A stretch of 64,000 bases of DNA from assembly GCA_037833965.1 (NCBI GenBank), contig AP031359.1, forward strand, positions 3,220,001 through 3,284,000. Direction: 5' to 3'. The stretch is from Marchantia polymorpha subsp. ruderalis (lineage: Eukaryota > Streptophyta > Marchantiopsida > Marchantiales > Marchantiaceae). The notes under the pieces are model-generated. The model ran no database searches, was not told the DNA's origin, and was given only the letters and a program-made list of their open reading frames with translations. Shown here in pieces: positions 1 through 64,000 of the stretch (the stretch's first letter is position 1; each line of letters opens with the position of its first letter). Position numbers and translations under genes: made by a program.

Positions 1-545
1 CCTGAGAACCCATCCAGGAAGCTATAACATTCATGTCCTGCGACATGGTCTAGAATGGCATCCGTGAATGGTAACGGGTGATGATCCTTGCGTGTTGCTG
101 CATTCAACTTCCGGAAATCCTGACACACTCGTATCTTACCCGTCAACTTCTTGGGTACGATAACAATCGGCGACACCCACTCACTGCTGAGCACAGGGTA
201 AATAATACCAGCACTCAAGTACTTATCTATCTCCTCCTTAACTAGCAAGGAGTATTTTGGGTTGAGGCGATACTGGCGCTGTCGTATGGGTACTGAGTCG
301 TCCAGTAAATCGATACGGTGTTCCCCATACCGTGCAGGTATCCCCTTCATGTCTTCGATCTTCCAGGCGAAGACGTCGACATAATGGCTAAGGAATGCCT
401 GTACTTTCCTTAGCTCGTCTCCTCTCACTGCGCTTGATACCTTCAAGCACTTGTCGGGACTGAGTTGTACTTCGTGACAGTCACTAGGGTCGACAATGCC
501 CTCGGTGTGACTCGTCTCACTCCTTCCCAGTCCCACAGTTAATTG
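1..545 (-). CDS. pol: Element A pol, N-terminal part (reverse transcriptase start), cut by window edge
   Basis: Directly after the gag UAG (546-548) the same frame stays open to the window start. The translation contains EDMKGIPARYGEHRIDLL, then LNPKYSLLVKEEIDKYLSAG, SEWVSPIVIVPKK and CQDFRKLNAATRKDHHPLPF. These are the opening motifs of a Ty3/gypsy reverse transcriptase, and the fragment ends near the first catalytic Asp (FLDGFS). No independent ATG stands near the gag stop, so expression presumably depends on reading through UAG. The rest of RT, RNase H and integrase lies outside the window. Confidence 0.85.
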
Positions 546-548
546 CTA
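540..548 (-). promoter_or_regulatory. Leaky stop context UAG CAA UUA between gag-protease and pol (element A)
   Basis: On the minus strand the gag stop TAG (548-546) is followed by CAA (545-543) and TTA (542-540), and the frame continues uninterrupted into reverse transcriptase. UAG CAA UUA is the well-known tobamovirus readthrough context (UAG CAR YYA). The stop, its context and the shared frame are directly visible; actual readthrough is inferred. Confidence 0.8.
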
Positions 549-3380
549 TTCGTCTTCCGGCTGAATAGCTTCCGGCTCTTCTTCTTCTCCCACCGAACAG
601 CAGGCAACGAATCCCACGAAATAATCGGATTCGGTACCACTGGAATCCGATCGCGCGGTCGACTCACTGTCCCCGCCCGATGTGTAACCTGTACTTGTCG
701 ATGGGGTCTCCCCTTCGTGTCTGACCCTATTCCAGGGCACCGTAATGGTTTTGGTCGGTTCCGAAGGATGGGGAAACTTAAGGCGATGCCTTCGCCAATC
801 ACATCTGACTTGTGCGCCATATAGCCATGGTCGCCCGAGCAGAACGTCATAGCCCTGCTTCATCATCGGTTGAAGGATCATATACGTCAACCGAAAGTCC
901 GCACCCCCGATGATTGTCTTGACATTGCGCAGCATACCTGCAGGCATTCTCCGCGTCTGATCCGCTAATCTCAACACACGCTTCGAGGGTTCGTATTGAC
1001 TGAACCCCAAGGCTCTCGCGGTATCCTCCGTCATTATGTTGACTCCTGATCCAGAGTCGATTGGCACCCTGCGTACACAACACCCTGCTATTTCCACATC
1101 GATCTCTGGTGGCCCTTGGTCTTCGCTCTCCACTTGATATACTTGAGAGGATGTGGATGCGCGCGGCTTCCGCGGATGCCGTAGCGAAAGCATCAACATT
1201 CTCCGATACGTCTTATTGTCCTCCAAGAGCTGCTTGAACGTGATGTTCACTTTTCGACTCCCGAGATCTTCGACCAAGTCATAGTGGGCGCGTTGGGTCG
1301 CCGGGGTCGGCGGCGACGCTCTGCGAGGTTCCACGGTGGCTGCCAACTTCGCCCCAAGGGAGGATGTCAAGTCTGGCCGCGGTGGGTCCTTTTGAGTGCG
1401 GATCGCTTCCTTCAACAGGTTGGTTACCTCGTTGCGGATATCCGGAGCATAGTCCCGTTTCAGCAAGCGTACTGGCTCGTCCTCGACTGCTGTCTGGGGG
1501 CGCACTGCTGGTGCCTCTCGCGTAGCCGAAGACTTCCGTGCAGGTCGCAAGTCGGGCTTGCTGGATGTCTTCTCCTTCCCTTTTCCCGTCCGGTCGTCGG
1601 TTCTCCGTTCGTGCTTACGAGTGTCACGCTCTTGCTCCTTCGATTTCTTGGAACCACGAGTTTCGACCCGTGCGCACATAACCTCTTCAGCCGGCCATTC
1701 TTCGTCTTCGTCATCCCCGTCTGAACCTACTTCGACCTGGTTAACTTGGACGTCCTCCTTGGCAGGAGGGTTCACAAATCGTACCGCTGGCCGAGGGACT
1801 GGTGGCTGATCACACTCTGGCGCAGTATGCCCGATCTTCTTGCAATTACTACATGTCGGAGCATAATCGTTTCGCCTTTTTGGATGAGGACACTGCGGTG
1901 AGAAGTGTCCAACTTCCCCGCAATTATAACAAGCTCGCGGTGGCGGTGGGTCAAACGTCCCTGGAGGTGCTCTCCGCCTCACGGGTACTGTAGTGGCCCG
2001 ATCCACCGGAATATATCGTGGGACTTGCATTGCTGAAACTGCAGTAGGGGTAGGAACCGACTGGACGGCGTAGGCTGTCTCTTCGCTAGCCTCTCCATAG
2101 TACTGAGGGTGTTCTCCATAGTACGGTTGTGCCCACTCTACTGCGTTGACTGGATATGACGGACGGGTGGTAAGGCACTCGGTGTTTGCATGTCCCACCG
2201 CCCCGCACGTAGTACACCATAAGTTCGCTCGCACTCTCCCGGGTGATTTTCGGCGATCATGCCCGCCTACCACTTGAACCTTGAGATCGGCGAAGTCCTT
2301 CACAAGGGTCTCCATCTTCGAGGCTATGTCTCCCGGCGCTCTGTCCGTAGTCACTCGTCGGGTGCCCTTTTTCTTCGCTGCCCCATGCTTCTTCCTCTTC
2401 TTCTCCTCCTCCGACGATGAGGTTTCCTCTTCTTCGGATGAGGAACGGTTCTCGTCCGAAGACGATTCCTCCGATGACGGAGTTGTACCTCTACGTCGTC
2501 TTCGCCCTCCCTTCGGTTTTCGCTCCTTCGACTCCCGTCTCTCTCTCCCTCTTCGGTTGAGAGTGGAAGTCTCGAAGGCTTCTGCCGATGCAATCACATC
2601 CTCAATAGTGTCGCACTTGCTGCGTCGGCAAAAAGTCTCCATCTCCCGAGTTAAACCGGTCACGTACCAATCCACAGCTTGTTGTACCGAGAAAGGGGAC
2701 CCTGGTCCTGTTTTCGGTATTCTGTCAAGGAGGTCCAGAAATCTCTCAGTGTAGTCACGCAGACTCTCCTTCTTCTCTCGCTGCAAATTACGTAACTTTG
2801 TCAAAACCCGGCTGTCGTAGCCGAGCTCGCGGAAGCGGCGAAGGAACTTCTCCTTCAGCTGGGCCCATGTTGTCAACCCAGTCGGATCGATGCTCTCGTG
2901 ATTGTACCAACTCCTCGCTTTCTTCCGCAGAAGGCTTGGAAAGATCCTTAGTCGGTCGTCGTCTGCGATCTCGCGATTGGCAATAGACACCGATTCGAAC
3001 AACTTGATGTATGAATCTGCATCGTCGTCATCCCCACTCCCTTTATACTTTGGGTAGGAATGTTTAGTAATCGGCTGAGGTAGCCGCACATTGGCTTGTC
3101 CGTCCGCCATCGGTGTGTCTGTCGACGGTTCTCGGGCGATCGTTTCTAATTCACGAGGCGGGTCCGTGCAAGGAATATCTAGTAGAACTGTAAGCACCAA
3201 GTTTGGTTCCGAGTCGCCGGGGGTAGGTTCCCCAAGGGTGTCGGCCGAACTAGGCTTAGGTACTCTTTTTGGTGTTTTCTTGTTTTGACGCCGTGTCTCT
3301 TCCACGGCCTTCTCTGAATCTCGTCGGAACCTGCGGACAGCTCTAGCACTTAGGTTGCTCCCGCTAGCCCCAGTCGACAT
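546..3380 (-). CDS. gag: Element A Gag-protease polyprotein, intact (944 aa)
   Basis: Encodes the capsid/nucleocapsid precursor fused to the retroelement protease. The start ATG (MSTGASG) is conserved with elements B and C. In order: a basic N-terminus; a retrotransposon Gag core with RKKARSWYNHESIDP, AQLKEKFLRRFRELGYDS and DYTERFLDLLDRIPK; a Ser/Glu tract beside a Lys/Arg tract; and three CX2CX4HX4C zinc knuckles (CTTCGAVGHANTEC, CYNCGEVGHFSPQC, CSNCKKIGHTAPEC). A charged region follows, then an aspartic protease with PIDSGSGVNIM and GYDVLLGRPWL. The ORF ends in UAG with a readthrough context. No damage is seen. Confidence 0.92.
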   Translation of the reverse strand: MSTGASGSNLSARAVRRFRRDSEKAVEETRRQNKKTPKRVPKPSSADTLGEPTPGDSEPNLVLTVLLDIPCTDPPRELETIAREPSTDTPMADGQANVRLPQPITKHSYPKYKGSGDDDDADSYIKLFESVSIANREIADDDRLRIFPSLLRKKARSWYNHESIDPTGLTTWAQLKEKFLRRFRELGYDSRVLTKLRNLQREKKESLRDYTERFLDLLDRIPKTGPGSPFSVQQAVDWYVTGLTREMETFCRRSKCDTIEDVIASAEAFETSTLNRRGRERRESKERKPKGGRRRRRGTTPSSEESSSDENRSSSEEEETSSSEEEKKRKKHGAAKKKGTRRVTTDRAPGDIASKMETLVKDFADLKVQVVGGHDRRKSPGRVRANLWCTTCGAVGHANTECLTTRPSYPVNAVEWAQPYYGEHPQYYGEASEETAYAVQSVPTPTAVSAMQVPRYIPVDRATTVPVRRRAPPGTFDPPPPRACYNCGEVGHFSPQCPHPKRRNDYAPTCSNCKKIGHTAPECDQPPVPRPAVRFVNPPAKEDVQVNQVEVGSDGDDEDEEWPAEEVMCARVETRGSKKSKEQERDTRKHERRTDDRTGKGKEKTSSKPDLRPARKSSATREAPAVRPQTAVEDEPVRLLKRDYAPDIRNEVTNLLKEAIRTQKDPPRPDLTSSLGAKLAATVEPRRASPPTPATQRAHYDLVEDLGSRKVNITFKQLLEDNKTYRRMLMLSLRHPRKPRASTSSQVYQVESEDQGPPEIDVEIAGCCVRRVPIDSGSGVNIMTEDTARALGFSQYEPSKRVLRLADQTRRMPAGMLRNVKTIIGGADFRLTYMILQPMMKQGYDVLLGRPWLYGAQVRCDWRRHRLKFPHPSEPTKTITVPWNRVRHEGETPSTSTGYTSGGDSESTARSDSSGTESDYFVGFVACCSVGEEEEPEAIQPEDE

Positions 3381-3426
3381 TCACCGAGCATGGCTGCTCG
3401 TAAAAACCCCGGTGTTGACGCAACTG

Positions 3427-3444
3427 TCCCCGGCAGCGGCGCCA
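3427..3444 (-). other. Primer-binding site, tRNA-Asp type (element A)
   Basis: The minus strand reads TGGCGCCGCTGCCGGGGA. This is complementary to the 3' end of plant tRNA-Asp(GUC), usually TCCCCGGCAACGGCGCCA, with one difference (CAG for CAA). The same variant is in elements C and D, so it is inherited. It lies 23 nt inside the LTR boundary, farther than usual. The gap holds a small inverted repeat, AAGAAG-N7-CTTCTT. Confidence 0.85.
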
Positions 3445-3564
3445 AAAAAGAAGTTGTCGGCTTCTTATGTAATAACCCACTAAAGGCTAAAACTGCAATA
3501 TAGTGGTAGAAAGGTCGAACCCACAGGGACAGAGGAACACACAGGGTACAAAGTGTCACGTTTG

Positions 3565-4024
3565 ACAGACTATTGATGAGTTTGAATTCTCAGGCGACTG
3601 TCACTCCCAGAAATACTGCAAGTGTCCACTCGGAGCGCACTCGGAGGTCGCACAGTGCAGCGTAACACACACACACACACCTGAAACTACAGAAACACAA
3701 CCCAGAGATCCGTTAGGACCTCTACTTCAAGATTTCAGGGGGAAAGTCTCCCACGAGCACACTCGGCAAAGCTGCGGGCAGTGACTTCCAACTCCGGCTT
3801 TTACAACACTTCCACTAGCTTGCTGCTAGTGTAGGGAACCCGGTTTGGACTGCCTACTTCGGATCGAAGTCACTCCTACGCGGTGAACAACACTCTCAAC
3901 TCACAAAACGCGCAGAGAACACAGGTCCGCACTGAAGGGCTCACTGAGAAACATTCCAGTAACACAACAACAGTCTATTGAAGAGTTTGAATTCTCAAGC
4001 ACTTGTCATTCCCAGAAATACTAC
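3565..4024 (-). repeat. Paired direct repeat of about 56 bp inside R/U5 (element A LTR)
   Basis: Two related blocks lie 405 bp apart, at 3565-3620 and 3970-4024. Each contains AGTTTGAATTCTCA followed by a near-identical CCCAGAAATACT. The same spacing recurs in the D 5' LTR and the solo LTR F. Element C keeps only the LTR-end copy. Confidence 0.7.
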
Positions 4025-4407
4025 AGGGGTTACCCTCAAGGCACCTGCTGCAGCGTAACCTGAATTTACAACCAAGGCTTACACGAAGTAGCAAAACTTC
4101 ACTTTGGCATTCAGGGGAAAAATCCCAAGGGAGTACAATCAGAAAGGAACACTCGAAGGTGTAGGGGCGAAACTGTTCAAGTATCTAACTAGTCACTGGC
4201 TCTGAGCATCGGCAGTCACCCACAGGTGCAGATCCGAACTACTCAAGTCTCTAACCAATGGACTAGCTCTGAACATTCGGCCGAAGGCCTTCAGCTACAA
4301 AATGCGGAACGCTAAGTTGTAACTCCTCCTGCGTGGTGACAGAACTCAAGAACACAAACACGCAAAGGAAATGGGTTCCTGATCTGCACTTCTGATGGGA
4401 AAGAACC

Positions 4408-4436
4408 CCAGGCAAAACGCCTGGAACTAATTTATA
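4408..4436 (-). promoter_or_regulatory. Putative genomic-RNA promoter: TATA box plus stem-loop (element A LTR)
   Basis: The minus strand has TATAAATTA (4436-4428), 32 bp past the LORF stop. It is followed by an inverted repeat, CCAGGC-N5-GCCTGG (4408-4424). All other LTRs here keep the pair. In them the outer base pair is A-T instead of C-G, a compensatory change that supports a real stem. The transcription start itself is not visible. Confidence 0.6.
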
Positions 4437-4467
4437 CCTTCTAAGTCCTACCTAGCACTACACTACG

Positions 4468-7356
4468 CTACACGCCTGCACGGAACCACGCTACACTACA
4501 CTCCGCGGAACCTGTACTACGTCTCCTGCGCGGCCGACTGCCGCGCACTAACTCCCTACCCTGCCAATCTTCCGCTCGACTGCGCAGTCCCAAACGCTGC
4601 AACGCCGCGGACACCTCCACTTCGAGGGCGGACATGGTATCCTGTGCCTTCGACAGAAAGGCATCGAGCTTCTTTGCTACCTTCCGCCGACTCCTACTGT
4701 CGCCTGACAACAACCCGGCTGCGCGTAATTCAAACTCACGCAGTGTGAGTTTCTCCTGCGCCTTCACCTCCCAGTGGGCGTAACCCTTGAGACAGTGGGC
4801 GACTCGCCTCGCCGTCTCCACCTTCGTGCGATCCGCCTCCTTCCTGCGATCCTCTTCAATTATCACTAATTGCGATTCGGCTTCAGCACGTTGCGCTCTC
4901 AATTCGCCACACTCTGACTGTAACCTGCGGATTAACTCTTCATCCGCCTGCCGTGCGAGCTGACATTGTTCCAACAACCGCGTCTGTCGCACGAGCTCCT
5001 CTGACAAAATCCGATTCTGGGCCTGCTCAGAAATTAGTGCTTCCTTGACCTTCACCTGCTCCTTGGTGAGCTCGTCCAGTTTCTCATCCTTCATCTTCTC
5101 GGAGTGCTTGTAGAATTTCTGATTAAGTTTGTACTGACCCCACAAGCATGCATGCTTCTCCTTCAATTCCCTCAACTCCTGGTCCACTCTAGCTAATAGC
5201 TTGCTGGTGTGGACTTTAGTGCGAGTCCGCCTGCGCACTAATTCGATGTAAGATCCCGGCTGGAGTGGGTCGGCGTATTTATCGACCTTGCGATCTAAGT
5301 ACCTCAGCAACGGAATCACCTGCTCAGAGAGCGCCGCCGCCGGCGCTCCAACAATTTCCTCCTCCTCTTCCTCGGTGTCTTCTGCTCCTGACATTTCTTC
5401 CGTGGAGCCCCCGTCGTCATCATCCGAGTGGAGAATTTCAGTCGCCATTGATTGCGTCGGCGACTGCCCCGAGTGGGGCTGCACGTTGTCGACGTGTGCT
5501 GCCTGCGAAGGCACGGCTGCAGCCTCGCTGCTCGTCGCCAAAATGTCCAAGGCGGAAGGCGAATGTACCCGTGCGGCATCCCCGTCGCTCGCTTGTTGGT
5601 TGTCTACCGCGTCCTCTCTGCCGCCGTCGCCCGCCGCCGAAGGCGATCGAGCGGAGGGTGGCTGCGCGGGGTTTGATTGCGCATCGCGCATCGAAATTTC
5701 ATCCCGCGGACAGTCACTCCGCTCCTCCGTTTGTTGCTGATCCCTTGATCGGTCCGTGGGGGCTGTGTTTGGCCCGTGCGCAGGCGCAATTGCCGGCGCC
5801 TTGTCCGCCGCAGACGTAGCGCCGCGGACATCCATCGCCGAAGGCGACATGGCCGGGGGCCGCTCGCCCGATGTCCCTTGGCCTATAGGCCCTACCGCCG
5901 AAGGCGCAACTATCGGCGGACTTCCCGCCGATGGTGCGGCCTCCGCACGCGCCCTGCTCGTATCTCCTCGGCTCGAAGGCCCTGGCGCCGAAGGCGCAAA
6001 TTGCGGCGCGTGGTGCGCCGGAGGGTCTGGCCCCGAGGGCCGGTGTCTCGTAGGCGGTTCTTCCGCCGGCTCCTTCCCCTTCCTACGTTGGAACGGGGGT
6101 GATTCTTGCCTGTGCACAGGCGGCACGTGTGGAGGTGTCCTGTGCACAGGCGACCTGTGCACAGGTGAGCGCCTGTGCACAGGCGGACTGCTCCTTCCCA
6201 CGCGTAAGCGTAGATCCACGTCCACTTGTGTTCGCCGGTCCGCGGAGGCTCGTCCGTCCGCGGAGGCTCGTCTGTGCGCAAACGGAACATCTGTCCGCAT
6301 CGCACGTGGTAACTCCGGAGGCCCTTGGCCCGTAGGCGGCCTCTCTCCCGACGAGGTTGCAGCGGGGCCCGTTGCTCCTGCGGTCGTCCGCGCTTCCTCA
6401 TGCTTCTCTGGCGACGCACTTCCTTTCTCCGTCGCAATCGTCGCCGTGTCCGCACTGTCGGCTGGTAACACCAGTCTGCGTGCCTTCTGCTTCGGCCGGC
6501 TGTATGGCTCGCACAGCGGCCGCGGTCGAATGGGAGCAGAGGGTTCTTGATGCTGCTCCTCTTCAGACTCTTCCCTCCATCGCCGCTTCCGCGGCACTCG
6601 TGCTGCAGGAGTGTGTCTCCCTTCGTCCCTCCGTCTTGATGGGGTAGAAGTCGGTGACTCCTCTGCATCAGTGTCGACCTCATTCTCCCGCACATACTTC
6701 CCGGGATGGTCAATGGACAATGGCGGAAAATGTTCAAGCTCCGCCGCTGTCAAACAATTCCGCTGTCGATAAAAATTGATGAGGAAAGAAGAGAGATGGT
6801 TTAGAGTTCCCCCCTTCTCCTCAAACGCGTGCTGTCGCATCACCCTGTGCAGGATGCTCGCCCAGTGAATTGGAGTTCCCTCGATGACGCACTCCACAAA
6901 AGAGACCTGCCACAATGTGATGTAGCAGGCGCGGTGCGGCTGCAGTAATTGCATCAGCGCCGCGGACAAAGTCCGGCGAAATCGATCCTTGTAATCACGG
7001 GTCCTGTACCCATTCTTGGTAGACCTCCCGGTCTTGAACAGCTCCACAAATTGCGCCTCTTCCTGCTTGGTCACCTTGATGCTCTCACTGTCGAAAAGGA
7101 GATGCCCTGGCATGCCAGCACATCTTCCCAACGCCTGCGCCCAATCTTGGACTGTCCATCGATCAACATGCGGACGCAATCCGCGCGAGGGTGGTCCCTG
7201 TGGCTCTAGCCACTCGCGCACCATATTCGCACAGATGTAGTTCCATCCCCATAGCAAGAAATCGAGCTTTCTTGCTATTAAGCGCTCCTCGAAAGCGCGC
7301 AGCCCGTTCTGTGGTAGGCGAAGTGGCACCATCCGCAATCTGCTCGGTCTCGTCAT
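4468..7356 (-). CDS. LORF of element A: LTR-encoded protein, intact (962 aa), unknown function
   Basis: I do not recognise this protein. The ATG at 7356 (MTRPSRL) is chosen because an ATG in a GCAATG context sits at the same place in every other copy. The open frame extends upstream to 7572 only from a TTG. The first 240 residues or so form a conserved domain with LDFLLWGWNY, RTRDYKDRFRR and HLSSFLINFYRQ. A long Pro/Ser/Arg linker follows, with VHRSPVHR and PSA repeats encoded by short palindromes and basic patches such as PRKRRW. The C-terminal half starts at ALSEQVIPLLRYLDRKVDKY, continues as a long heptad-rich coiled coil and ends in a conserved helical tail (LRAAGLLSGDSRSRRKVAKK). No signal peptide or membrane segment is seen, so it is not env-like. 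It lies wholly within the LTR. Confidence 0.82.
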   Translation of the reverse strand: MTRPSRLRMVPLRLPQNGLRAFEERLIARKLDFLLWGWNYICANMVREWLEPQGPPSRGLRPHVDRWTVQDWAQALGRCAGMPGHLLFDSESIKVTKQEEAQFVELFKTGRSTKNGYRTRDYKDRFRRTLSAALMQLLQPHRACYITLWQVSFVECVIEGTPIHWASILHRVMRQHAFEEKGGTLNHLSSFLINFYRQRNCLTAAELEHFPPLSIDHPGKYVRENEVDTDAEESPTSTPSRRRDEGRHTPAARVPRKRRWREESEEEQHQEPSAPIRPRPLCEPYSRPKQKARRLVLPADSADTATIATEKGSASPEKHEEARTTAGATGPAATSSGERPPTGQGPPELPRAMRTDVPFAHRRASADGRASADRRTQVDVDLRLRVGRSSPPVHRRSPVHRSPVHRTPPHVPPVHRQESPPFQRRKGKEPAEEPPTRHRPSGPDPPAHHAPQFAPSAPGPSSRGDTSRARAEAAPSAGSPPIVAPSAVGPIGQGTSGERPPAMSPSAMDVRGATSAADKAPAIAPAHGPNTAPTDRSRDQQQTEERSDCPRDEISMRDAQSNPAQPPSARSPSAAGDGGREDAVDNQQASDGDAARVHSPSALDILATSSEAAAVPSQAAHVDNVQPHSGQSPTQSMATEILHSDDDDGGSTEEMSGAEDTEEEEEEIVGAPAAALSEQVIPLLRYLDRKVDKYADPLQPGSYIELVRRRTRTKVHTSKLLARVDQELRELKEKHACLWGQYKLNQKFYKHSEKMKDEKLDELTKEQVKVKEALISEQAQNRILSEELVRQTRLLEQCQLARQADEELIRRLQSECGELRAQRAEAESQLVIIEEDRRKEADRTKVETARRVAHCLKGYAHWEVKAQEKLTLREFELRAAGLLSGDSRSRRKVAKKLDAFLSKAQDTMSALEVEVSAALQRLGLRSRAEDWQGRELVRGSRPRRRRSTGSAECSVAWFRAGV

Positions 7357-8855
7357 TGCGTTCCTGGAGTTCGCTCGCCCGCTCATTCTACTTCCGCACC
7401 GCCCGAGCGCCTTTCTCTCTCGGCAAACTCTAATCGCCCTCAATTCCAAATCACGCGCATTCACTTCTCCCTCAATCAACAAGAAATCTCCTGTGCGGCG
7501 ACGTCGAGAATGTTCAGCAGCCAGCAGATGGATGCGCGCAGCGCGCACAAGAGATTGGAATCGCGAATTCAAGAATGGGACGTTCTCCGCCGCCCGGTCG
7601 AAGGTCCAGGTCGGCTCTTGCTCGTGAAGAACGTCTCACTTGATGGCCGCGCCGGCTGTACGCTGGAACGGTCTTTGCTCTCACGCGCGGCTTCACGCTC
7701 CGCCGTCGTCGATTAAACTCTCACGCTCGAATTGGCGGATTTGAACTCCGCGAGCGTATTACCCCGCGGACATGGGGGCGTAGCGCCGAAGGCGAGTTTT
7801 CCGCCTTGCGCGGTACACTTGTTCGTACCGCCCCTCGGCCAATCCCCCTCTGCCTTGACGCGTGTGTCCGCATGTCGGACAAAAGTTCAACTCCTGCCTG
7901 TGCGCAGGCAGGAGCCTCGGCGGATGCTCCGCCGGTGCGGAACTTGAACATCCTCCTGTGCACAGGCGTTCGCCTGTGCGCAGGCGAATTCCGTGCGCGG
8001 CGTCGCGCTGGCGCGGAAGGCGTTGACCGTGGTCAGCCGTCTCCGTCCAGTCTGTCCGTTCCTTGTCTCTTCGTCGGCGCTTCCGCCGCCGCAACTCCGT
8101 CCGTCCAAGAGCGCATCTACCCGTGCCGTCCGCATGGTCCGTACCGATTTGATTACTCTGGCGGCTCTTCCGCCGTACGCGGCGCGGTGCTGGCGCGGAA
8201 GGCGCCGTACACTTTCTACCTCACAAGGCGCATTTCTAGGGCCCAAGGCGGATTTTCCGCCGACGCCGAAGCGCCTGTGCACAGGCGAGCGCCTGTGCGT
8301 AGGCGGACTTCGCGCCTCCCCTAACCCTACTTTGCCTGTGCACAGGCGAACGCCTTCGTCCGCGCATAGGACAAAACTTGATTCCCCCTTCCGCGTAGGC
8401 GGAATTCGCGCCGGTGGCGAACTCTTTCCGCCGTAGGCGACCGCCTCCGTTTCTTCCAATAAAGATAACTCCCTAAGTCCTCATCCGTTCCCAGCGTTCT
8501 TGGACTCGTTGGAATCAGTGCGTCGAGCTCTTTCCAACGGAACCCTAACTTGGTCAAGGCGCCCGAGGGTTGACCTAATTATGGAGGGTTTCCCTACAGC
8601 CGCGGACGCAACCTCCGAAGGCGGGTTTTGCGCCTTGCGTCGTAGGGGTCCTAACTGCAGAGCTCGCAGGGAGGGTGGTGCCTGTCCTTACTGCTGCACC
8701 CCAAATCCCAGATTCCACAAGATCCCTCGAGAATCCCCGCGATCTTCCGGATTCACTCCGTTTTGATGTACCGAAGGCTATTTACAATGCTGCCAAGGTA
8801 CAGTTTTCCAAAAATGTTTTAATTTCCTCAAAATTGCCAAAAGTGGGGTACCACA

Positions 8856-10366
8856 CGCTTGTTTGTCCGTTCTGCCTCGTCTATTGCTGATGGCGCATAT
8901 CCCGCCGGCGCAATTCATGCCAGCGCAAATCATGCCTGCGTATCCGCCTATTAGCACCACGTCGGAGGCGTACATCCGGCCGGCGCTTTTCTTCCGTTTC
9001 GCAGCCGCCAAAGGCGCTTCCGGCTCTGAGTTGATTTCCTCCCATGAGCGCGTGATTCCGCCGAAGGCGCATCGCCGAAGGCGTACGGGAGTCCTTTCCG
9101 ACTGTGAACCCTAGCGCGAACGGCGCATGTCCGGCTACGAGTTTTCCGATGCTCATAACTTCTTCGTCCCTGATCCATCTCCAACGCTCTTCGGCTCGTT
9201 AGGACGAGCGTCCCGAGCTCTTTCCAATGAGACTTCAACCAATTGGAACTACCGTGTATTCCGATCGTTAGGAAGTCTTTTCTTTTCCGAATTCAAGATC
9301 GTCCAACGTTCTTACTGGTTACAATTTACGTAGCCGGCTATACGGCCTAACGGTTCGCCCTTGCATGCTCGAATTCACGTCTCCGCACTGCGCGCATTCG
9401 CATGCGTGAATGTCAAATTCTCCCGCCGCCACCGTCTTCCGGACTCGAGTTCGCCGCAGTGTATACGTCGGCTATGTTGTCTTTTCCTAACCCGTCCATC
9501 ACCGGAGGCGTGTCGCCGTTGGCGTGTTCCTTATCCGTCGGCGCCTTGCTGGAGGCGCACATCCAGTCGGCGCAAATTACGCCGGCGTGTATTCGTACCG
9601 CTTGTTTGTCCGTTCTGCCTCGTCTATTGCTGATGGCGCATATCTCGCCGGCGCAATTCATGCCAGCGTATCCGCCTATTAGCACCACGTCGGAGGCGTA
9701 CATCCGGCCGGCGCTTTTCTTCCGTTTCGCAGCCGCCAAAGGCGCTTCCGGCTCTGAGTTGATTTCCTCCCATGAGCGCGTGATTCCGCCGAAGGCGCAT
9801 CGCCGAAGGCGTACGGGAGTCCTTTCCGACTGTGAACCCTAGCGCGAACGGCGCATGTCCGGCTACGAGTTTTCCGATGCTCATAACTTCTTCGTCCCTG
9901 ATCCATCTTCAACGCTCTTGGGCTCGTTAGGACGAGCGTCCCGAGTTCTTTCCAATGAGACTTCAACCAATTGGAACTACCGTGTATTCCGATCGTTAGG
10001 AAGGTTTCCCTTTCCGCGCTAGCGGCGCATCGCCGCAGGCGCACTCATGGTCGGAAGCCTTCAGAGGTCCGTGCCATTCTTCTGGCGTCTTTAGCAAAAT
10101 CTCCTCCGGAGGTGTCTGCGCCGGAAGCGTGGCTTCCTTAAACGCTGGGAGCGCGTGAGTAGAGACACCTCAGAAAAGGAGCTTTTGCCGAAGGCGCCGA
10201 AGACATTTGGCGCTGGTACATTTGACTTCGCGATTCTTCGTGACCTCGTGACGATCTCCTCAATCCACTCTATTTAAAGTACCCTTTTCTAACTACAGAC
10301 ACTGCTTCGGTACTTGTTTCTAAAATTGTTTAAATATTGCAAAAAAACAAAAAGTGTGTTACCACA
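8856..10366 (-). repeat. Element B 3' LTR, U3 portion with an internal tandem duplication
   Basis: The sequence aligns with the C LTR from about 15.68 kb to its end at 16736, closing with GTGTGTTACCACA at 10366. The left part is hidden behind element A. Inside it, the stretch from 8856 (TTGTTTGTCCGTTCTGCC onward) recurs from about 9598, roughly 740 bp later. The first copy jumps back to an earlier LTR position near 9285. The two copies differ by about 20 bp of missing sequence and scattered substitutions. A TATA-like TTTAAATA is at 10278-10271. No gene lies here; reading frames on either strand are incidental. Confidence 0.75.
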
Positions 10367-10378
10367 TGCCCCCCTCCT
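10367..10378 (-). other. Polypurine tract (element B)
   Basis: The minus strand AGGAGGGGGGCA abuts the LTR start TGTGG, the expected site for plus-strand DNA priming. Confidence 0.75.
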
Positions 10379-10403
10379 CAATTGTGAGCGCCCACGCGAA
10401 CAT

Positions 10404-11894
10404 TTACACGTGGTATTTCTTCAGACGCCACCCGTTCACGCGGGTGCCTAGCCATTCTCCTATCAATTCTGCGAGCTGGATTGAGCCATTGGGGAAAAAT
10501 TCGATCATCTTGTATGGTCCCATCCATCTCAAGTGTAGCTTGCCTGGAAATCTAGCATGTCTGCTATCGTAGAGCAGAGCCAAGTCGCCCTTCTCGAGTA
10601 GTACTGGTTTGAGTCTCCGATCGTACTTCTCCTTCCGCCTGAGCTGTAGTTGCTTTGTTCGATCTTCGGCCTCTTGACGTCTTTCCTCCAGTGCCATTAC
10701 TTCTTGCAGTCGATAGGCCTGACTTTCTTCCGCATCCAGCCTTCTCTGATCTAAGGTCCTCTTGGTGGGTATCTCGAATTCGATAGGTAAGATCGGATGC
10801 TGCCCATAAACCAGAAAGTAAGGTGTTTGCCTGGTGGTGACTTTCTCTGCAGTTTTGTATGCCCATAAGGCGGCCGGTAGCTTGGTGTCCCAGTCGTGAG
10901 CATGGTTCACAGTCACCTTGAGGAGTATCTTGCAGAGCAATCCATTGGATTTCTCTGTCAGACCATTCGCCTTGGGGTTGTATGGAGTAGTCTTCCGATG
11001 CTTAATCTGGAAGTGCCGTGTCAAACTTTCTATCACCTGATTCAAAAAGTGCGTTCCCCTGTCACTGACTATTTCTAGTGGACACCCGTAGCGTGTGATG
11101 ATTGATTCGAATAGGAACCTTGCTACTGCTGCTGCGTCGTTGTGCCTTGTGGCCTCTGCCTCCACCATCTTGGTCGCATAGTCTGTTGCTACCAATATGT
11201 AGCGCCTGCGCGTGCCTTTAGTGACAGGTTGTATTGGTCCCACGAAGTCGATCCCCCATTTTTCAAATGGTGCCAAGGGCATGATCGGTGTCAGAGGCCA
11301 TCTCGTGGTCGGAGTCGGCCTTCCCGTCCTTTGGCAGCTATCGCATTTGCGAACGTAGTCGTGTACATCTTTGAACATCGTCGGCCACTAGTATCCTGCA
11401 TTCACAATTTTGGTCACCGTATTCCTGGTGGCGTAATGACCACCAGCGTCTTCTGTGTGCATGGCTTTAACGACACGCGGAACTTCGGACTCCTCTAAGC
11501 ATCTGCACAACCTCTCATCTGCCATTTTCTTGAATAAGACCCCCTGTTGGAGCTGGTAAGGTCCTGCTTTATGAACGAAGACTGTGCGCTGCTCCGCATC
11601 CAATCCTTCCGGACATTGGAGTGTGAGCAGAAACCTGTACAAGTCCGCATGCCTGGACTCATGGCTGGCGGACAACTGAAAAAGTTGTTCGTCTGGAAAA
11701 TCATCCACTACTTCCTCTTCTATGGGTTCGGTCCATAGTCTGGAGAGGTAGTCCGCGTTCTCATGGTGAACGCCTTTCCTAGTCTGCACAGTGTAGGTGA
11801 ATTCCTGCAGCAGTAGTACCCACCTGGCAATTCGTCCGGACAGATCCGCCTTCTTCACCAGGTGCTGTAATGCGTAATGATCCACATGAAACAC
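10404..11894 (-). pseudogene. pol: Element B pol, 3' part (integrase and end of RNase H), inactivated
   Basis: This piece encodes the last part of RNase H, the zinc-binding HHCC region and the integrase core (WGIDFVGPIQP, IVSDRGTHFLNQ, NGLTEKSNGLL). It ends in GTRVNGWRLKKYHV just before the polypurine tract. A TAG at 11388-11390 replaces Trp in the AGYWWPTM motif. At 11895 the frame is interrupted inside RNase H by element C. Removing C and one copy of its 5-bp duplication restores the frame with 27383 onward. Confidence 0.88.
11890..11894. repeat. Target-site duplication AACAC, left copy (element C)
   Basis: AACAC precedes the TG end of the left LTR and recurs at 27378-27382 directly after the CA end of the right LTR. 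Confidence 0.95.
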
Positions 11895-12791
11895 TGTAAT
11901 AACCCACCAAAGGCTAAAACTGCAGTATGGTGGTAAAAAGATCGAACCCACAGGGACAGAGGCAACACACAGAGTAAAAGTGTCACGTTTAACAGACTTT
12001 TGGTAGAGTTTGAATTCTAGGCAACTGTCACTCCCAGAAATACTGTAGTGCTCGACTCGGAGGCTCGACTCGGAGGAGGAACTCAACTCGGAGGATGCTC
12101 GGAGGATGCACGGTACAGCTTGGTCACTCAACACACACACACACACACCTGAAACTGGCAAAAAAGCACAACTCGGAGGTCGGTCAGGACCTCCGCTTCG
12201 GATTTCAGGAGGAAAGTGTCTCGTAAGTTCACTCAGAGGTTCTGCAGGAAGTGCCTCCCACTCCGGCTTTTACTGCCCTTCCGCCAGGAACTAGCGGGGG
12301 TACCCGGACTGGACTTCTCACTTCGGAACGAAGCCTCTACGTACGCCGTGGACGTCACCCTCGACTATCACACAAAACGCAGGGAGTGCAGACCCGACTG
12401 AGAACTTACTGAAAACACGATCCAGTAACACACACACAACCTGAATTACAAACCAAGGTTTACACGAAGTAATGAAACTTCACATTGGCATTCAGGGGAA
12501 ACTTCCCGTAGGAGTACAATCAGGATATGTCACTCGAAGGAGTAAGGGGGAACTGTTCAAGTCTCTAACTCGCAGCCGGCTCTGAGCATCAGAAATCACC
12601 CGCAGGTGCAGATCCGCACTACTCAAGTCTCTAACCGGGTGCGAGCTCTGAACATTCAGCCGAAGGCCTTCAACTACAACATACGGTAACTTCGCTATGC
12701 TGCAGCTTCTCTACGTGGTGCCAGGACCAAAATGCACAAACACGCCAAGAAAGTGAGTTCCTGATCTGCACTTCCGAAACTGGAAGAGTCC

Positions 12792-12820
12792 CAAGGCAAA
12801 ACGCCTTGATCTACTTTATA
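12792..12820 (-). promoter_or_regulatory. Putative genomic-RNA promoter: TATAAAGTAG plus stem-loop (C 3' LTR)
   Basis: TATAAAGTAG (minus, 12820-12811) lies 33 bp past the LORF stop. It is followed by CAAGGC-AAAAC-GCCTTG (12792-12808, plus strand). The pair is identical in the other C LTR and conserved in A, D, X, E2 and F. It would put LORF in U3 and leave about 890 bp for R plus U5. Confidence 0.6.
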
Positions 12821-12853
12821 CTCTCAAAAGATCCTAACTAGCACTACGCTATC

Positions 12854-15409
12854 CTATCTACCACTCGCAGCATCTGCGCGAAACCAAACTACTCTACTGC
12901 ACTCAGCAGATCCGGTGCTGCGCCTCCTGCGCGCCGGACTGCTCCGCGTACTATCTCTACCCTGCCAGTCTTCCGACCGGCTGCGTAACCCCAGGCGTCG
13001 GAGCGCTGCAGTGACTTCCGACTGCAAGTGCGCCATAGTGTCGCGCGCACCCGACAGAAAAGTTTCTAATTTCCTTGCCACTCGCCGCCGACTCCGACTG
13101 TCACCTTCCGTCAATGCCGCCGCCCGAAGCTCGAACTCCCGGAGTGTAACCCTCTCTTGAGCTGCCACCTCCCAATGGGTGTATCCGTTTAGACAACGAG
13201 TCACCCGTGCCGCCAACTCTCCTCGTGCCCTGCTGCTGCTCTCCACCTCTGCCAGCTGCATTTCTAAATCCGCACGTTGTGTCCTCAAATCCGAGCACTC
13301 GGTTTGCAAGTTGCACAACAACTCCTCATCCTCCTTGCGGGCTCGTTGACTTTCCTCTAAGGCGCGCGTCTGGCGCGCAAGCTCGGCTGCTAGGACTTCG
13401 TTCTGTCTCCGCTCCTCCTGCAGTTCCGACTCGATCCTTGCCCGTATTAGTTCGGCCTCCGCCTGACTCTTCGTCGCCGCATCCTCCTTCTGCTGCTGCA
13501 AGGCTTGGTACAGCTTCTGGGTGACCGCCAGGTGTTGTCGGAGGGCGGTGTTCCTATCCACATATACTCCGCATCTAGAGGCCCACTTTGCCACCTTGCT
13601 CCTCGTCCTTCGCCTGATTGTCTCCACATAAGACTGCGGTTTTAAGGCACTTCCGTATTTGGATGTCTTGCGATCCAGATATCGCAGGAGTGGAACTATC
13701 TGTTCGCACAGCACCCCTGTTGGCGTTTTCTGCACTGACTCCTCTTCTTGCTCTTCCGAGCTCGTATCATCCTCAGTCGCGAGGATTTCAGTCGCCACCG
13801 AATCCCTTGGCGACTCCCTGGAACTGTTGCGCGCAGCAGCTTCTGCTGCGACTGCTGCTCCACTGCCTGCTAAAATATCCAGGGCAGTGGGAGATCCCAC
13901 TGCTTGAGCCCCTGTTCCGGCTCGATCTTCGGTTTGTGAAGGGGTCGACGCCGTAGTGACTTTTGTCACTCTTGCACCGCCCGCTTCTGCTGCCTGTCCT
14001 TCCGGCGCAATCTGCGCGGAAGGTGTCCTTGCTGAAGGTGCGTCCGCCGAAGGCGTCCGCACACTGGTCGTTGGCCCCATCCGTCTTGCAGTCGGCGAAT
14101 CCGGCTGACTCTCTGTTGTCCGACTCGCAGTCGGCCGGCCAGCAGTTGTCCGACTGGGAGTCGGATACACCCTGCGCGTCTTGACTCCACTTGGCCTACT
14201 TGTTGGTGGCGTTCTTCCAGAAGTGCCTTCCGCCGAAGACGACCCTCTGAGGATTGTTGGCTCGTCAGCCAAACTCTCTCCCGCTTCCGGCCTGCTGTCC
14301 GGTTCAACGCGCCGTTCAGTTGGCCTTCCTTCCGTCTGTCGACCTTCAGTCATCCGACTCGCAGTCGGCCGGTCGTCAGTCCGTCCATCTCCTCCCGAAG
14401 GCCGTGGTGCCTTCTGTGCAGAGGTTTCTGCCGTCTTCCCTAGAACCTGAGTGATTATCTCTTCCTGTGTGAGATTCCGCCGGGTCGGAGTTCGCCTGGT
14501 CTCCTCAGTAACAGTTGGCATTCTGCGTGCCCTCTGTTTTGGTCGACTATGAGGCTCGGGGGTGGGCCGACCACGAGTCGGCGCAGCTGGTACTTCCGGC
14601 TGCCTGTCCTCAGGTCTCTCATCCCACTTCCGCTTGCGCGGAATGCGCTCACTTCGACGTTCTTCTGCTGCTCTGGCTGGAGCCGGAGCCGGAGGCGTAC
14701 TGGCAAGTTCCTCGTCCGGATCCGTGTCTACTTCGGCCTCCCTCGAATATCTACCTGGATAAGACCGGCTCAGCTGCGGAAACCGAGTTTTCTCAGCATT
14801 CGTCAAACATCCCATCGCCCGGTAAAACACGATTAAGTAAGGCGATAGATGATTGAGCGTTCCTCCCCTCTCTTCTTGCGCATGTTGGCGCGTCACCTTC
14901 CACAGAAGTCGTGCCCAATGCACCGGAGCTCCTGACAACACTAGCTCCACGAACTCTACCTGCCAACCATGCATGTAAGCGGTCTTGGTCGGCTGCAATA
15001 TCTGCAGCAATGCTGTCGCGACATTTCTCCGCAATCGATCCTTGTAATCCCGAGTCCGGAAACCGTTCTTGGGATGTCTAGCCACCTTGAAGAGCTCATT
15101 GTAAGAGACTTCTTCCTCTTGGGACACTTTCACGCTGTCGGCCTCGAAGAGGAGATCCCCTTCCTCGCCGGCACACCTGCCCAACACCTGCGCCCAATTG
15201 CCAATTTCCCATCTCTCTGGGTGTGGGCGAAATCCGCGAGAAGGCTTGTGTCTCTCTTGCAGATACTCGCGCACCATCTCCGGACACGTCCAATTCCACC
15301 CCCATAGGAGAAAATCGAGCTTCAACCTCAACAGCACATCTTGAAATGCGCGTAGACCGATCTGCGGCACCCTGAGTGGAGACACTCGCAGCTGGGGAAC
15401 CTTCGACAT
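12854..15409 (-). CDS. LORF of element C, 3' LTR copy, intact (851 aa), unknown function
   Basis: Function is not recognised. The start is ATG 15409 (MSKVPQLRVSPLRV), conserved in position across copies. An upstream open stretch to 15694 begins only at TTG. Residues 10-235: conserved globular-looking domain (LKLDFLLWGWNWTC, FRTRDYKDRLRR, LNHLSPYLIVFYR). Residues about 240-560: charged Pro/Ser/Thr/Arg linker with the basic motifs PRKRKW and RPKQRARR and repeated TASRTTES/TASRMTEG units. SPTALDIL and VATEIL islands come next, then LCEQIVPLLRYLDRK, a coiled coil of about 150 residues, and the tail FELRAA...GDSRSRRRVARK. Basic motifs suggest nuclear or nucleic-acid contact, by inference only. In the genomic RNA this copy would follow pol. 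Confidence 0.85.
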   Translation of the reverse strand: MSKVPQLRVSPLRVPQIGLRAFQDVLLRLKLDFLLWGWNWTCPEMVREYLQERHKPSRGFRPHPERWEIGNWAQVLGRCAGEEGDLLFEADSVKVSQEEEVSYNELFKVARHPKNGFRTRDYKDRLRRNVATALLQILQPTKTAYMHGWQVEFVELVLSGAPVHWARLLWKVTRQHAQEERGGTLNHLSPYLIVFYRAMGCLTNAEKTRFPQLSRSYPGRYSREAEVDTDPDEELASTPPAPAPARAAEERRSERIPRKRKWDERPEDRQPEVPAAPTRGRPTPEPHSRPKQRARRMPTVTEETRRTPTRRNLTQEEIITQVLGKTAETSAQKAPRPSGGDGRTDDRPTASRMTEGRQTEGRPTERRVEPDSRPEAGESLADEPTILRGSSSAEGTSGRTPPTSRPSGVKTRRVYPTPSRTTAGRPTASRTTESQPDSPTARRMGPTTSVRTPSADAPSARTPSAQIAPEGQAAEAGGARVTKVTTASTPSQTEDRAGTGAQAVGSPTALDILAGSGAAVAAEAAARNSSRESPRDSVATEILATEDDTSSEEQEEESVQKTPTGVLCEQIVPLLRYLDRKTSKYGSALKPQSYVETIRRRTRSKVAKWASRCGVYVDRNTALRQHLAVTQKLYQALQQQKEDAATKSQAEAELIRARIESELQEERRQNEVLAAELARQTRALEESQRARKEDEELLCNLQTECSDLRTQRADLEMQLAEVESSSRARGELAARVTRCLNGYTHWEVAAQERVTLREFELRAAALTEGDSRSRRRVARKLETFLSGARDTMAHLQSEVTAALRRLGLRSRSEDWQGRDSTRSSPARRRRSTGSAECSRVVWFRADAASGR
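14120..14368. repeat. Short palindromes CCGACT-NNN-AGTCGG in the LORF linker of element C
   Basis: Copies at 14120-14134 (CGC loop), 14150-14164 (GGG loop) and 14354-14368 (CGC loop) each have 6-bp arms and a 3-nt loop. They encode much of the repeated ASRTTE/ASRMTE linker peptide. Identical copies lie 10,641 bp downstream. The A and D linkers instead carry GCCTGTGCACAGGC-type and CGCC-GAA-GGCG palindromes. Confidence 0.75.
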
Positions 15410-16291
15410 TGCGTTGCCTGCACACACACAAACGTTCTCCCTTTCGCTCGCTCTCTCACAATCGCCGCTGCGCGTCGGCCACTCAAGCACTGACTGCTCA
15501 CTCTCTCTACGCTCGTTCGAGATCGCTACTCCAATTCTTTCAAGGTCCGCCAAGATCCTTGCGCAACTCGTCTCCGCACTCTCTACTCTCACTGCAGGTC
15601 GCTCCGCCCTTGCGCGTAATCTTGGAACTGGAAATCGCAAAGTCAAGAATGAGAGAATGAGACTGGAGCGCAGTCTTTTCTTCTCCGATTTCAAGAACGT
15701 CCAACGTTCTTACTGGTTGCAACGTACGCAGCCGGCTATACGGCTTAACGGTTCGCCCTTTGCATGCGCGAATTCACGTCTCCGCCTTGCGCGCATTCGC
15801 ATGCTTAAACGTTGAATTCTCCCGCCGCCGCCACCTTCCGGACTCGAGTCCGCTGTAGGGTATACGTCGGCCCTGTTGTCTTTTCCTAACCCGCCCTTCT
15901 CCGGAGGCGTGTTGCCGCTGGTGCGTTCATTATCCGTCGGCGCCTTGCTGGAGGCGCACATCCAGCCGGAGCGAATTACGCCGGCGCGCAGTCGTACCGC
16001 CTATTTTGTCCTTTATGCCTCGTCCGTTGCTGCCAGCGCATCCGGCCGTCAGCGCCACGTCGGAGGCGTACATCTGACCGGCGCTTTCCTTCCATGAACA
16101 GCCGCCAAGGGCGCTTCCGACTCTGAGTTGGTTTCCTCCTGTGAGCGCGTGATTCCGCCGAAGGCGCATCGCCGAGGGCGTACGGGAATTCTTTCCGGCT
16201 GTGAACCCTAGCGCGAACGGCGCATGTCCGGCTACGAGTTTTCCGACGCTCATAACTTCTCCATTCCTGATCCATCTCCGGCGCTCTTGGA

Positions 16292-16305
16292 CTCGTTAGA
16301 ACGAG
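16292..16305. promoter_or_regulatory. Conserved U3 dyad CTCGTTAGAACGAG
   Basis: A 6-bp inverted repeat with a 2-nt centre in the C 3' LTR U3. The F solo LTR extends it to GCTCGTTAGAACGAGC (54376-54391). Degenerate versions occur at the same U3 position in A, B, D, E, H and, weakly, in divergent element G. It could be a transcription-factor site; no function can be read from sequence. Confidence 0.45.
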
Positions 16306-16736
16306 CGTCCCGAGCTCTGTCTAATGCAACTTCCACCAACTGGATCTACCGTGTATCCCGATTGTTATGAAGGTTTTCCCTTTCCGCGCTAGCGGCGCTT
16401 CGCCGAAGGCGCACTCATGGTCGGATGCCTTTAGAGGTCCGGGCCCTTCCCCTGACGTCTTTAGCACAACCTCCTCCTGAGGTGTCTGCGCCGGAAGCGT
16501 AGCTTCCTTATACGCTAGAGGCGCGTGAGTAGAGACACCTCAAAAAGGAGCTTTTGCCGAAGGCGCCGAAGACGTTGGCGTTGGTACATCCGACTACGTG
16601 ATTCTTTGTGCCCTCGTGACGATCTCATCAATCCACTCTATTTAGCGTACCCTTCTCTAGCTACAAACACTGCTTTGGTACTATTTTTCTAAAATTGTTT
16701 AAATTCTGCAAAAAAAACAAAAAGCGTGTTACCACA

Positions 16737-16748
16737 TGCCCCCCTCCT
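16737..16748 (-). other. Polypurine tract (element C)
   Basis: AGGAGGGGGGCA on the minus strand directly abuts the 3' LTR start TGTGGTAACACGC. It is identical in B and nearly so in D. Confidence 0.85.
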
Positions 16749-16773
16749 CAATTGTGAGCGCCCACGCGAACAT

Positions 16774-19614
16774 TTACACGTGGTATTTCTTCAGACGCCA
16801 TCCGTTCACGCGGGTGCCTAACCATTCTCCCGTCAGTTCTGCGAGTTGGATGGATCCATTTGGAAAAACTTCTATCACCTTGTAAGGTCCCATCCACCTC
16901 AAGTGGAGCTTGCCTGGAAATCTAGCATGTCTGCTATCGTATAGCAGAGCCAAATCGCCCTTCTCCAGCAGTACTGGTTTGAGCCTTCGATCGTACTTCT
17001 CTTTCCGCCTGAGTTGTAATTGCTTTGTCCGATCTTCGGCCTCTTGACGTCTTTCCTCCAGTGCCATTACCTCTTGCAGTCTATATGCCTGACTTTCTTC
17101 CGCGTCCAGCCTTCTCTGATCTAAGGTCCTCTTGGTAGGTATCTCGAATTCGATGGGTAAGATCGGATGTTGCCCATAAACTAGGAAGTAAGGTGTTTGC
17201 CTGGTGGTGACTTTTTCTGCCGTTCTATATGCCCATAAGGCGGCCGGTAGCTTGGTGTCCCAGTCATGAGCATGGTTTACAGTCACCTTGAGGAGTATCT
17301 TACAGAGTAATCCATTGGACTTCTCTGTCAGACCATTAGCCTTGGGGTTGTATGGAGTAGTCTTCCGATGCTTAATCTGGAAGTGCCGCGTCAAACTTTC
17401 TATCACCTGATTCAGAAAGTGCGTCCCTCTGTCACTGACTATTTCTAGGGGGCACCCGTAGCGTGTGATGATGGATTCGAATAGGAACCGTGCTACTGCG
17501 GCTGCGTCATCGTGCCTTGTGGCTTCTGCCTCCACCATCTTGGTCGCATAGTCTGTTGCTACCAATATGTAGCGCCTGCGCGTGCCTTTAGTGACAGGTT
17601 GTATTGGTCCCACGAAGTCGATCCCCCATTTTTCAAATGGTGCTAATGGCATGATTGGTGTAAGAGGCCATCTCGTGGTCGGAGTCGGCCTTCCCGTCCT
17701 CTGGCAGCTGTCGCATTTGCGAATGTAGTCGTGTACATCTTTGAACATCGTCGGCCACCAGTATCCTGCATTTACAATTTTGGTCACTGTGTTTCTGGTG
17801 GCGTAGTGACCACCAGCGTCTTCTGTGTGCATGGCTTTGACAACTCGCGGTACTTCAGACTCCTCTAGACATCTGCACAACCTCTCGTCTGCCATTTTCT
17901 TGAACAAGACCCCCTGTTGAAGCTGGTAAGGTCCCGCTTTATGAACGAAGACTGTGCGCTGCTCCGCATCCAATCCTTCCGGACATTGTAGTGTGAGCAG
18001 AAACCTGTATAAGTCCGCGTACCTGGACTCATGGCTGGCGGACAACTGAAAAAGCTGTTCGTCGGGAAAATCATCCACTACTTCCTCCTCTATGGTTTCG
18101 GTCCATAGTCGGGAGAGGTAGTCCGCGTTCTCATGGTGAACGCCTTTCCGTGTCTGTACAGTGTAGGTGAATTCCTGCAGCAGTAGCACCCACCTGGCAA
18201 TTCGTCCGGACAGATCCGCCTTCTTCACCAGGTGCTGTAAGGCGTAATGATCTACATGAAACACGAACTCATAGCAGATCAAATAATGTCGGAACTTCTT
18301 ACAGGAGTACACCATTCCCAACGCCTCCCTCTCAGTTGTCGTGTACTTCTTCTCTGCTGCTGACAACTGACGACTCGCGAAGTAAATCGGGTAGTCTTTC
18401 TTGTTGTCGTCCTTCTGACTGAGAACCACCCCGATTGCAAACGCCGACGTGTCTACATAGACATGGAAAGATCTGTTCCAATCCGGACTTCTCAGAACCG
18501 GAGCAGTCGTCAGTTTGGCCTTGAGCGTTTCAAAGGCCAGCTGTTGCTCCTTGCCCCACACATAGGGTTCATCCTTCTTAAGCAGCTTTGTCAGATCGGC
18601 TGCCAAGATGGCATACATATTTATGAATCTTCTGTAATAACCTACATGGCCAAGGAAGGCCCTCAACTCACGCAGATTCGTTGGCGGCTGCAGTTCGAGA
18701 ATAATCTTCACCTTCTCTACATCCACTGCAATGCCATCGGACGAAACTCGGTGCCCCAGCAGGATTCCGCTGGTCATGAAGAAAAAACATTTCTCAGGGT
18801 GTAAGGACAAGCTGCTTTCCCTACACCTGTCGAACGTTTGCCGAAGATGGTTAAGGTGCTCCGACCTCTTACCGAAGACACAAAAGTCGTCGATGAAAAT
18901 TTCTAGGAACTTCCTCAGGTGCTCTTGGAAGATGTTTGTCATCATCCGCTGGAACGTCGCTGGCGCGTTGCACAGACCGAACGGCATCTTGTGATAAGCA
19001 TAGGTTCCCCAGTCGGTTGTGAAGGTTGTTTTGTCCTTGTCCTGTTCCCTGATGGACACCTGGTTGTAGCCGGAAAATCCGTCTAGGAAACTGTAGCATT
19101 CATGCCCTGCTACATGGTCCAGAATAGAGTCCGTGAAAGGAAGAGGGTGATGGTCCTTCCGCGTTGCTGCGTTCAGCTTCCTGAAGTCCTGACACACCCG
19201 GATCTTACCCGTCAGTTTCTTGGGCACGATCACGATAGGCGACACCCACTCGCTACTGAGTACCGGGTAGATGATTCCTGCGCTCAGGTACTTATCGATT
19301 TCGTCCTTCACCAATAATGAATATTTTGGGTTGAGCCTGTATTGGTGTTGGCGAACCGGAACTGCCTCGTCCAACAAGTCGATCCTGTGCTCTCCATACC
19401 TTGCAGGTATGCCTTTCATGTCTTCAATCCTCCATGCGAAGACATCCTCATATTGGCGAAGAAACGCCTGTACCCTGTTCAACTCTTCTCCTTGTACCTG
19501 GCTTGACACCTTCAAGCTTTTACCTGGACTGAGCTGCAGTTCGCAGCAATCACTCGGGTCAACAATCCCCTCTGTGTGACTGATCTCGCTTCTGCCCAGT
19601 CCGGCTGCTAGTTG
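16774..19614 (-). CDS. pol: Element C Pol: reverse transcriptase, RNase H, integrase (intact)
   Basis: It copies the element RNA into DNA and integrates it. The frame is continuous with gag after the UAG at 19615-19617; numbering here starts at the residue encoded at 19515 (913 residues onward). RT: LDG with catalytic D145 and FIDDF (D209, D210), the Phe form of YxDD seen in Ogre/Tat/Athila-type elements. RNase H: D355, E395, D422, D465. Integrase: zinc site H563, H570, C601, C604; catalytic D633, D695 and E731, with 35 residues between the last two. The C-terminus (VNGWRLKKYHV) has no chromodomain, and about 90 residues between RNase H and the zinc site leave no room for a second RNase H. 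The stop lies 25 bp from the polypurine tract. Confidence 0.95.
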   Translation of the reverse strand, partial: QLAAGLGRSEISHTEGIVDPSDCCELQLSPGKSLKVSSQVQGEELNRVQAFLRQYEDVFAWRIEDMKGIPARYGEHRIDLLDEAVPVRQHQYRLNPKYSLLVKDEIDKYLSAGIIYPVLSSEWVSPIVIVPKKLTGKIRVCQDFRKLNAATRKDHHPLPFTDSILDHVAGHECYSFLDGFSGYNQVSIREQDKDKTTFTTDWGTYAYHKMPFGLCNAPATFQRMMTNIFQEHLRKFLEIFIDDFCVFGKRSEHLNHLRQTFDRCRESSLSLHPEKCFFFMTSGILLGHRVSSDGIAVDVEKVKIILELQPPTNLRELRAFLGHVGYYRRFINMYAILAADLTKLLKKDEPYVWGKEQQLAFETLKAKLTTAPVLRSPDWNRSFHVYVDTSAFAIGVVLSQKDDNKKDYPIYFASRQLSAAEKKYTTTEREALGMVYSCKKFRHYLICYEFVFHVDHYALQHLVKKADLSGRIARWVLLLQEFTYTVQTRKGVHHENADYLSRLWTETIEEEVVDDFPDEQLFQLSASHESRYADLYRFLLTLQCPEGLDAEQRTVFVHKAGPYQLQQGVLFKKMADERLCRCLEESEVPRVVKAMHTEDAGGHYATRNTVTKIVNAGYWWPTMFKDVHDYIRKCDSCQRTGRPTPTTRWPLTPIMPLAPFEKWGIDFVGPIQPVTKGTRRRYILVATDYATKMVEAEATRHDDAAAVARFLFESIITRYGCPLEIVSDRGTHFLNQVIESLTRHFQIKHRKTTPYNPKANGLTEKSNGLLCKILLKVTVNHAHDWDTKLPAALWAYRTAEKVTTRQTPYFLVYGQHPILPIEFEIPTKRTLDQRRLDAEESQAYRLQEVMALEERRQEAEDRTKQLQLRRKEKYDRRLKPVLLEKGDLALLYDSRHARFPGKLHLRWMGPYKVIEVFPNGSIQLAELTGEWLGTRVNGWRLKKYHV

Positions 19615-19617
19615 CTA
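19609..19617 (-). promoter_or_regulatory. Leaky stop context UAG CAA CUA (element C)
   Basis: The gag stop TAG (19617-19615) is followed by CAA and CTA in the same open frame as pol. This fits UAG CAR YYA. Element C has CUA where A has UUA; both obey the YYA rule. Confidence 0.8.
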
Positions 19618-22452
19618 TTCCTCATCCGGATACACCTCGTCTCCTTCCTCCTCAATGGAGCAGCAAGTGACGTAGCCCACAAAGTCTTCCGACGTTTCGG
19701 TCTCTGAAGTGCATGATGAGCTGGTCTCCCCTCCGGTTGTGTAACCGGAGGTGGTGGAAGGTGTTTCGCCTTCATGAGGTACCTTGGTCCACGGTACGGT
19801 AATGACAGTCGGAGGGTCAGCAGGGCTACGGAACTGTAATCTCTTCCTACTCCAGTCACACCTTGCTTTGGCATCGTATAGCCAAGGTCTGCCAAGCAGC
19901 ACATCATAACCTTTCTTCATCAGAGGTTGCAGTATTATGTAGGACAGTTGAAAGTCCACTCCTCCAATGTTGGTTCTCACATTGCTCAACATTCCTAGTG
20001 GCATTCTGCGTGTTTGATCGGCCAGTCGCAATACTCGGGATGTAGGCTCGAAGGTCTGGAATCCCAAGGAGTTCGCTGTCTCCTCGGTCATGATATTCAC
20101 GCCCGAGCCGGAGTCCACTGGTACCTTCTGAATGACACAACCTCCGATCTCTACTTCGATCTCTGGAGGTCCCAGGTCTCCCCCTTCCACTCTGTACACA
20201 TCCGGAAGTTTCTCTTTTCGGGGTTTGCGTGGTCTGCGCAACGAAAGCATCAGCATCCTCCTGTACGTCTTATTGTCTTCCAACAACTGGTGGAAGGAAA
20301 TATTTGCCCTCTGGCTCCCCATGTCTTTCACTATGTCGTAGGGAGTGTTGGAAGTCACGGCCGGAAGTTTCCCTGTACTCGCGGTCGGAAGGGGTGTAGG
20401 GGGCCTAACCGCCTTCCGGTCGTCGGATGTCATTCCGGCGTTCAGTGCTTCCTTGATGAGGTGACTCACCTCATCTTTGATGTCCGGAAGGTAATCTCGA
20501 GTCCGGAACTCTTCTGAATACCTGTCCGCCTTTTCTGAGTTCTGCTCCGGCTGGGTGTTTCTCATAGCCGGAGGTGTACCCGGCCTTCTCCTCGGGCCTT
20601 CTCTAACTTCTTTAGACTTCCTCCTCTCTTCCCTACGCTCGAGGCGGCGAGTGTCCTCGTGGCCTTCTCCTTTCCTCCTCGAACTTCGGGTTTCTACCCG
20701 ACCGCACATTACTTCTTCCTCTGGCCATACTTCGTTTTCTTCAGCTGGGTCCAGACTCAGTTCTACCTGGTTGACCTGCACTTCTTCCTTGCCAGGTGTT
20801 GCTACGAAACGCACGGTTGGCCTAGGGATTGGTGGCTGGTCACATTCAGCTGCTGTATGTCCGGACTTCTTGCAATTGCTGCACAATGGTGCATACCCCA
20901 TTGGCCTCCTCGGGTGGGGACAACTTGGCGCGTAATGCCCCATGTCTCCGCAGTTGTAGCAACCATCGAATTGTGCTCGAGGTCGGTTATTTCCTGTGTG
21001 ATTTCCTGGAGGTGCCATGCGTCTTGGTGGGAGTGTACCCGCCATTTCCCTTGGAACAAAGCGCGGTATATGCACCGGTGGGTTCGGAGTTGTAGCTGGA
21101 GCTGTCTGTACCGAGTAGGCGGTGTCCTCAACCTGCTCAGCATAATACATAGGCGGCTCAGCATAATACATGGGGGTCTCCCACTGTGGTGCCCATTCGA
21201 CCGCATTCACTGGGTAAGATGGCCTCGCGGACATGCACTCCGTGTTGGCATGTCCCACCTGTCCGCACGTAGTACACCAGAGATTTGCTCGTTGTCTCGC
21301 AGGTGATTTACGTCGGTCTTGGCCTCCCACTACATGAACTTTCAGGTCCGCAAAATTCTTCACCAGGTTGTCTACCTTGGCTGCGATGTCCCCTTGAGTC
21401 TTCACTGGGATTCCCTTACCTCGATCCTTCTTCTTGATCGCACTGCGTTTCTTCTTCCGTCTTTCTTCTTCTGAAGATGACGAGTCCTCTTCCTCCTCCG
21501 AGGAAGAACTTGATTCGGAGGAGCTTGATTCTTCTGTCGAGGAAGGCGAGTTCCTTCTCTTCCGACGTCCGCCTTGCGACTTCTTCTTCGTCGACCGTCG
21601 GTCGCGTCTTCGAGTGTCAAGGGTTGACGTCTCAAAGGTCTCCGCGGAAGCTATCACATCTTGGATTGTGTCAGTCTTGCCTCTCCTACAGAAGGTCTCC
21701 ATTTCTCTTGAGAGCCCCGTCACATACCAATCCACTGCCTGTTGTACCGAATACGGTTCTCCCGGGCCTGTCTTCGGAATTCGATCTAGGAGGTCTTGGA
21801 ATCTCTCCGTGTAGTCTCGAAGATTCTCCTTCCGCTCGCGTCGAAGATTTCGAAGCCGGGTCAGAACTCGACTGTCGTATCCGAGTTCGCGGAACCGCTT
21901 CAGAAACTTTTCCTTGAGCTGAGCCCAGGTCCGGATGCCAGTGGGGTCGGTGCTCTCATGGTTGTACCAGCTACGCGCTCGTCTGCGTAGCAGGCTAGGA
22001 AAGATTCGTAATCTGTCTTCATCACTGGTCTCACGATTGGCGATGGAGACAGACTCGAAGAGCTTTATGTATGAATCTGCATCATCGTCGTCGCCCGTTC
22101 CCGTGTATCTTGGATACGAATGTTTGGTGGTAGGTTGGGGAAACACCTGGCGGAGATTGGCTTGATGTTCTGCCATCGGTGATCCTGTCGACGGACTGAT
22201 CCTAGGTTGGCCAAACTCAGGAAGAGTTCCCGTCGGAGGGATGTCCAATAGAACTGTTAGCTCAATGCTCTCGGTAGGTGAACTGGAACGCCTTTGTCTT
22301 CCAGTAGTCGGTGATGGCGATCTTTCTGCAGAGTCCTCACTGGGAGTCTTCTTTTTAGTTCGCCGTTTTGTTTCCACGGCTTTTTCTGAATCTCGACGGA
22401 GTTTCCGTGTGGCTCTCGCACTCAGGTTTCCCACACTATCGCTCGTCGACAT
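19615..22452 (-). CDS. gag: Element C Gag-protease polyprotein, intact (945 aa)
   Basis: Structural precursor plus protease. ATG at 22452 (MSTSDSVGNL). Residues about 107-270 form the retrotransposon Gag core (SWYNHESTDP, FLKRFRELGYDS, QAVDWYVTGLSREMETFCRR). Residues about 303-330 are a Ser/Glu tract next to KKKRSAIKKK. CCHC knuckles are at 393-406, 498-511 and 524-537. The aspartic protease has D-S-G at 780-782 (VDSGSGVNIM) and YDVLLGRPWL at 849-858, with an acidic tail to YPDEE. The protease is inside the abundant gag product, so readthrough is needed only for RT, RNase H and integrase. The stop is the leaky UAG. Confidence 0.95.
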   Translation of the reverse strand: MSTSDSVGNLSARATRKLRRDSEKAVETKRRTKKKTPSEDSAERSPSPTTGRQRRSSSPTESIELTVLLDIPPTGTLPEFGQPRISPSTGSPMAEHQANLRQVFPQPTTKHSYPRYTGTGDDDDADSYIKLFESVSIANRETSDEDRLRIFPSLLRRRARSWYNHESTDPTGIRTWAQLKEKFLKRFRELGYDSRVLTRLRNLRRERKENLRDYTERFQDLLDRIPKTGPGEPYSVQQAVDWYVTGLSREMETFCRRGKTDTIQDVIASAETFETSTLDTRRRDRRSTKKKSQGGRRKRRNSPSSTEESSSSESSSSSEEEEDSSSSEEERRKKKRSAIKKKDRGKGIPVKTQGDIAAKVDNLVKNFADLKVHVVGGQDRRKSPARQRANLWCTTCGQVGHANTECMSARPSYPVNAVEWAPQWETPMYYAEPPMYYAEQVEDTAYSVQTAPATTPNPPVHIPRFVPREMAGTLPPRRMAPPGNHTGNNRPRAQFDGCYNCGDMGHYAPSCPHPRRPMGYAPLCSNCKKSGHTAAECDQPPIPRPTVRFVATPGKEEVQVNQVELSLDPAEENEVWPEEEVMCGRVETRSSRRKGEGHEDTRRLERREERRKSKEVREGPRRRPGTPPAMRNTQPEQNSEKADRYSEEFRTRDYLPDIKDEVSHLIKEALNAGMTSDDRKAVRPPTPLPTASTGKLPAVTSNTPYDIVKDMGSQRANISFHQLLEDNKTYRRMLMLSLRRPRKPRKEKLPDVYRVEGGDLGPPEIEVEIGGCVIQKVPVDSGSGVNIMTEETANSLGFQTFEPTSRVLRLADQTRRMPLGMLSNVRTNIGGVDFQLSYIILQPLMKKGYDVLLGRPWLYDAKARCDWSRKRLQFRSPADPPTVITVPWTKVPHEGETPSTTSGYTTGGETSSSCTSETETSEDFVGYVTCCSIEEEGDEVYPDEE

Positions 22453-22495
22453 TCACCGAGCATTGCTGCTCAAGGTTTCTGGTGTTGACGCACTG

Positions 22496-22513
22496 TCCCC
22501 GGCAGCGGCGCCA
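22496..22513 (-). other. Primer-binding site, tRNA-Asp type (element C)
   Basis: TGGCGCCGCTGCCGGGGA on the minus strand, 22 nt inside the LTR end. The LTR end is fixed by the target duplication, so the gap is real and not an annotation error. Confidence 0.88.
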
Positions 22514-23432
22514 AAAAGAAGTTGTCGGCTCCTTATGTAATAACCCACCAAAGGCTAAAACTGCAGTATGGTGGTAAAAAGATCGAACCCACAGGGACAG
22601 AGGCAACACACAGAGTAAAAGTGTCACGTTTAACAGACTTTTGGTAGAGTTTGAATTCTAGGCAACTGTCACTCCCAGAAATACTGTAGTGCTCGACTCG
22701 GAGGCTCGACTCGGAGGAGGAACTCAACTCGGAGGATGCTCGGAGGATGCACGGTACAGCTTGGTCACTCAACACACACACACACACACCTGAAACTGGC
22801 AAAAAAGCACAACTCGGAGGTCGGTCAGGACCTCCGCTTCGGATTTCAGGAGGAAAGTGTCTCGTAAGTTCACTCAGAGGTTCTGCAGGAAGTGCCTCCC
22901 ACTCCGGCTTTTACTGCCCTTCCGCCAGGAACTAGCGGGGGTACCCGGACTGGACTTCTCACTTCGGAACGAAGCCTCTACGTACGCCGTGGACGTCACC
23001 CTCGACTATCACACAAAACGCAGGGAGTGCAGACCCGACTGAGAACTTACTGAAAACACGATCCAGTAACACACACACAACCTGAATTACAAACCAAGGT
23101 TTACACGAAGTAATGAAACTTCACATTGGCATTCAGGGGAAACTTCCCGTAGGAGTACAATCAGGATATGTCACTCGAAGGAGTAAGGGGGAACTGTTCA
23201 AGTCTCTAACTCGCAGCCGGCTCTGAGCATCAGAAATCACCCGCAGGTGCAGATCCGCACTACTCAAGTCTCTAACCGGGTGCGAGCTCTGAACATTCAG
23301 CCGAAGGCCTTCAACTACAACATACGGTAACTTCGCTATGCTGCAGCTTCTCTACGTGGTGCCAGGACCAAAATGCACAAACACGCCAAGAAAGTGAGTT
23401 CCTGATCTGCACTTCCGAAACTGGAAGAGTCC

Positions 23433-23461
23433 CAAGGCAAAACGCCTTGATCTACTTTATA
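23433..23461 (-). promoter_or_regulatory. Putative genomic-RNA promoter: TATAAAGTAG plus stem-loop (C 5' LTR)
   Basis: Second copy of the TATA/stem-loop pair, TATA at 23461-23452 and inverted repeat at 23433-23449. This 5' LTR copy is the one positioned to drive gag-pol. Confidence 0.6.
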
Positions 23462-23494
23462 CTCTCAAAAGATCCTAACTAGCACTACGCTATC

Positions 23495-26050
23495 CTATCT
23501 ACCACTCGCAGCATCTGCGCGAAACCAAACTACTCTACTGCACTCAGCAGATCCGGTGCTGCGCCTCCTGCGCGCCGGACTGCTCCGCGTACTATCTCTA
23601 CCCTGCCAGTCTTCCGACCGGCTGCGTAACCCCAGGCGTCGGAGCGCTGCAGTGACTTCCGACTGCAAGTGCGCCATAGTGTCGCGCGCACCCGACAGAA
23701 AAGTTTCTAATTTCCTTGCCACTCGCCGCCGACTCCGACTGTCACCTTCCGTCAATGCCGCCGCCCGAAGCTCGAACTCCCGGAGTGTAACCCTCTCTTG
23801 AGCTGCCACCTCCCAATGGGTGTATCCGTTTAGACAACGAGTCACCCGTGCCGCCAACTCTCCTCGTGCCCTGCTGCTGCTCTCCACCTCTGCCAGCTGC
23901 ATTTCTAAATCCGCACGTTGTGTCCTCAAATCCGAGCACTCGGTTTGCAAGTTGCACAACAACTCCTCATCCTCCTTGCGGGCTCGTTGACTTTCCTCTA
24001 AGGCGCGCGTCTGGCGCGCAAGCTCGGCTGCTAGGACTTCGTTCTGTCTCCGCTCCTCCTGCAGTTCCGACTCGATCCTTGCCCGTATTAGTTCGGCCTC
24101 CGCCTGACTCTTCGTCGCCGCATCCTCCTTCTGCTGCTGCAAGGCTTGGTACAGCTTCTGGGTGACCGCCAGGTGTTGTCGGAGGGCGGTGTTCCTATCC
24201 ACATATACTCCGCATCTAGAGGCCCACTTTGCCACCTTGCTCCTCGTCCTTCGCCTGATTGTCTCCACATAAGACTGCGGTTTTAAGGCACTTCCGTATT
24301 TGGATGTCTTGCGATCCAGATATCGCAGGAGTGGAACTATCTGTTCGCACAGCACCCCTGTTGGCGTTTTCTGCACTGACTCCTCTTCTTGCTCTTCCGA
24401 GCTCGTATCATCCTCAGTCGCGAGGATTTCAGTCGCCACCGAATCCCTTGGCGACTCCCTGGAACTGTTGCGCGCAGCAGCTTCTGCTGCGACTGCTGCT
24501 CCACTGCCTGCTAAAATATCCAGGGCAGTGGGAGATCCCACTGCTTGAGCCCCTGTTCCGGCTCGATCTTCGGTTTGTGAAGGGGTCGACGCCGTAGTGA
24601 CTTTTGTCACTCTTGCACCGCCCGCTTCTGCTGCCTGTCCTTCCGGCGCAATCTGCGCGGAAGGTGTCCTTGCTGAAGGTGCGTCCGCCGAAGGCGTCCG
24701 CACACTGGTCGTTGGCCCCATCCGTCTTGCAGTCGGCGAATCCGGCTGACTCTCTGTTGTCCGACTCGCAGTCGGCCGGCCAGCAGTTGTCCGACTGGGA
24801 GTCGGATACACCCTGCGCGTCTTGACTCCACTTGGCCTACTTGTTGGTGGCGTTCTTCCAGAAGTGCCTTCCGCCGAAGACGACCCTCTGAGGATTGTTG
24901 GCTCGTCAGCCAAACTCTCTCCCGCTTCCGGCCTGCTGTCCGGTTCAACGCGCCGTTCAGTTGGCCTTCCTTCCGTCTGTCGACCTTCAGTCATCCGACT
25001 CGCAGTCGGCCGGTCGTCAGTCCGTCCATCTCCTCCCGAAGGCCGTGGTGCCTTCTGTGCAGAGGTTTCTGCCGTCTTCCCTAGAACCTGAGTGATTATC
25101 TCTTCCTGTGTGAGATTCCGCCGGGTCGGAGTTCGCCTGGTCTCCTCAGTAACAGTTGGCATTCTGCGTGCCCTCTGTTTTGGTCGACTATGAGGCTCGG
25201 GGGTGGGCCGACCACGAGTCGGCGCAGCTGGTACTTCCGGCTGCCTGTCCTCAGGTCTCTCATCCCACTTCCGCTTGCGCGGAATGCGCTCACTTCGACG
25301 TTCTTCTGCTGCTCTGGCTGGAGCCGGAGCCGGAGGCGTACTGGCAAGTTCCTCGTCCGGATCCGTGTCTACTTCGGCCTCCCTCGAATATCTACCTGGA
25401 TAAGACCGGCTCAGCTGCGGAAACCGAGTTTTCTCAGCATTCGTCAAACATCCCATCGCCCGGTAAAACACGATTAAGTAAGGCGATAGATGATTGAGCG
25501 TTCCTCCCCTCTCTTCTTGCGCATGTTGGCGCGTCACCTTCCACAGAAGTCGTGCCCAATGCACCGGAGCTCCTGACAACACTAGCTCCACGAACTCTAC
25601 CTGCCAACCATGCATGTAAGCGGTCTTGGTCGGCTGCAATATCTGCAGCAATGCTGTCGCGACATTTCTCCGCAATCGATCCTTGTAATCCCGAGTCCGG
25701 AAACCGTTCTTGGGATGTCTAGCCACCTTGAAGAGCTCATTGTAAGAGACTTCTTCCTCTTGGGACACTTTCACGCTGTCGGCCTCGAAGAGGAGATCCC
25801 CTTCCTCGCCGGCACACCTGCCCAACACCTGCGCCCAATTGCCAATTTCCCATCTCTCTGGGTGTGGGCGAAATCCGCGAGAAGGCTTGTGTCTCTCTTG
25901 CAGATACTCGCGCACCATCTCCGGACACGTCCAATTCCACCCCCATAGGAGAAAATCGAGCTTCAACCTCAACAGCACATCTTGAAATGCGCGTAGACCG
26001 ATCTGCGGCACCCTGAGTGGAGACACTCGCAGCTGGGGAACCTTCGACAT
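23495..26050 (-). CDS. LORF of element C, 5' LTR copy, intact (851 aa), unknown function
   Basis: Identical in translation to the copy at 12854-15409, with the same ATG choice (26050) and domain order. In the 5' LTR it lies upstream of the presumed genomic promoter. It could therefore be expressed only from a promoter nearer the LTR edge, or from flanking transcription. Confidence 0.85.
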   Translation of the reverse strand: MSKVPQLRVSPLRVPQIGLRAFQDVLLRLKLDFLLWGWNWTCPEMVREYLQERHKPSRGFRPHPERWEIGNWAQVLGRCAGEEGDLLFEADSVKVSQEEEVSYNELFKVARHPKNGFRTRDYKDRLRRNVATALLQILQPTKTAYMHGWQVEFVELVLSGAPVHWARLLWKVTRQHAQEERGGTLNHLSPYLIVFYRAMGCLTNAEKTRFPQLSRSYPGRYSREAEVDTDPDEELASTPPAPAPARAAEERRSERIPRKRKWDERPEDRQPEVPAAPTRGRPTPEPHSRPKQRARRMPTVTEETRRTPTRRNLTQEEIITQVLGKTAETSAQKAPRPSGGDGRTDDRPTASRMTEGRQTEGRPTERRVEPDSRPEAGESLADEPTILRGSSSAEGTSGRTPPTSRPSGVKTRRVYPTPSRTTAGRPTASRTTESQPDSPTARRMGPTTSVRTPSADAPSARTPSAQIAPEGQAAEAGGARVTKVTTASTPSQTEDRAGTGAQAVGSPTALDILAGSGAAVAAEAAARNSSRESPRDSVATEILATEDDTSSEEQEEESVQKTPTGVLCEQIVPLLRYLDRKTSKYGSALKPQSYVETIRRRTRSKVAKWASRCGVYVDRNTALRQHLAVTQKLYQALQQQKEDAATKSQAEAELIRARIESELQEERRQNEVLAAELARQTRALEESQRARKEDEELLCNLQTECSDLRTQRADLEMQLAEVESSSRARGELAARVTRCLNGYTHWEVAAQERVTLREFELRAAALTEGDSRSRRRVARKLETFLSGARDTMAHLQSEVTAALRRLGLRSRSEDWQGRDSTRSSPARRRRSTGSAECSRVVWFRADAASGR

Positions 26051-27377
26051 TGCGTTGCCTGCACACACACAAACGTTCTCCCTTTCGCTCGCTCTCTCAC
26101 AATCGCCGCTGCGCGTCGGCCACTCAAGCACTGACTGCTCACTCTCTCTACGCTCGTTCGAGATCGCTACTCCAATTCTTTCAAGGTCCGCCAAGATCCT
26201 TGCGCAACTCGTCTCCGCACTCTCTACTCTCACTGCAGGTCGCTCCGCCCTTGCGCGTAATCTTGGAACTGGAAATCGCAAAGTCAAGAATGAGAGAATG
26301 AGACTGGAGCGCAGTCTTTTCTTCTCCGATTTCAAGAACGTCCAACGTTCTTACTGGTTGCAACGTACGCAGCCGGCTATACGGCTTAACGGTTCGCCCT
26401 TTGCATGCGCGAATTCACGTCTCCGCCTTGCGCGCATTCGCATGCTTAAACGTTGAATTCTCCCGCCGCCGCCACCTTCCGGACTCGAGTCCGCTGTAGG
26501 GTATACGTCGGCCCTGTTGTCTTTTCCTAACCCGCCCTTCTCCGGAGGCGTGTTGCCGCTGGTGCGTTCATTATCCGTCGGCGCCTTGCTGGAGGCGCAC
26601 ATCCAGCCGGAGCGAATTACGCCGGCGCGCAGTCGTACCGCCTATTTTGTCCTTTATGCCTCGTCCGTTGCTGCCAGCGCATCCGGCCGTCAGCGCCACG
26701 TCGGAGGCGTACATCTGACCGGCGCTTTCCTTCCATGAACAGCCGCCAAGGGCGCTTCCGACTCTGAGTTGGTTTCCTCCTGTGAGCGCGTGATTCCGCC
26801 GAAGGCGCATCGCCGAGGGCGTACGGGAATTCTTTCCGGCTGTGAACCCTAGCGCGAACGGCGCATGTCCGGCTACGAGTTTTCCGACGCTCATAACTTC
26901 TCCATTCCTGATCCATCTCCGGCGCTCTTGGACTCGTTAGAACGAGCGTCCCGAGCTCTGTCTAATGCAACTTCCACCAACTGGATCTACCGTGTATCCC
27001 GATTGTTATGAAGGTTTTCCCTTTCCGCGCTAGCGGCGCTTCGCCGAAGGCGCACTCATGGTCGGATGCCTTTAGAGGTCCGGGCCCTTCCCCTGACGTC
27101 TTTAGCACAACCTCCTCCTGAGGTGTCTGCGCCGGAAGCGTAGCTTCCTTATACGCTAGAGGCGCGTGAGTAGAGACACCTCAAAAAGGAGCTTTTGCCG
27201 AAGGCGCCGAAGACGTTGGCGTTGGTACATCCGACTACGTGATTCTTTGTGCCCTCGTGACGATCTCATCAATCCACTCTATTTAGCGTACCCTTCTCTA
27301 GCTACAAACACTGCTTTGGTACTATTTTTCTAAAATTGTTTAAATTCTGCAAAAAAAACAAAAAGCGTGTTACCACA

Positions 27378-27382
27378 AACAC
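27378..27382. repeat. Target-site duplication AACAC, right copy (element C)
   Basis: Pairs with 11890-11894. The insertion lies in element B RNase H, between the codons for YEF and FHVDH. Confidence 0.95.
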
Positions 27383-28732
27383 GAACTCATAGCAGATCAA
27401 ATAATGTCTGAACTTCTTACAGGAATACATCATTCCCAACGCCTCCCTCTCGGTTGTTGTGTACTTCTTCTCTGCTGCTCACAACTGACGGCTCGCGAAG
27501 TAAATCGGGTAGTCCTTCTTGTTGTCGTCCTTCTGACTGAGAACCACTCCGATTGCAAATGCCGACGTGTCTACATAGACATGGAAAGGTCTGTTCCAAT
27601 CCGGACTTCTCAGAACCGGAGCAGTCGTCAGTTTAGCTTTGAGTGTTTCAAAGGCTAGCTGTTGCTCGTTGCCCCACACATAGGGTTCCTCCTTCTTAAG
27701 CAGCTTCGTCAGATCGGCTGCCAAGATGGCGTACATATTTATGAACCTTCTGTAATAGCCTACATGGCCAAGGAAGGCCCTCAACTCACGCAGGTTCGTC
27801 GGCGGCTGAAGTTCGAGAATAATCTTCACCTTCTCTACATCCACCGCAATGCCATCAGACGAAACTCTGTGCCCCAGCAGGATTCCGCTGGTCATAAAGA
27901 AAAAACACTTCTCAGGGTGCAAGGACAAGCTGCTTTCCCGACATCTGTCAAACGTCTGCCGAAGGTGGTTAAGGTGCTCTGCCCTCTTGCCGAAGACACA
28001 AAAGTCATCGATGAAAATTTCCAGGAACTTCCTCAGGTGCTCTTGGAAGATGTTTGTCATCATCCGCTGGAACGTCGCTGGCGCGTTGCACAACCCGAAA
28101 GGCATCTTGTGATAAGCCTAGGTTCCCCAGTCGGTCGTGAAGGTTGTTTTGTCCTTGTCCTGTTCTCTGATGGACACCTGGTTGTAGCCAGAGAACCCGT
28201 CTAGGAAACTGTAGCATTCATGCCCTGCGACATGATCCAAAATAGAGTCCGTAAAAGGGAGAGGGTGATGATCCTTCCTTGTTGCTGCGTTCAGCTTCCG
28301 GAAGTCTTGGCACACCCGGATCTTACCCGTCAGTTTCTTGGGCACGATTACAATAGGTGACACCCACTCGCTACTGAGTACCGGGTAGATGATCCCTGCG
28401 CTCAGGTACTTATCGATTTCGTTCTTCACCAATAATGAGTATTTTGGGTTGAGCCTGTATTGGCGTTGGCGAACCGGAACTGCCTCGTCCAACAAGTCGA
28501 TCCTGTGCTCTCCATACCTTGCAGGTATGCCTTTCATGTCTTCAATCTTCCATGCGAAGACATCCTCATACTGGCGAAGAAACGCCTGTACCCTGTTCAA
28601 CTCTTCTCCTTGTACCTAGCTTGACACCTTCAAGCCTTTGTCTAGACTGAGCTGCAGTTCGCAGCAGTCACTTGGGTCGACAATCCCCTCTGTGTGACTG
28701 ATCTCGCTTCTGCCCAGTCCGACTGCTAGTTG
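27383..28732 (-). pseudogene. pol: Element B pol, 5' part (RT and most of RNase H), inactivated
   Basis: Continues the pol frame interrupted by element C. Recognisable motifs are KYSLLVKNEIDKYLSAG, CQDFRKLNAATRK, FLDGFSGYNQ, FIDDFCVFG and HVYVDTSAFAIG. Nonsense codons lie at 28616-28618 (CAG to TAG), 28118-28120 (TAT to TAG) and 27479-27481 (TCA to TGA), relative to element C. No frameshift is seen. The leaky stop context TAG CAA CTA at the gag junction (28735-28727) is still present. Confidence 0.88.
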
Positions 28733-31543
28733 CTATCCGTCATCCGGATGCACATCGTCCACTTCCTCCTCAATGGAGCAGCAAGTGACGTAACCCACAA
28801 ACTCATCCGACATTTCTGTCTCTGAAGTGCATTACGAGCTGGTCTCCCCTCCAGTCGTGTAACCGGAGGTGGTCGAAGGTGTTTCGCCCTCGTGTGGTAC
28901 CTTGGTCCATGGTACGGTAATGACAATCGGAGGGTCCGTAGGGTTCCGGAACTGCAATCTCTTCCTCCTCCAGTCACACCTTGCTTTGGCATCGTATAGC
29001 CACGGTCTGCCTAGCAGCACATCATAACCTTTCTTCATTAGAGGCTGCAATATTATGTAGAACAGTTGAAAGTCCACTCCTCCAATGTTGGTTCTCACAT
29101 TGCTCAACATTCCTAGCGGCATTCTGCGCGTTTGATCGGCCAGCCGCAACACTCGGGTTGTAGGCTCGAAGGTTTGGAACCCCAAGGAGTTCGCTGTCTC
29201 CTCGGTCATGATGTTCACGCCCGAGCCGGAGTTCACTGGTACCTTCTGTATGATGCAGCCTCCAATCTCTACTTCGATCTCCGGAGGTCCTAGGTCTCCT
29301 CCTTCCACTCTGTACACAGCCGGAAGTTTCCCTTTTCTGGGTTTGCGTGGTCGGCGCTACGAAAGCATCAGCATCTTTCGGTACGTCTTATTGTCCTCCA
29401 ACAGCTGGTGGAAGGAAATATTTGCCCTCTGACTCCCTATATCCTCCATTATGTCGTAGGAAGTGTTGGAAGTCACAGCCGCCACTCTCTCTGTAGTCTC
29501 GGTCGGAAGTGGTGTATGGGGCCTAGCCGCCTTCCGGTCGTCGGATATCGTTCCGGCGCTCAGTGCTTCCTTGATGAGGTGACTCACCTCATCTTTGATG
29601 TCCGGAAGGTAGTCTCGGGTCCGGAACTCTTCTGAAGACCTGTCCGCCTTCTCCGAGTTCTGCACCGGCTGGATGTTTTGTATCGCCGGAGGTGTACCCG
29701 GCCTTTTTCTTCGGCTAGACTTCTCCTCTTCTTTAGACTTCCTCCTCTCTTCCCTACGCTCGAGGCGGCGAGTGTCCTCGTGGTCCTCTCCCCTCCTCTT
29801 CGAACTTCGGGTCTCTACCCGTCCGCACATCACTTCTTCTTCCGTCCATACTTCGTTTTCTTCAGCTGGGTCCGGGCTCAGCTCTACCTGGTTGACCTGC
29901 ACTTCTTCCTTGCCAGGTGTCGACACGAAACGCACGGTTTGCCTGGCGACTGGTGGCTGATCACATTCGGCTGCCGTATGTCCAAACTTCTTGCAATTGC
30001 TGCACAACGGTACATACCCCATTTGCTTCCTCGGGTGGGGGCAACTCGGCGCGTAATGTCCCATGTCCCCGCAGTTGTAGCAACCATTGAATTGTGGTGG
30101 AGGTCGGTTGAAATTGCCTGGAGGTGCCATGCGTCTCGGTGGGAGCGTACCCGCCATTTCCCTCGGAACAAAGCGCGGTATATGCACAGGTGGGTTCGGT
30201 GTTGTAGCCGGAGCTGCCTGAACCGCGTAGGCGGTGTCCTCAGCTGGCTCAGCATAATAAATGGGGTTCTCCCACTGTGGGGCCCATTCAACCGCATTCA
30301 CTGGGTAAGTCGGGCGAGCGGACATGCACTCCGTGTTGGCATGTCCCACCTGTCCGCACGTAGTACACCAGAGATTCGCTCGCTGTCTCGTAGGTGATTT
30401 ACGTCAGTCTTGGCCTCCCACTACATGAACTTTTAGGTCCGCAAAATTCTTCACCAGGTTGTCCACCTTGGCTGCGATGTCCCCTTGACTCTTCACTGGG
30501 ATTCCCCTACCTCGATCCTTCTTCTTGATCGTACTGCGTTTCTTCTTCCGTCTTTCCTCCTCTGACGATGACGAGTCCTCTTCCTCTTCCGAGGAAGAAC
30601 TCGATTTGGAGGAGCTTGATTCTTCTGACGAGGAAGGCGAGTTCCTTCTCTTCCGACGTCCGCCTTGCGATTTCTTCTTCGTCGACCGTCGGTCGCGTCT
30701 TCGAGTGTCAAGGGTTGACGTTTCAAAGGTTTCTGCCGAAGCTATCACATCTTGGATTGTGTCAGCCTTGCCTCTCCTGCAGAAGGTCTCCATTTCTCTT
30801 GAGAGCCCTGTCACATACCAATCCACTGCTTGTTGCACCGAAAACGGTTCTCCTGGGCCTGTCTTCGGAATTCAATCTAGGAGGTCTTGGAATCTCTCAG
30901 TATAGTCTCGAAGATTCTCCTTTCGCTCGCGTCGAAGATTTCGAAGCCGGGTCAGTACTCGACTGTCATATCCGAGTTCGCGAAACCGCCTCAAATACTT
31001 TTCCTTGAGCTGAGCCTAGGTCCGGATGCCAGTGGGGTCGGTGCTCTCATGATTGTACCAGCTACGAGCTCTCCTGCGTAGCAAGCTAGGAAAGATTCGC
31101 AATCTGTCCTCATCACTGGTCTCACGATTGGTGATGGAGACAGACTCGAAGAGCTTTATGTATGAATCTGCATCATCATCGTCGCCCGTTCCAGTGTATC
31201 TTGGATACGAATGTTTCGTGAAAGGTTGGGAAAACACCTGGCGGAGATTGGCTTGATGGTCTGCCATTGGTGATCCTGTCAACGGATTGATCCTAGGTTG
31301 GCCAAACTCAGGAAGAGTTTCTATCGGAGGAATTTCCAATAGAACTGTTAGCTCAATGCTCGCGGTAGGTGAACTGGAACGCCTTTGTCTTCCAGCAGTC
31401 GGTGATGGCGATCTTTCTGCAGAGTCCTCACCTGGAGTCTTCTTTTTAGTTCGCCGTTTTGCTTCTACGGCTTTTTCTGAATCTTGACGGAGCTTTCGTG
31501 TGGCTCTCGCACTCAGGTTTCCCACACTATCGCTCGTCGACAT
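28733..31543 (-). pseudogene. gag: Element B Gag-protease, inactivated by five nonsense codons
   Basis: Closely related to the gag of element C and still in one frame from ATG 31543 (MSTSDSVGNL) to the leaky UAG at 28733-28735. Premature stops lie at 31016-31018 (Trp to TAG), 30872-30874 (CGA to TGA), 30404-30406 (CGA to TGA), 29357-29359 (Leu to TAG) and 28832-28834 (Ser to TAA). The Gag core, zinc knuckles and protease (DSGSGVNIM changed to NSGSGVNIM) can be read. The loss of the catalytic protease Asp is a further defect. Confidence 0.88.
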
Positions 31544-31561
31544 TCACCGAGCATTGCTGCT

Positions 31562-31574
31562 GTGTGTTACCACA
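31562..31574 (-). repeat. Remnant of element B 5' LTR (last 13 bp)
   Basis: The B leader stops after GCATTGCTGCT and is followed by GTGTGTTACCACA, exactly the outer end of B's 3' LTR at 10354-10366. Primer site and nearly the whole 5' LTR are deleted. The next five bases, GTAGT (31575-31579), should be B's target duplication. The same GTAGT occurs at the matching position of intact LTRs (44118-44122), as expected if B landed in another LTR. Confidence 0.7.
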
Positions 31575-33594
31575 GTAGTGACTCCCAACTCTGGCTTTTA
31601 CAACCCTTCCACTGGCTTTCTGCTAGCGTGGGGAACCCGGGTTGGACTTCCTACTTCGGATCAAAGTCACTCACAAGCGGTGAACAACACTCTCAACTCA
31701 CAAAACGCGCAGAGATCATAGGTCCGCACGGAGGGACTCAACTGAGAAACGATCCAGTAGCACACCACAACGGTCTATTGAAGAGTTTGAATTCTTAGGC
31801 ACTTGTCATTCCCATAAATACTTTAGGGGTTACCCTGAAGGCACCTGCTGCAGCGTAAGCTGAAGTTACAATCAAGGCTTACACGAAGTAGCAAAACTTC
31901 ACTTTGGCATTCCGGGGAAAAATCCCAAAGGAGTACAATCAGGAAAAATCACTCGAAAGTGTAAGGGGGAATTGTTCAAGTATCTAACTCGTAACTGGCT
32001 CTGAGCATCGGCAATCACCAGCAGGTGTAGATCCGAACTACTCAAGTCTCTAACCAGTGTACTAGCTCTGAACATTCGGCCGAAGGCCTTCAGCTACACA
32101 ATGCGGACCGCCAAGGTGTAGCTCCTCTTGCGTGGTGATGGAACTAAGGACACAAACACGCAGAGAAAATGAGTTCCTGATCTGCACTTCCGAAACTGGA
32201 AGAATCCCAAGGCAAGACGCCTTGAACTACTTTATACCCTCTAAGTCCTAACTAACACTACACTGCACTACGCTACGCGCCTTCACGGAACCACACTAAA
32301 CTACACTCCGCAGAATCGGTGCTTCGCCTTATGCGCGACGGACTGCCGCGCACTAACTCTCTACCCTGCCAATCGTCCGCTCGATTGCGCAGTCCCAACG
32401 GCCGCAACACCGCGGAAACCTCCGTCTCTAGAGTGGCCATGGTGTCCCGCGACTTCGACAGAAACGAATCCAGCTTCTTCGCCACTCGCCGCCGGCTCCG
32501 ACTGTCACCTGACAACAAACCCGCCGCACGAAGCTCTAACTCGCGTAGTGTGAGTTTCTCCTGCGCCGCCACTTCCCAGTGGGCGTAGCCCCTGAGACAG
32601 TGGGTGACTCGCCTCGCCATCTCTTCCTTCGTGCAATCTGCCTCCCGCCGGCGATCGTCTTCAACTACAGCCAACTGCAATTCGGCCTCCGCACGCTACG
32701 CTCTCAATTCCCCGCACTCGGATTGCAGTCTGTGGATTAACTCTTCATCCGCCTGCCGTGCGAGCTGACAATGCTGTAACAACCGTGTCTGTCGCACGAG
32801 CTCCTCTGACAAAATTTGATTCTTAGCCTGCTCAAAATCCAGCTCCTCTGCTAACTTCGCCTTTGCCTTGGCGAAATCCTCCAGCTTCTCGTTCTTCGTC
32901 TTGTCGAGAGCCTTGTACATCTTCTTAGTGAGGTTGAGGTGGCCCCACAGGCAATCATGCCTCTCCCGCAGATCCTTAAGTTCCTGATCCACACGGGCCA
33001 ACAACTTGCTGGTGTGGACTTTAGTGCGGGTTCGCCTCTTCACTAGTTCGACGTAGGACCCTGGCTGGTGGGGATCCGCGTACTTCTCCACTTTGCAATC
33101 CAGGTACCTCAACAGAGGTACTACCTGCTCGCAGAGCGCCGCCGTCGGCGTGCCTACCACTTCCTGCTCCTCCTCCTTAGTTGATTCCGATCCCGACACT
33201 GATTCCGTCGATCCTCCTTCTTTGTCATCCTCCGACTTGAGGATTTCAGTCGCCACCAAATTCGTCAGTGACTGTCCTGAGCGTGGCTGCGCAATGTCTC
33301 CGTCCTCTGCCGCCAGTGTCGCCCCTGCAGCCTTGCTGCTCCCTGCCAAAATGTCCAAGGCGGTGGGTGAATGCGGTTGTGCCAAATTCACTTCGCCCGC
33401 CCGTCTGGCTTCTGCTAACTACTCATCGCCGTAGGCGTCTACCCCTGAAGGTGATCGTGCGGAATGTGTCTGCGCGGAGTGCAATTGTGCATCGCACACA
33501 CGAATTTCCTCCTGCCGACAGTCAATCCGCTCCTTTGATCGGTCCCGCTCCTCCATTAGGTCCTGCGCCAGGGATGCGTCCTGCCTATGCGTAG
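31575..33594 (-). repeat. LTR X, R/U5 and LORF 3' half (host of element B)
   Basis: It starts within R/U5 (GTAGTGACTCCCAACT) and runs through a TATA box (32236-32227) and the LORF C-terminal half into the linker. The LORF here differs clearly from both D copies (for example DFAKAKAKLAEELDFEQAKN), so X is a separate family member. It ends beside a GCCTATGCGTAGGC palindrome at 33583-33596, after which D-type LTR begins. Confidence 0.7.
32273..33391 (-). pseudogene. LORF of LTR X, C-terminal half
   Basis: Two open pieces in one frame, 32696-33391 and 32273-32680, are separated by a stop just after ECGELRA. They carry SPTALDIL, VATEIL, LCEQVVPLLRYLDCKVEKYADP, the coiled coil and the LRAAGLLSGDSRSRRRVAKK tail. 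The N-terminal domain is absent: upstream of about 33595 the sequence switches to element D. Confidence 0.75.
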
Positions 33595-33599
33595 GCGCC

Positions 33600-36500
33600 T
33601 AAGGCCTTCAGCTACAAAATGCGGAACGCCAAGTGGTAGCTCCTCTTGCGTGGTGACAGAACTAAGGACACAAACACGCAGAGAAAATGAGTTCTTGATC
33701 TACACTTCCGAAATTGGGAAAGAACCCAAGGCAAAACGCCTTGAACTACTTTATACCTTCTAAGTCCTAACTAGCACTACACTGCACTACGCTATGCGCC
33801 GGCACGGAACCACGCTACACTACACTCCGTAGAACCTGTGCTACGCCTCCTGCGCGACAGAGTGCCGCACACTAACTCCCTACCCTTCGACAGAAAAGCG
33901 TCTAATTTCTTCGCCACCTTCCGCCGACTCCGACTGTCACCTGACAACAATCCGGCTGCACGAAGCTCCAACTCACGCAGTGTGAGTTTCTCCTGCGCCG
34001 CCACTTCCCAGTGGGCATAGCCCTTGAGACAGTGGGCGACACGCCTCGCCATCTCCCTCGTGCAATCTGCCTCTCGCCTGCGATCCTCTTCAATTACCAC
34101 CAACTGCGATTCGGCCTCCGCACGCTGCGCTCTCAATTCACCACACTCTGACTGTAGTCTGCGGATTAAATCCTCATCCGCCTGTCGTGCGAGCTAACAC
34201 TCCGCCAACAAACGCGTCTGTCGCACGAGCTCCTTTGACAGAATCTGATTCTGAGTTTTCTCAGACATCAAATCCGTCGTGGTCTTCACCACATCCCTGG
34301 TGAGCTCTTCCAATCTCTCCTTCCTCATCCTGTCGAGGGCATGCGATTTCCTCTCAAGGTTGTACTGACCCCATAAACAGGTATGCTTCTCCCTCAAATC
34401 CTTCAACTCTTGGTCCGTCTTAGCTAGTAGCTTGCTAGTGTGGACTTTAGTGCGAGTCCGCCTGCGCACTAATTCGATGTAAGATCCCGGCTGGCGTGGA
34501 TCGGCGTATTTATCAAATTTGCGATCCAAGTACTTCAGCAACGGTATCACCTGCTCAGAGAGCGCCGCCGCCGGCGCTCCAACAATTTCCTCCTCCTCCT
34601 CCTCGGTATCCCCTGCTCCCGACATTGCTTCTGTGGAGCCTCCGTCGTCATCATCCGAGTTAAGGATTTCAGTCGCCATTGATTGCATTGGCGACTGACC
34701 CGAGTGGGGCTGCACGTCGTCTACGGGTGCTGCCTGCGAAGGCACCGCTGCAGCCTCGCTACTCTTCGCCAAAATGTCCAAGTCGGTGGGCAAATGTGGC
34801 CGTGCTACATCCCCGTTGCCCGCTTGTCGATCTTCGACCGTATCCTCTCTGCCGCCGACGTCCGCCGCCGAAGGCGATCGAGCGGAGGGTGTCTGCGCGG
34901 GGTTTGATTGCGCATCGCGCACCGAAATTTTGTCCCGCGAACAGTCAATCCGCTCTCCCGTCAGTAGCTGCTCCCTCGATCGGTCCTGCGCGAGGGCTGT
35001 GCCTGGCCTGTGCACAGGCGCAAATGCCGGCGCCTTGTCCGCCGTAGGCGCAGCGCCGAAGGCGTCTATCTCCGAAGGCGACACAGCCGGAGGCCGCTCG
35101 CCCGATGTCCCTTGGCCCAAAGGCCCTACCGCCGAAGGCACATCTACCGGCGGATTACCCGCCGAAGGTGCGGCCTCCGCACGCTCCCTGCTCGCATCTC
35201 CTCGGCCCGAAGGCCCTGGCGCCAAAGGCGCAAATCGCGGCGCTTTGGGCGCCGGAGGGTCTGGTCCCGAAGGCCCGTGACCCGTAGGCGGATCTTCCGC
35301 CGGCTCCTTCCCCTTCCTACGTTGGAACGGGGGTGAATCCTGCCTGTGCGTAGGCGGCATGTGCACAGGTGACCTGTGCACAGGCGACCTGTGCACATGC
35401 GAAATCCTGCCTGCGACCTGTGCACAAGCGGACTACCTCTTCCTATGCGTAGGCGTAGGTCCACGTCCGCTTGTGGTCGCCTTTCCGTCGAGGCTCGCCT
35501 GTGCGCAGGCGGACCACCTGTCCGCAACGCACGTGGTAACTCCGGAGGCCCTCGGCCCGTAGGCGGCCTCTCGTCCGTCGAAGGTGCAGCGTGGCCCGTA
35601 GCTCCTACAGCCGTCCGCGCTCCCTCGTTCTTCTCCGGCAACGCACTTCCTTTCTCCGTGGCAATCGTCGCCGTGTCCGCGCTGCTGGCTGGTAACACAA
35701 GCCTGCGCGCCTTCTGCTTCGGCCGGCTGCACACTTCGTGCAACGGCCGCTGTCGAATTGGAGCAGTGGGTTCTTGATGCTGCTCCTCTTCGGACTCCTC
35801 TCTCCATCGCCGCTTCCGCGGCACTCTTGCTGCAGGAGTATTTCTCCCTTCGTCCCTCCACCTTGGCGGAGTAGAAGTTGGTGACTCCTCTGCGTCAGTG
35901 TCGACCTCGTTATCCCGCACATACTTCCCGGGATGGTCGACGGACAACGGGGGAAAACGAGCTTGCTCCGCCGCGGTCAAACAATTCCGCTGCCGATAAA
36001 AATTGATCAGGAAAGGAGAGAGATGATTTAGAGTTCCCCCCTTCTCCTCAAAAGCGTGCTGTCACATCACTCTGTGCAGGATGCTCGCCCAGTGAATTGG
36101 AGCTCCCTCGATGATGCACTCCACAAAAGAGACCTGCCACAATGTGATGTAGCAGGCGCGGTGTGGCTGCAGTAATTGCAGCAGCGCCGTAGCCACAGTT
36201 CGGCGGAAGCGATCCTTGTAATCGCGGGTCTTGTACCCATTCTTGGTAGACCTCTCCCGCTTGAACAGCTCCACAAATTGCGCCTCGTCCTGCTTAGACA
36301 CCTTGACGCTCCCACTATCAAAGAGGAGGTGCTCTGGGATGCCGGCACACCTCTCTAATGCTTGCGCCCAATCTTGGACTGTCCACCGATCGACATGCGG
36401 ACGCAATCCGCGCGAAGGTGGTCCCCGTGGCTCTAGCCACTCGCGCACCATATCCGCACAAATGTAGCTCCATCCCCATAGCAAGAAATCGAGCTTTCTT

Positions 36501-38017
36501 GCTATCAGACGCTCCTTGTAAGCGCGCAGCCCGTTCTGTGGCAGTCGGAGCGGCAGCATCCGCAATCGGCTCAGTCTCGACATTGCGTTCTTGGAATTCG
36601 CCTGTTCGCTAGTTCTCCTTCTGCTCCGCTCGAGCTTCTTGCTTCCTCGGCAAACTCTAATCTCACTCAATTCCAAATCACGCGCACTCACTTCTCTCTC
36701 AATCACCAAGTAATCCTCTGCGCGGCGATGTCGGGAATGCTTAGCAGCTAGCAGATGGACGCGCGCTGCTCGCACTAGAAAATGGAATCGCGAATTCAAG
36801 AATGGGACGCTCTCCGTCTCCCGGTCGAAGGTCATGGTCGGCTCTTGCCCGTGAGGGTCGACTCAAATGATGGCCGCGCCGGCTCTACGTTAAAACGGTC
36901 TCCGCTCTCACGCGCGGCTTCACGCTCCGCCGACGCCGATTTAACTCACACGCTCGAATTGGCGAATTTGAACTCCGCGAGCGTACTACGCCGCGGACAT
37001 GGGTGCGCAGCGCCGAAGGCGGATTTTCCGCCTTGCGCGGTACACTGGTTCGTACCGCTCCTCAGCCAATCTTCCTCTGCCTCGGCGCTCGTCCGCACGT
37101 CGGACAAAAGTTCAACTCCCGCCTGTGCGCAGGCGGACTCCTCGGCGGATTCTCCGCCGACGCGGAACTTCACCCGCCTGTGCGCAGGCGAAGCCCGTCC
37201 GCGTCGATGCGCTGGCGCGGAAGGCGTTGACCGCCTCCGTCCAGACTGTCCGTTCCTTGTCTCTCCGTCTGCGCGCTCGCCGCCGCAACCCGTCCGACCA
37301 AGAGCGCATCCATCCGTCCCGTCCGTACAGTCCGTACGGTCCGTACGGATTTTACTACTCCGGCGGCTCCTTGCTCGTCCGCGCTGCTGCGCTGGCGCGG
37401 AAGGCGCCGTACAATTTCTACCTCCGAAGGCGCATTTCTAGGGCCGAAGGCGGATTTCCCGCCGACGCCGAAGCGCCTGTGCACAAGCAAACGCCTGTGC
37501 GTAGGCTAACTTTGCGCCTACATCAAAACTCTATTTGGCCTGTGCGCAGGCAAACTTCCTTCGTCCGCGCATAGGACAAAACCCTCTTCGCCTGTGCACA
37601 GGCGAAAAACTGAGTATCTTACAACCTTCATAACTCCCGGAGTCCTCATCCGTTGTTGGCGTTCTTGGGCTCGTTGGAATCAGCGCGTCGAGTTCTTTCC
37701 AACAAGACCCTAACTAAGTCAAGGCGTTTGGGGGTTGACCTAAATATGAAGGATTTCCCTACCGCCGAGGGCGCAGCGCCCAAGGCGGATTTTACGCCTT
37801 GCGCCGTAGGGATCATACCTTCAGAGCTCGCAGGGAGGGTGGTGCCCTTCCTTGACGCTGCACCCAACTCCTAGATTCTTCGAGGTCCCTCGCGAATCTC
37901 TGCGATCTTCCGAATTCACTCTATTTTGATGCACCGAAGGCTATTTACACTGCTGCCGTGGTACAGTTTACAAAAATGTTTCAATTTACTCAAAATTACC
38001 AAAAGTGGGGTACCACA
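33600..38017 (-). repeat. Element D 3' LTR, missing about 0.8 kb at its R/U5 end
   Basis: Begins inside R/U5 at AAGGCCTTCAGCTAC. It contains TATA (33755-33746), LORF pseudogene and U3, and ends GGGGTACCACA at 38017. A deletion of about 117 bp near 33885, relative to 44.9 kb, removes part of the LORF tail. Confidence 0.8.
33792..36583 (-). pseudogene. LORF of element D 3' LTR, inactivated
   Basis: ATG at 36583 (MSRLSRLRMLPLRLPQNGL). All domains seen in element A LORF are present. Damage: CGA to TGA at 36062-36064 (HRVM*QHAF), a frameshift in the VHRSP palindrome region near 35396-35420, CAG to TAG at about 34194-34196, and the deletion in the tail. The frameshift coincides with a scrambled GACCTGTGCACA palindrome cluster. 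Confidence 0.82.
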
Positions 38018-38029
38018 TGCTCCCCTCCT
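38018..38029 (-). other. Polypurine tract (element D)
   Basis: Minus strand AGGAGGGGAGCA, one base from the B/C sequence, abutting the LTR start TGTGG. Confidence 0.75.
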
Positions 38030-38054
38030 CAATTGTGAGCGCCCACGCGAACAC

Positions 38055-40896
38055 TCACATGTGGTATTTCTTCAACCGCCACCCATTCACTCGGGTGCCT
38101 AACAAATCGCCGGCTAGGTCCGCAAGTTGGATGGATCCATTCGAGAAGACTTCGACAACCTTGTAAGGTCCCATCCATCTTAGGTGCAGCTTGCTTGGAA
38201 ATCTGGCATGCCTGCTGTCGTAGAGCAGTGCCAAATCACCCTTCTGCAGGAGTACGGGTTTGATCTTCTTATCGTATCTCTCCTTCCGGCGGAGCTGAAT
38301 TCTCCTGGTGCGTTCCTCGGCTTCTCGTCTCCTCTCTTCCAGCAGCATGACCTCCTGTAATCTGTAGATCTGACTCTCCTCTGCACTCACCCTCTGTAAA
38401 TCCAACGTTCGTTGGGTGGGTACTTCGAACTCGATCGGGAGGATCGGGTGTTGACCATACACCAGAAAGTATGGTGTCTGTTTGGTCGTAATTTTCTCAG
38501 CTGTCCGGTACGCCCATAGAGCGGCTGCTAACTTCGTATCCCAGTCGTAAGCGTGGTTTACCGTGACCTTGAGTAGTATTTTACACAACAGACCATTGGA
38601 CTTCTCCGTCAATCCATTCGCCTTGGGATTGTATGGGGTAGTCTTCCGGTGCTTGATGTGGAAATACCGTGTCAGATCTTCGATTATCTGGTTCAGAAAA
38701 TGCGTGCCCCGGTCGCTGACTAGCTCTAAGGGACAACCGTAGCGCGTGATAATCGACTCAAACAAGAAGGCTGCCACTGTGGCTGCATCATCTCTTCTTG
38801 TGGCCTTGGCCTCCACCATTTTGGTGGCGTAGTCCGTAGCTACCAGAATGTAGCGCCTTCGTGTGTTCCTAGTCACTGGTTGTATTGGCCCTACAAAGTC
38901 AATGCCCCACTTTTCGAAAGGTGCTAGAGGCATGATGGGAGTCAGGGGCCATCGTGTTGTAGGCGTTGGTCTCCCCGTTCTCTGGCAACTATCGCATTTG
39001 CGGATGTAATCGAGAACATCCTTAAACATGGTCGGCCACCAATACCCCGCATTTACAATCTTTGTGACCGTGTTCCGGGTGGCATAGTGTCCACCCGCCT
39101 CCTCGGTATGCATCGCACTTACTACTCTTGGGACCTTTGATTCCTCCAGGCACCTGCACAAGCGTTCATCTGCCATCTTCTTGAACAACACACCCTGCTA
39201 GAGTTGGTACGGGCCTGCCTTATGAATAAAGACAGTCCTTTGTTCCAAGTCCATGCCTACGGGACACTGGAGCGTTAGCAGATATCGGTACAGATCGGCA
39301 TAGCGGGACTCGTGCCCCGCAGACAACTGAAACAATTCTTGATCTGGAAAATCGTCCACCAATTCCTCCTCGGTAGGCTGGGTCCATAATCTGGACAAGT
39401 AATCTGCATTTTCGTGATGCACCCCTTTCCTTGTCTGGACCGTGTAGGTGAACTCTTGTAGTAACAGCACCCATCTGGCTATCCGACCGGACAGGTCGGC
39501 TTTCTTGACTAGGTGTTGCAATGCGTAGTGATCCACATGGAACACAAACTCGTAGCAGATTAGGTAGTGTCGAAACTTTTTACAGGAGTACACCATCCCT
39601 AACGCTTCTCTCTCCGTCGTGGTGTACTTCCTCTCTGCTAGAGATAGCTGACGGCTCGCGAAATAGATCGGATAGTCCTTTTTGTTGTCATCCTTTTGGC
39701 TCAGTACTACACCGATGGCAAATGCAGATGTGTCGACGTAAACATGGAATGGTCGATTCCAGTCTGGACTCCTTAGCACTGGAGCAGTCGTGAGTTTCGC
39801 TTTAAGAGCCTCGAATGCTGACTGCTGGTTTGCACCCCAGGCATAAGGCTCGTCCTTCTTCAACAACTTGGTCAGGTCGGCCGCCAATATTGCATACATG
39901 TGTATGAATCTTCGGTAGTAGCCCACATGACCCAGGAATGCTCGAAGCTCTCTCAGATTCGTTGGTGGCTCAAGCTCGAGTATAACCTTGACCTTCTCGA
40001 TGTCCACTGCAATGCCGTCTGCCGAGACCCGATGGCCCAACAAGATTCCACTAGTCATAAAGAAAAAACACTTCTCGGGGTGCAGCGATAAACTGCTCTC
40101 CCTACATTTATCAAAGGTCTGCCTCAGGTGACTTAGGTGTTCTGACCGCTTCCCAAAGACACAGAAGTCATCTATGAATATTTCCACGAACTTCCTCAGT
40201 TGCTCCTGAAAAATATTGGTCATCATCCGCTGAAAGGTGGCAGGTGCGTTGCATAGACCGAAGGGCATCTTGTGATATGCGTAAGTTCCCCAGTCGGTTG
40301 TGAACGTCGTTTTATCCTTGTGCTGTTCCCGGATAGACACCTGATTGTAACCTGAGAACCCGTCCAGGAAGCTATAGCACTCATGTCCCGCGACATGGTC
40401 TAAAATGGCATCCGTGAACGGCAACGGGTGATGATCCTTACGTGTTGCTGCATTCAACTTCCGGAAATCCTGACACACTTGTATCTTACCCATCAACTTC
40501 TTTGGTACGATAACAATCGGCGATACCCATTCACTGCTTAGCACTGGGTAAATAATACCGGCGCTCAGGTACTTATCTATCTCCTCCTTAACTAGCAAGG
40601 AGTATTTTGGATTGAGGCGATACTGGCGCTGGCGTATATGGTACTGCTTCATCCAGTAGATCAATACGGTGTTATCCATACCGTGCAGGTATCCCCTTCA
40701 TGTCTTCGATCTTCCAAGCGAAGACATCGACGTAATGGCTAAGAAATGTCTGTACCTCCCTTAGCTCTTCTCCTTTCACCGTGCTTGATACCTTCAAGCA
40801 CTTGTCGGGACTGAGTTGTACTTCGTGACAGTCACTAGGGTCGACAATGCCCTCGGTGTGACTCGTCTCACTCCTCCCCAGTCCTACCGTTAATTG
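38055..40896 (-). pseudogene. pol: Element D pol (RT, RNase H, integrase), inactivated
   Basis: All domains can be read: CQDFRKLNAATRK, FIDDFCVFG, HVYVDTSAFAIG, integrase WGIDFVGPIQP and LVSDRGTHFLNQ, ending VNGWRLKKYHM. A TAG at 39198-39200 replaces Gln between RNase H and integrase. A 1-bp insertion near 40636-40640 (CGTATATGG for CGTATGGG in A) shifts the frame at the RT N-terminus. The leaky-stop context TAG CAA TTA before it is intact. Confidence 0.88.
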
Positions 40897-40899
40897 CTA
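40891..40899 (-). promoter_or_regulatory. Leaky stop context UAG CAA UUA (element D)
   Basis: TAG (40899-40897) CAA TTA, identical to element A although D has decayed elsewhere. Confidence 0.75.
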
Positions 40900-43716
40900 T
40901 TCGTCCTCCGGCTGAATAGCGTCCGGCTCTTCTTCCACAGAACAGCAGGCAACGAATCCCACGAAATAATCGGATTCAGTGTCACTGGAATCTGATCGTG
41001 CGGCCGAATCACTGTCTACCCCCGATGTGTAACCCGCACTTGTCGATGGGGTCTCTCCTTCATGTCGGACCTTGCTCCAGGGCACCGTGATGATCTTGGT
41101 CGGCTCCGTAGGATGGGGAAACTTAAGGTGATGCCTACGCCAGTCACATCGTACTTGTGCGCCATACAGCCACGGTCGTCCGAGCAGGACGTCATAGCCT
41201 TGCTTCAGCATCGGTTGAAGGATGATATAACTCAACCGAAAGTCTGCACCACCGATGATTGTTTTGACATTGCGTAGCATACCTACAGGCATTCTCCGCG
41301 TCTGATCCGCTAACCTCAACACACGCCTCGAGGGTTCGTATTCACTGAACCCCAAGGCTCTTGCAGTGTCCTCCGTCATTATGTTGACTCCTGATCCAGA
41401 GTCTACTGGTACCTTGCGTACACAACACCCTGCTATTTCCACATCGATCTCTGGTGGCCCTTGGTCTTCGCTGGCCACTTGGTACACCTGAGAGGCTTTG
41501 GATGTGCGCGGCTTCCGCGGACGTCGTAACGAAAGCATCAACATCCTCCGATACGTCTTGTTGTCCTCAAGAAGCTGGTTGAACGTGATGTTCACTTGCC
41601 GGTTCCAGAGATCTTCGACTAAGTCATAGTGGACGCGTCGGGTCGGAGACGACGCCCTGCGAGGTTCCAAAGTTGCTGCCATCTTCACACCAAAGGAGGG
41701 TGACAAGTCTTCCCGCTGTGGTCCTTTTTGGTTGCGGGTCGCTTCCTTCAACAAGTTCGTTACCTCCTCTCTGATATCCGGGGCATAGTCTCGTTTCAGC
41801 AAGCGTACTGGCTCATCTTCGACCGTTGTATGTGTGCGCACTGCTGGTGCTTCTCGCGTAACCGAAGGCTTTCGTGCAGGTCGCAAGTCGGACTTGCTGG
41901 ATGCCTTCTCTTTCCCTTTTCCCGTCCGGTCGTCGAGTCTCCGTTCGTGCTTGCGAGTGTCGCGCTCGTGTTCCTTCGATTTCTTGGAACTACGAGTTTC
42001 GACTCGTGCGCACATAACTTCTTCCGCTGGCCATTCTTCGTCTTCGTCATTTCTATCCGAACCTACTTCGACTTGGTTAACTAGGACGTCCTCCTTGGCA
42101 GGGGTGGTCACAAATCATACCGTTGGCCGAGGAACTGGTGGCTGATCACACTCTGGCGCAATATGCCCGGACTTCTTGCAGTTACTACATGTCGGGACAT
42201 ACCCAGTTTGCCTTTTGGGATGGGGGCACTGAGGTGAGAAGTGTCCAACTTCCCCACAATTATAACAAGCTCGCGGTGGCGGTGGGTCAAACGTCCCTGG
42301 AGGTGCCCTTCGCCTCACGGGTACTGTAGTGGCCCGATCTACCGGATGATACCGGGGGATGTGCATTGCTGTAACTGCAGTAGGGGCGGGGACCGACTGG
42401 ACGGCGTAGGCTGTCTCTTCGCTCGCCTCTCCATAGTACTGGGGGTTTTCCCCATAGTAAGGTTGTGCCCACTCCACTGCGTTGACTGGATAGGACGGAC
42501 GGTTGGTAAGACATTCGGTGTTCGCATGTCCCACCGCTCCGCACGTAGTGCACCACAAGTTCGCCCGCACTCTCTTGGGTGATTTTCGTCGATCCTGGCC
42601 GCCTACCACTTGAACTTTGAGGTCGGCGAAATCCTTCACAAGGGTCTCCATCTTCGATGCTATGTCTCCCGGCGCTCTGTCCATAGTCGCTCGTCGGGGG
42701 CCTTTCTTCTTTGCTCCCCCATGCTACTTTCTCTTCTTCTCTTCCTCCGACGAGGAGGTTTCCTCTTCTTCGGATGAGGAACGGTTCTCGTCCGAGGACT
42801 GTTCTTCCGATGATGGAGTTGCGCCTCTGCGTCGTCTTTGCCCTCCCTTCGGTTTTCGCTCCTTTGACTCCCGTCTCTCTCTCCCTCTTCGGTTGAGAGT
42901 GGAAGTTTCGAAGGCTTCGGCCGATGCAATCACGTCCTCAATGGTATCGCACTTACTGCGTCGGCAAAAAGTCTCCATTTCCCGAGTTAAGCCGGTCACA
43001 TACCAATCCACAGCTTGCTGTACCGAGAAGGGGGACCCTGGTCCGGTTTTTGGTATTCTGTCAAGGAGGTCCAGAAATCTCTCGGTGTAGTCACGCAGAC
43101 TCTCCTTCTTCTCTCGCTGCAGGTTACGCAACTTTGTCAATACCCGACTGTCGTAGCCGAGCTCGCGGAAGCGTCGAAGGAACTTCTCCTTCAGTTGAGC
43201 CCATGTTGTCAATCCATTCGGATCGATGCTCTCGTGATTGTACCAACTTCGTGCCTTCTTCCGTAGAAGACTTGGAAAGATCCGTAGTCGGTCCTCGTCG
43301 TGGATCTCGCGATTAGCAATGGACACTGATTCGAACAACTTGATGTAGGAATCTGCATCGTCATCATCCCCACTCCCTTTATACTTTGGATAGGAATGCT
43401 TAGTAATCGGCTGAGGTAGCCGCGCATTGGCTTGTCCGTCCGCCATCGGTGTGTCTGTCGATGTTTCTCGGGCGGTCGGTGCTAAATCACGAGGGGGGTC
43501 CGTGCAAGGAATATCTAGTAGAACTGTAAGCACCAGGTTTGGTTCCGAGTCACTGGGGGTAGTTTCCCCAAGGATGTCGGCCAAACTAGGCTTAGGTACT
43601 CTTTTTGGTGTCTTCTTGTTTTGACGCCGTGTCTCTTCCACGGCCTTCTCTGAATCTCGTCGGAACTTGCGGGCAGCTCTCGCACTAAGGTTGCTCCCAC
43701 TAGCTCCAGTCAACAT
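40897..43716 (-). pseudogene. gag: Element D Gag-protease, inactivated by two nonsense codons
   Basis: ATG at 43716 (MLTGASG), frame kept to the leaky UAG. Stops lie at 42724-42726 (AAG to TAG in the Lys-rich tract) and 42115-42117 (CGA to TGA in VRF, after the third zinc knuckle). The Gag core, the three CCHC knuckles and the protease (PVDSGSGVNIM, GYDVLLGRPWL) are otherwise well preserved and closest to element A. Confidence 0.9.
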
Positions 43717-43762
43717 TCACCGAGCATGGCTGCTCGTAAAAACCCCGGTGTTGACGCAACTG

Positions 43763-43780
43763 TCCCCGGCAGCGGCGCCA
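43763..43780 (-). other. Primer-binding site, tRNA-Asp type (element D)
   Basis: TGGCGCCGCTGCCGGGGA, same one-base variant and 22-nt offset from the LTR as in C. Confidence 0.85.
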
Positions 43781-44813
43781 AAAAGAAGTTGTCGGCTTCT
43801 TATGTAATAACCCACTAAAGGCTAAAACTGCAATATAGTGGTAGAAAGGTCGAACCCACAGGGACAGAGGAACACACAGGGTACAAAGTGTCACATTTAA
43901 CAGACTATTGAGGAGTTTGAATTCTCAGGCGACTGTCACTCCCAGAAATACTGCAAGTGTCCACTCGGAGCGCACTCGGAGGTCGCATAGTGCAGCGTAA
44001 CACACACACACACACACACACCTGAAACTACAGAAACACAACCCAGAGATCCGTTAGGACCTCTACTCAAGATTTCAGGGGGAAAGTCTCTTGAGAGTAC
44101 ACTCAGCGAAGCTGCGGGTAGTGACTCCCAACTCCGGCTTTTACAACACTTCCGCTAGCTTGCTGCTAGCGTAGAAAACCCGGTTTGGACTGCCTACTTC
44201 GGATCGAAGTCACTCAGACGCGGTGAACAACACTCTCAACTCACAAAACGCGCAGAGAACACAGGTCCGCACTGAAGGACTCACTGAGAAACATTCCAGT
44301 AACACAACAACAGTCTATTGAAGAGTTTGAATTCTCAGGCACTTCTCATTTCCATAAATACTACAGGGGTTACCCTGAAGGCACCTGCTGCAGCGTAACC
44401 TGAATTTACAACCAAGGCTTACACGAAGTAACAAAACTTCACTTTGGCATTTAGGGGAAAAATCCCAAAGGAGTACAATCAGGACAGACACTCGAAGGTG
44501 TAGGGGCGAAACTATTCAAGTATCTAACTAGTCACTTGCTCTGAGCATCGGCAATCACCCGCAGGTGTAGATCCGAACTACTCAAGTCTCTAACCAATGT
44601 ACTAGCTCTGATGTTTCGGCCGAAGGCCTTTAGCTACAAAATGCGGAACGTCAAGCGGTAGCTCCTCTTGCGTGGTGACAGAACTAAGGACACAAACACG
44701 CAGAGAAAATGAGTTCCTGATCTGCACTTCCGAAATTGGGAAAGAACCCAAGGCAAAACGCCTTGAACTACTTTATACCTTCTAAGTCCTAACTAGCACT
44801 ACACTGCACTACG

Positions 44814-47028
44814 CTATGCGGCGGCACGGAACCACGCTACACTACACTCCGCAGAACCTGTGCTACGCCTCCTGCGCGACGGACTGCCGCGCACTAACTC
44901 CCTACCCTGCCAGTCTTCCGCTCAACTGCGCAGTCCTAACTGCTGCAACGCTGCGGACACCTCCACCTCGAGGGTGGACATGGTATCCCGCGCCTTCGAC
45001 AGAAAAGCGTCTAATTTCTTCGCCACCTTCCGCCGACTCCGACTGTCACCTGACAACAATCCGGCTGCACGAAGCTCCAACTCACGCAGTGTGAGTTTCT
45101 CCTGCGCCGCCACTTCCCAGTGGGCATAGCCCTTGAGACAGTGGGCGACACGCCTCGCCATCTCCTCCCTCGTGCAATCCGCCTCTCGCCTGCGATCCTC
45201 TTCAATTACCACCAACTGCGATTCGGCCTCCGCACGCTGCGCTCTCAATTCACCACACTCTGACTGTAGTCTGCGGATTAAATCCTCATCCGCCTGTCGT
45301 GCGAGCTGACACTCCGCCAACAAACGCGTCTGTCGCACGAGCTCCTCTAACAAAATCTGATTCTGAGTTTTCTCAGACATCAAATCCGTCGTGGTCTTCA
45401 CCACATCCCTGGTGAGCTCTTCCAATCTCTCCTTCCTCATCCTGTCGAGGGCGTGCGATTTCCTCTCAAGGTTGTACTGACCCCATAAACAGGCATGCTT
45501 CTCCCTCAAATCCTTCAACTCTTGGTCCGTCCTAGCTAGTAGCTTGCTAGTGTGGACTTTAGTGCGAGTCCGCCTGCGCACTAATTCGATGTAAGATCCC
45601 GGCTGGCGTGGATCGGCGTATTTATCAAATTTGCGATCCAAGTACTTCAGCAACGGTATCACCTGCTCAGAGAGCGCCGCCGCCGGCGCTCCAACAATTT
45701 CCTCCTCCTCCTCCTCGGTATCCCCTGCTCCCGACATTGCTTCTGTGGAGCCTCCGTCGTCATCATCCGAGTTAAGGATTTCAGTCGCCATTGATTGCAT
45801 TGGCGACTGACCCGAGTGGGGCTGCATGTCGTCTACGGGTGCTGCCTGCGAAGGCACCGCTGCAGCCTCGCTGCTCTTCGCCAAAATGTCCAAGGCGGTG
45901 GGCAAATGTGGCCGTGCTACATCCCCGTTGCCCGCTTGTTGATCTTCGACCGTATCCTTTCTGCCGCCGACGTCCGCCGCCGAAGGCGATCGAGCGGAGG
46001 GTGTCTGCGCGGGGTTTGATTGCGCATCGCGCACCGAAATTTCGTCCCGCGAACAGTCAATCCGCTCTCCCGTCAGGTCCTGCTCCCTCGATCGGTCCTA
46101 CGCGAGGGCTGTGCCTAGCCTGTGCACAGGCGCAAATGCCGGCGCCTTGTCCGCCGTAGGCGCAGCGCCGAAGGCGTCTATCGCCGAAGGCGACACAGCC
46201 GGAGGCCGCTCGCCCGATGTCCCTTGGCCCAAAGGCCCTACCGCCGAAGGCGCATCTACCGGCGGATTACCCGCCGAAGGTGCGGCCTCCGCACGCTCCC
46301 TGCTCGCATCTCCTCGGCCCGAAGGCCCTGGCGCCGAAGGCGCAAATCGCGGCGCGTTGGGCGCCGGAGGGTTTGGTCCCGAAGGCCCGTGACCCGTAGG
46401 CGGATCTTCCGCCGGCTCCTTCCCCTTCCTACGTTGGAACGGGGGTGAATCCTGCCTGTGCGCAGGCGGCATGTGCACAGGTGACCTGTGCACAGGCGAC
46501 CTGTGCACATGCGAACGCGTGTGCACAAGCGGACTGCCTCTTCCTATGCGTAGGCGTAGGTCCACGTCCGCTTGTGGTCGCCTTTCCGTCGAGGCTCGCC
46601 TGTGCGCAGGCGGAACACCTGTCCGCAACGCACGTGGTAACTCCGGAGGCCCTCGGCCCGTAGGCGGCCTCTCGTCCGTCGAAGGTGCAGCGTGGCCCGT
46701 AGCTCCTACAGCCGTCCGCGCTCCCTCGTTCTTCTCCGGCAACGCACTTCCTTTCTCCGTGGCAATCGTCGCCGTGTCCGCGCTGCTGGCTGGTAACACA
46801 AGCCTGCGCGCCTTCTGCTTCGGCCGGCTGCACACTTCGTGCAACGGCCGCTGTCGAATTGGAGCAGTGGGTTCTTGATGCTGCTCCTCTTCGGACTGCT
46901 CTCTCCATCGCCGCTTCCGCGGCACTCTTGCTGCAGGAGTATTTCTCCCTTCGTCCCTCCGCCTTGGCGGAGTAGAAGTTGGTGACTCCTCTGCGTCAGT
47001 GTCGACCTCGTTATCCCGCACATACTTC
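44814..47028 (-). pseudogene. LORF of element D 5' LTR, N-terminal domain deleted
   Basis: Starts inside the linker (YVRDNEVDTDAEE) at the deletion junction; upstream residues come from fused U3 sequence. CAG to TAG at 46098-46100 and CGA to TGA at 44922-44924 interrupt the frame. The linker contains the VHRSPVHRSPVHMPP repeat and many PSA repeats; the coiled coil is otherwise preserved. Confidence 0.8.
46122..46520. repeat. Cluster of short palindromes in the LORF linker (element D 5' LTR)
   Basis: Dense copies of CGCC-GAA-GGCG and its relatives, and of GCCTGTGCACAGGC and one-base variants, lie in coding sequence for PSA and VHRSP repeats. The same units fill noncoding U3 (for example 7905-7990, 8275-8350, 37120-37200), so coding pressure alone does not explain them. 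Confidence 0.7.
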
Positions 47029-47196
47029 CTTGACGCTGCACCCAACTCCTAGATTCTTTGAGGTCCCTCGCGAATCTCTGCGATCTTCCGAATTCACTCT
47101 ATTTTGATGCACCGAAGGCTATTTACACTGCTGCCGTGGTACAGTTTTCCAAAAATGTTTCAATTTCCTCAAAATTACCAAAAGTGGGGTACCACA

Positions 47197-48257
47197 CGTA
47201 GGTGCAAGTCCTCCCCGCCTATGCGTAGGCGGCATTCTTGGCGGACTCCCCGCCGACGTCAAACCCTATTACGCCTATGCGTAGGCGAACTTCCCTCGCC
47301 TATGCGTAGGCGAAGGTCTTTGTATCTTTCGACCGTCACAACTCCCTGAGTCGTGATCCGTTCCGGGTGTTCTTGGGCTCGTTAGAGCAAGCGCGTCAAG
47401 CTCTTTTCAACGAAACCCTAACCAAGTCAAGGCGTTGTGAATTGAGAAAGTTATGAGGGATTCCTCTAGCGCCGAAGGCGCATTATGCGCCTTGTGCCGA
47501 AGGGGTACTCCTTAAGAGCCCGTCGTTTAGGGCGGCGTCTGTCCCAGACGTTGCGCCCAACTCCTGGATTCTACGAGATTCTTTGAGATTCTCCGAGATC
47601 ATACAGTTTCACTCTATTTTGATGCACCAATGGCTATTTACACGGCTGCCGCGGCACAGTTTTGAATCTGAGTGATTCCCCTAGCGCCGAAGGCGTACCG
47701 CCGAAGGTGGATTATGCGCCTTGCGCCGAAGGAGAACTCCTTAAGAATCGATTGTTCAGGTCGGGCGCCTGTTCCGGACATTGCGCCCAACTCGATGATT
47801 CTCGATGATTCTACGAGACCCGCGATCATCCATTTCCACTCTATTTAAATGTTCCGATTACTATTTACAGTGCTACTGCGGTACTGTTTTCCAAAAATGT
47901 TTTAAATTCCGCAAAAAAGCAAAACGTTTTCCCTGTGCCGAAGGCACTCATTGTGCATGCTTCGTACGTCTTCAGCAACAGATCCTCTGGATGCGTCTGC
48001 GCCGAAGGCACATTGCCGATGACACCTCACAAAAGAACCTGGTGCCAAAGGCGCTCTACCCAGCAGGAACCGTCTGCTCCGTCCAAGGCGCTCAACCTTG
48101 GCCTATGCTCCTTCCCCAACTTCTAGATTCTCCGTGACCGCGATTCTTCCTTTTTACTCTATTTTTTGTACCGATTACTATTTACAATTGCTGCCACGGT
48201 ACTTATTTTCCAAAAATGTTTTAATTCCGCCCAAAAACAAAAAATGGCTTATCACAT
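47197..48257 (-). repeat. U3 of the older LTR hosting element D (probably LTR X), promoter block in three copies
   Basis: No gene. It starts with GCCTATGCGTAGGC palindromes like those of X. The U3-end block CTCTATTT...CTATTTACA...CTGC...GGTAC occurs three times, near 47611-47665, 47837-47920 and 48156-48257, each diverged. The region ends CTTATCACA, an LTR terminus. GCCGAAGGCG palindromes separate the blocks. Confidence 0.6.
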
Positions 48258-49073
48258 CAACTCGGAGGTCACTCGGAGGTCGCATAGTGCAGCGTCGTTC
48301 ATCCCAATACACACCTAAAACTAGAAAAGCACAACTAAGAGGTCGATTAGGACCTCCACTTAAGATTCAGGGGGGAAAGTTTCTCAAGAGTACACTAAGA
48401 GGATCTGCAGGCAAAATCCCAACTCTGAATTTACAACCCTTCCACTAGTTACTGCTAGTGCACAGCATCCGGGTTGGACTTCCTACTTCGGATGCAGTAC
48501 CTTCATCAAACCGAAGTCACTCTCACGCGGTGAACAACACACTCAACTCACAAAACGCGCAGAGAAAACAAAAATCCGAACTAAGAGACTATGTTGAGAA
48601 GCGATCTAGTGTCACAACTTAACAGTCTATTGACGAGTTTGAATTCTCAGGCACTAGTCATTCCCAGAAATACTGTGGAGTCTACCTCCGAAGGCGCCTC
48701 AAGCAGCGTAACACACACAACCTGAAATTCAACCAAGGCTTACTCCGAAGTTAACAAAAACTTCACTTTGGCATTTAGGGGGAAAATCTTGAATACAAAA
48801 GGGAAAATTGTCTGAAGGCGCAAGTCCGAACTTGAAGATCTTGACTAGACTACGCTAGCTCAGAACATTCGGGCGAAGGCTTTCAGCTACAAAATGCGGT
48901 AACTTTGACAAGCTATAGCTCCTCTTGCGCGGTGACAAAACAAAAGACACAAATGCGCAGAGAAAACGAGGTCCTGAACTGAACTTCCGAAACTAGAAAA
49001 TCCCCCAAGGCCAATGCCTTGAACTACTTTATACACTATACAATCCTAGCTACCTAACACTCTACTCTACGCT

Positions 49074-49777
49074 TCATCTGCTATGCCTCCGATGCGAAGG
49101 CCGACTACGCACTAACTCCCTACCCGTCCAATCGTCTGCTCTACTGCGTAGTCCGAGCCGCCGCAATACCTTGGTCACCTCTGCCTCGAGTTTCGCAATA
49201 GCGTCTTGCGACCTCCTGAGGAAAGACTTCAACCGCTTCGCCACGCGCCGCCGACTCCGACTGTCACCCGACATCAAAGCCGCCGCACAAATCTCCATCT
49301 CGTGCAAGGTCACTCTCTCCCGCGCTGCAATCTCCCAGCGAGTATAACCTCTAAGGCACCGATCAACTTGCGCTACTAACTCCTCCCGCGTGCGATCTGT
49401 CGCGCGCCGGTTGGAGCCTTCAAATTTCACTAATTGCAACTTCGCCTCGGCACGATGCACTCTCAATTCGTCGCACTGCGATTGCAGTCAATACAGTAAC
49501 TCCTCGTCCGCCTTTCGTGCGATCTCACTTTGCTCCAGCAACCGTGTCTGCCGCACGAGCTCCTTTTCCAAGATGCAATTTTGAGCTCGCTCGGAATTGA
49601 GCTCCGCCCTGATCTTCGCACGCCGCACATCAAATTCGCGCTGGGCATAAGCCACCATAGAATATCGCAGCTCCAGCGCTTTCTTCTACAGTATGCGCAT
49701 CACGGTAAACTGCTCTTGCAGGAAGTCGTACCGCTCCTCCAGCTGCCGGTACTTTTGGTCTAAGGCTATCAGCTCGG
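49074..49777 (-). pseudogene. LORF of LTR E2, C-terminal coiled-coil part
   Basis: The reading frame gives ALDQKYRQLEERYDFLQEQ, RAQNCILEKELVRQTRLLEQ and MSGDSRSRRRVAKRLKSFL, with in-frame stops near 49488 and 49687. It is divergent from A, C and D yet keeps the heptad pattern and tail. The frame crosses the F insertion into 54719-54891. Confidence 0.7.
49773..49777. repeat. Target-site duplication CTCGG, left copy (solo LTR F)
   Basis: CTCGG precedes TGTAATAACC and recurs at 54714-54718 after the CA end of F. Confidence 0.85.
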
Positions 49778-52700
49778 TGTAATAACCCACCAAAGGCTAA
49801 AACTGCAGTATAGCAGCAAAAAGGTCGAATCCACAAGGACAGAGGCAACACACAGAATACAAAGTGTCACGTTTAACAGACTACTGAAGAGTTTGAATTC
49901 TCAAGCGACTGTCACTCCCGTAAATACTGCAAGTGCTCAACTCGGAGGTCACAGTGCAGCGTAGTTCACTCAACACACACCTGAAACTGGAAAAGCACAA
50001 CTCAGAGGTCGGTTAGGGCCTCTACTTAAGATTTCAAGAAAGAAAGTTTCTCACGAGTACATTCAGAGGCTCTGCAGGTAGTGACTCCCAACTCGGCTTT
50101 TACCACCCTTCCACTAGTTTCTGCTAGCGCAAGGCACCCGGGTTGGACTTCCTACTTCGGATGCGGTATCTTCGTCAAAACAAGGTCACTCACATGCGGT
50201 GAACAACACACTCAACTCACAAAACGCGCAGGGAACACAGGTCCAACTAAGAGACTCAACTGAGAAAAGATCCAGTAGCACACTATAACAGTCTATTGAT
50301 GAGTTTGAATTCTCAAGCACTAGTTATTCCCAGAAATACTACAGAGATTTGCCCCGAGGGCGCCTTCTGCAACGTAACCTGAATTACAACCAAGGCTTAC
50401 TCGAAGTAACAGAACTTCACTTTGGCATTCAGGGGAAACATCCCGAAGGAGTACAATCAGGAACAATCATCCGAAGGTGTAGGGACGAACTGCTCAAGTA
50501 TCTAACTAGTTAATAGCTCTGAGCATTCAGCAATCACCCGCAGGTGTAAATTCAAACTGCTCAAGTATCTAACCAGTACACTGGCTCTGAACATTCGGCT
50601 GAAGGCCTTCAGCTACAAAATGCGGTATCTTCGTCAAGCTGTAGCTCCTCTTGTGCGGTGACAGAACTAAGGACACAAACACGCAGAGAAAATGAGTTTC
50701 TGATCTGCACTTGCAAAACTGGAAGAATCCCAAGGCAAGACGCCTTGAACTACTTTATACCTCCTAAGTCATAACTAACACTACACTACACTACACTGCA
50801 GCACCCTGCAGATCCTGTATTATGCCTTCTGCGCGACGGACTGCCGCGCACTAACTCTCTACCCGACCAGTCTTCAGCTCGACTACGCAAACCCAGCCGC
50901 CGCAACACCGCAGTCACCTCCGTCTCGAGGTTTGCCATGACGTCCCGCGACCTTGACAGATACGCATCTAGCTTCTTAGCCACTCGCCGCCGGCTCCGAC
51001 TGTCACCCGACATCAAACCCGCCGCACGAAGCTCTAACTCGCGCAATGTGAGCTTCTCCTACGCAGCCAATTCCCTGAGGGTGTAACCTCTGAGATAGTG
51101 GTTGACTCGCTTCACCAACTCTTCCTTTGTGCGATCTTCCTCCCGCCGGCAATCGTCTTCAACCACTACCAACTGCAACTCTGCGTCCGCACGCTGCGCT
51201 CTCAATTTGCCGCACTTCGATTGCAGTTTGCGGATTAACTCTTCATCCGCCTGGCGTGCGAGTTGACACTGCTCTAGCAACCGTGTCTGCCGCACGAGCT
51301 CCTCTGACAAAATTCGATTCTGAGTCTGCTCAAAATCCAGCTCATCCGCGAGCTTCGCTTTCTCCTTGGCGAACTCCTTCTTTGCCTCCTCAAACTTCTC
51401 ATCGCGTACCTGGTCGACAGCTCCCTTGAAAGAGCAATGTGGCCACGCAGGTGCTCGTTCTTCTGCTGCAGATCCTTAATGTCTTCATCCAAGCGTGCCA
51501 ACAACTTGCTAGTGCGGACTTTAGTGCGAGTCCGCATGCACACTAATTCGACGTAGGACCCAGGTTGGCGAGGGTCTGCGTACTTCGTCACCTTGCAATC
51601 GAGATACCACAGCAGAGATACCACCTGCTCGCATAGTGCCGCCGTCGGCGTGCCTGCCACCGATTGCTCCTCCTCTTCGTCCGAGCCCGAATCTCCTTCT
51701 CCGTCATCCTCCGAATTGAGGATTTCGGTCGCCACTGAATTCCCTGGCGATTCCCGCGAGTTGGGCTGCGTAGCGTCTGCGTCTGCATCTGCTGCTGCCA
51801 CTGGCGCATTGCTCCCGGCCAAAATGTCTAAGGCGGTGGGGGATCCTGGTTTTGACAAGGTCGCACCGCCCGCCCGATATGTTACTACCAATGCCACAGC
51901 GCCGAAGGCGTCCACCGCCGAAGGCGTTTGTGCGGAAGGCGACTGAGCCGAAGGCGGCTGTGCCGAAGGCACACGTGCCTCCTCCTTATCCTTGTCGACT
52001 TGCTCCTCTGATAGGTCCTTCGCCAAAGGTGCTTCCGCCGAAGGCGTATAGCCCAAGGCGTCTCGCCCAAAGTCCCTTGGGCTAAAGGCCCTTGAGCCGA
52101 AGGCGCATCGTCCGGCGGTGCTTCCACCAAAGGCTCTTGCCCCGAAGGCTCCCTACTCACAAGCTCTCGGGCCGAAGGCCCTTGAGCTGAAGGCGCCTTA
52201 TCCGCCGACTCCTTCCCACTTCTCCGCTGCGCCGAAGGCTCCTGTTCCGAAGGCGAGTCAGCGAACGGTGTTTGCTCGGAGCACATATCCGCCGCCGGCA
52301 CGTTCGTCGGTGCCGCGTGTTAACTCTCCTGGCTCAAAGGCCGTCTTGCTTCCGCCGAAGGCGTCCATGCCTTCGGCGTAGGGAGGTCCGCTGACCTCTT
52401 TGCAGTCCGCGCGCTCCTATCCTTCTCTGAGGATGGTGAGTCCTTCCCCTCTGCGGCACGCCCCGTCTCCGCGCTACTTGGAGGCAACACAAGCCTGCAT
52501 GCCTTCTTCTTAGGCTGATTGCAGAGCTCTTGCAGTGGCCGCTTCCGTTTGAAAGCAGCCGAATCACAGTGTTGGCCCTTCTCTGCTTCTCCTTCCCATC
52601 TTCGCTTCAGCGGCACTCGTGCTGCAAGCGATTCTCCTTCAGCTCTTGGTTGGGCTGGTGGCGTGCAGGCAGGAGTCTCGTCTTCGTCGGTGTCTACCTC

Positions 52701-54713
52701 GACGTCCTTCACGTACCGCCCCGGATTGCTACGTGACAGAACGGAAATTGCACTCGCTCGGTTGCGGTCAGACAACCCATCGACCGATAGAAATTGATCA
52801 AGAAGGGGGAGAGGTGATTGATCGATCCACCCTTCTCCTCAAACGCATGCTGCCTCGTTATCTTCCACAGTATGCGAGCCCAATGAATAAGAGCTCCGGC
52901 GAACGCCAGCTCCACGAATGCCACCTGCCAAGAAGTGATGTAGGTGGTCCTCTGCGGCTGCAAGAGCTGGAGAAGTGCTTTCGTGACATTTCTGCGGTAG
53001 CGATCCTTTTAGTCCCGGATCTTGTACCCGTTCTTGCTGGACTTGCTGCTCTTGAAAAGGGCCGCGAAGGAAATCTCATCCTCCTTCGTGACCTTGATGC
53101 TTTCACTTTTGAATAGGAAATGCCCGTCCTCTCCCGCGCATCTTCCCAACACTTGTTCCTAGTTAGCGATGACACGTCACTCTACGTGCGGTCGAAATCC
53201 ACGCGTAGGTTGATCTCTGCCCTTCTAACACTCGCGCACCATGTCCTGGCACACGTAATTCCACCCCCACAGGAGGAAATCGAGCTTCACCGCAGTCAGC
53301 TCGTGCTGGAAAGCGCGCAACCCAATCTGCGGTAGCTTCAGCGGAATCATCCGCAGCTGCGTCGCCTTCGACATCGCGTTCTTGGAATTCCCGACCACAC
53401 TTCAGAAGTCCGTGACTTTCTTCCGCTTCTAGTACGCGGACGCGATCTCTCCGCGAACTCTCACTATCAAGCAATTCCCGCGGTCGCGCACTAAGCTCTC
53501 GCTCTAACTTGCAATTCCCCGCGCGTCGCCTTCTTCTCTGATTTCTCTTTGCCAATTTGTGTGAGCGCTAAGCTCTCGCGAGAAATTGAAATTGCAATTC
53601 CAAGAATGAGTCGACCGCCTTCTGCTCACAAGATTTCATCTTCGACACTTGGCGTGGAGATCGACCCACTTGATTGCTACGCCGGCTTGGAGGCGTAACG
53701 GCCCCCCTCTCGCACGCTCGGCTTCACGCTCCGCCGTTGTGCGGGCTCACACGCTCGAAAATTGAATTCAAGTTCAACCGTCGTCCGTCGACGTAGCCCT
53801 GTTCGCGCAGCGCCGAAGGCGTATGGCCGAAGGCGCGGCAATGGAGGCCTTCGCCTCTGGCCGATTCTCGACTTTGTTCATTCCCGCAGCGCCAAAGGCG
53901 TACGGCCGAAGGCGTACATCTTCCGCCGAAAGCGTTGACCCGCAGCGCCGAAGGCGTTCCCTTGAAGACGTCCGTCGATGTAGATGCATCGCCAAAGGCG
54001 CAGCGCCGAAGGCACTTGAGCCAAAGGCGTTGACCGTAGTCAACTGGTCTGGTCTTTTCTGTTGATCTCTCTTATCCCCCCAAAGGCGCTTTTGCCGCAA
54101 GAGTTCCGTTCCGCCGAAGGCGCACGTGTCCGTACCGCCGAAGGCGTTCGGCCGAAGGCAGACCGTATGAAGTCGCTTGCCCCGAAGTCGTTGATCTAAT
54201 CTTGATGCGCTGGCGCCAAAGGCGCTCGTACAAAGGAGTTCACCGCCGAAGGCATTGACCCTTGGGCCGAAGGTGGCTCGTCCGTCGACGTAGGCATTCC
54301 GCTAAAGGCGCTCCCTCTCAGTAACTTCCGACACTTGTAACTCATTGACCTCTCATGCGTTCCCAGCATTCTTGGGCTCGTTAGAACGAGCGCGTTGAGC
54401 TCTTTTCAACAAGAACCTAAGTAACTCAAGGCGTTACAAATTGAGAGAGTTCTAAGGGATTTCCCTAGTGCCGAAGGCGTCTAGCGCCGAAGGCGAATTC
54501 TCCGGCTTGCGCCAAAGGCGTCTCCTCAGAACCGTTTGTTCGGGCCGGGGCGCTTGTCCCGGACATTGCGCCCAACTCGTGGATTCTACAAGATTCTACA
54601 AGACCCGCGATCACCATTTTCACTCTATTTAAGTGTACCGATTACTATTTACAATCGCTACTGCGGTACTGTTTTCCAAAAATGGTTTAAATTCCGCACA
54701 AAAAAAAAGTGCA
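49778..54713 (-). mobile_element. Solo LTR F (4,936 bp) with 5-bp target duplication
   Basis: TGTAATAACCCACC...AAAAAGTGCA flanked by CTCGG, with no internal region. This is what homologous recombination between two LTRs leaves. In element orientation it holds U3 (TATA-like near 54632-54626, dyad GCTCGTTAGAACGAGC at 54376-54391), a LORF pseudogene, TATA 50759-50750 with stem CAAGGC-N5-GCCTTG, and R/U5 with the paired 56-bp repeat. The U3 terminus lacks about 8 bp (GGTTACCA) seen in other copies. Confidence 0.82.
50786..53374 (-). pseudogene. LORF of solo LTR F, heavily mutated
   Basis: ATG at 53374 (MSKATQLRMIPLKLPQIGL). The N-domain reads LDFLLWGWNY, QPTRGFRPH, NGYKIRD, LNHLSP-like INHLSPFLINFYRSMGCLT. 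Several stops lie between 53130 and 53240 and near 53012, and the frame shifts near 52740. The linker contains many PSAQ/PSAE repeats, then SPTALDIL, VATEIL, LCEQVVSLLWYLDCKVTKYADP and the coiled coil. The frame shifts again near 51420 and a stop lies at 51059-51061. Confidence 0.75.
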
Positions 54714-54718
54714 CTCGG
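54714..54718. repeat. Target-site duplication CTCGG, right copy (solo LTR F)
   Basis: Pairs with 49773-49777. The E2 LORF frame joins sensibly across the two copies. Confidence 0.85.
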
Positions 54719-54891
54719 TTGATGTACCTCACACCGAATCCACTTCCTCTTCCTCCGATCCCTCCGCCGAAGGTGTCTGTGCCGAAGGCACACGTGTCTC
54801 CTCCTTCCTGACTTTGTCTTCCGCAGATTGCTCAAGTTGCGTCTGCGCGGAAGGCGACTGCGCCGAAGGCGTTTCCGCCGAAGGTGCTTGA
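54719..54891 (-). repeat. LTR E2, short LORF linker segment between F and K
   Basis: The minus strand encodes an acidic stretch and PSAE-like repeats of the linker. It is continuous with E2 on the left after removing F, and stops at the TGTAATAACC end of another LTR at 54892. Confidence 0.6.
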
Positions 54892-55444
54892 TGTAATAAC
54901 CCACCAAAGGCTAAAACTGCAATATAGCAGCAAAAAGGTCAAATCCACAGGGACAGAGCCAACACACAGAGTACAAAGTGTCACGTTTTAACAGACAATT
55001 GAAGATTTTAAATTCTTAGGCGACTCTCACTCCTAGAAATACTGCAAGTGCTCAACTCGGAGGTCACTCAGAGGACGCATACTACAGCGTAGTTGACCCC
55101 AACACACACCTGAAACTGGAAAAGCACAACTAAGACGCCGATTAATACCTCCACTCAAGGTTCGGGGAAAAAGTTTCTCAAGAGTACACTTAGAGGATCT
55201 GCAGGTAGTGTTCCCCAACTCCGGATTGTTAACTTTGACTGCTAGAGCAGAGCACCCGGGTTGGACTTCCTACTTCGGATGCGGTACCTTTGTCAAAACG
55301 AAGTCACTCTCACGCGATGACAACACACTCAACCCACAAAACGCGCAGAGAATACAGGACCCGAACTGAGAAACTCAATGGAGAAAAGATCCAGTGTCAC
55401 AACTTAACAATCTATTGACGAGTTTGAATTCTCAGGCACTAGTC
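54892..55444 (-). repeat. Truncated LTR K (R/U5 end only, about 553 bp)
   Basis: Starts TGTAATAACCCACC and follows R/U5 of F closely. It breaks off within the second 56-bp repeat (CAGGCACTAGTC), where LORF-linker sequence resumes. The rest of K and some E2 sequence appear deleted. CTTGA (54887-54891) would be its left target duplication; no partner was found. Confidence 0.6.
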
Positions 55445-57150
55445 GAGTCATCAAAGGGTACTTGCTTGGAGGCCAAGCACTTCTCCGTCGCTGGCATGTT
55501 GGCCGGTGCCGCATGCCGTCTTCCTTGGCCCGAAGGCCTACGTGCTTCCTCCGAAGGCGTCTGTGCCTTCGATGCAGGGAGGTCAACTGACCTCCCAAGA
55601 ACTCCTGCACTCGCATCCTCCTCCGAGGATGGTGAGTTTCTTGTCTCCGCGGCTCGTCCTTTGTCCGCGCTGCTCGCCGGCAGAACAAGCTTGCGTGCCT
55701 TTTGCTTCGGTTGACTTGAAGGCTCGTGGTTTGCCCGACGTCTGACTGGAGCAGCGGGAAGTGCCCGCTGGCTCTAGTCCGCCTCTCCATCCCACTTTCG
55801 CTTCCACGGTACCCGCTCCCGCCGCGGTATGTTTTCCACTCTTGGTCGAGCTGGTGGTGTGCTAACGGGCGCTTCGTTAGTGTCGGTGTCGACCTCGACG
55901 TCCTTCACATATCTGCCCGGATTGCTTCGTGACAAGAAGGAAAATTATACCCGCTCCGATGCTGTCTAACACCCCATCGACCCATAGAAATTGATCAAGA
56001 AGGGGAAGAGATGATTGATCGATCTCCCCTTCTCCTCCTGCGCGTGCTGTCGCGTTACCTTCCACAGTATCCGAGCCCAATGAATCAGAGTTCTTGTCAA
56101 CGCCAGCTCCACAAACCCCACGTGCCAAGATGTCATGTAGGTGGTCTGGTGCAGTTGTAAAATCTGGAGAAGTGGTACCGCAACATTACTCCGCATGCGA
56201 TCCTTGTAGTCACGGATCTTGTACCCGTTCTTGCTCGATTTGCAGTTCTTGAAAAGTGCATCGAAGGAAATTTCTTCTTCCTTCGTGACCTGCACACTCT
56301 CACACTTGAATAGGAGGTCGCCTTCCTCCCCCGCGCACCTTCCCAAGACCTACTCCCAATCACTGACTTGCCACCTCTCCGGGTGCGGTCAATAACCGCG
56401 CGGATGTTGGTTCTTCTCCCACAGCCACTCCCGGACCATCTCCTGGCACACCCAATTCCATCCCCATAGGAAGAAATCGGGCTTCACTGCTGACAACTCG
56501 TTCTGAAATGCGCACCGTCCGATATGCGGCACTTTCAGCAGAACCATCCATAGCTAAGTCGACCGGACCATCGAATTCTTGCAAGTTTCTGCGCACTCTA
56601 TTCTCTGCTGATGCGAGCTTCTTGCTTCTCTCTGCGCACCCGGCTACTGCGCGTCGAGAGCTCAAGCGAACTCGCTGTAATCTGCAATTCTCTCCCACTC
56701 TCCCAAACTTTCCGCGAGCTCCCCGCAAATTCTCCACAAGACTCCTGCAAGGACTTTTCCACTACGCACTTTGCTGCTGTGCACTCTCGGCAACTTCCCC
56801 GCACACTCTCCTGCAACACACTCTCGACACAACTCTCTGCAATTCTCTCCGCTGATTCTCCGGATGCGCGTTGCGAGCTCTAGCGAATGCAAAATTGAAA
56901 ATGTGAGAGTGAGTCCCTTCGTTTGGCGATCAAGATTGCTCAACGTTTGACACTTGGGCTGGCCGCGGTCCGCTTGAATGTGATGCCGGCGTGGAGGCGT
57001 AACGGCCCAATTCGCAGGCGCAAATTCACTCTCCACCATTGCGCGGACTCCCACACTTGTACATTCAATCTTGATCCCGCTGATTTCCGCCGACGCCGTT
57101 CTCCGTTCGCGTACCGCCGAAGGCGCTCGCGGCGAAGGTACGAACTTCCG
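55445..57150 (-). repeat. LTR E2, LORF N-terminal part and U3
   Basis: Continues the LORF linker, then the N-terminal domain (start near 56571) and a degenerate U3 leader. The right boundary with unrelated, AT-richer sequence is around 57150. No LTR terminus is seen there, so U3 is truncated. Confidence 0.6.
55462..56571 (-). pseudogene. LORF of LTR E2, N-terminal domain and linker, inactivated
   Basis: The start is probably ATG 56571 (MVRST, with a stop soon after). LWMVLLKVPHIG, FFLWGWNWVCQEMVREWL, CAGEEGDLLFKCESVQVTKEEE, NGYKIRDYKDRMR and HWARILWKVTRQHAQEEKG can be read through several stops. It confirms that the N-domain is conserved even in the oldest copy. Confidence 0.72.
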
Positions 57151-57169
57151 CTATCTCCTTTGTCCTTTC

Positions 57170-57501
57170 TTTACGTTACATCAACAGAGTCATATGATGT
57201 GCTTGTTGATGGAGTTGTGTTATATCCAATGGAATTTTGAATGGATTATTAAACGGGGACTGCTTATTGCCCTGGCTAGCAGTCCAGCGATGAACGTATG
57301 ACTGAGCTGCCGGTGAGAATTATTTCTCGGGATCAAACTCTGGGATCTTCTCCTGCGGTTTTAGCCCCCATTGCAGGTTTCAATGGAATGCTAACATGGC
57401 CTGATGATTTGTTGAAGGGGAACAGGTCAACCAAGGATACTCCAGTCTATGAGGAGGTGGAGGAGATGGTGAGCCTCGCAGCGGCAGTGTCATCATTGTG
57501 A
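57170..57501 (+). pseudogene. Unidentified coding relic
   Basis: The plus strand reads SYDVLVDGVVLYPMEF, then after stops ELPVRIISRDQTLGSSPA, AGFNGMLTWPDDLLKGN and TPVYEEVEEM. It looks like decayed protein-coding sequence, with one open piece at 57298-57501. I cannot assign a family. Its position upstream of a gag-like region suggests it belongs to a neighbouring retroelement. Confidence 0.4.
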
Positions 57502-57569
57502 GGTGGCTATTTTTTAGATAGGAAATATAGTAGTATTTTTTAAGTTTTTTCAATATATAGTTTTGATCT

Positions 57570-57735
57570 GATAGATTAAATACCTCATAACTTTCTCAAT
57601 TTATTACCAATTGACTAAAATAGAATTTGGATAGATAGAACTTGGTATGCTCTTTCTAACAAGCCCAAGAACTCTTGAAACGGATGAGAAATCATTGAGT
57701 TATGAGTGTCAGAAGTGGCTTGTACAAATAGGTGA
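57570..57735 (+). repeat. Divergent LTR U3-like segment (element G)
   Basis: CTAACAAGCCCAAGAACTCT and TTGAGTTATGAGTGTC match the U3 of LTR H at about 60975-61025 in the same order and strand, embedded in unlike sequence. It is probably the decayed LTR of element G. No gene seen. Confidence 0.5.
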
Positions 57736-57740
57736 AGGTT

Positions 57741-57925
57741 CTTTGAACTTCGGCCCAAAGTTCTTCGGACTTCGGGTCAAAGTATCTTTGGACTTCGGCT
57801 CAAAGTTTCTTTGGACTTCAGCTCAAAGTGCTTTGGACTTCGGCTCAAAGTTTCTTTGGACTTCGGCCCAAAGTTCTTCGGACTTTGGCTCAAAGTTTCT
57901 TCGGACTTCAGACTTTGGACGAAGA
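57741..57925 (+). repeat. Minisatellite of about 22-23 bp units
   Basis: About eight imperfect copies of GGACTTCGGCTCAAAGTTTC with short spacers. The open frame across it (57647-57955, FGSKFLWTSAQS repeats) is probably a by-product. From 57960 to 58250 I see no gene or repeat I can name. Confidence 0.75.
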
Positions 57926-58251
57926 GAATTTAGACTTGGACTTGGAAGGATCTAAAAGGGTATGATTTCTGGACATCACCAAGCATCAAGTTACCCCATC
58001 GAGAGTGAAGAGACAGGTTTATGGGTGAGACTATTTTTAGGTGAGATTAGGTGAGACTATTTCTAGGTAAGATAAGATGGGCTTTCAGTGTTTTATTCGT
58101 GGAAATACTCTTTGACCCTTGGAGAGGAGCCTGGGGTGCTTTGGCCTCGGCCTTTCGGAGGTGCACTCATATCAAATATATGCAAATATCTTTGGTTTGA
58201 TGGAAGTTTCTTACTTGAGGAGAAGATAGAGGTTCATGTTAATGTAGTGGC

Positions 58252-60623
58252 ATGCCCCGAACTAGGAGTCAAGGCAATTTAATTGTGTACCTTCCTATGG
58301 AGAGAGAGCTAGAAGAGAATAGGGAGGTGATTCAAGAGTTCAGGGACGTGCTTATTCAAGATAGTTCTTCCCAAGGCTCAAAAGAAGAATCAATTGAAGG
58401 AGAAGAAGAACTTAGTGACCCGGAGGCATTGGAGCCAAGAGAAGACACGGTGATTATGCAAAGAGCAAGGTTTTAGTATCAACCTTTCTCGGGTAAGAGA
58501 AAGCAAGATCCCGATGAGTGGATAGAAGATTTCATTGGTATTGCTCAAGCCAACGGAGAAGATGCTATCAAGCTTAGTACATTGGCTGGAGTACTACGCG
58601 GAGAAACAAGACCTTGGTACAATGCGTTGGAAGTTAATATCAAGGTTGATTGAGATTTATTTAAAGCTGCTTTTTTGCTTGAATTAAGGAAGGTGGGAGA
58701 GGAGACGGAGGCACTCATTAAAATAGGCCAAATGAAAATGAAGAGAGAAGAAAGTGTTCGGAGGTTTTTGCAGAAGTTTCAGCCGGTGGCAAAGAAGATT
58801 GATCCGCCACCGGTAAATTTCATCCTCATGTCATGGTTTGTCTCTTCCTTGCCACAAAAGATGGGTATTTCTGTCAGACAAGCTCACCCTACCACCTTGG
58901 AGGAGGCCGTCGAAGCAGCTATGTCCTACAGAAGTGCCAATGTATCTAGTTCCAAGAGCCGGAAGAAGAAAAAAAGTATCGGTCAAGTTCAGAGGAAAGT
59001 TCAAATGAGTCTAGCTCAGAGTTTAGTGACTCTAGCTCTAGCTCAAATTCAAGCTCAAGTTTTGAAGCTTATTCAAGCTCAGACAAAGGATTTGACAAAT
59101 GGAAGAAGAAGAAGCACTCCACGAAGAAGAGCAAATCTGCATCCAGCAAGGAAGACAAAAGCTCCAAGAAGGCTTCCACCAGCAAGGGAGTAAGTGAAGG
59201 TGGGCTGATCAGTAAAGAGAAGAGGGGTCTAGATGGGAAGGTGGACGACCTTGCTAACCAACTCAAAGCTCTATCAGTTCATTTTGCTGGATTGCCTTCC
59301 GATCGCAGAAAAGTACCTAGCAATCGGGCACATGTTTGGTGTCTACGCTGTAAACATCTAGGCCATGCACCTACTGAATGTCCTATTTGGCATCCACAAG
59401 GTCAGATGGTGGATGAAGAGCTTGGTGATCAATATGGTTCGTCGTTGGATCAACATGTGGAGTTTTTCTATGAAGAAGCACCAAATTTGGTGTATCAGAT
59501 TTCTGCTGGATCTCGTAACCTGCATGGACGACCTACACCATCTTTAGCTCGACCTGCAGATCAGAATTCAGGTGCTGAAGCAGCTTCTAGATTGGCTATG
59601 GTAGTGTGCTACAACTGTAGTAAGTTGGGACATTATTCTAGCAACTGTCCAGAGCCTAAAAAGCAAGGATATGGCATTCCACCCGCGCTTTGTACAATCT
59701 GCAAGAGAGAGGGACACACGACAGTCAATTGCCCTATGGCTGCTGCACCTAAATTGATCTAAAATAGAGGTGAGTCATCTAAACCCGCAGCTTCTAAGGC
59801 ACCAGGAGAAACAACCGTGAGTTTCATTAGCATGCAATGGCAGGAGGAGAATGAAGAGAAGGAGCAACCTCTATGGTAGTTTTCAGAGAAAATGCCAGGA
59901 ACAGAGACTCCACGAGTTGACGAGCACTGCTACAAGGTCACAACTAGATCTATGAGAAGGAAGGAGAAGAAGGAACAGCAGATGAGACTAAGAAGACTAA
60001 GCAAGAGTTTTCCAAGTCTGGTGTATCTTCGGAGCAAGATAGTGACTACAAGAGAGACCACCTGAAACTCTTCTTTCCTAAAATCAACGAGAAGGTGAAG
60101 AAACAGCTGCAGGAATTGGAGACCTTGGAGCATGCAAAGGCTCTTTCTAACGACCTTCAAATCATCAGATCACGAGCAGCTGAGGAGGAAGAAAAGGTGA
60201 AAGTCACACCTAGTGAAGCATTGATTTCCTTTGATATTAAGAGGGATGTTAAGGACTGTCCAGTCACTGCCACAGTAGGACAGATGATCAAAGACAATTC
60301 ACTTTACAGGAGACAATTGAAGGAAATGCTAGCTAGGAAGCAAAGAAGGAAAGGTGGGTACAGTAGCGGATGCAAGAATGCTCTATGAGGATCATGGTTC
60401 TCCTGAGATTGATATTCAGATAAGTGGCTGTGTTCTCTTTTACGTGGTGGTGGATGAAGGATCAGGAGTGAACATCATGATTGAGGCTATTGCCTATCAA
60501 CTTGGTTTTACACAACTAGAGCCAACTGCTAGAACTATGAGATTGGCCAATGGAGCAAGGATGTTTGAGTAAGGTCCATACTCTTATAGGTGGCAAACAA
60601 TTCTTACTGAATTACATGGTCAT
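58252..60623 (+). pseudogene. gag: Element G Gag-protease, a divergent Ty3/gypsy family, inactivated
   Basis: Starts MPRTRSQGNLIVYLP at 58252. The Gag core is GKRKQDPDEWIEDFIGIAQA, RGETRPWYNALE, then ESVRRFLQKFQPVAKKI and QKMGISVRQAHPTTLEEAVE. There are three CCHC knuckles (CLRCKHLGHAPTEC, CYNCSKLGHYSSNC, CTICKREGHTTVNC). A protease relic is VVVDEGSGVNIMIEAI, with Glu where Ser or Thr is usual after the catalytic Asp. Stops lie at 58474-58476, 58651-58653 and 59760-59762. A frameshift lies in the A-run near 58966-58976, and more damage follows. It is interrupted at 60624 by LTR H. The strand is opposite to A-F and the sequence is AT-richer. Confidence 0.8.
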
Positions 60624-63600
60624 TGTGGTAACCCACTTTTAAATTTTGTGCGGAATTTCAACATTTTTGGAAAACAGTACCGCAGCATCAACTGTAAATA
60701 GTAATTGGAACACTAAAATAGAGTAAAAATGGATGATCGCGGGTCCGGGAGAATCCTGGAGAATCATTGAGTTGGGCGCAATGTTGGGGACAGGCGCCTT
60801 GGCCCGAACGGACGGTTCCTACTGAGGGGAAGTGCCTTCGGTGCAAGCAGGAGAAAGCGCCTTTGGCGAAAGACGCCTTTGGCGATAGAGTGAATCCCTC
60901 ATAACTGTCTCAATTCGTAACGCTTTGATTTGATTAGGGTCTTGTTGAAGAGAACTCAACGCGTTCGTTCTAACGAGCCCAAGAACTTTTAGAACGAATA
61001 AGGGATCACTGAGTTATGAGTGTCGGAAGTTACTGAGATGATGCGCCTTCGTCGGAAGAACGCCTTTGGGGCAACGCCTTCGGCGATACGCCTTTGGCGC
61101 TGTACTCCTTCGCCTGAACGCCTTTGGCGCCAGCGCATTGATATTAGGTCAACGCCTTCGGCGGTGTGACGTCGGCCGTACGCCTTCGGTGGAACGGAGC
61201 ACCTACGGCAAGAGTGCCTTTGGCGGGACAAGAAAGAACAATGGAAACGACAAGACGCATTGACTTCGGTCAACGCCTTCGGCGGAAGACGTACGCCTTT
61301 GGCCGTACGCCTTCGGCAATACGGAGAGAGTAAATCGGAAACCGGACAGGGACAAAGTCCTTCGCCGCCACGCCTTCGGCGATGCGCGAGCAAGGCTAAG
61401 TAGACAGACAACGGCAGAATCGAATTCAATTTTCAGGCGTGGGAGTTTGCGCAACGGCGGAGCGTGAAGCCGAGCGTGCGAAGAAGGCGTTTACGCCTCC
61501 AAGCCGGCGCTGCAATCAAGTGGGTCAACCCCCACTCCCAAGTGTCGAATGGTGAAATCTTGATCGCCGAAGGCAGACGTCTCATTCTTGCAACTTTGAT
61601 TTTGATTTCGCTCGAGCGTCGACCACGCAGCAGGAAATCGGCGGAGAAAAATTAGAGAGAGTTGCGACTAGCGGGTTGTTGCAGGAGAGCGTGCAGCAGC
61701 TGAGTGCGTAGCTTGAGGGTTCTTACTAGAGAGTGCGGGAAGCTCGCGGAGTGATTGAGTCCGCGTGCAAGAATCTTGGGGACGGAGAACGGAGAGTTCG
61801 CGGACTTTTGACGTGCGCTGCCGAATTCAAGAACGCGATGTCGAAGGCTACGCAGTTGTGGATAATTCCGCTAAAGCTATCGCAGATTGGGTTGCACGCA
61901 TTTCAGCGCGAGCTGACTACGGTGAAACTCGATTTCCTCCTATGGCGATGGAATTGGGTGTGTCCGGATATGATACGCAAGTGGCTGCGGGACAAGGATC
62001 AACCTACGCGCGGATTCCGACCGCACCCGGAGCGATGGGAAGTTAGTGACTAGGAGCAGGTGTTAGGAAGATGCACGGGAGAAGAAAGCCATCTTCTATT
62101 CGAGTGCGAGAGTGTCAATGTCTCGAAGGAGGAAGAAGCTTCCTTCGGAGCGCTGTTCAAGCATAGCAAGTCGAGCAAGAACGGGTACAAGACCTGTGAC
62201 TACAAGGATTGCTTCCGGAGGAATGTCGCGGTAGCACTCATTCAACTCTTGCAGCCGCACCGGACCACCTACATAACTTCTTGGCAGGTGGGGTTCGTGG
62301 AGCTGGCGTTGTCCGGAGCTCCGATTCATTGGGCTCGCATTCTTTGGAAGGCGACGAGACAACATGCATTCGAGGAGAAGGGAGGATCGATCAATCACCT
62401 CTCCCCCTTCTTGATCAATTTCTATCGGTCGATGGGATGTTTGACCGCGACGGATCGGGTACAATTTCCATTGCTGTCACGCAGCAATCCGGGCCGATAT
62501 GTGAAGGATGTCGAAGTCGATACCGACGAAGATGAGACGCCCGCTTGCACGCCACCAGCTCAACCGAGGGCGGAGGAAGAACCGCTCGTAGCACGAGTGC
62601 CGCGGAAGCGAAAGTGGAAAGGAGAGGCGGAGCAGAGCTAGCAATGCGATGCTGCTGCTCCCAACCGAAAGCGGCCGATGACAGAGCTCTGCAGTCGATT
62701 TAAGCAGAAGGCTCGCAGGCTCGTCCTGCCGGCAAGCAGCGCAGAAACGGGAAGAGCTGAAGAGAGGAGAAACTCGCCATCCTCAGGGGAGGATGCGAGT
62801 GCACGAACTGCGGAGAGGTCAGCGGACCTCCCTGCACCGAAGGCACGGACGTCTTCGGCAAGAGCAAGAAGGCCTTCGGGTCAAAAAAGACAACATGCAG
62901 CACCGACGAATGTGCCGACGACGGACAGGTGCTGCGCTTCCAAGCAAGTACCATTCGATGCTCAACTTCGGGTCAAGAGCCTTCGGCGCAGCAGAGGAGT
63001 GAGGAGGAGCCTTCGGCTCAACGGACTTCGGGTCAAGCGCCTTCGGCGGTAGACGCCTTCGGCGATACTCCTTTGGCGCAGGCCTAATGTGAGGGAACGG
63101 CGACGGACGAAGGATGGAAGGAGGAGACACGTGTGCCTTCGGCACAGTCGCCTTCGGTGGTAGCAAATCAAGCAGGAGGAGCGGACTTGTCGGGAGCCGG
63201 GTCTCCCACCGCATTAGATATTTTGGGAGGGAGTGGAGCGGTGGCCGCGGCAGCAGAAGCCACGCAACCCAACTCCCGGGAGTCGCCGGGGAATTCTGTA
63301 GCGACCGAGATCCTCAATTCGGAGGATGACGAGGATGAGTCGAGCTCGGAGGAGCAGGAAGAGGAGCTGGTGCAAGGCACGCCGACATGAGTCTTGTGCA
63401 AGCAGGTGGTACCCCTGTAGAGGTACCTTGATCGCAAGGTGGCGAAGTATGGTGATCCCCGCCATCAGGGGTCCTACGTCGAATTGGTGCGCAATCGGAC
63501 GCGGACCAAGGTCAAGACAAGTCGGTTGTTGGCTTCCTTGGACGAGACAATCAAGGATTTGAGATTGAAGAACGAGGCCCTGCGTGGACACCTCGCCATT

Positions 63601-64000
63601 TTGCGGAAGTTGCAGAAGGCGGTCAACAAGCTGCGAGATGAGAAGTTGGACGAAGCGGAGAAGGAATTTGCGAAGCAGTGGGAGAAGCTCGCGGAGGAGC
63701 TCGTGCGACAGTCACGGTTACTAGAGCAGTGTTAGAGCGCACGTCAAGCCGATGAAGAGTTAATTCGTCACCTGCAATCGCAGTGCGGCGAATTGAGAGC
63801 GCAGCGTGCAGAGGTAGAGCTGCATCCGGTAAAGGTTGAAGGCGATCGCCGGCGCGCGACAGATTGCACGCGGGAGGAGTTGGCAGAGCGAGTGAACCGC
63901 TATGTCAAAGGTTACACTCACTAGGAAGTGGCTGCGCAGGAGAGAATCACACTGCGCGGGTTAGAGATTCGTGCGGCGGAATTGATGTCGGGTGACAGTT
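60624..64000 (+). repeat. LTR H on the plus strand, running off the window
   Basis: Begins TGTGGTAACCCAC directly after GTCAT (60619-60623), the expected target duplication. It has U3 with a TATA-like ACTAAAATAGAG (about 60713-60724), dense GCCTTCGGC-type palindromes from 60835 to 61390, and a LORF pseudogene. Being plus-strand, it confirms that LORF is always sense to its own LTR. Whether H is a solo LTR or part of a full element cannot be seen. Confidence 0.8.
61838..64000 (+). pseudogene. LORF of LTR H, inactivated, C-terminus outside the window
   Basis: ATG 61838 (MSKATQLWIIPLKLSQIGL). The N-domain reads LDFLLWRWNWVCPDM, QPTRGFRPHPERWEVSD, NGYKTCDYKDCFRRN and INHLSPFLINFYRSMGCLT. Stops: 62051-62053 (Trp to TAG), 62639-62641, 63388-63390, 63418-63420, 63733-63735 and one near 63922, plus a frameshift between 63052 and 63133. 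SPTALDIL, VATEIL, VAKYGDPRHQGSYVELV and the coiled coil are recognisable. Confidence 0.8.

What the first reader, a model, noticed from the sequence alone, without database searches (positions are those of the whole stretch)
12854..15409. A large, conserved third gene (LORF) lies entirely inside the LTR
Seen: an intact ORF of 851 codons in both C LTRs and 962 codons in the A LTR, always sense to its own LTR, with decayed versions in D (both LTRs), X, E2, F and H. The N-terminal domain and coiled-coil half are recognisably the same protein across clearly diverged LTRs, with a conserved ATG and tail. Known: LTRs are usually noncoding, and related elements place extra ORFs between LTR and gag or between pol and LTR. 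Inference: a selected accessory protein, possibly DNA- or capsid-related. It is not env-like, since no signal or membrane segments are seen.
Basis: partly seen in the sequence, partly recalled or inferred. Interest (0 to 1): 0.9.

Follow-up and report, generated by a model that had tools for sequence, protein, structure and literature searches.

The report
Selected gene inside retrotransposon LTR
A family of jumping genes in a liverwort carries an extra, evolutionarily protected protein gene inside the repeated end sequences that normally hold only switches, so each jump leaves two copies of it; the protein probably acts in the nucleus on the element's own repeats, but that is untested.

Summary
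Confirmed. The window lies in a Marchantia (liverwort) genome. Element C is a Ty3/gypsy retrotransposon with identical 4842-bp LTRs (TG...CA, 5-bp target duplication). The 851-codon ORF lies wholly inside each LTR. Of 53 scored genomic copies, 46 form LTR-spaced pairs, and 8 of 9 fetched pairs have matching target duplications, so the boundaries are right. The protein is under purifying selection: omega against one diverged intact copy is 0.14 (N-domain), 0.49 (middle) and 0.23 (C-terminal part); within family A the N-domain has 3 replacement against 37 silent changes. A TATA box follows the ORF in 8 of 8 tested window ends and 50 of 50 loci, so the ORF is probably in U3 with the gag-pol promoter just downstream. 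No membrane segment, a conserved basic cluster, and no relative outside Marchantia found. The LTRs carry dispersed short motifs, one of them family-specific. Best reading: an LTR-encoded nuclear accessory protein, placed like MMTV sag, probably acting on its own LTR as VANC proteins do. That function is inferred, not shown.

The parts
22536..27377 (-). Element C 5' LTR (4842 bp)
   Evidence: 100% identical to 11895-16736; TG..CA; target duplication GTGTT
11895..16736 (-). Element C 3' LTR (4842 bp)
   Evidence: as above
12854..15409 (-). LORF in the C 3' LTR, 851 codons: N-domain (about residues 1-235), variable repeat-rich middle (236-600), C-terminal part with coiled-coil-like stretch (601-836), short tail
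   Evidence: selection
23495..26050 (-). LORF in the C 5' LTR, identical copy
12815..12820 (-). TATAAA, the only TATA[AT]A of LTR C, 33 nt after the LORF stop codon (3' LTR copy)
23456..23461 (-). Same TATA box in the 5' LTR: likely promoter of genomic RNA (inferred)
   Evidence: LTRs identical
22495..22513 (-). Primer-binding site-like sequence TGGCGCCGCTGCCGGGGAC, 22 nt after the 5' LTR (tRNA-Asp-like, from recall)
   Evidence: sequence
16737..16750 (-). Polypurine tract TGAGGAGGGGGGCA directly before the 3' LTR, upstream of the LORF
   Evidence: same 14 nt in 9 of 9 pairs
19615..22452 (-). gag with capsid, zinc knuckles and a protease-like match just below its cut-off; ends in UAG CAA CUA
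16774..19614 (-). pol (RT, RNase H, integrase), same frame as gag after one UAG
3468..8855 (-). Element A 5' LTR (about 5.4 kb)
   Evidence: ends by homology and TG..CA; partner LTR is outside the window and not verified
4468..7356 (-). LORF of element A, 962 codons from the aligned ATG
4431..4436 (-). TATAAA after LORF A, aligned with that of C
33795..36583 (-). Decayed LORF in the D 3' LTR
44829..47027 (-). Decayed LORF in the D 5' LTR
   Evidence: the two D LTRs are 97.9% identical over the 2048 columns aligned
32276..33598 (-). LORF fragment X
50807..53374 (-). Decayed LORF F
55483..56538 (-). Decayed LORF E2
61838..63999 (+). Decayed LORF H, on the plus strand, runs off the window

Best explanation
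LORF is a functional third protein of these Marchantia Ty3/gypsy elements, encoded in the U3 part of the LTR. Shown: it is inside the LTR, selected as protein, and followed at once by the LTR's single TATA box. Inferred: genomic RNA starts just after the LORF, so it reads R-U5-gag-pol-U3(LORF)-R. LORF then lies where env or an extra 3' ORF would lie, but because the polypurine tract is upstream of it, reverse transcription copies it into both LTRs. Inferred function: a nuclear, coiled-coil (probably dimeric) factor that acts on its own LTR, through dispersed short palindromic motifs, to keep the element transcribed against silencing, in the way VANC proteins serve VANDAL transposons. LORF mRNA could come from a TATA-less promoter in the 1.3-kb stretch upstream of it or from a spliced genomic RNA; this is not settled.
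For: In LTR: matching target duplications in 8 of 9 pairs; 46 of 53 copies in pairs. Selected: C against L052 (the one intact frame of four diverged loci fetched) omega 0.139 (N), 0.487 (middle), 0.225 (C-terminal), likelihood ratios against omega = 1 of 80.0, 19.5 and 55.3; family A, 19 intact loci of 30: N-domain 3 replacement to 37 silent. TATA box: 8 of 8 tested window ends (two are the identical C copies; E2 and H have no end to test) and 50 of 50 loci; the only TATA[AT]A in the stretch scanned (1300 nt before the ATG to 950 nt after the ORF) in 49 of 50 and in the whole C and A LTRs. PKQ(K/R)AR in 3 of 3 LORFs, RKR(K/R)W in 2 of 3, no TM segment in 3 of 3. Motifs: CGCCTTCGGC 52 times in the window, by strand and position all sense to the surrounding LTR; its 8-mer core is outside the gag/pol stretches listed in 80 of 81 cases; GCCTGTGCACAGGC 8821 times genome-wide against 0 for the reversed control, present in family A loci, 0 in 20 C loci. 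Conserved blocks with a variable, repeat-rich part resemble VANC as described in passages of PMC5735166.
Against: No expression, localisation or binding data. No sequence relation to VANC domains or any DNA-binding family. The motifs also lie inside the LORF's own coding middle, where they may simply encode the PSA and PVHR repeats. The near-strict sense orientation of CCTTCGGC is not expected of a simple duplex binding site; it is not perfect either (two 8-mers by position antisense; mean 0.13-0.20 antisense per A locus upstream and downstream of the ORF). Genome-wide motif counts probably mostly reflect LTR copy number. The structure models failed. Transcription start is inferred from the TATA box alone. 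Whether L052 itself lies in an LTR was not checked.
Confidence: 0.45

Rival explanations
1. LORF is a virion or capsid accessory protein (Gag-like, assembly or nucleic-acid chaperone) rather than a regulator.
For: Mostly helical N-domain in low-confidence models and a C-terminal coiled-coil-like part (weak coiled-coil matches).
Against: No profile relation to the element's own gag (hhalign probability 0.2%; a weak test, 7 and 2 sequences); gag already carries capsid and zinc knuckles; LORF has a conserved basic, NLS-like cluster.
Confidence: 0.2
2. LORF is an envelope-like 3' gene, as proposed for Athila or SIRE extra ORFs.
For: Position after pol on the inferred RNA.
Against: No membrane segment in three intact LORFs; Athila ORF-1 or other env-like models are not among the 20 Pfam families listed for 16 members.
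Confidence: 0.04
3. LORF is a captured host gene or passenger that helps the host or nothing, kept by recent amplification only.
For: Young family C with 0-2 LTR substitutions in 9 of 9 tested pairs, so intact frames alone prove little; no relative outside Marchantia was found.
Against: Low omega against a copy with dS about 0.6 and low pN/pS within family A need protein-level selection over many transpositions.
Confidence: 0.12
4. LTR boundaries are wrong, or the ORF is an open-by-chance frame in GC-rich repeats.
For: The middle region is repeat-rich and tolerates change (omega 0.49).
Against: Target duplications and paired LTRs; longest random stop-free run 379 codons in 300 trials; changes by codon position 6/0/34 in the N-domain of intact A copies.
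Confidence: 0.01

Closest known systems
MMTV sag (LTR-encoded superantigen)
   Same: A selected accessory gene inside the LTR (sag is called LTR-encoded in passages of PMC11998498; its U3 position and presence in both LTRs are from recall).
   Different: Sag is a type II transmembrane protein (PMC11998498, passages) acting on the host immune system; LORF has no TM segment. No sequence comparison with Sag was made. Host is a plant.
Extra ORFs (eORF/aORF) of plant OTA elements (Ogre, Tat/Retand, Athila)
   Same: Non-chromovirus Ty3/gypsy elements, many with extra ORFs and LTRs up to about 5 kb (PMC6317226, passages).
   Different: PMC11963269 (passage) puts such ORFs in the internal region; [quoted passage not shown] Domains named there (PF10536, PF04195, PF03078) are not among the Pfam families listed for LORF at E 10.
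VANC anti-silencing proteins of Arabidopsis VANDAL DNA transposons
   Same: TE-encoded; conserved domains with variable, repeat-associated parts; short motifs accumulated in the element and differing between families (PMC5735166, passages).
   Different: VANDALs are DNA transposons; VANC carries DUF1985/DUF287, not found in LORF; VANC motifs lie in non-coding DNA as tandem repeats, here also in the coding middle; no binding or demethylation shown.
[not shown]
   Same: Liverwort gypsy elements without additional RNase H, reported from both Marchantia genomes studied (PMC10508981, passages).
   Different: No LTR ORF is mentioned in the passages read; membership of our elements was not tested by phylogeny.

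Membership tests
Ty3/gypsy LTR retrotransposon (element C) | RT, RNase H, integrase in that order, with gag and zinc knuckle | tested here: met
   Pfam hits in gag and pol; protease match just below its cut-off
Ty3/gypsy LTR retrotransposon (element C) | Paired LTRs with TG..CA, target duplication, PBS, polypurine tract | tested here: met
   the tRNA identity of the PBS is from recall
OTA / Tat lineage | RT/INT phylogeny within Tat/Athila | not tested
   only circumstantial: long LTRs, 5-bp TSD; no chromodomain in the Pfam hits of pol
OTA extra-ORF families (PF10536, PF04195, PF03078) | Match to the Pfam domain | tested here: not met
   none among the 20 families listed at E 10 for 16 members; HMMER filters drop most weak matches, and I did not check that each model is in the library copy
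MMTV sag-like LTR gene | ORF wholly in the LTR, upstream of the LTR promoter | tested here: met
   promoter judged by TATA box, transcription start not measured
MMTV sag | Transmembrane protein | tested here: not met
   max 19-residue hydropathy 1.23 or less in three LORFs
VANC anti-silencing protein | DUF1985 / DUF287 domains | tested here: not met
   neither among the Pfam families listed at E 10
VANC anti-silencing protein | Family-specific motif arrays in the element | tested here: inconclusive
   motifs present and one family-specific but also inside the ORF
VANC anti-silencing protein | Sequence-specific binding and loss of DNA methylation | not testable with these tools
   needs experiment
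env-like protein | Membrane segments | tested here: not met
   hydropathy scan of three LORFs; signal peptides were not scanned apart

The most novel reading that the evidence does not exclude
A retrotransposon whose LTR is a self-contained regulatory cassette: it encodes a nuclear factor in U3, directly upstream of the promoter, together with palindromic target motifs that change with the family, so that every insertion and every solo LTR is a portable gene for the element's own sequence-specific anti-silencer.
Probability: 0.3. Interest if true: 0.9.

Novelty: new variant of a known kind. Interest (0 to 1): 0.76.

Why it matters
Plant LTRs are usually treated as non-coding. Here a long protein gene under selection lives inside them, which makes the LTR, and so each solo LTR, a gene-bearing unit. 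It offers a plant counterpart, by position, of MMTV sag and a concrete candidate for a retrotransposon-encoded regulator in a tractable liverwort. It also matters for annotation: M. polymorpha gene sets list LORF pieces as hypothetical proteins (for example Mp_8g15400 and AXG93 models).

Tried and rejected
Structure: two AlphaFold runs on the N-domain (36 and 23 rows) gave mean pLDDT 41.2 and 42.6, so no fold search was made. A gag origin of the N-domain was tested and not supported. Splice acceptor at the LTR start (T-run then TGCAG in C): not conserved in A or in a related copy at 10366, so set aside. Family A polymorphism: the count was wrong because some loci were misaligned or misoriented and was replaced (a script error, gave nothing); the density for the LTR tail (0.51) still looks like an alignment artefact and is not used. 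One search also failed by script error and was replaced. Of four diverged loci fetched, L051, L053 and L054 had longest frames of 531, 646 and 165 codons and were dropped from the between-family test; only L052 was used, and its LTR status could not be checked. C against A over the whole ORF, its middle and its C-terminal part, and gag of C against A, have saturated silent sites. The species was not settled: one M. polymorpha LORF model matches at best 62%, another is 95% identical over 499 aa.

Literature: searches showed me no report of a selected ORF inside a plant LTR; judged from listings and abstract starts, plus passages of PMC6317226, PMC11963269, PMC10508981, PMC10714607, PMC5735166 and PMC11998498. 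Subscription papers are mostly not held, and no supplementary file was read.

Full report
Where this is. The window is G000:C1:3220001-3284000 of a 241-Mb genome in 9 contigs. The 14 proteins found with the ORF's N-terminal part are all Marchantia polymorpha hypothetical proteins. A profile search gave 98 more; every one with a name is M. polymorpha, the rest are unnamed. The organism is taken to be a Marchantia; which species was not settled.

The element. On the minus strand, element C has a 5' LTR at 27377-22536 and a 3' LTR at 16736-11895, 4842 bp each and identical. It begins TG, ends CA and is flanked by GTGTT on both sides. The internal part is only 5799 bp: 83 nt from LTR to gag ATG, gag, pol, 37 nt from pol stop to the 3' LTR. 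Pfam shows capsid, two zinc knuckles and a protease-like match just below cut-off in gag, and RT, RNase H and integrase in pol. Element C sits in another element's pol, whose halves resume on either side.

The ORF is inside the LTR. It spans LTR positions 1328-3883. Genome-wide, 53 family C copies were scored of 13345 first-look candidates, listed at 99-100% identity, 52 without stops. Of these, 46 form 23 same-strand pairs 10582-10684 bp apart, which is one LTR-to-LTR step; 7 are unpaired in the list. For the nine pairs whose sequence was fetched, LTRs differ by 0-2 substitutions and 0-2 indels, and 8 of 9 have the same 5 bp at both outer ends. The ninth has two different flanks, each shared with another element on the same contig, as after recombination between them. 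Wrong LTR boundaries are thus excluded for C. For A the LTR ends fit by homology and same-strand pairs about 11.2 kb apart occur elsewhere, but the partner of the window's own copy was not seen.

Selection. C was compared with L052, an intact 853-codon LORF (G000:C5:29015330-29017950; 75.5% identical), the only intact one of four diverged loci fetched; whether it lies in an LTR was not checked. Maximum-likelihood omega is 0.29 overall, 0.139 in the N-domain, 0.487 in the middle and 0.225 in the C-terminal part, with likelihood ratios against omega = 1 of 134.8, 80.0, 19.5 and 55.3. Between C and A silent sites are near saturation; the N-domain gives 0.12, and L052 against A 0.195. Gag of C against A gives 0.03, also saturated. 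Within family A, 30 loci were fetched of 47 scored; 20 have no stop and 19 were used (one of different length, 15 bp longer, left out). The N-domain then has 3 replacement and 37 silent changes (pN/pS 0.024), the middle 0.284, the C-terminal part 0.177; with all 30 loci the values are 0.073, 0.352 and 0.229. Choosing stop-free copies favours low values, which is why both sets are given. Within family C, 20 loci give 9 distinct ORFs with 19 replacement and 17 silent changes (ratio 0.37; N-domain 1 to 3), a small sample. N-domain of A against the decayed D copy gives 0.18, and the other pairs involving decayed copies 0.19-0.30. Selection at protein level is therefore shown; it is weaker in the repeat-rich middle.

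Place in the transcript. The C and A LTRs have one TATA[AT]A each. In C it lies 33 nt after the LORF stop codon, and in A it aligns with that of C. A TATAA lies 23-52 nt after the end of LORF homology in 8 of 8 tested window ends (two are the identical C copies; E2 and H have no end to test) and within 60 nt of the stop in 50 of 50 fetched loci, where it is the only TATA[AT]A of the stretch scanned in 49. The LTR part after the LORF is 72-74% alike between A and C, while the 1.3-1.5 kb upstream of the LORF gave no A-to-C match at the cut-off used (E 1e-20, 250 columns). I infer that the genomic RNA starts just after the LORF, that LORF is a U3 gene, and that its position is that of a 3' accessory gene swallowed by the LTR because the polypurine tract lies upstream of it. 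How LORF mRNA is made is open.

The protein. Among 16 members, Pfam at E 10 lists 20 families, best Extensin_1 (1.9e-4, one member) and CENP-K (0.0018, two members); I take these as low-complexity and coiled-coil matches. NCBIfam gives only E 0.12 or worse. PDB by sequence gives none at E 1 for the whole protein and two at E about 1 for the N-domain profile. Three intact LORFs have no membrane segment; PKQ(K/R)AR is in 3 of 3 and RKR(K/R)W in 2 of 3. Two AlphaFold runs failed. A distant member, P0011 (34-45% identical), keeps N-domain and C-terminal part, so the architecture looks old within Marchantia. The search with the C-terminal part found three proteins, one being Mp_8g15400, a 499-residue M. 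polymorpha model 95% identical to C residues 353-851. Only the 7993 candidates sharing most words were scored there, and all these searches need shared exact words, so absence elsewhere is not proven.

Motifs. CGCCTTCGGC occurs 52 times in the window, 45 on the minus and 7 on the plus strand, the plus ones in and before the plus-strand LORF H; I judged orientation by strand and position, not copy by copy. Its neighbour GCCTTCGGCG and the core CCTTCGGC have one exception on each strand. The core is outside gag/pol in 80 of 81 cases, over about 20 kb of gag/pol stretches listed. GCGCCTTCGGCG occurs 11786 times in the genome against 646 for the reversed control. The palindrome GCCTGTGCACAGGC occurs 8821 times against 0; it averages 1.67 upstream of and 1.73 inside the LORF in 30 A loci and is absent from 20 C loci. 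Much of this is probably LTR copy number. The notable points are that non-coding and coding parts of the LTR share the same short motifs and that the palindrome is family-specific. VANC proteins show a similar picture: conserved domains with variable, repeat-associated parts, and family-specific target motifs (PMC5735166, passages). This is the ground for the anti-silencing hypothesis, which remains an inference.

Comparison. PMC11963269 (passage) places additional ORFs in the internal region. [quoted passage not shown] MMTV sag is the closest by position (PMC11998498, passages). I found no report of a selected ORF inside a plant LTR in searches. I class it as a new variant of a known kind: an accessory gene of an LTR retrotransposon in a place not reported for plants in what I could search.

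Noticed in passing
19609-19617 (C), 540-548 (A), 28727-28735 (B), 40891-40899 (D): gag ends in UAG CAA YUA in 4 of 4 elements looked at, and in C pol continues in the same frame: the context recalled as the TMV-type leaky stop, suggesting readthrough for gag-pol.
   Followed up: partly
31574: The 5' LTR of the element split by C appears reduced to its first 13 bases, joined to the leader.
   Followed up: no
G000 genome-wide: A 14-bp palindrome GCCTGTGCACAGGC is present 8821 times with no copy of its reversed control.
   Followed up: partly
P0113 and AXG93 gene models: LORF pieces are annotated as hypothetical proteins in M. polymorpha; some AXG93 models lie a few gene numbers apart on one contig, as LTR pairs might.
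   Followed up: partly
L006/L013: One family C pair has different 5-bp flanks, each shared with another element on the same contig, as expected after recombination between elements.
   Followed up: no
16736 and 27377 (LTR start): In C the LTR begins with a long T-run and TGCAG, a good-looking splice acceptor, not conserved in A.
   Followed up: partly
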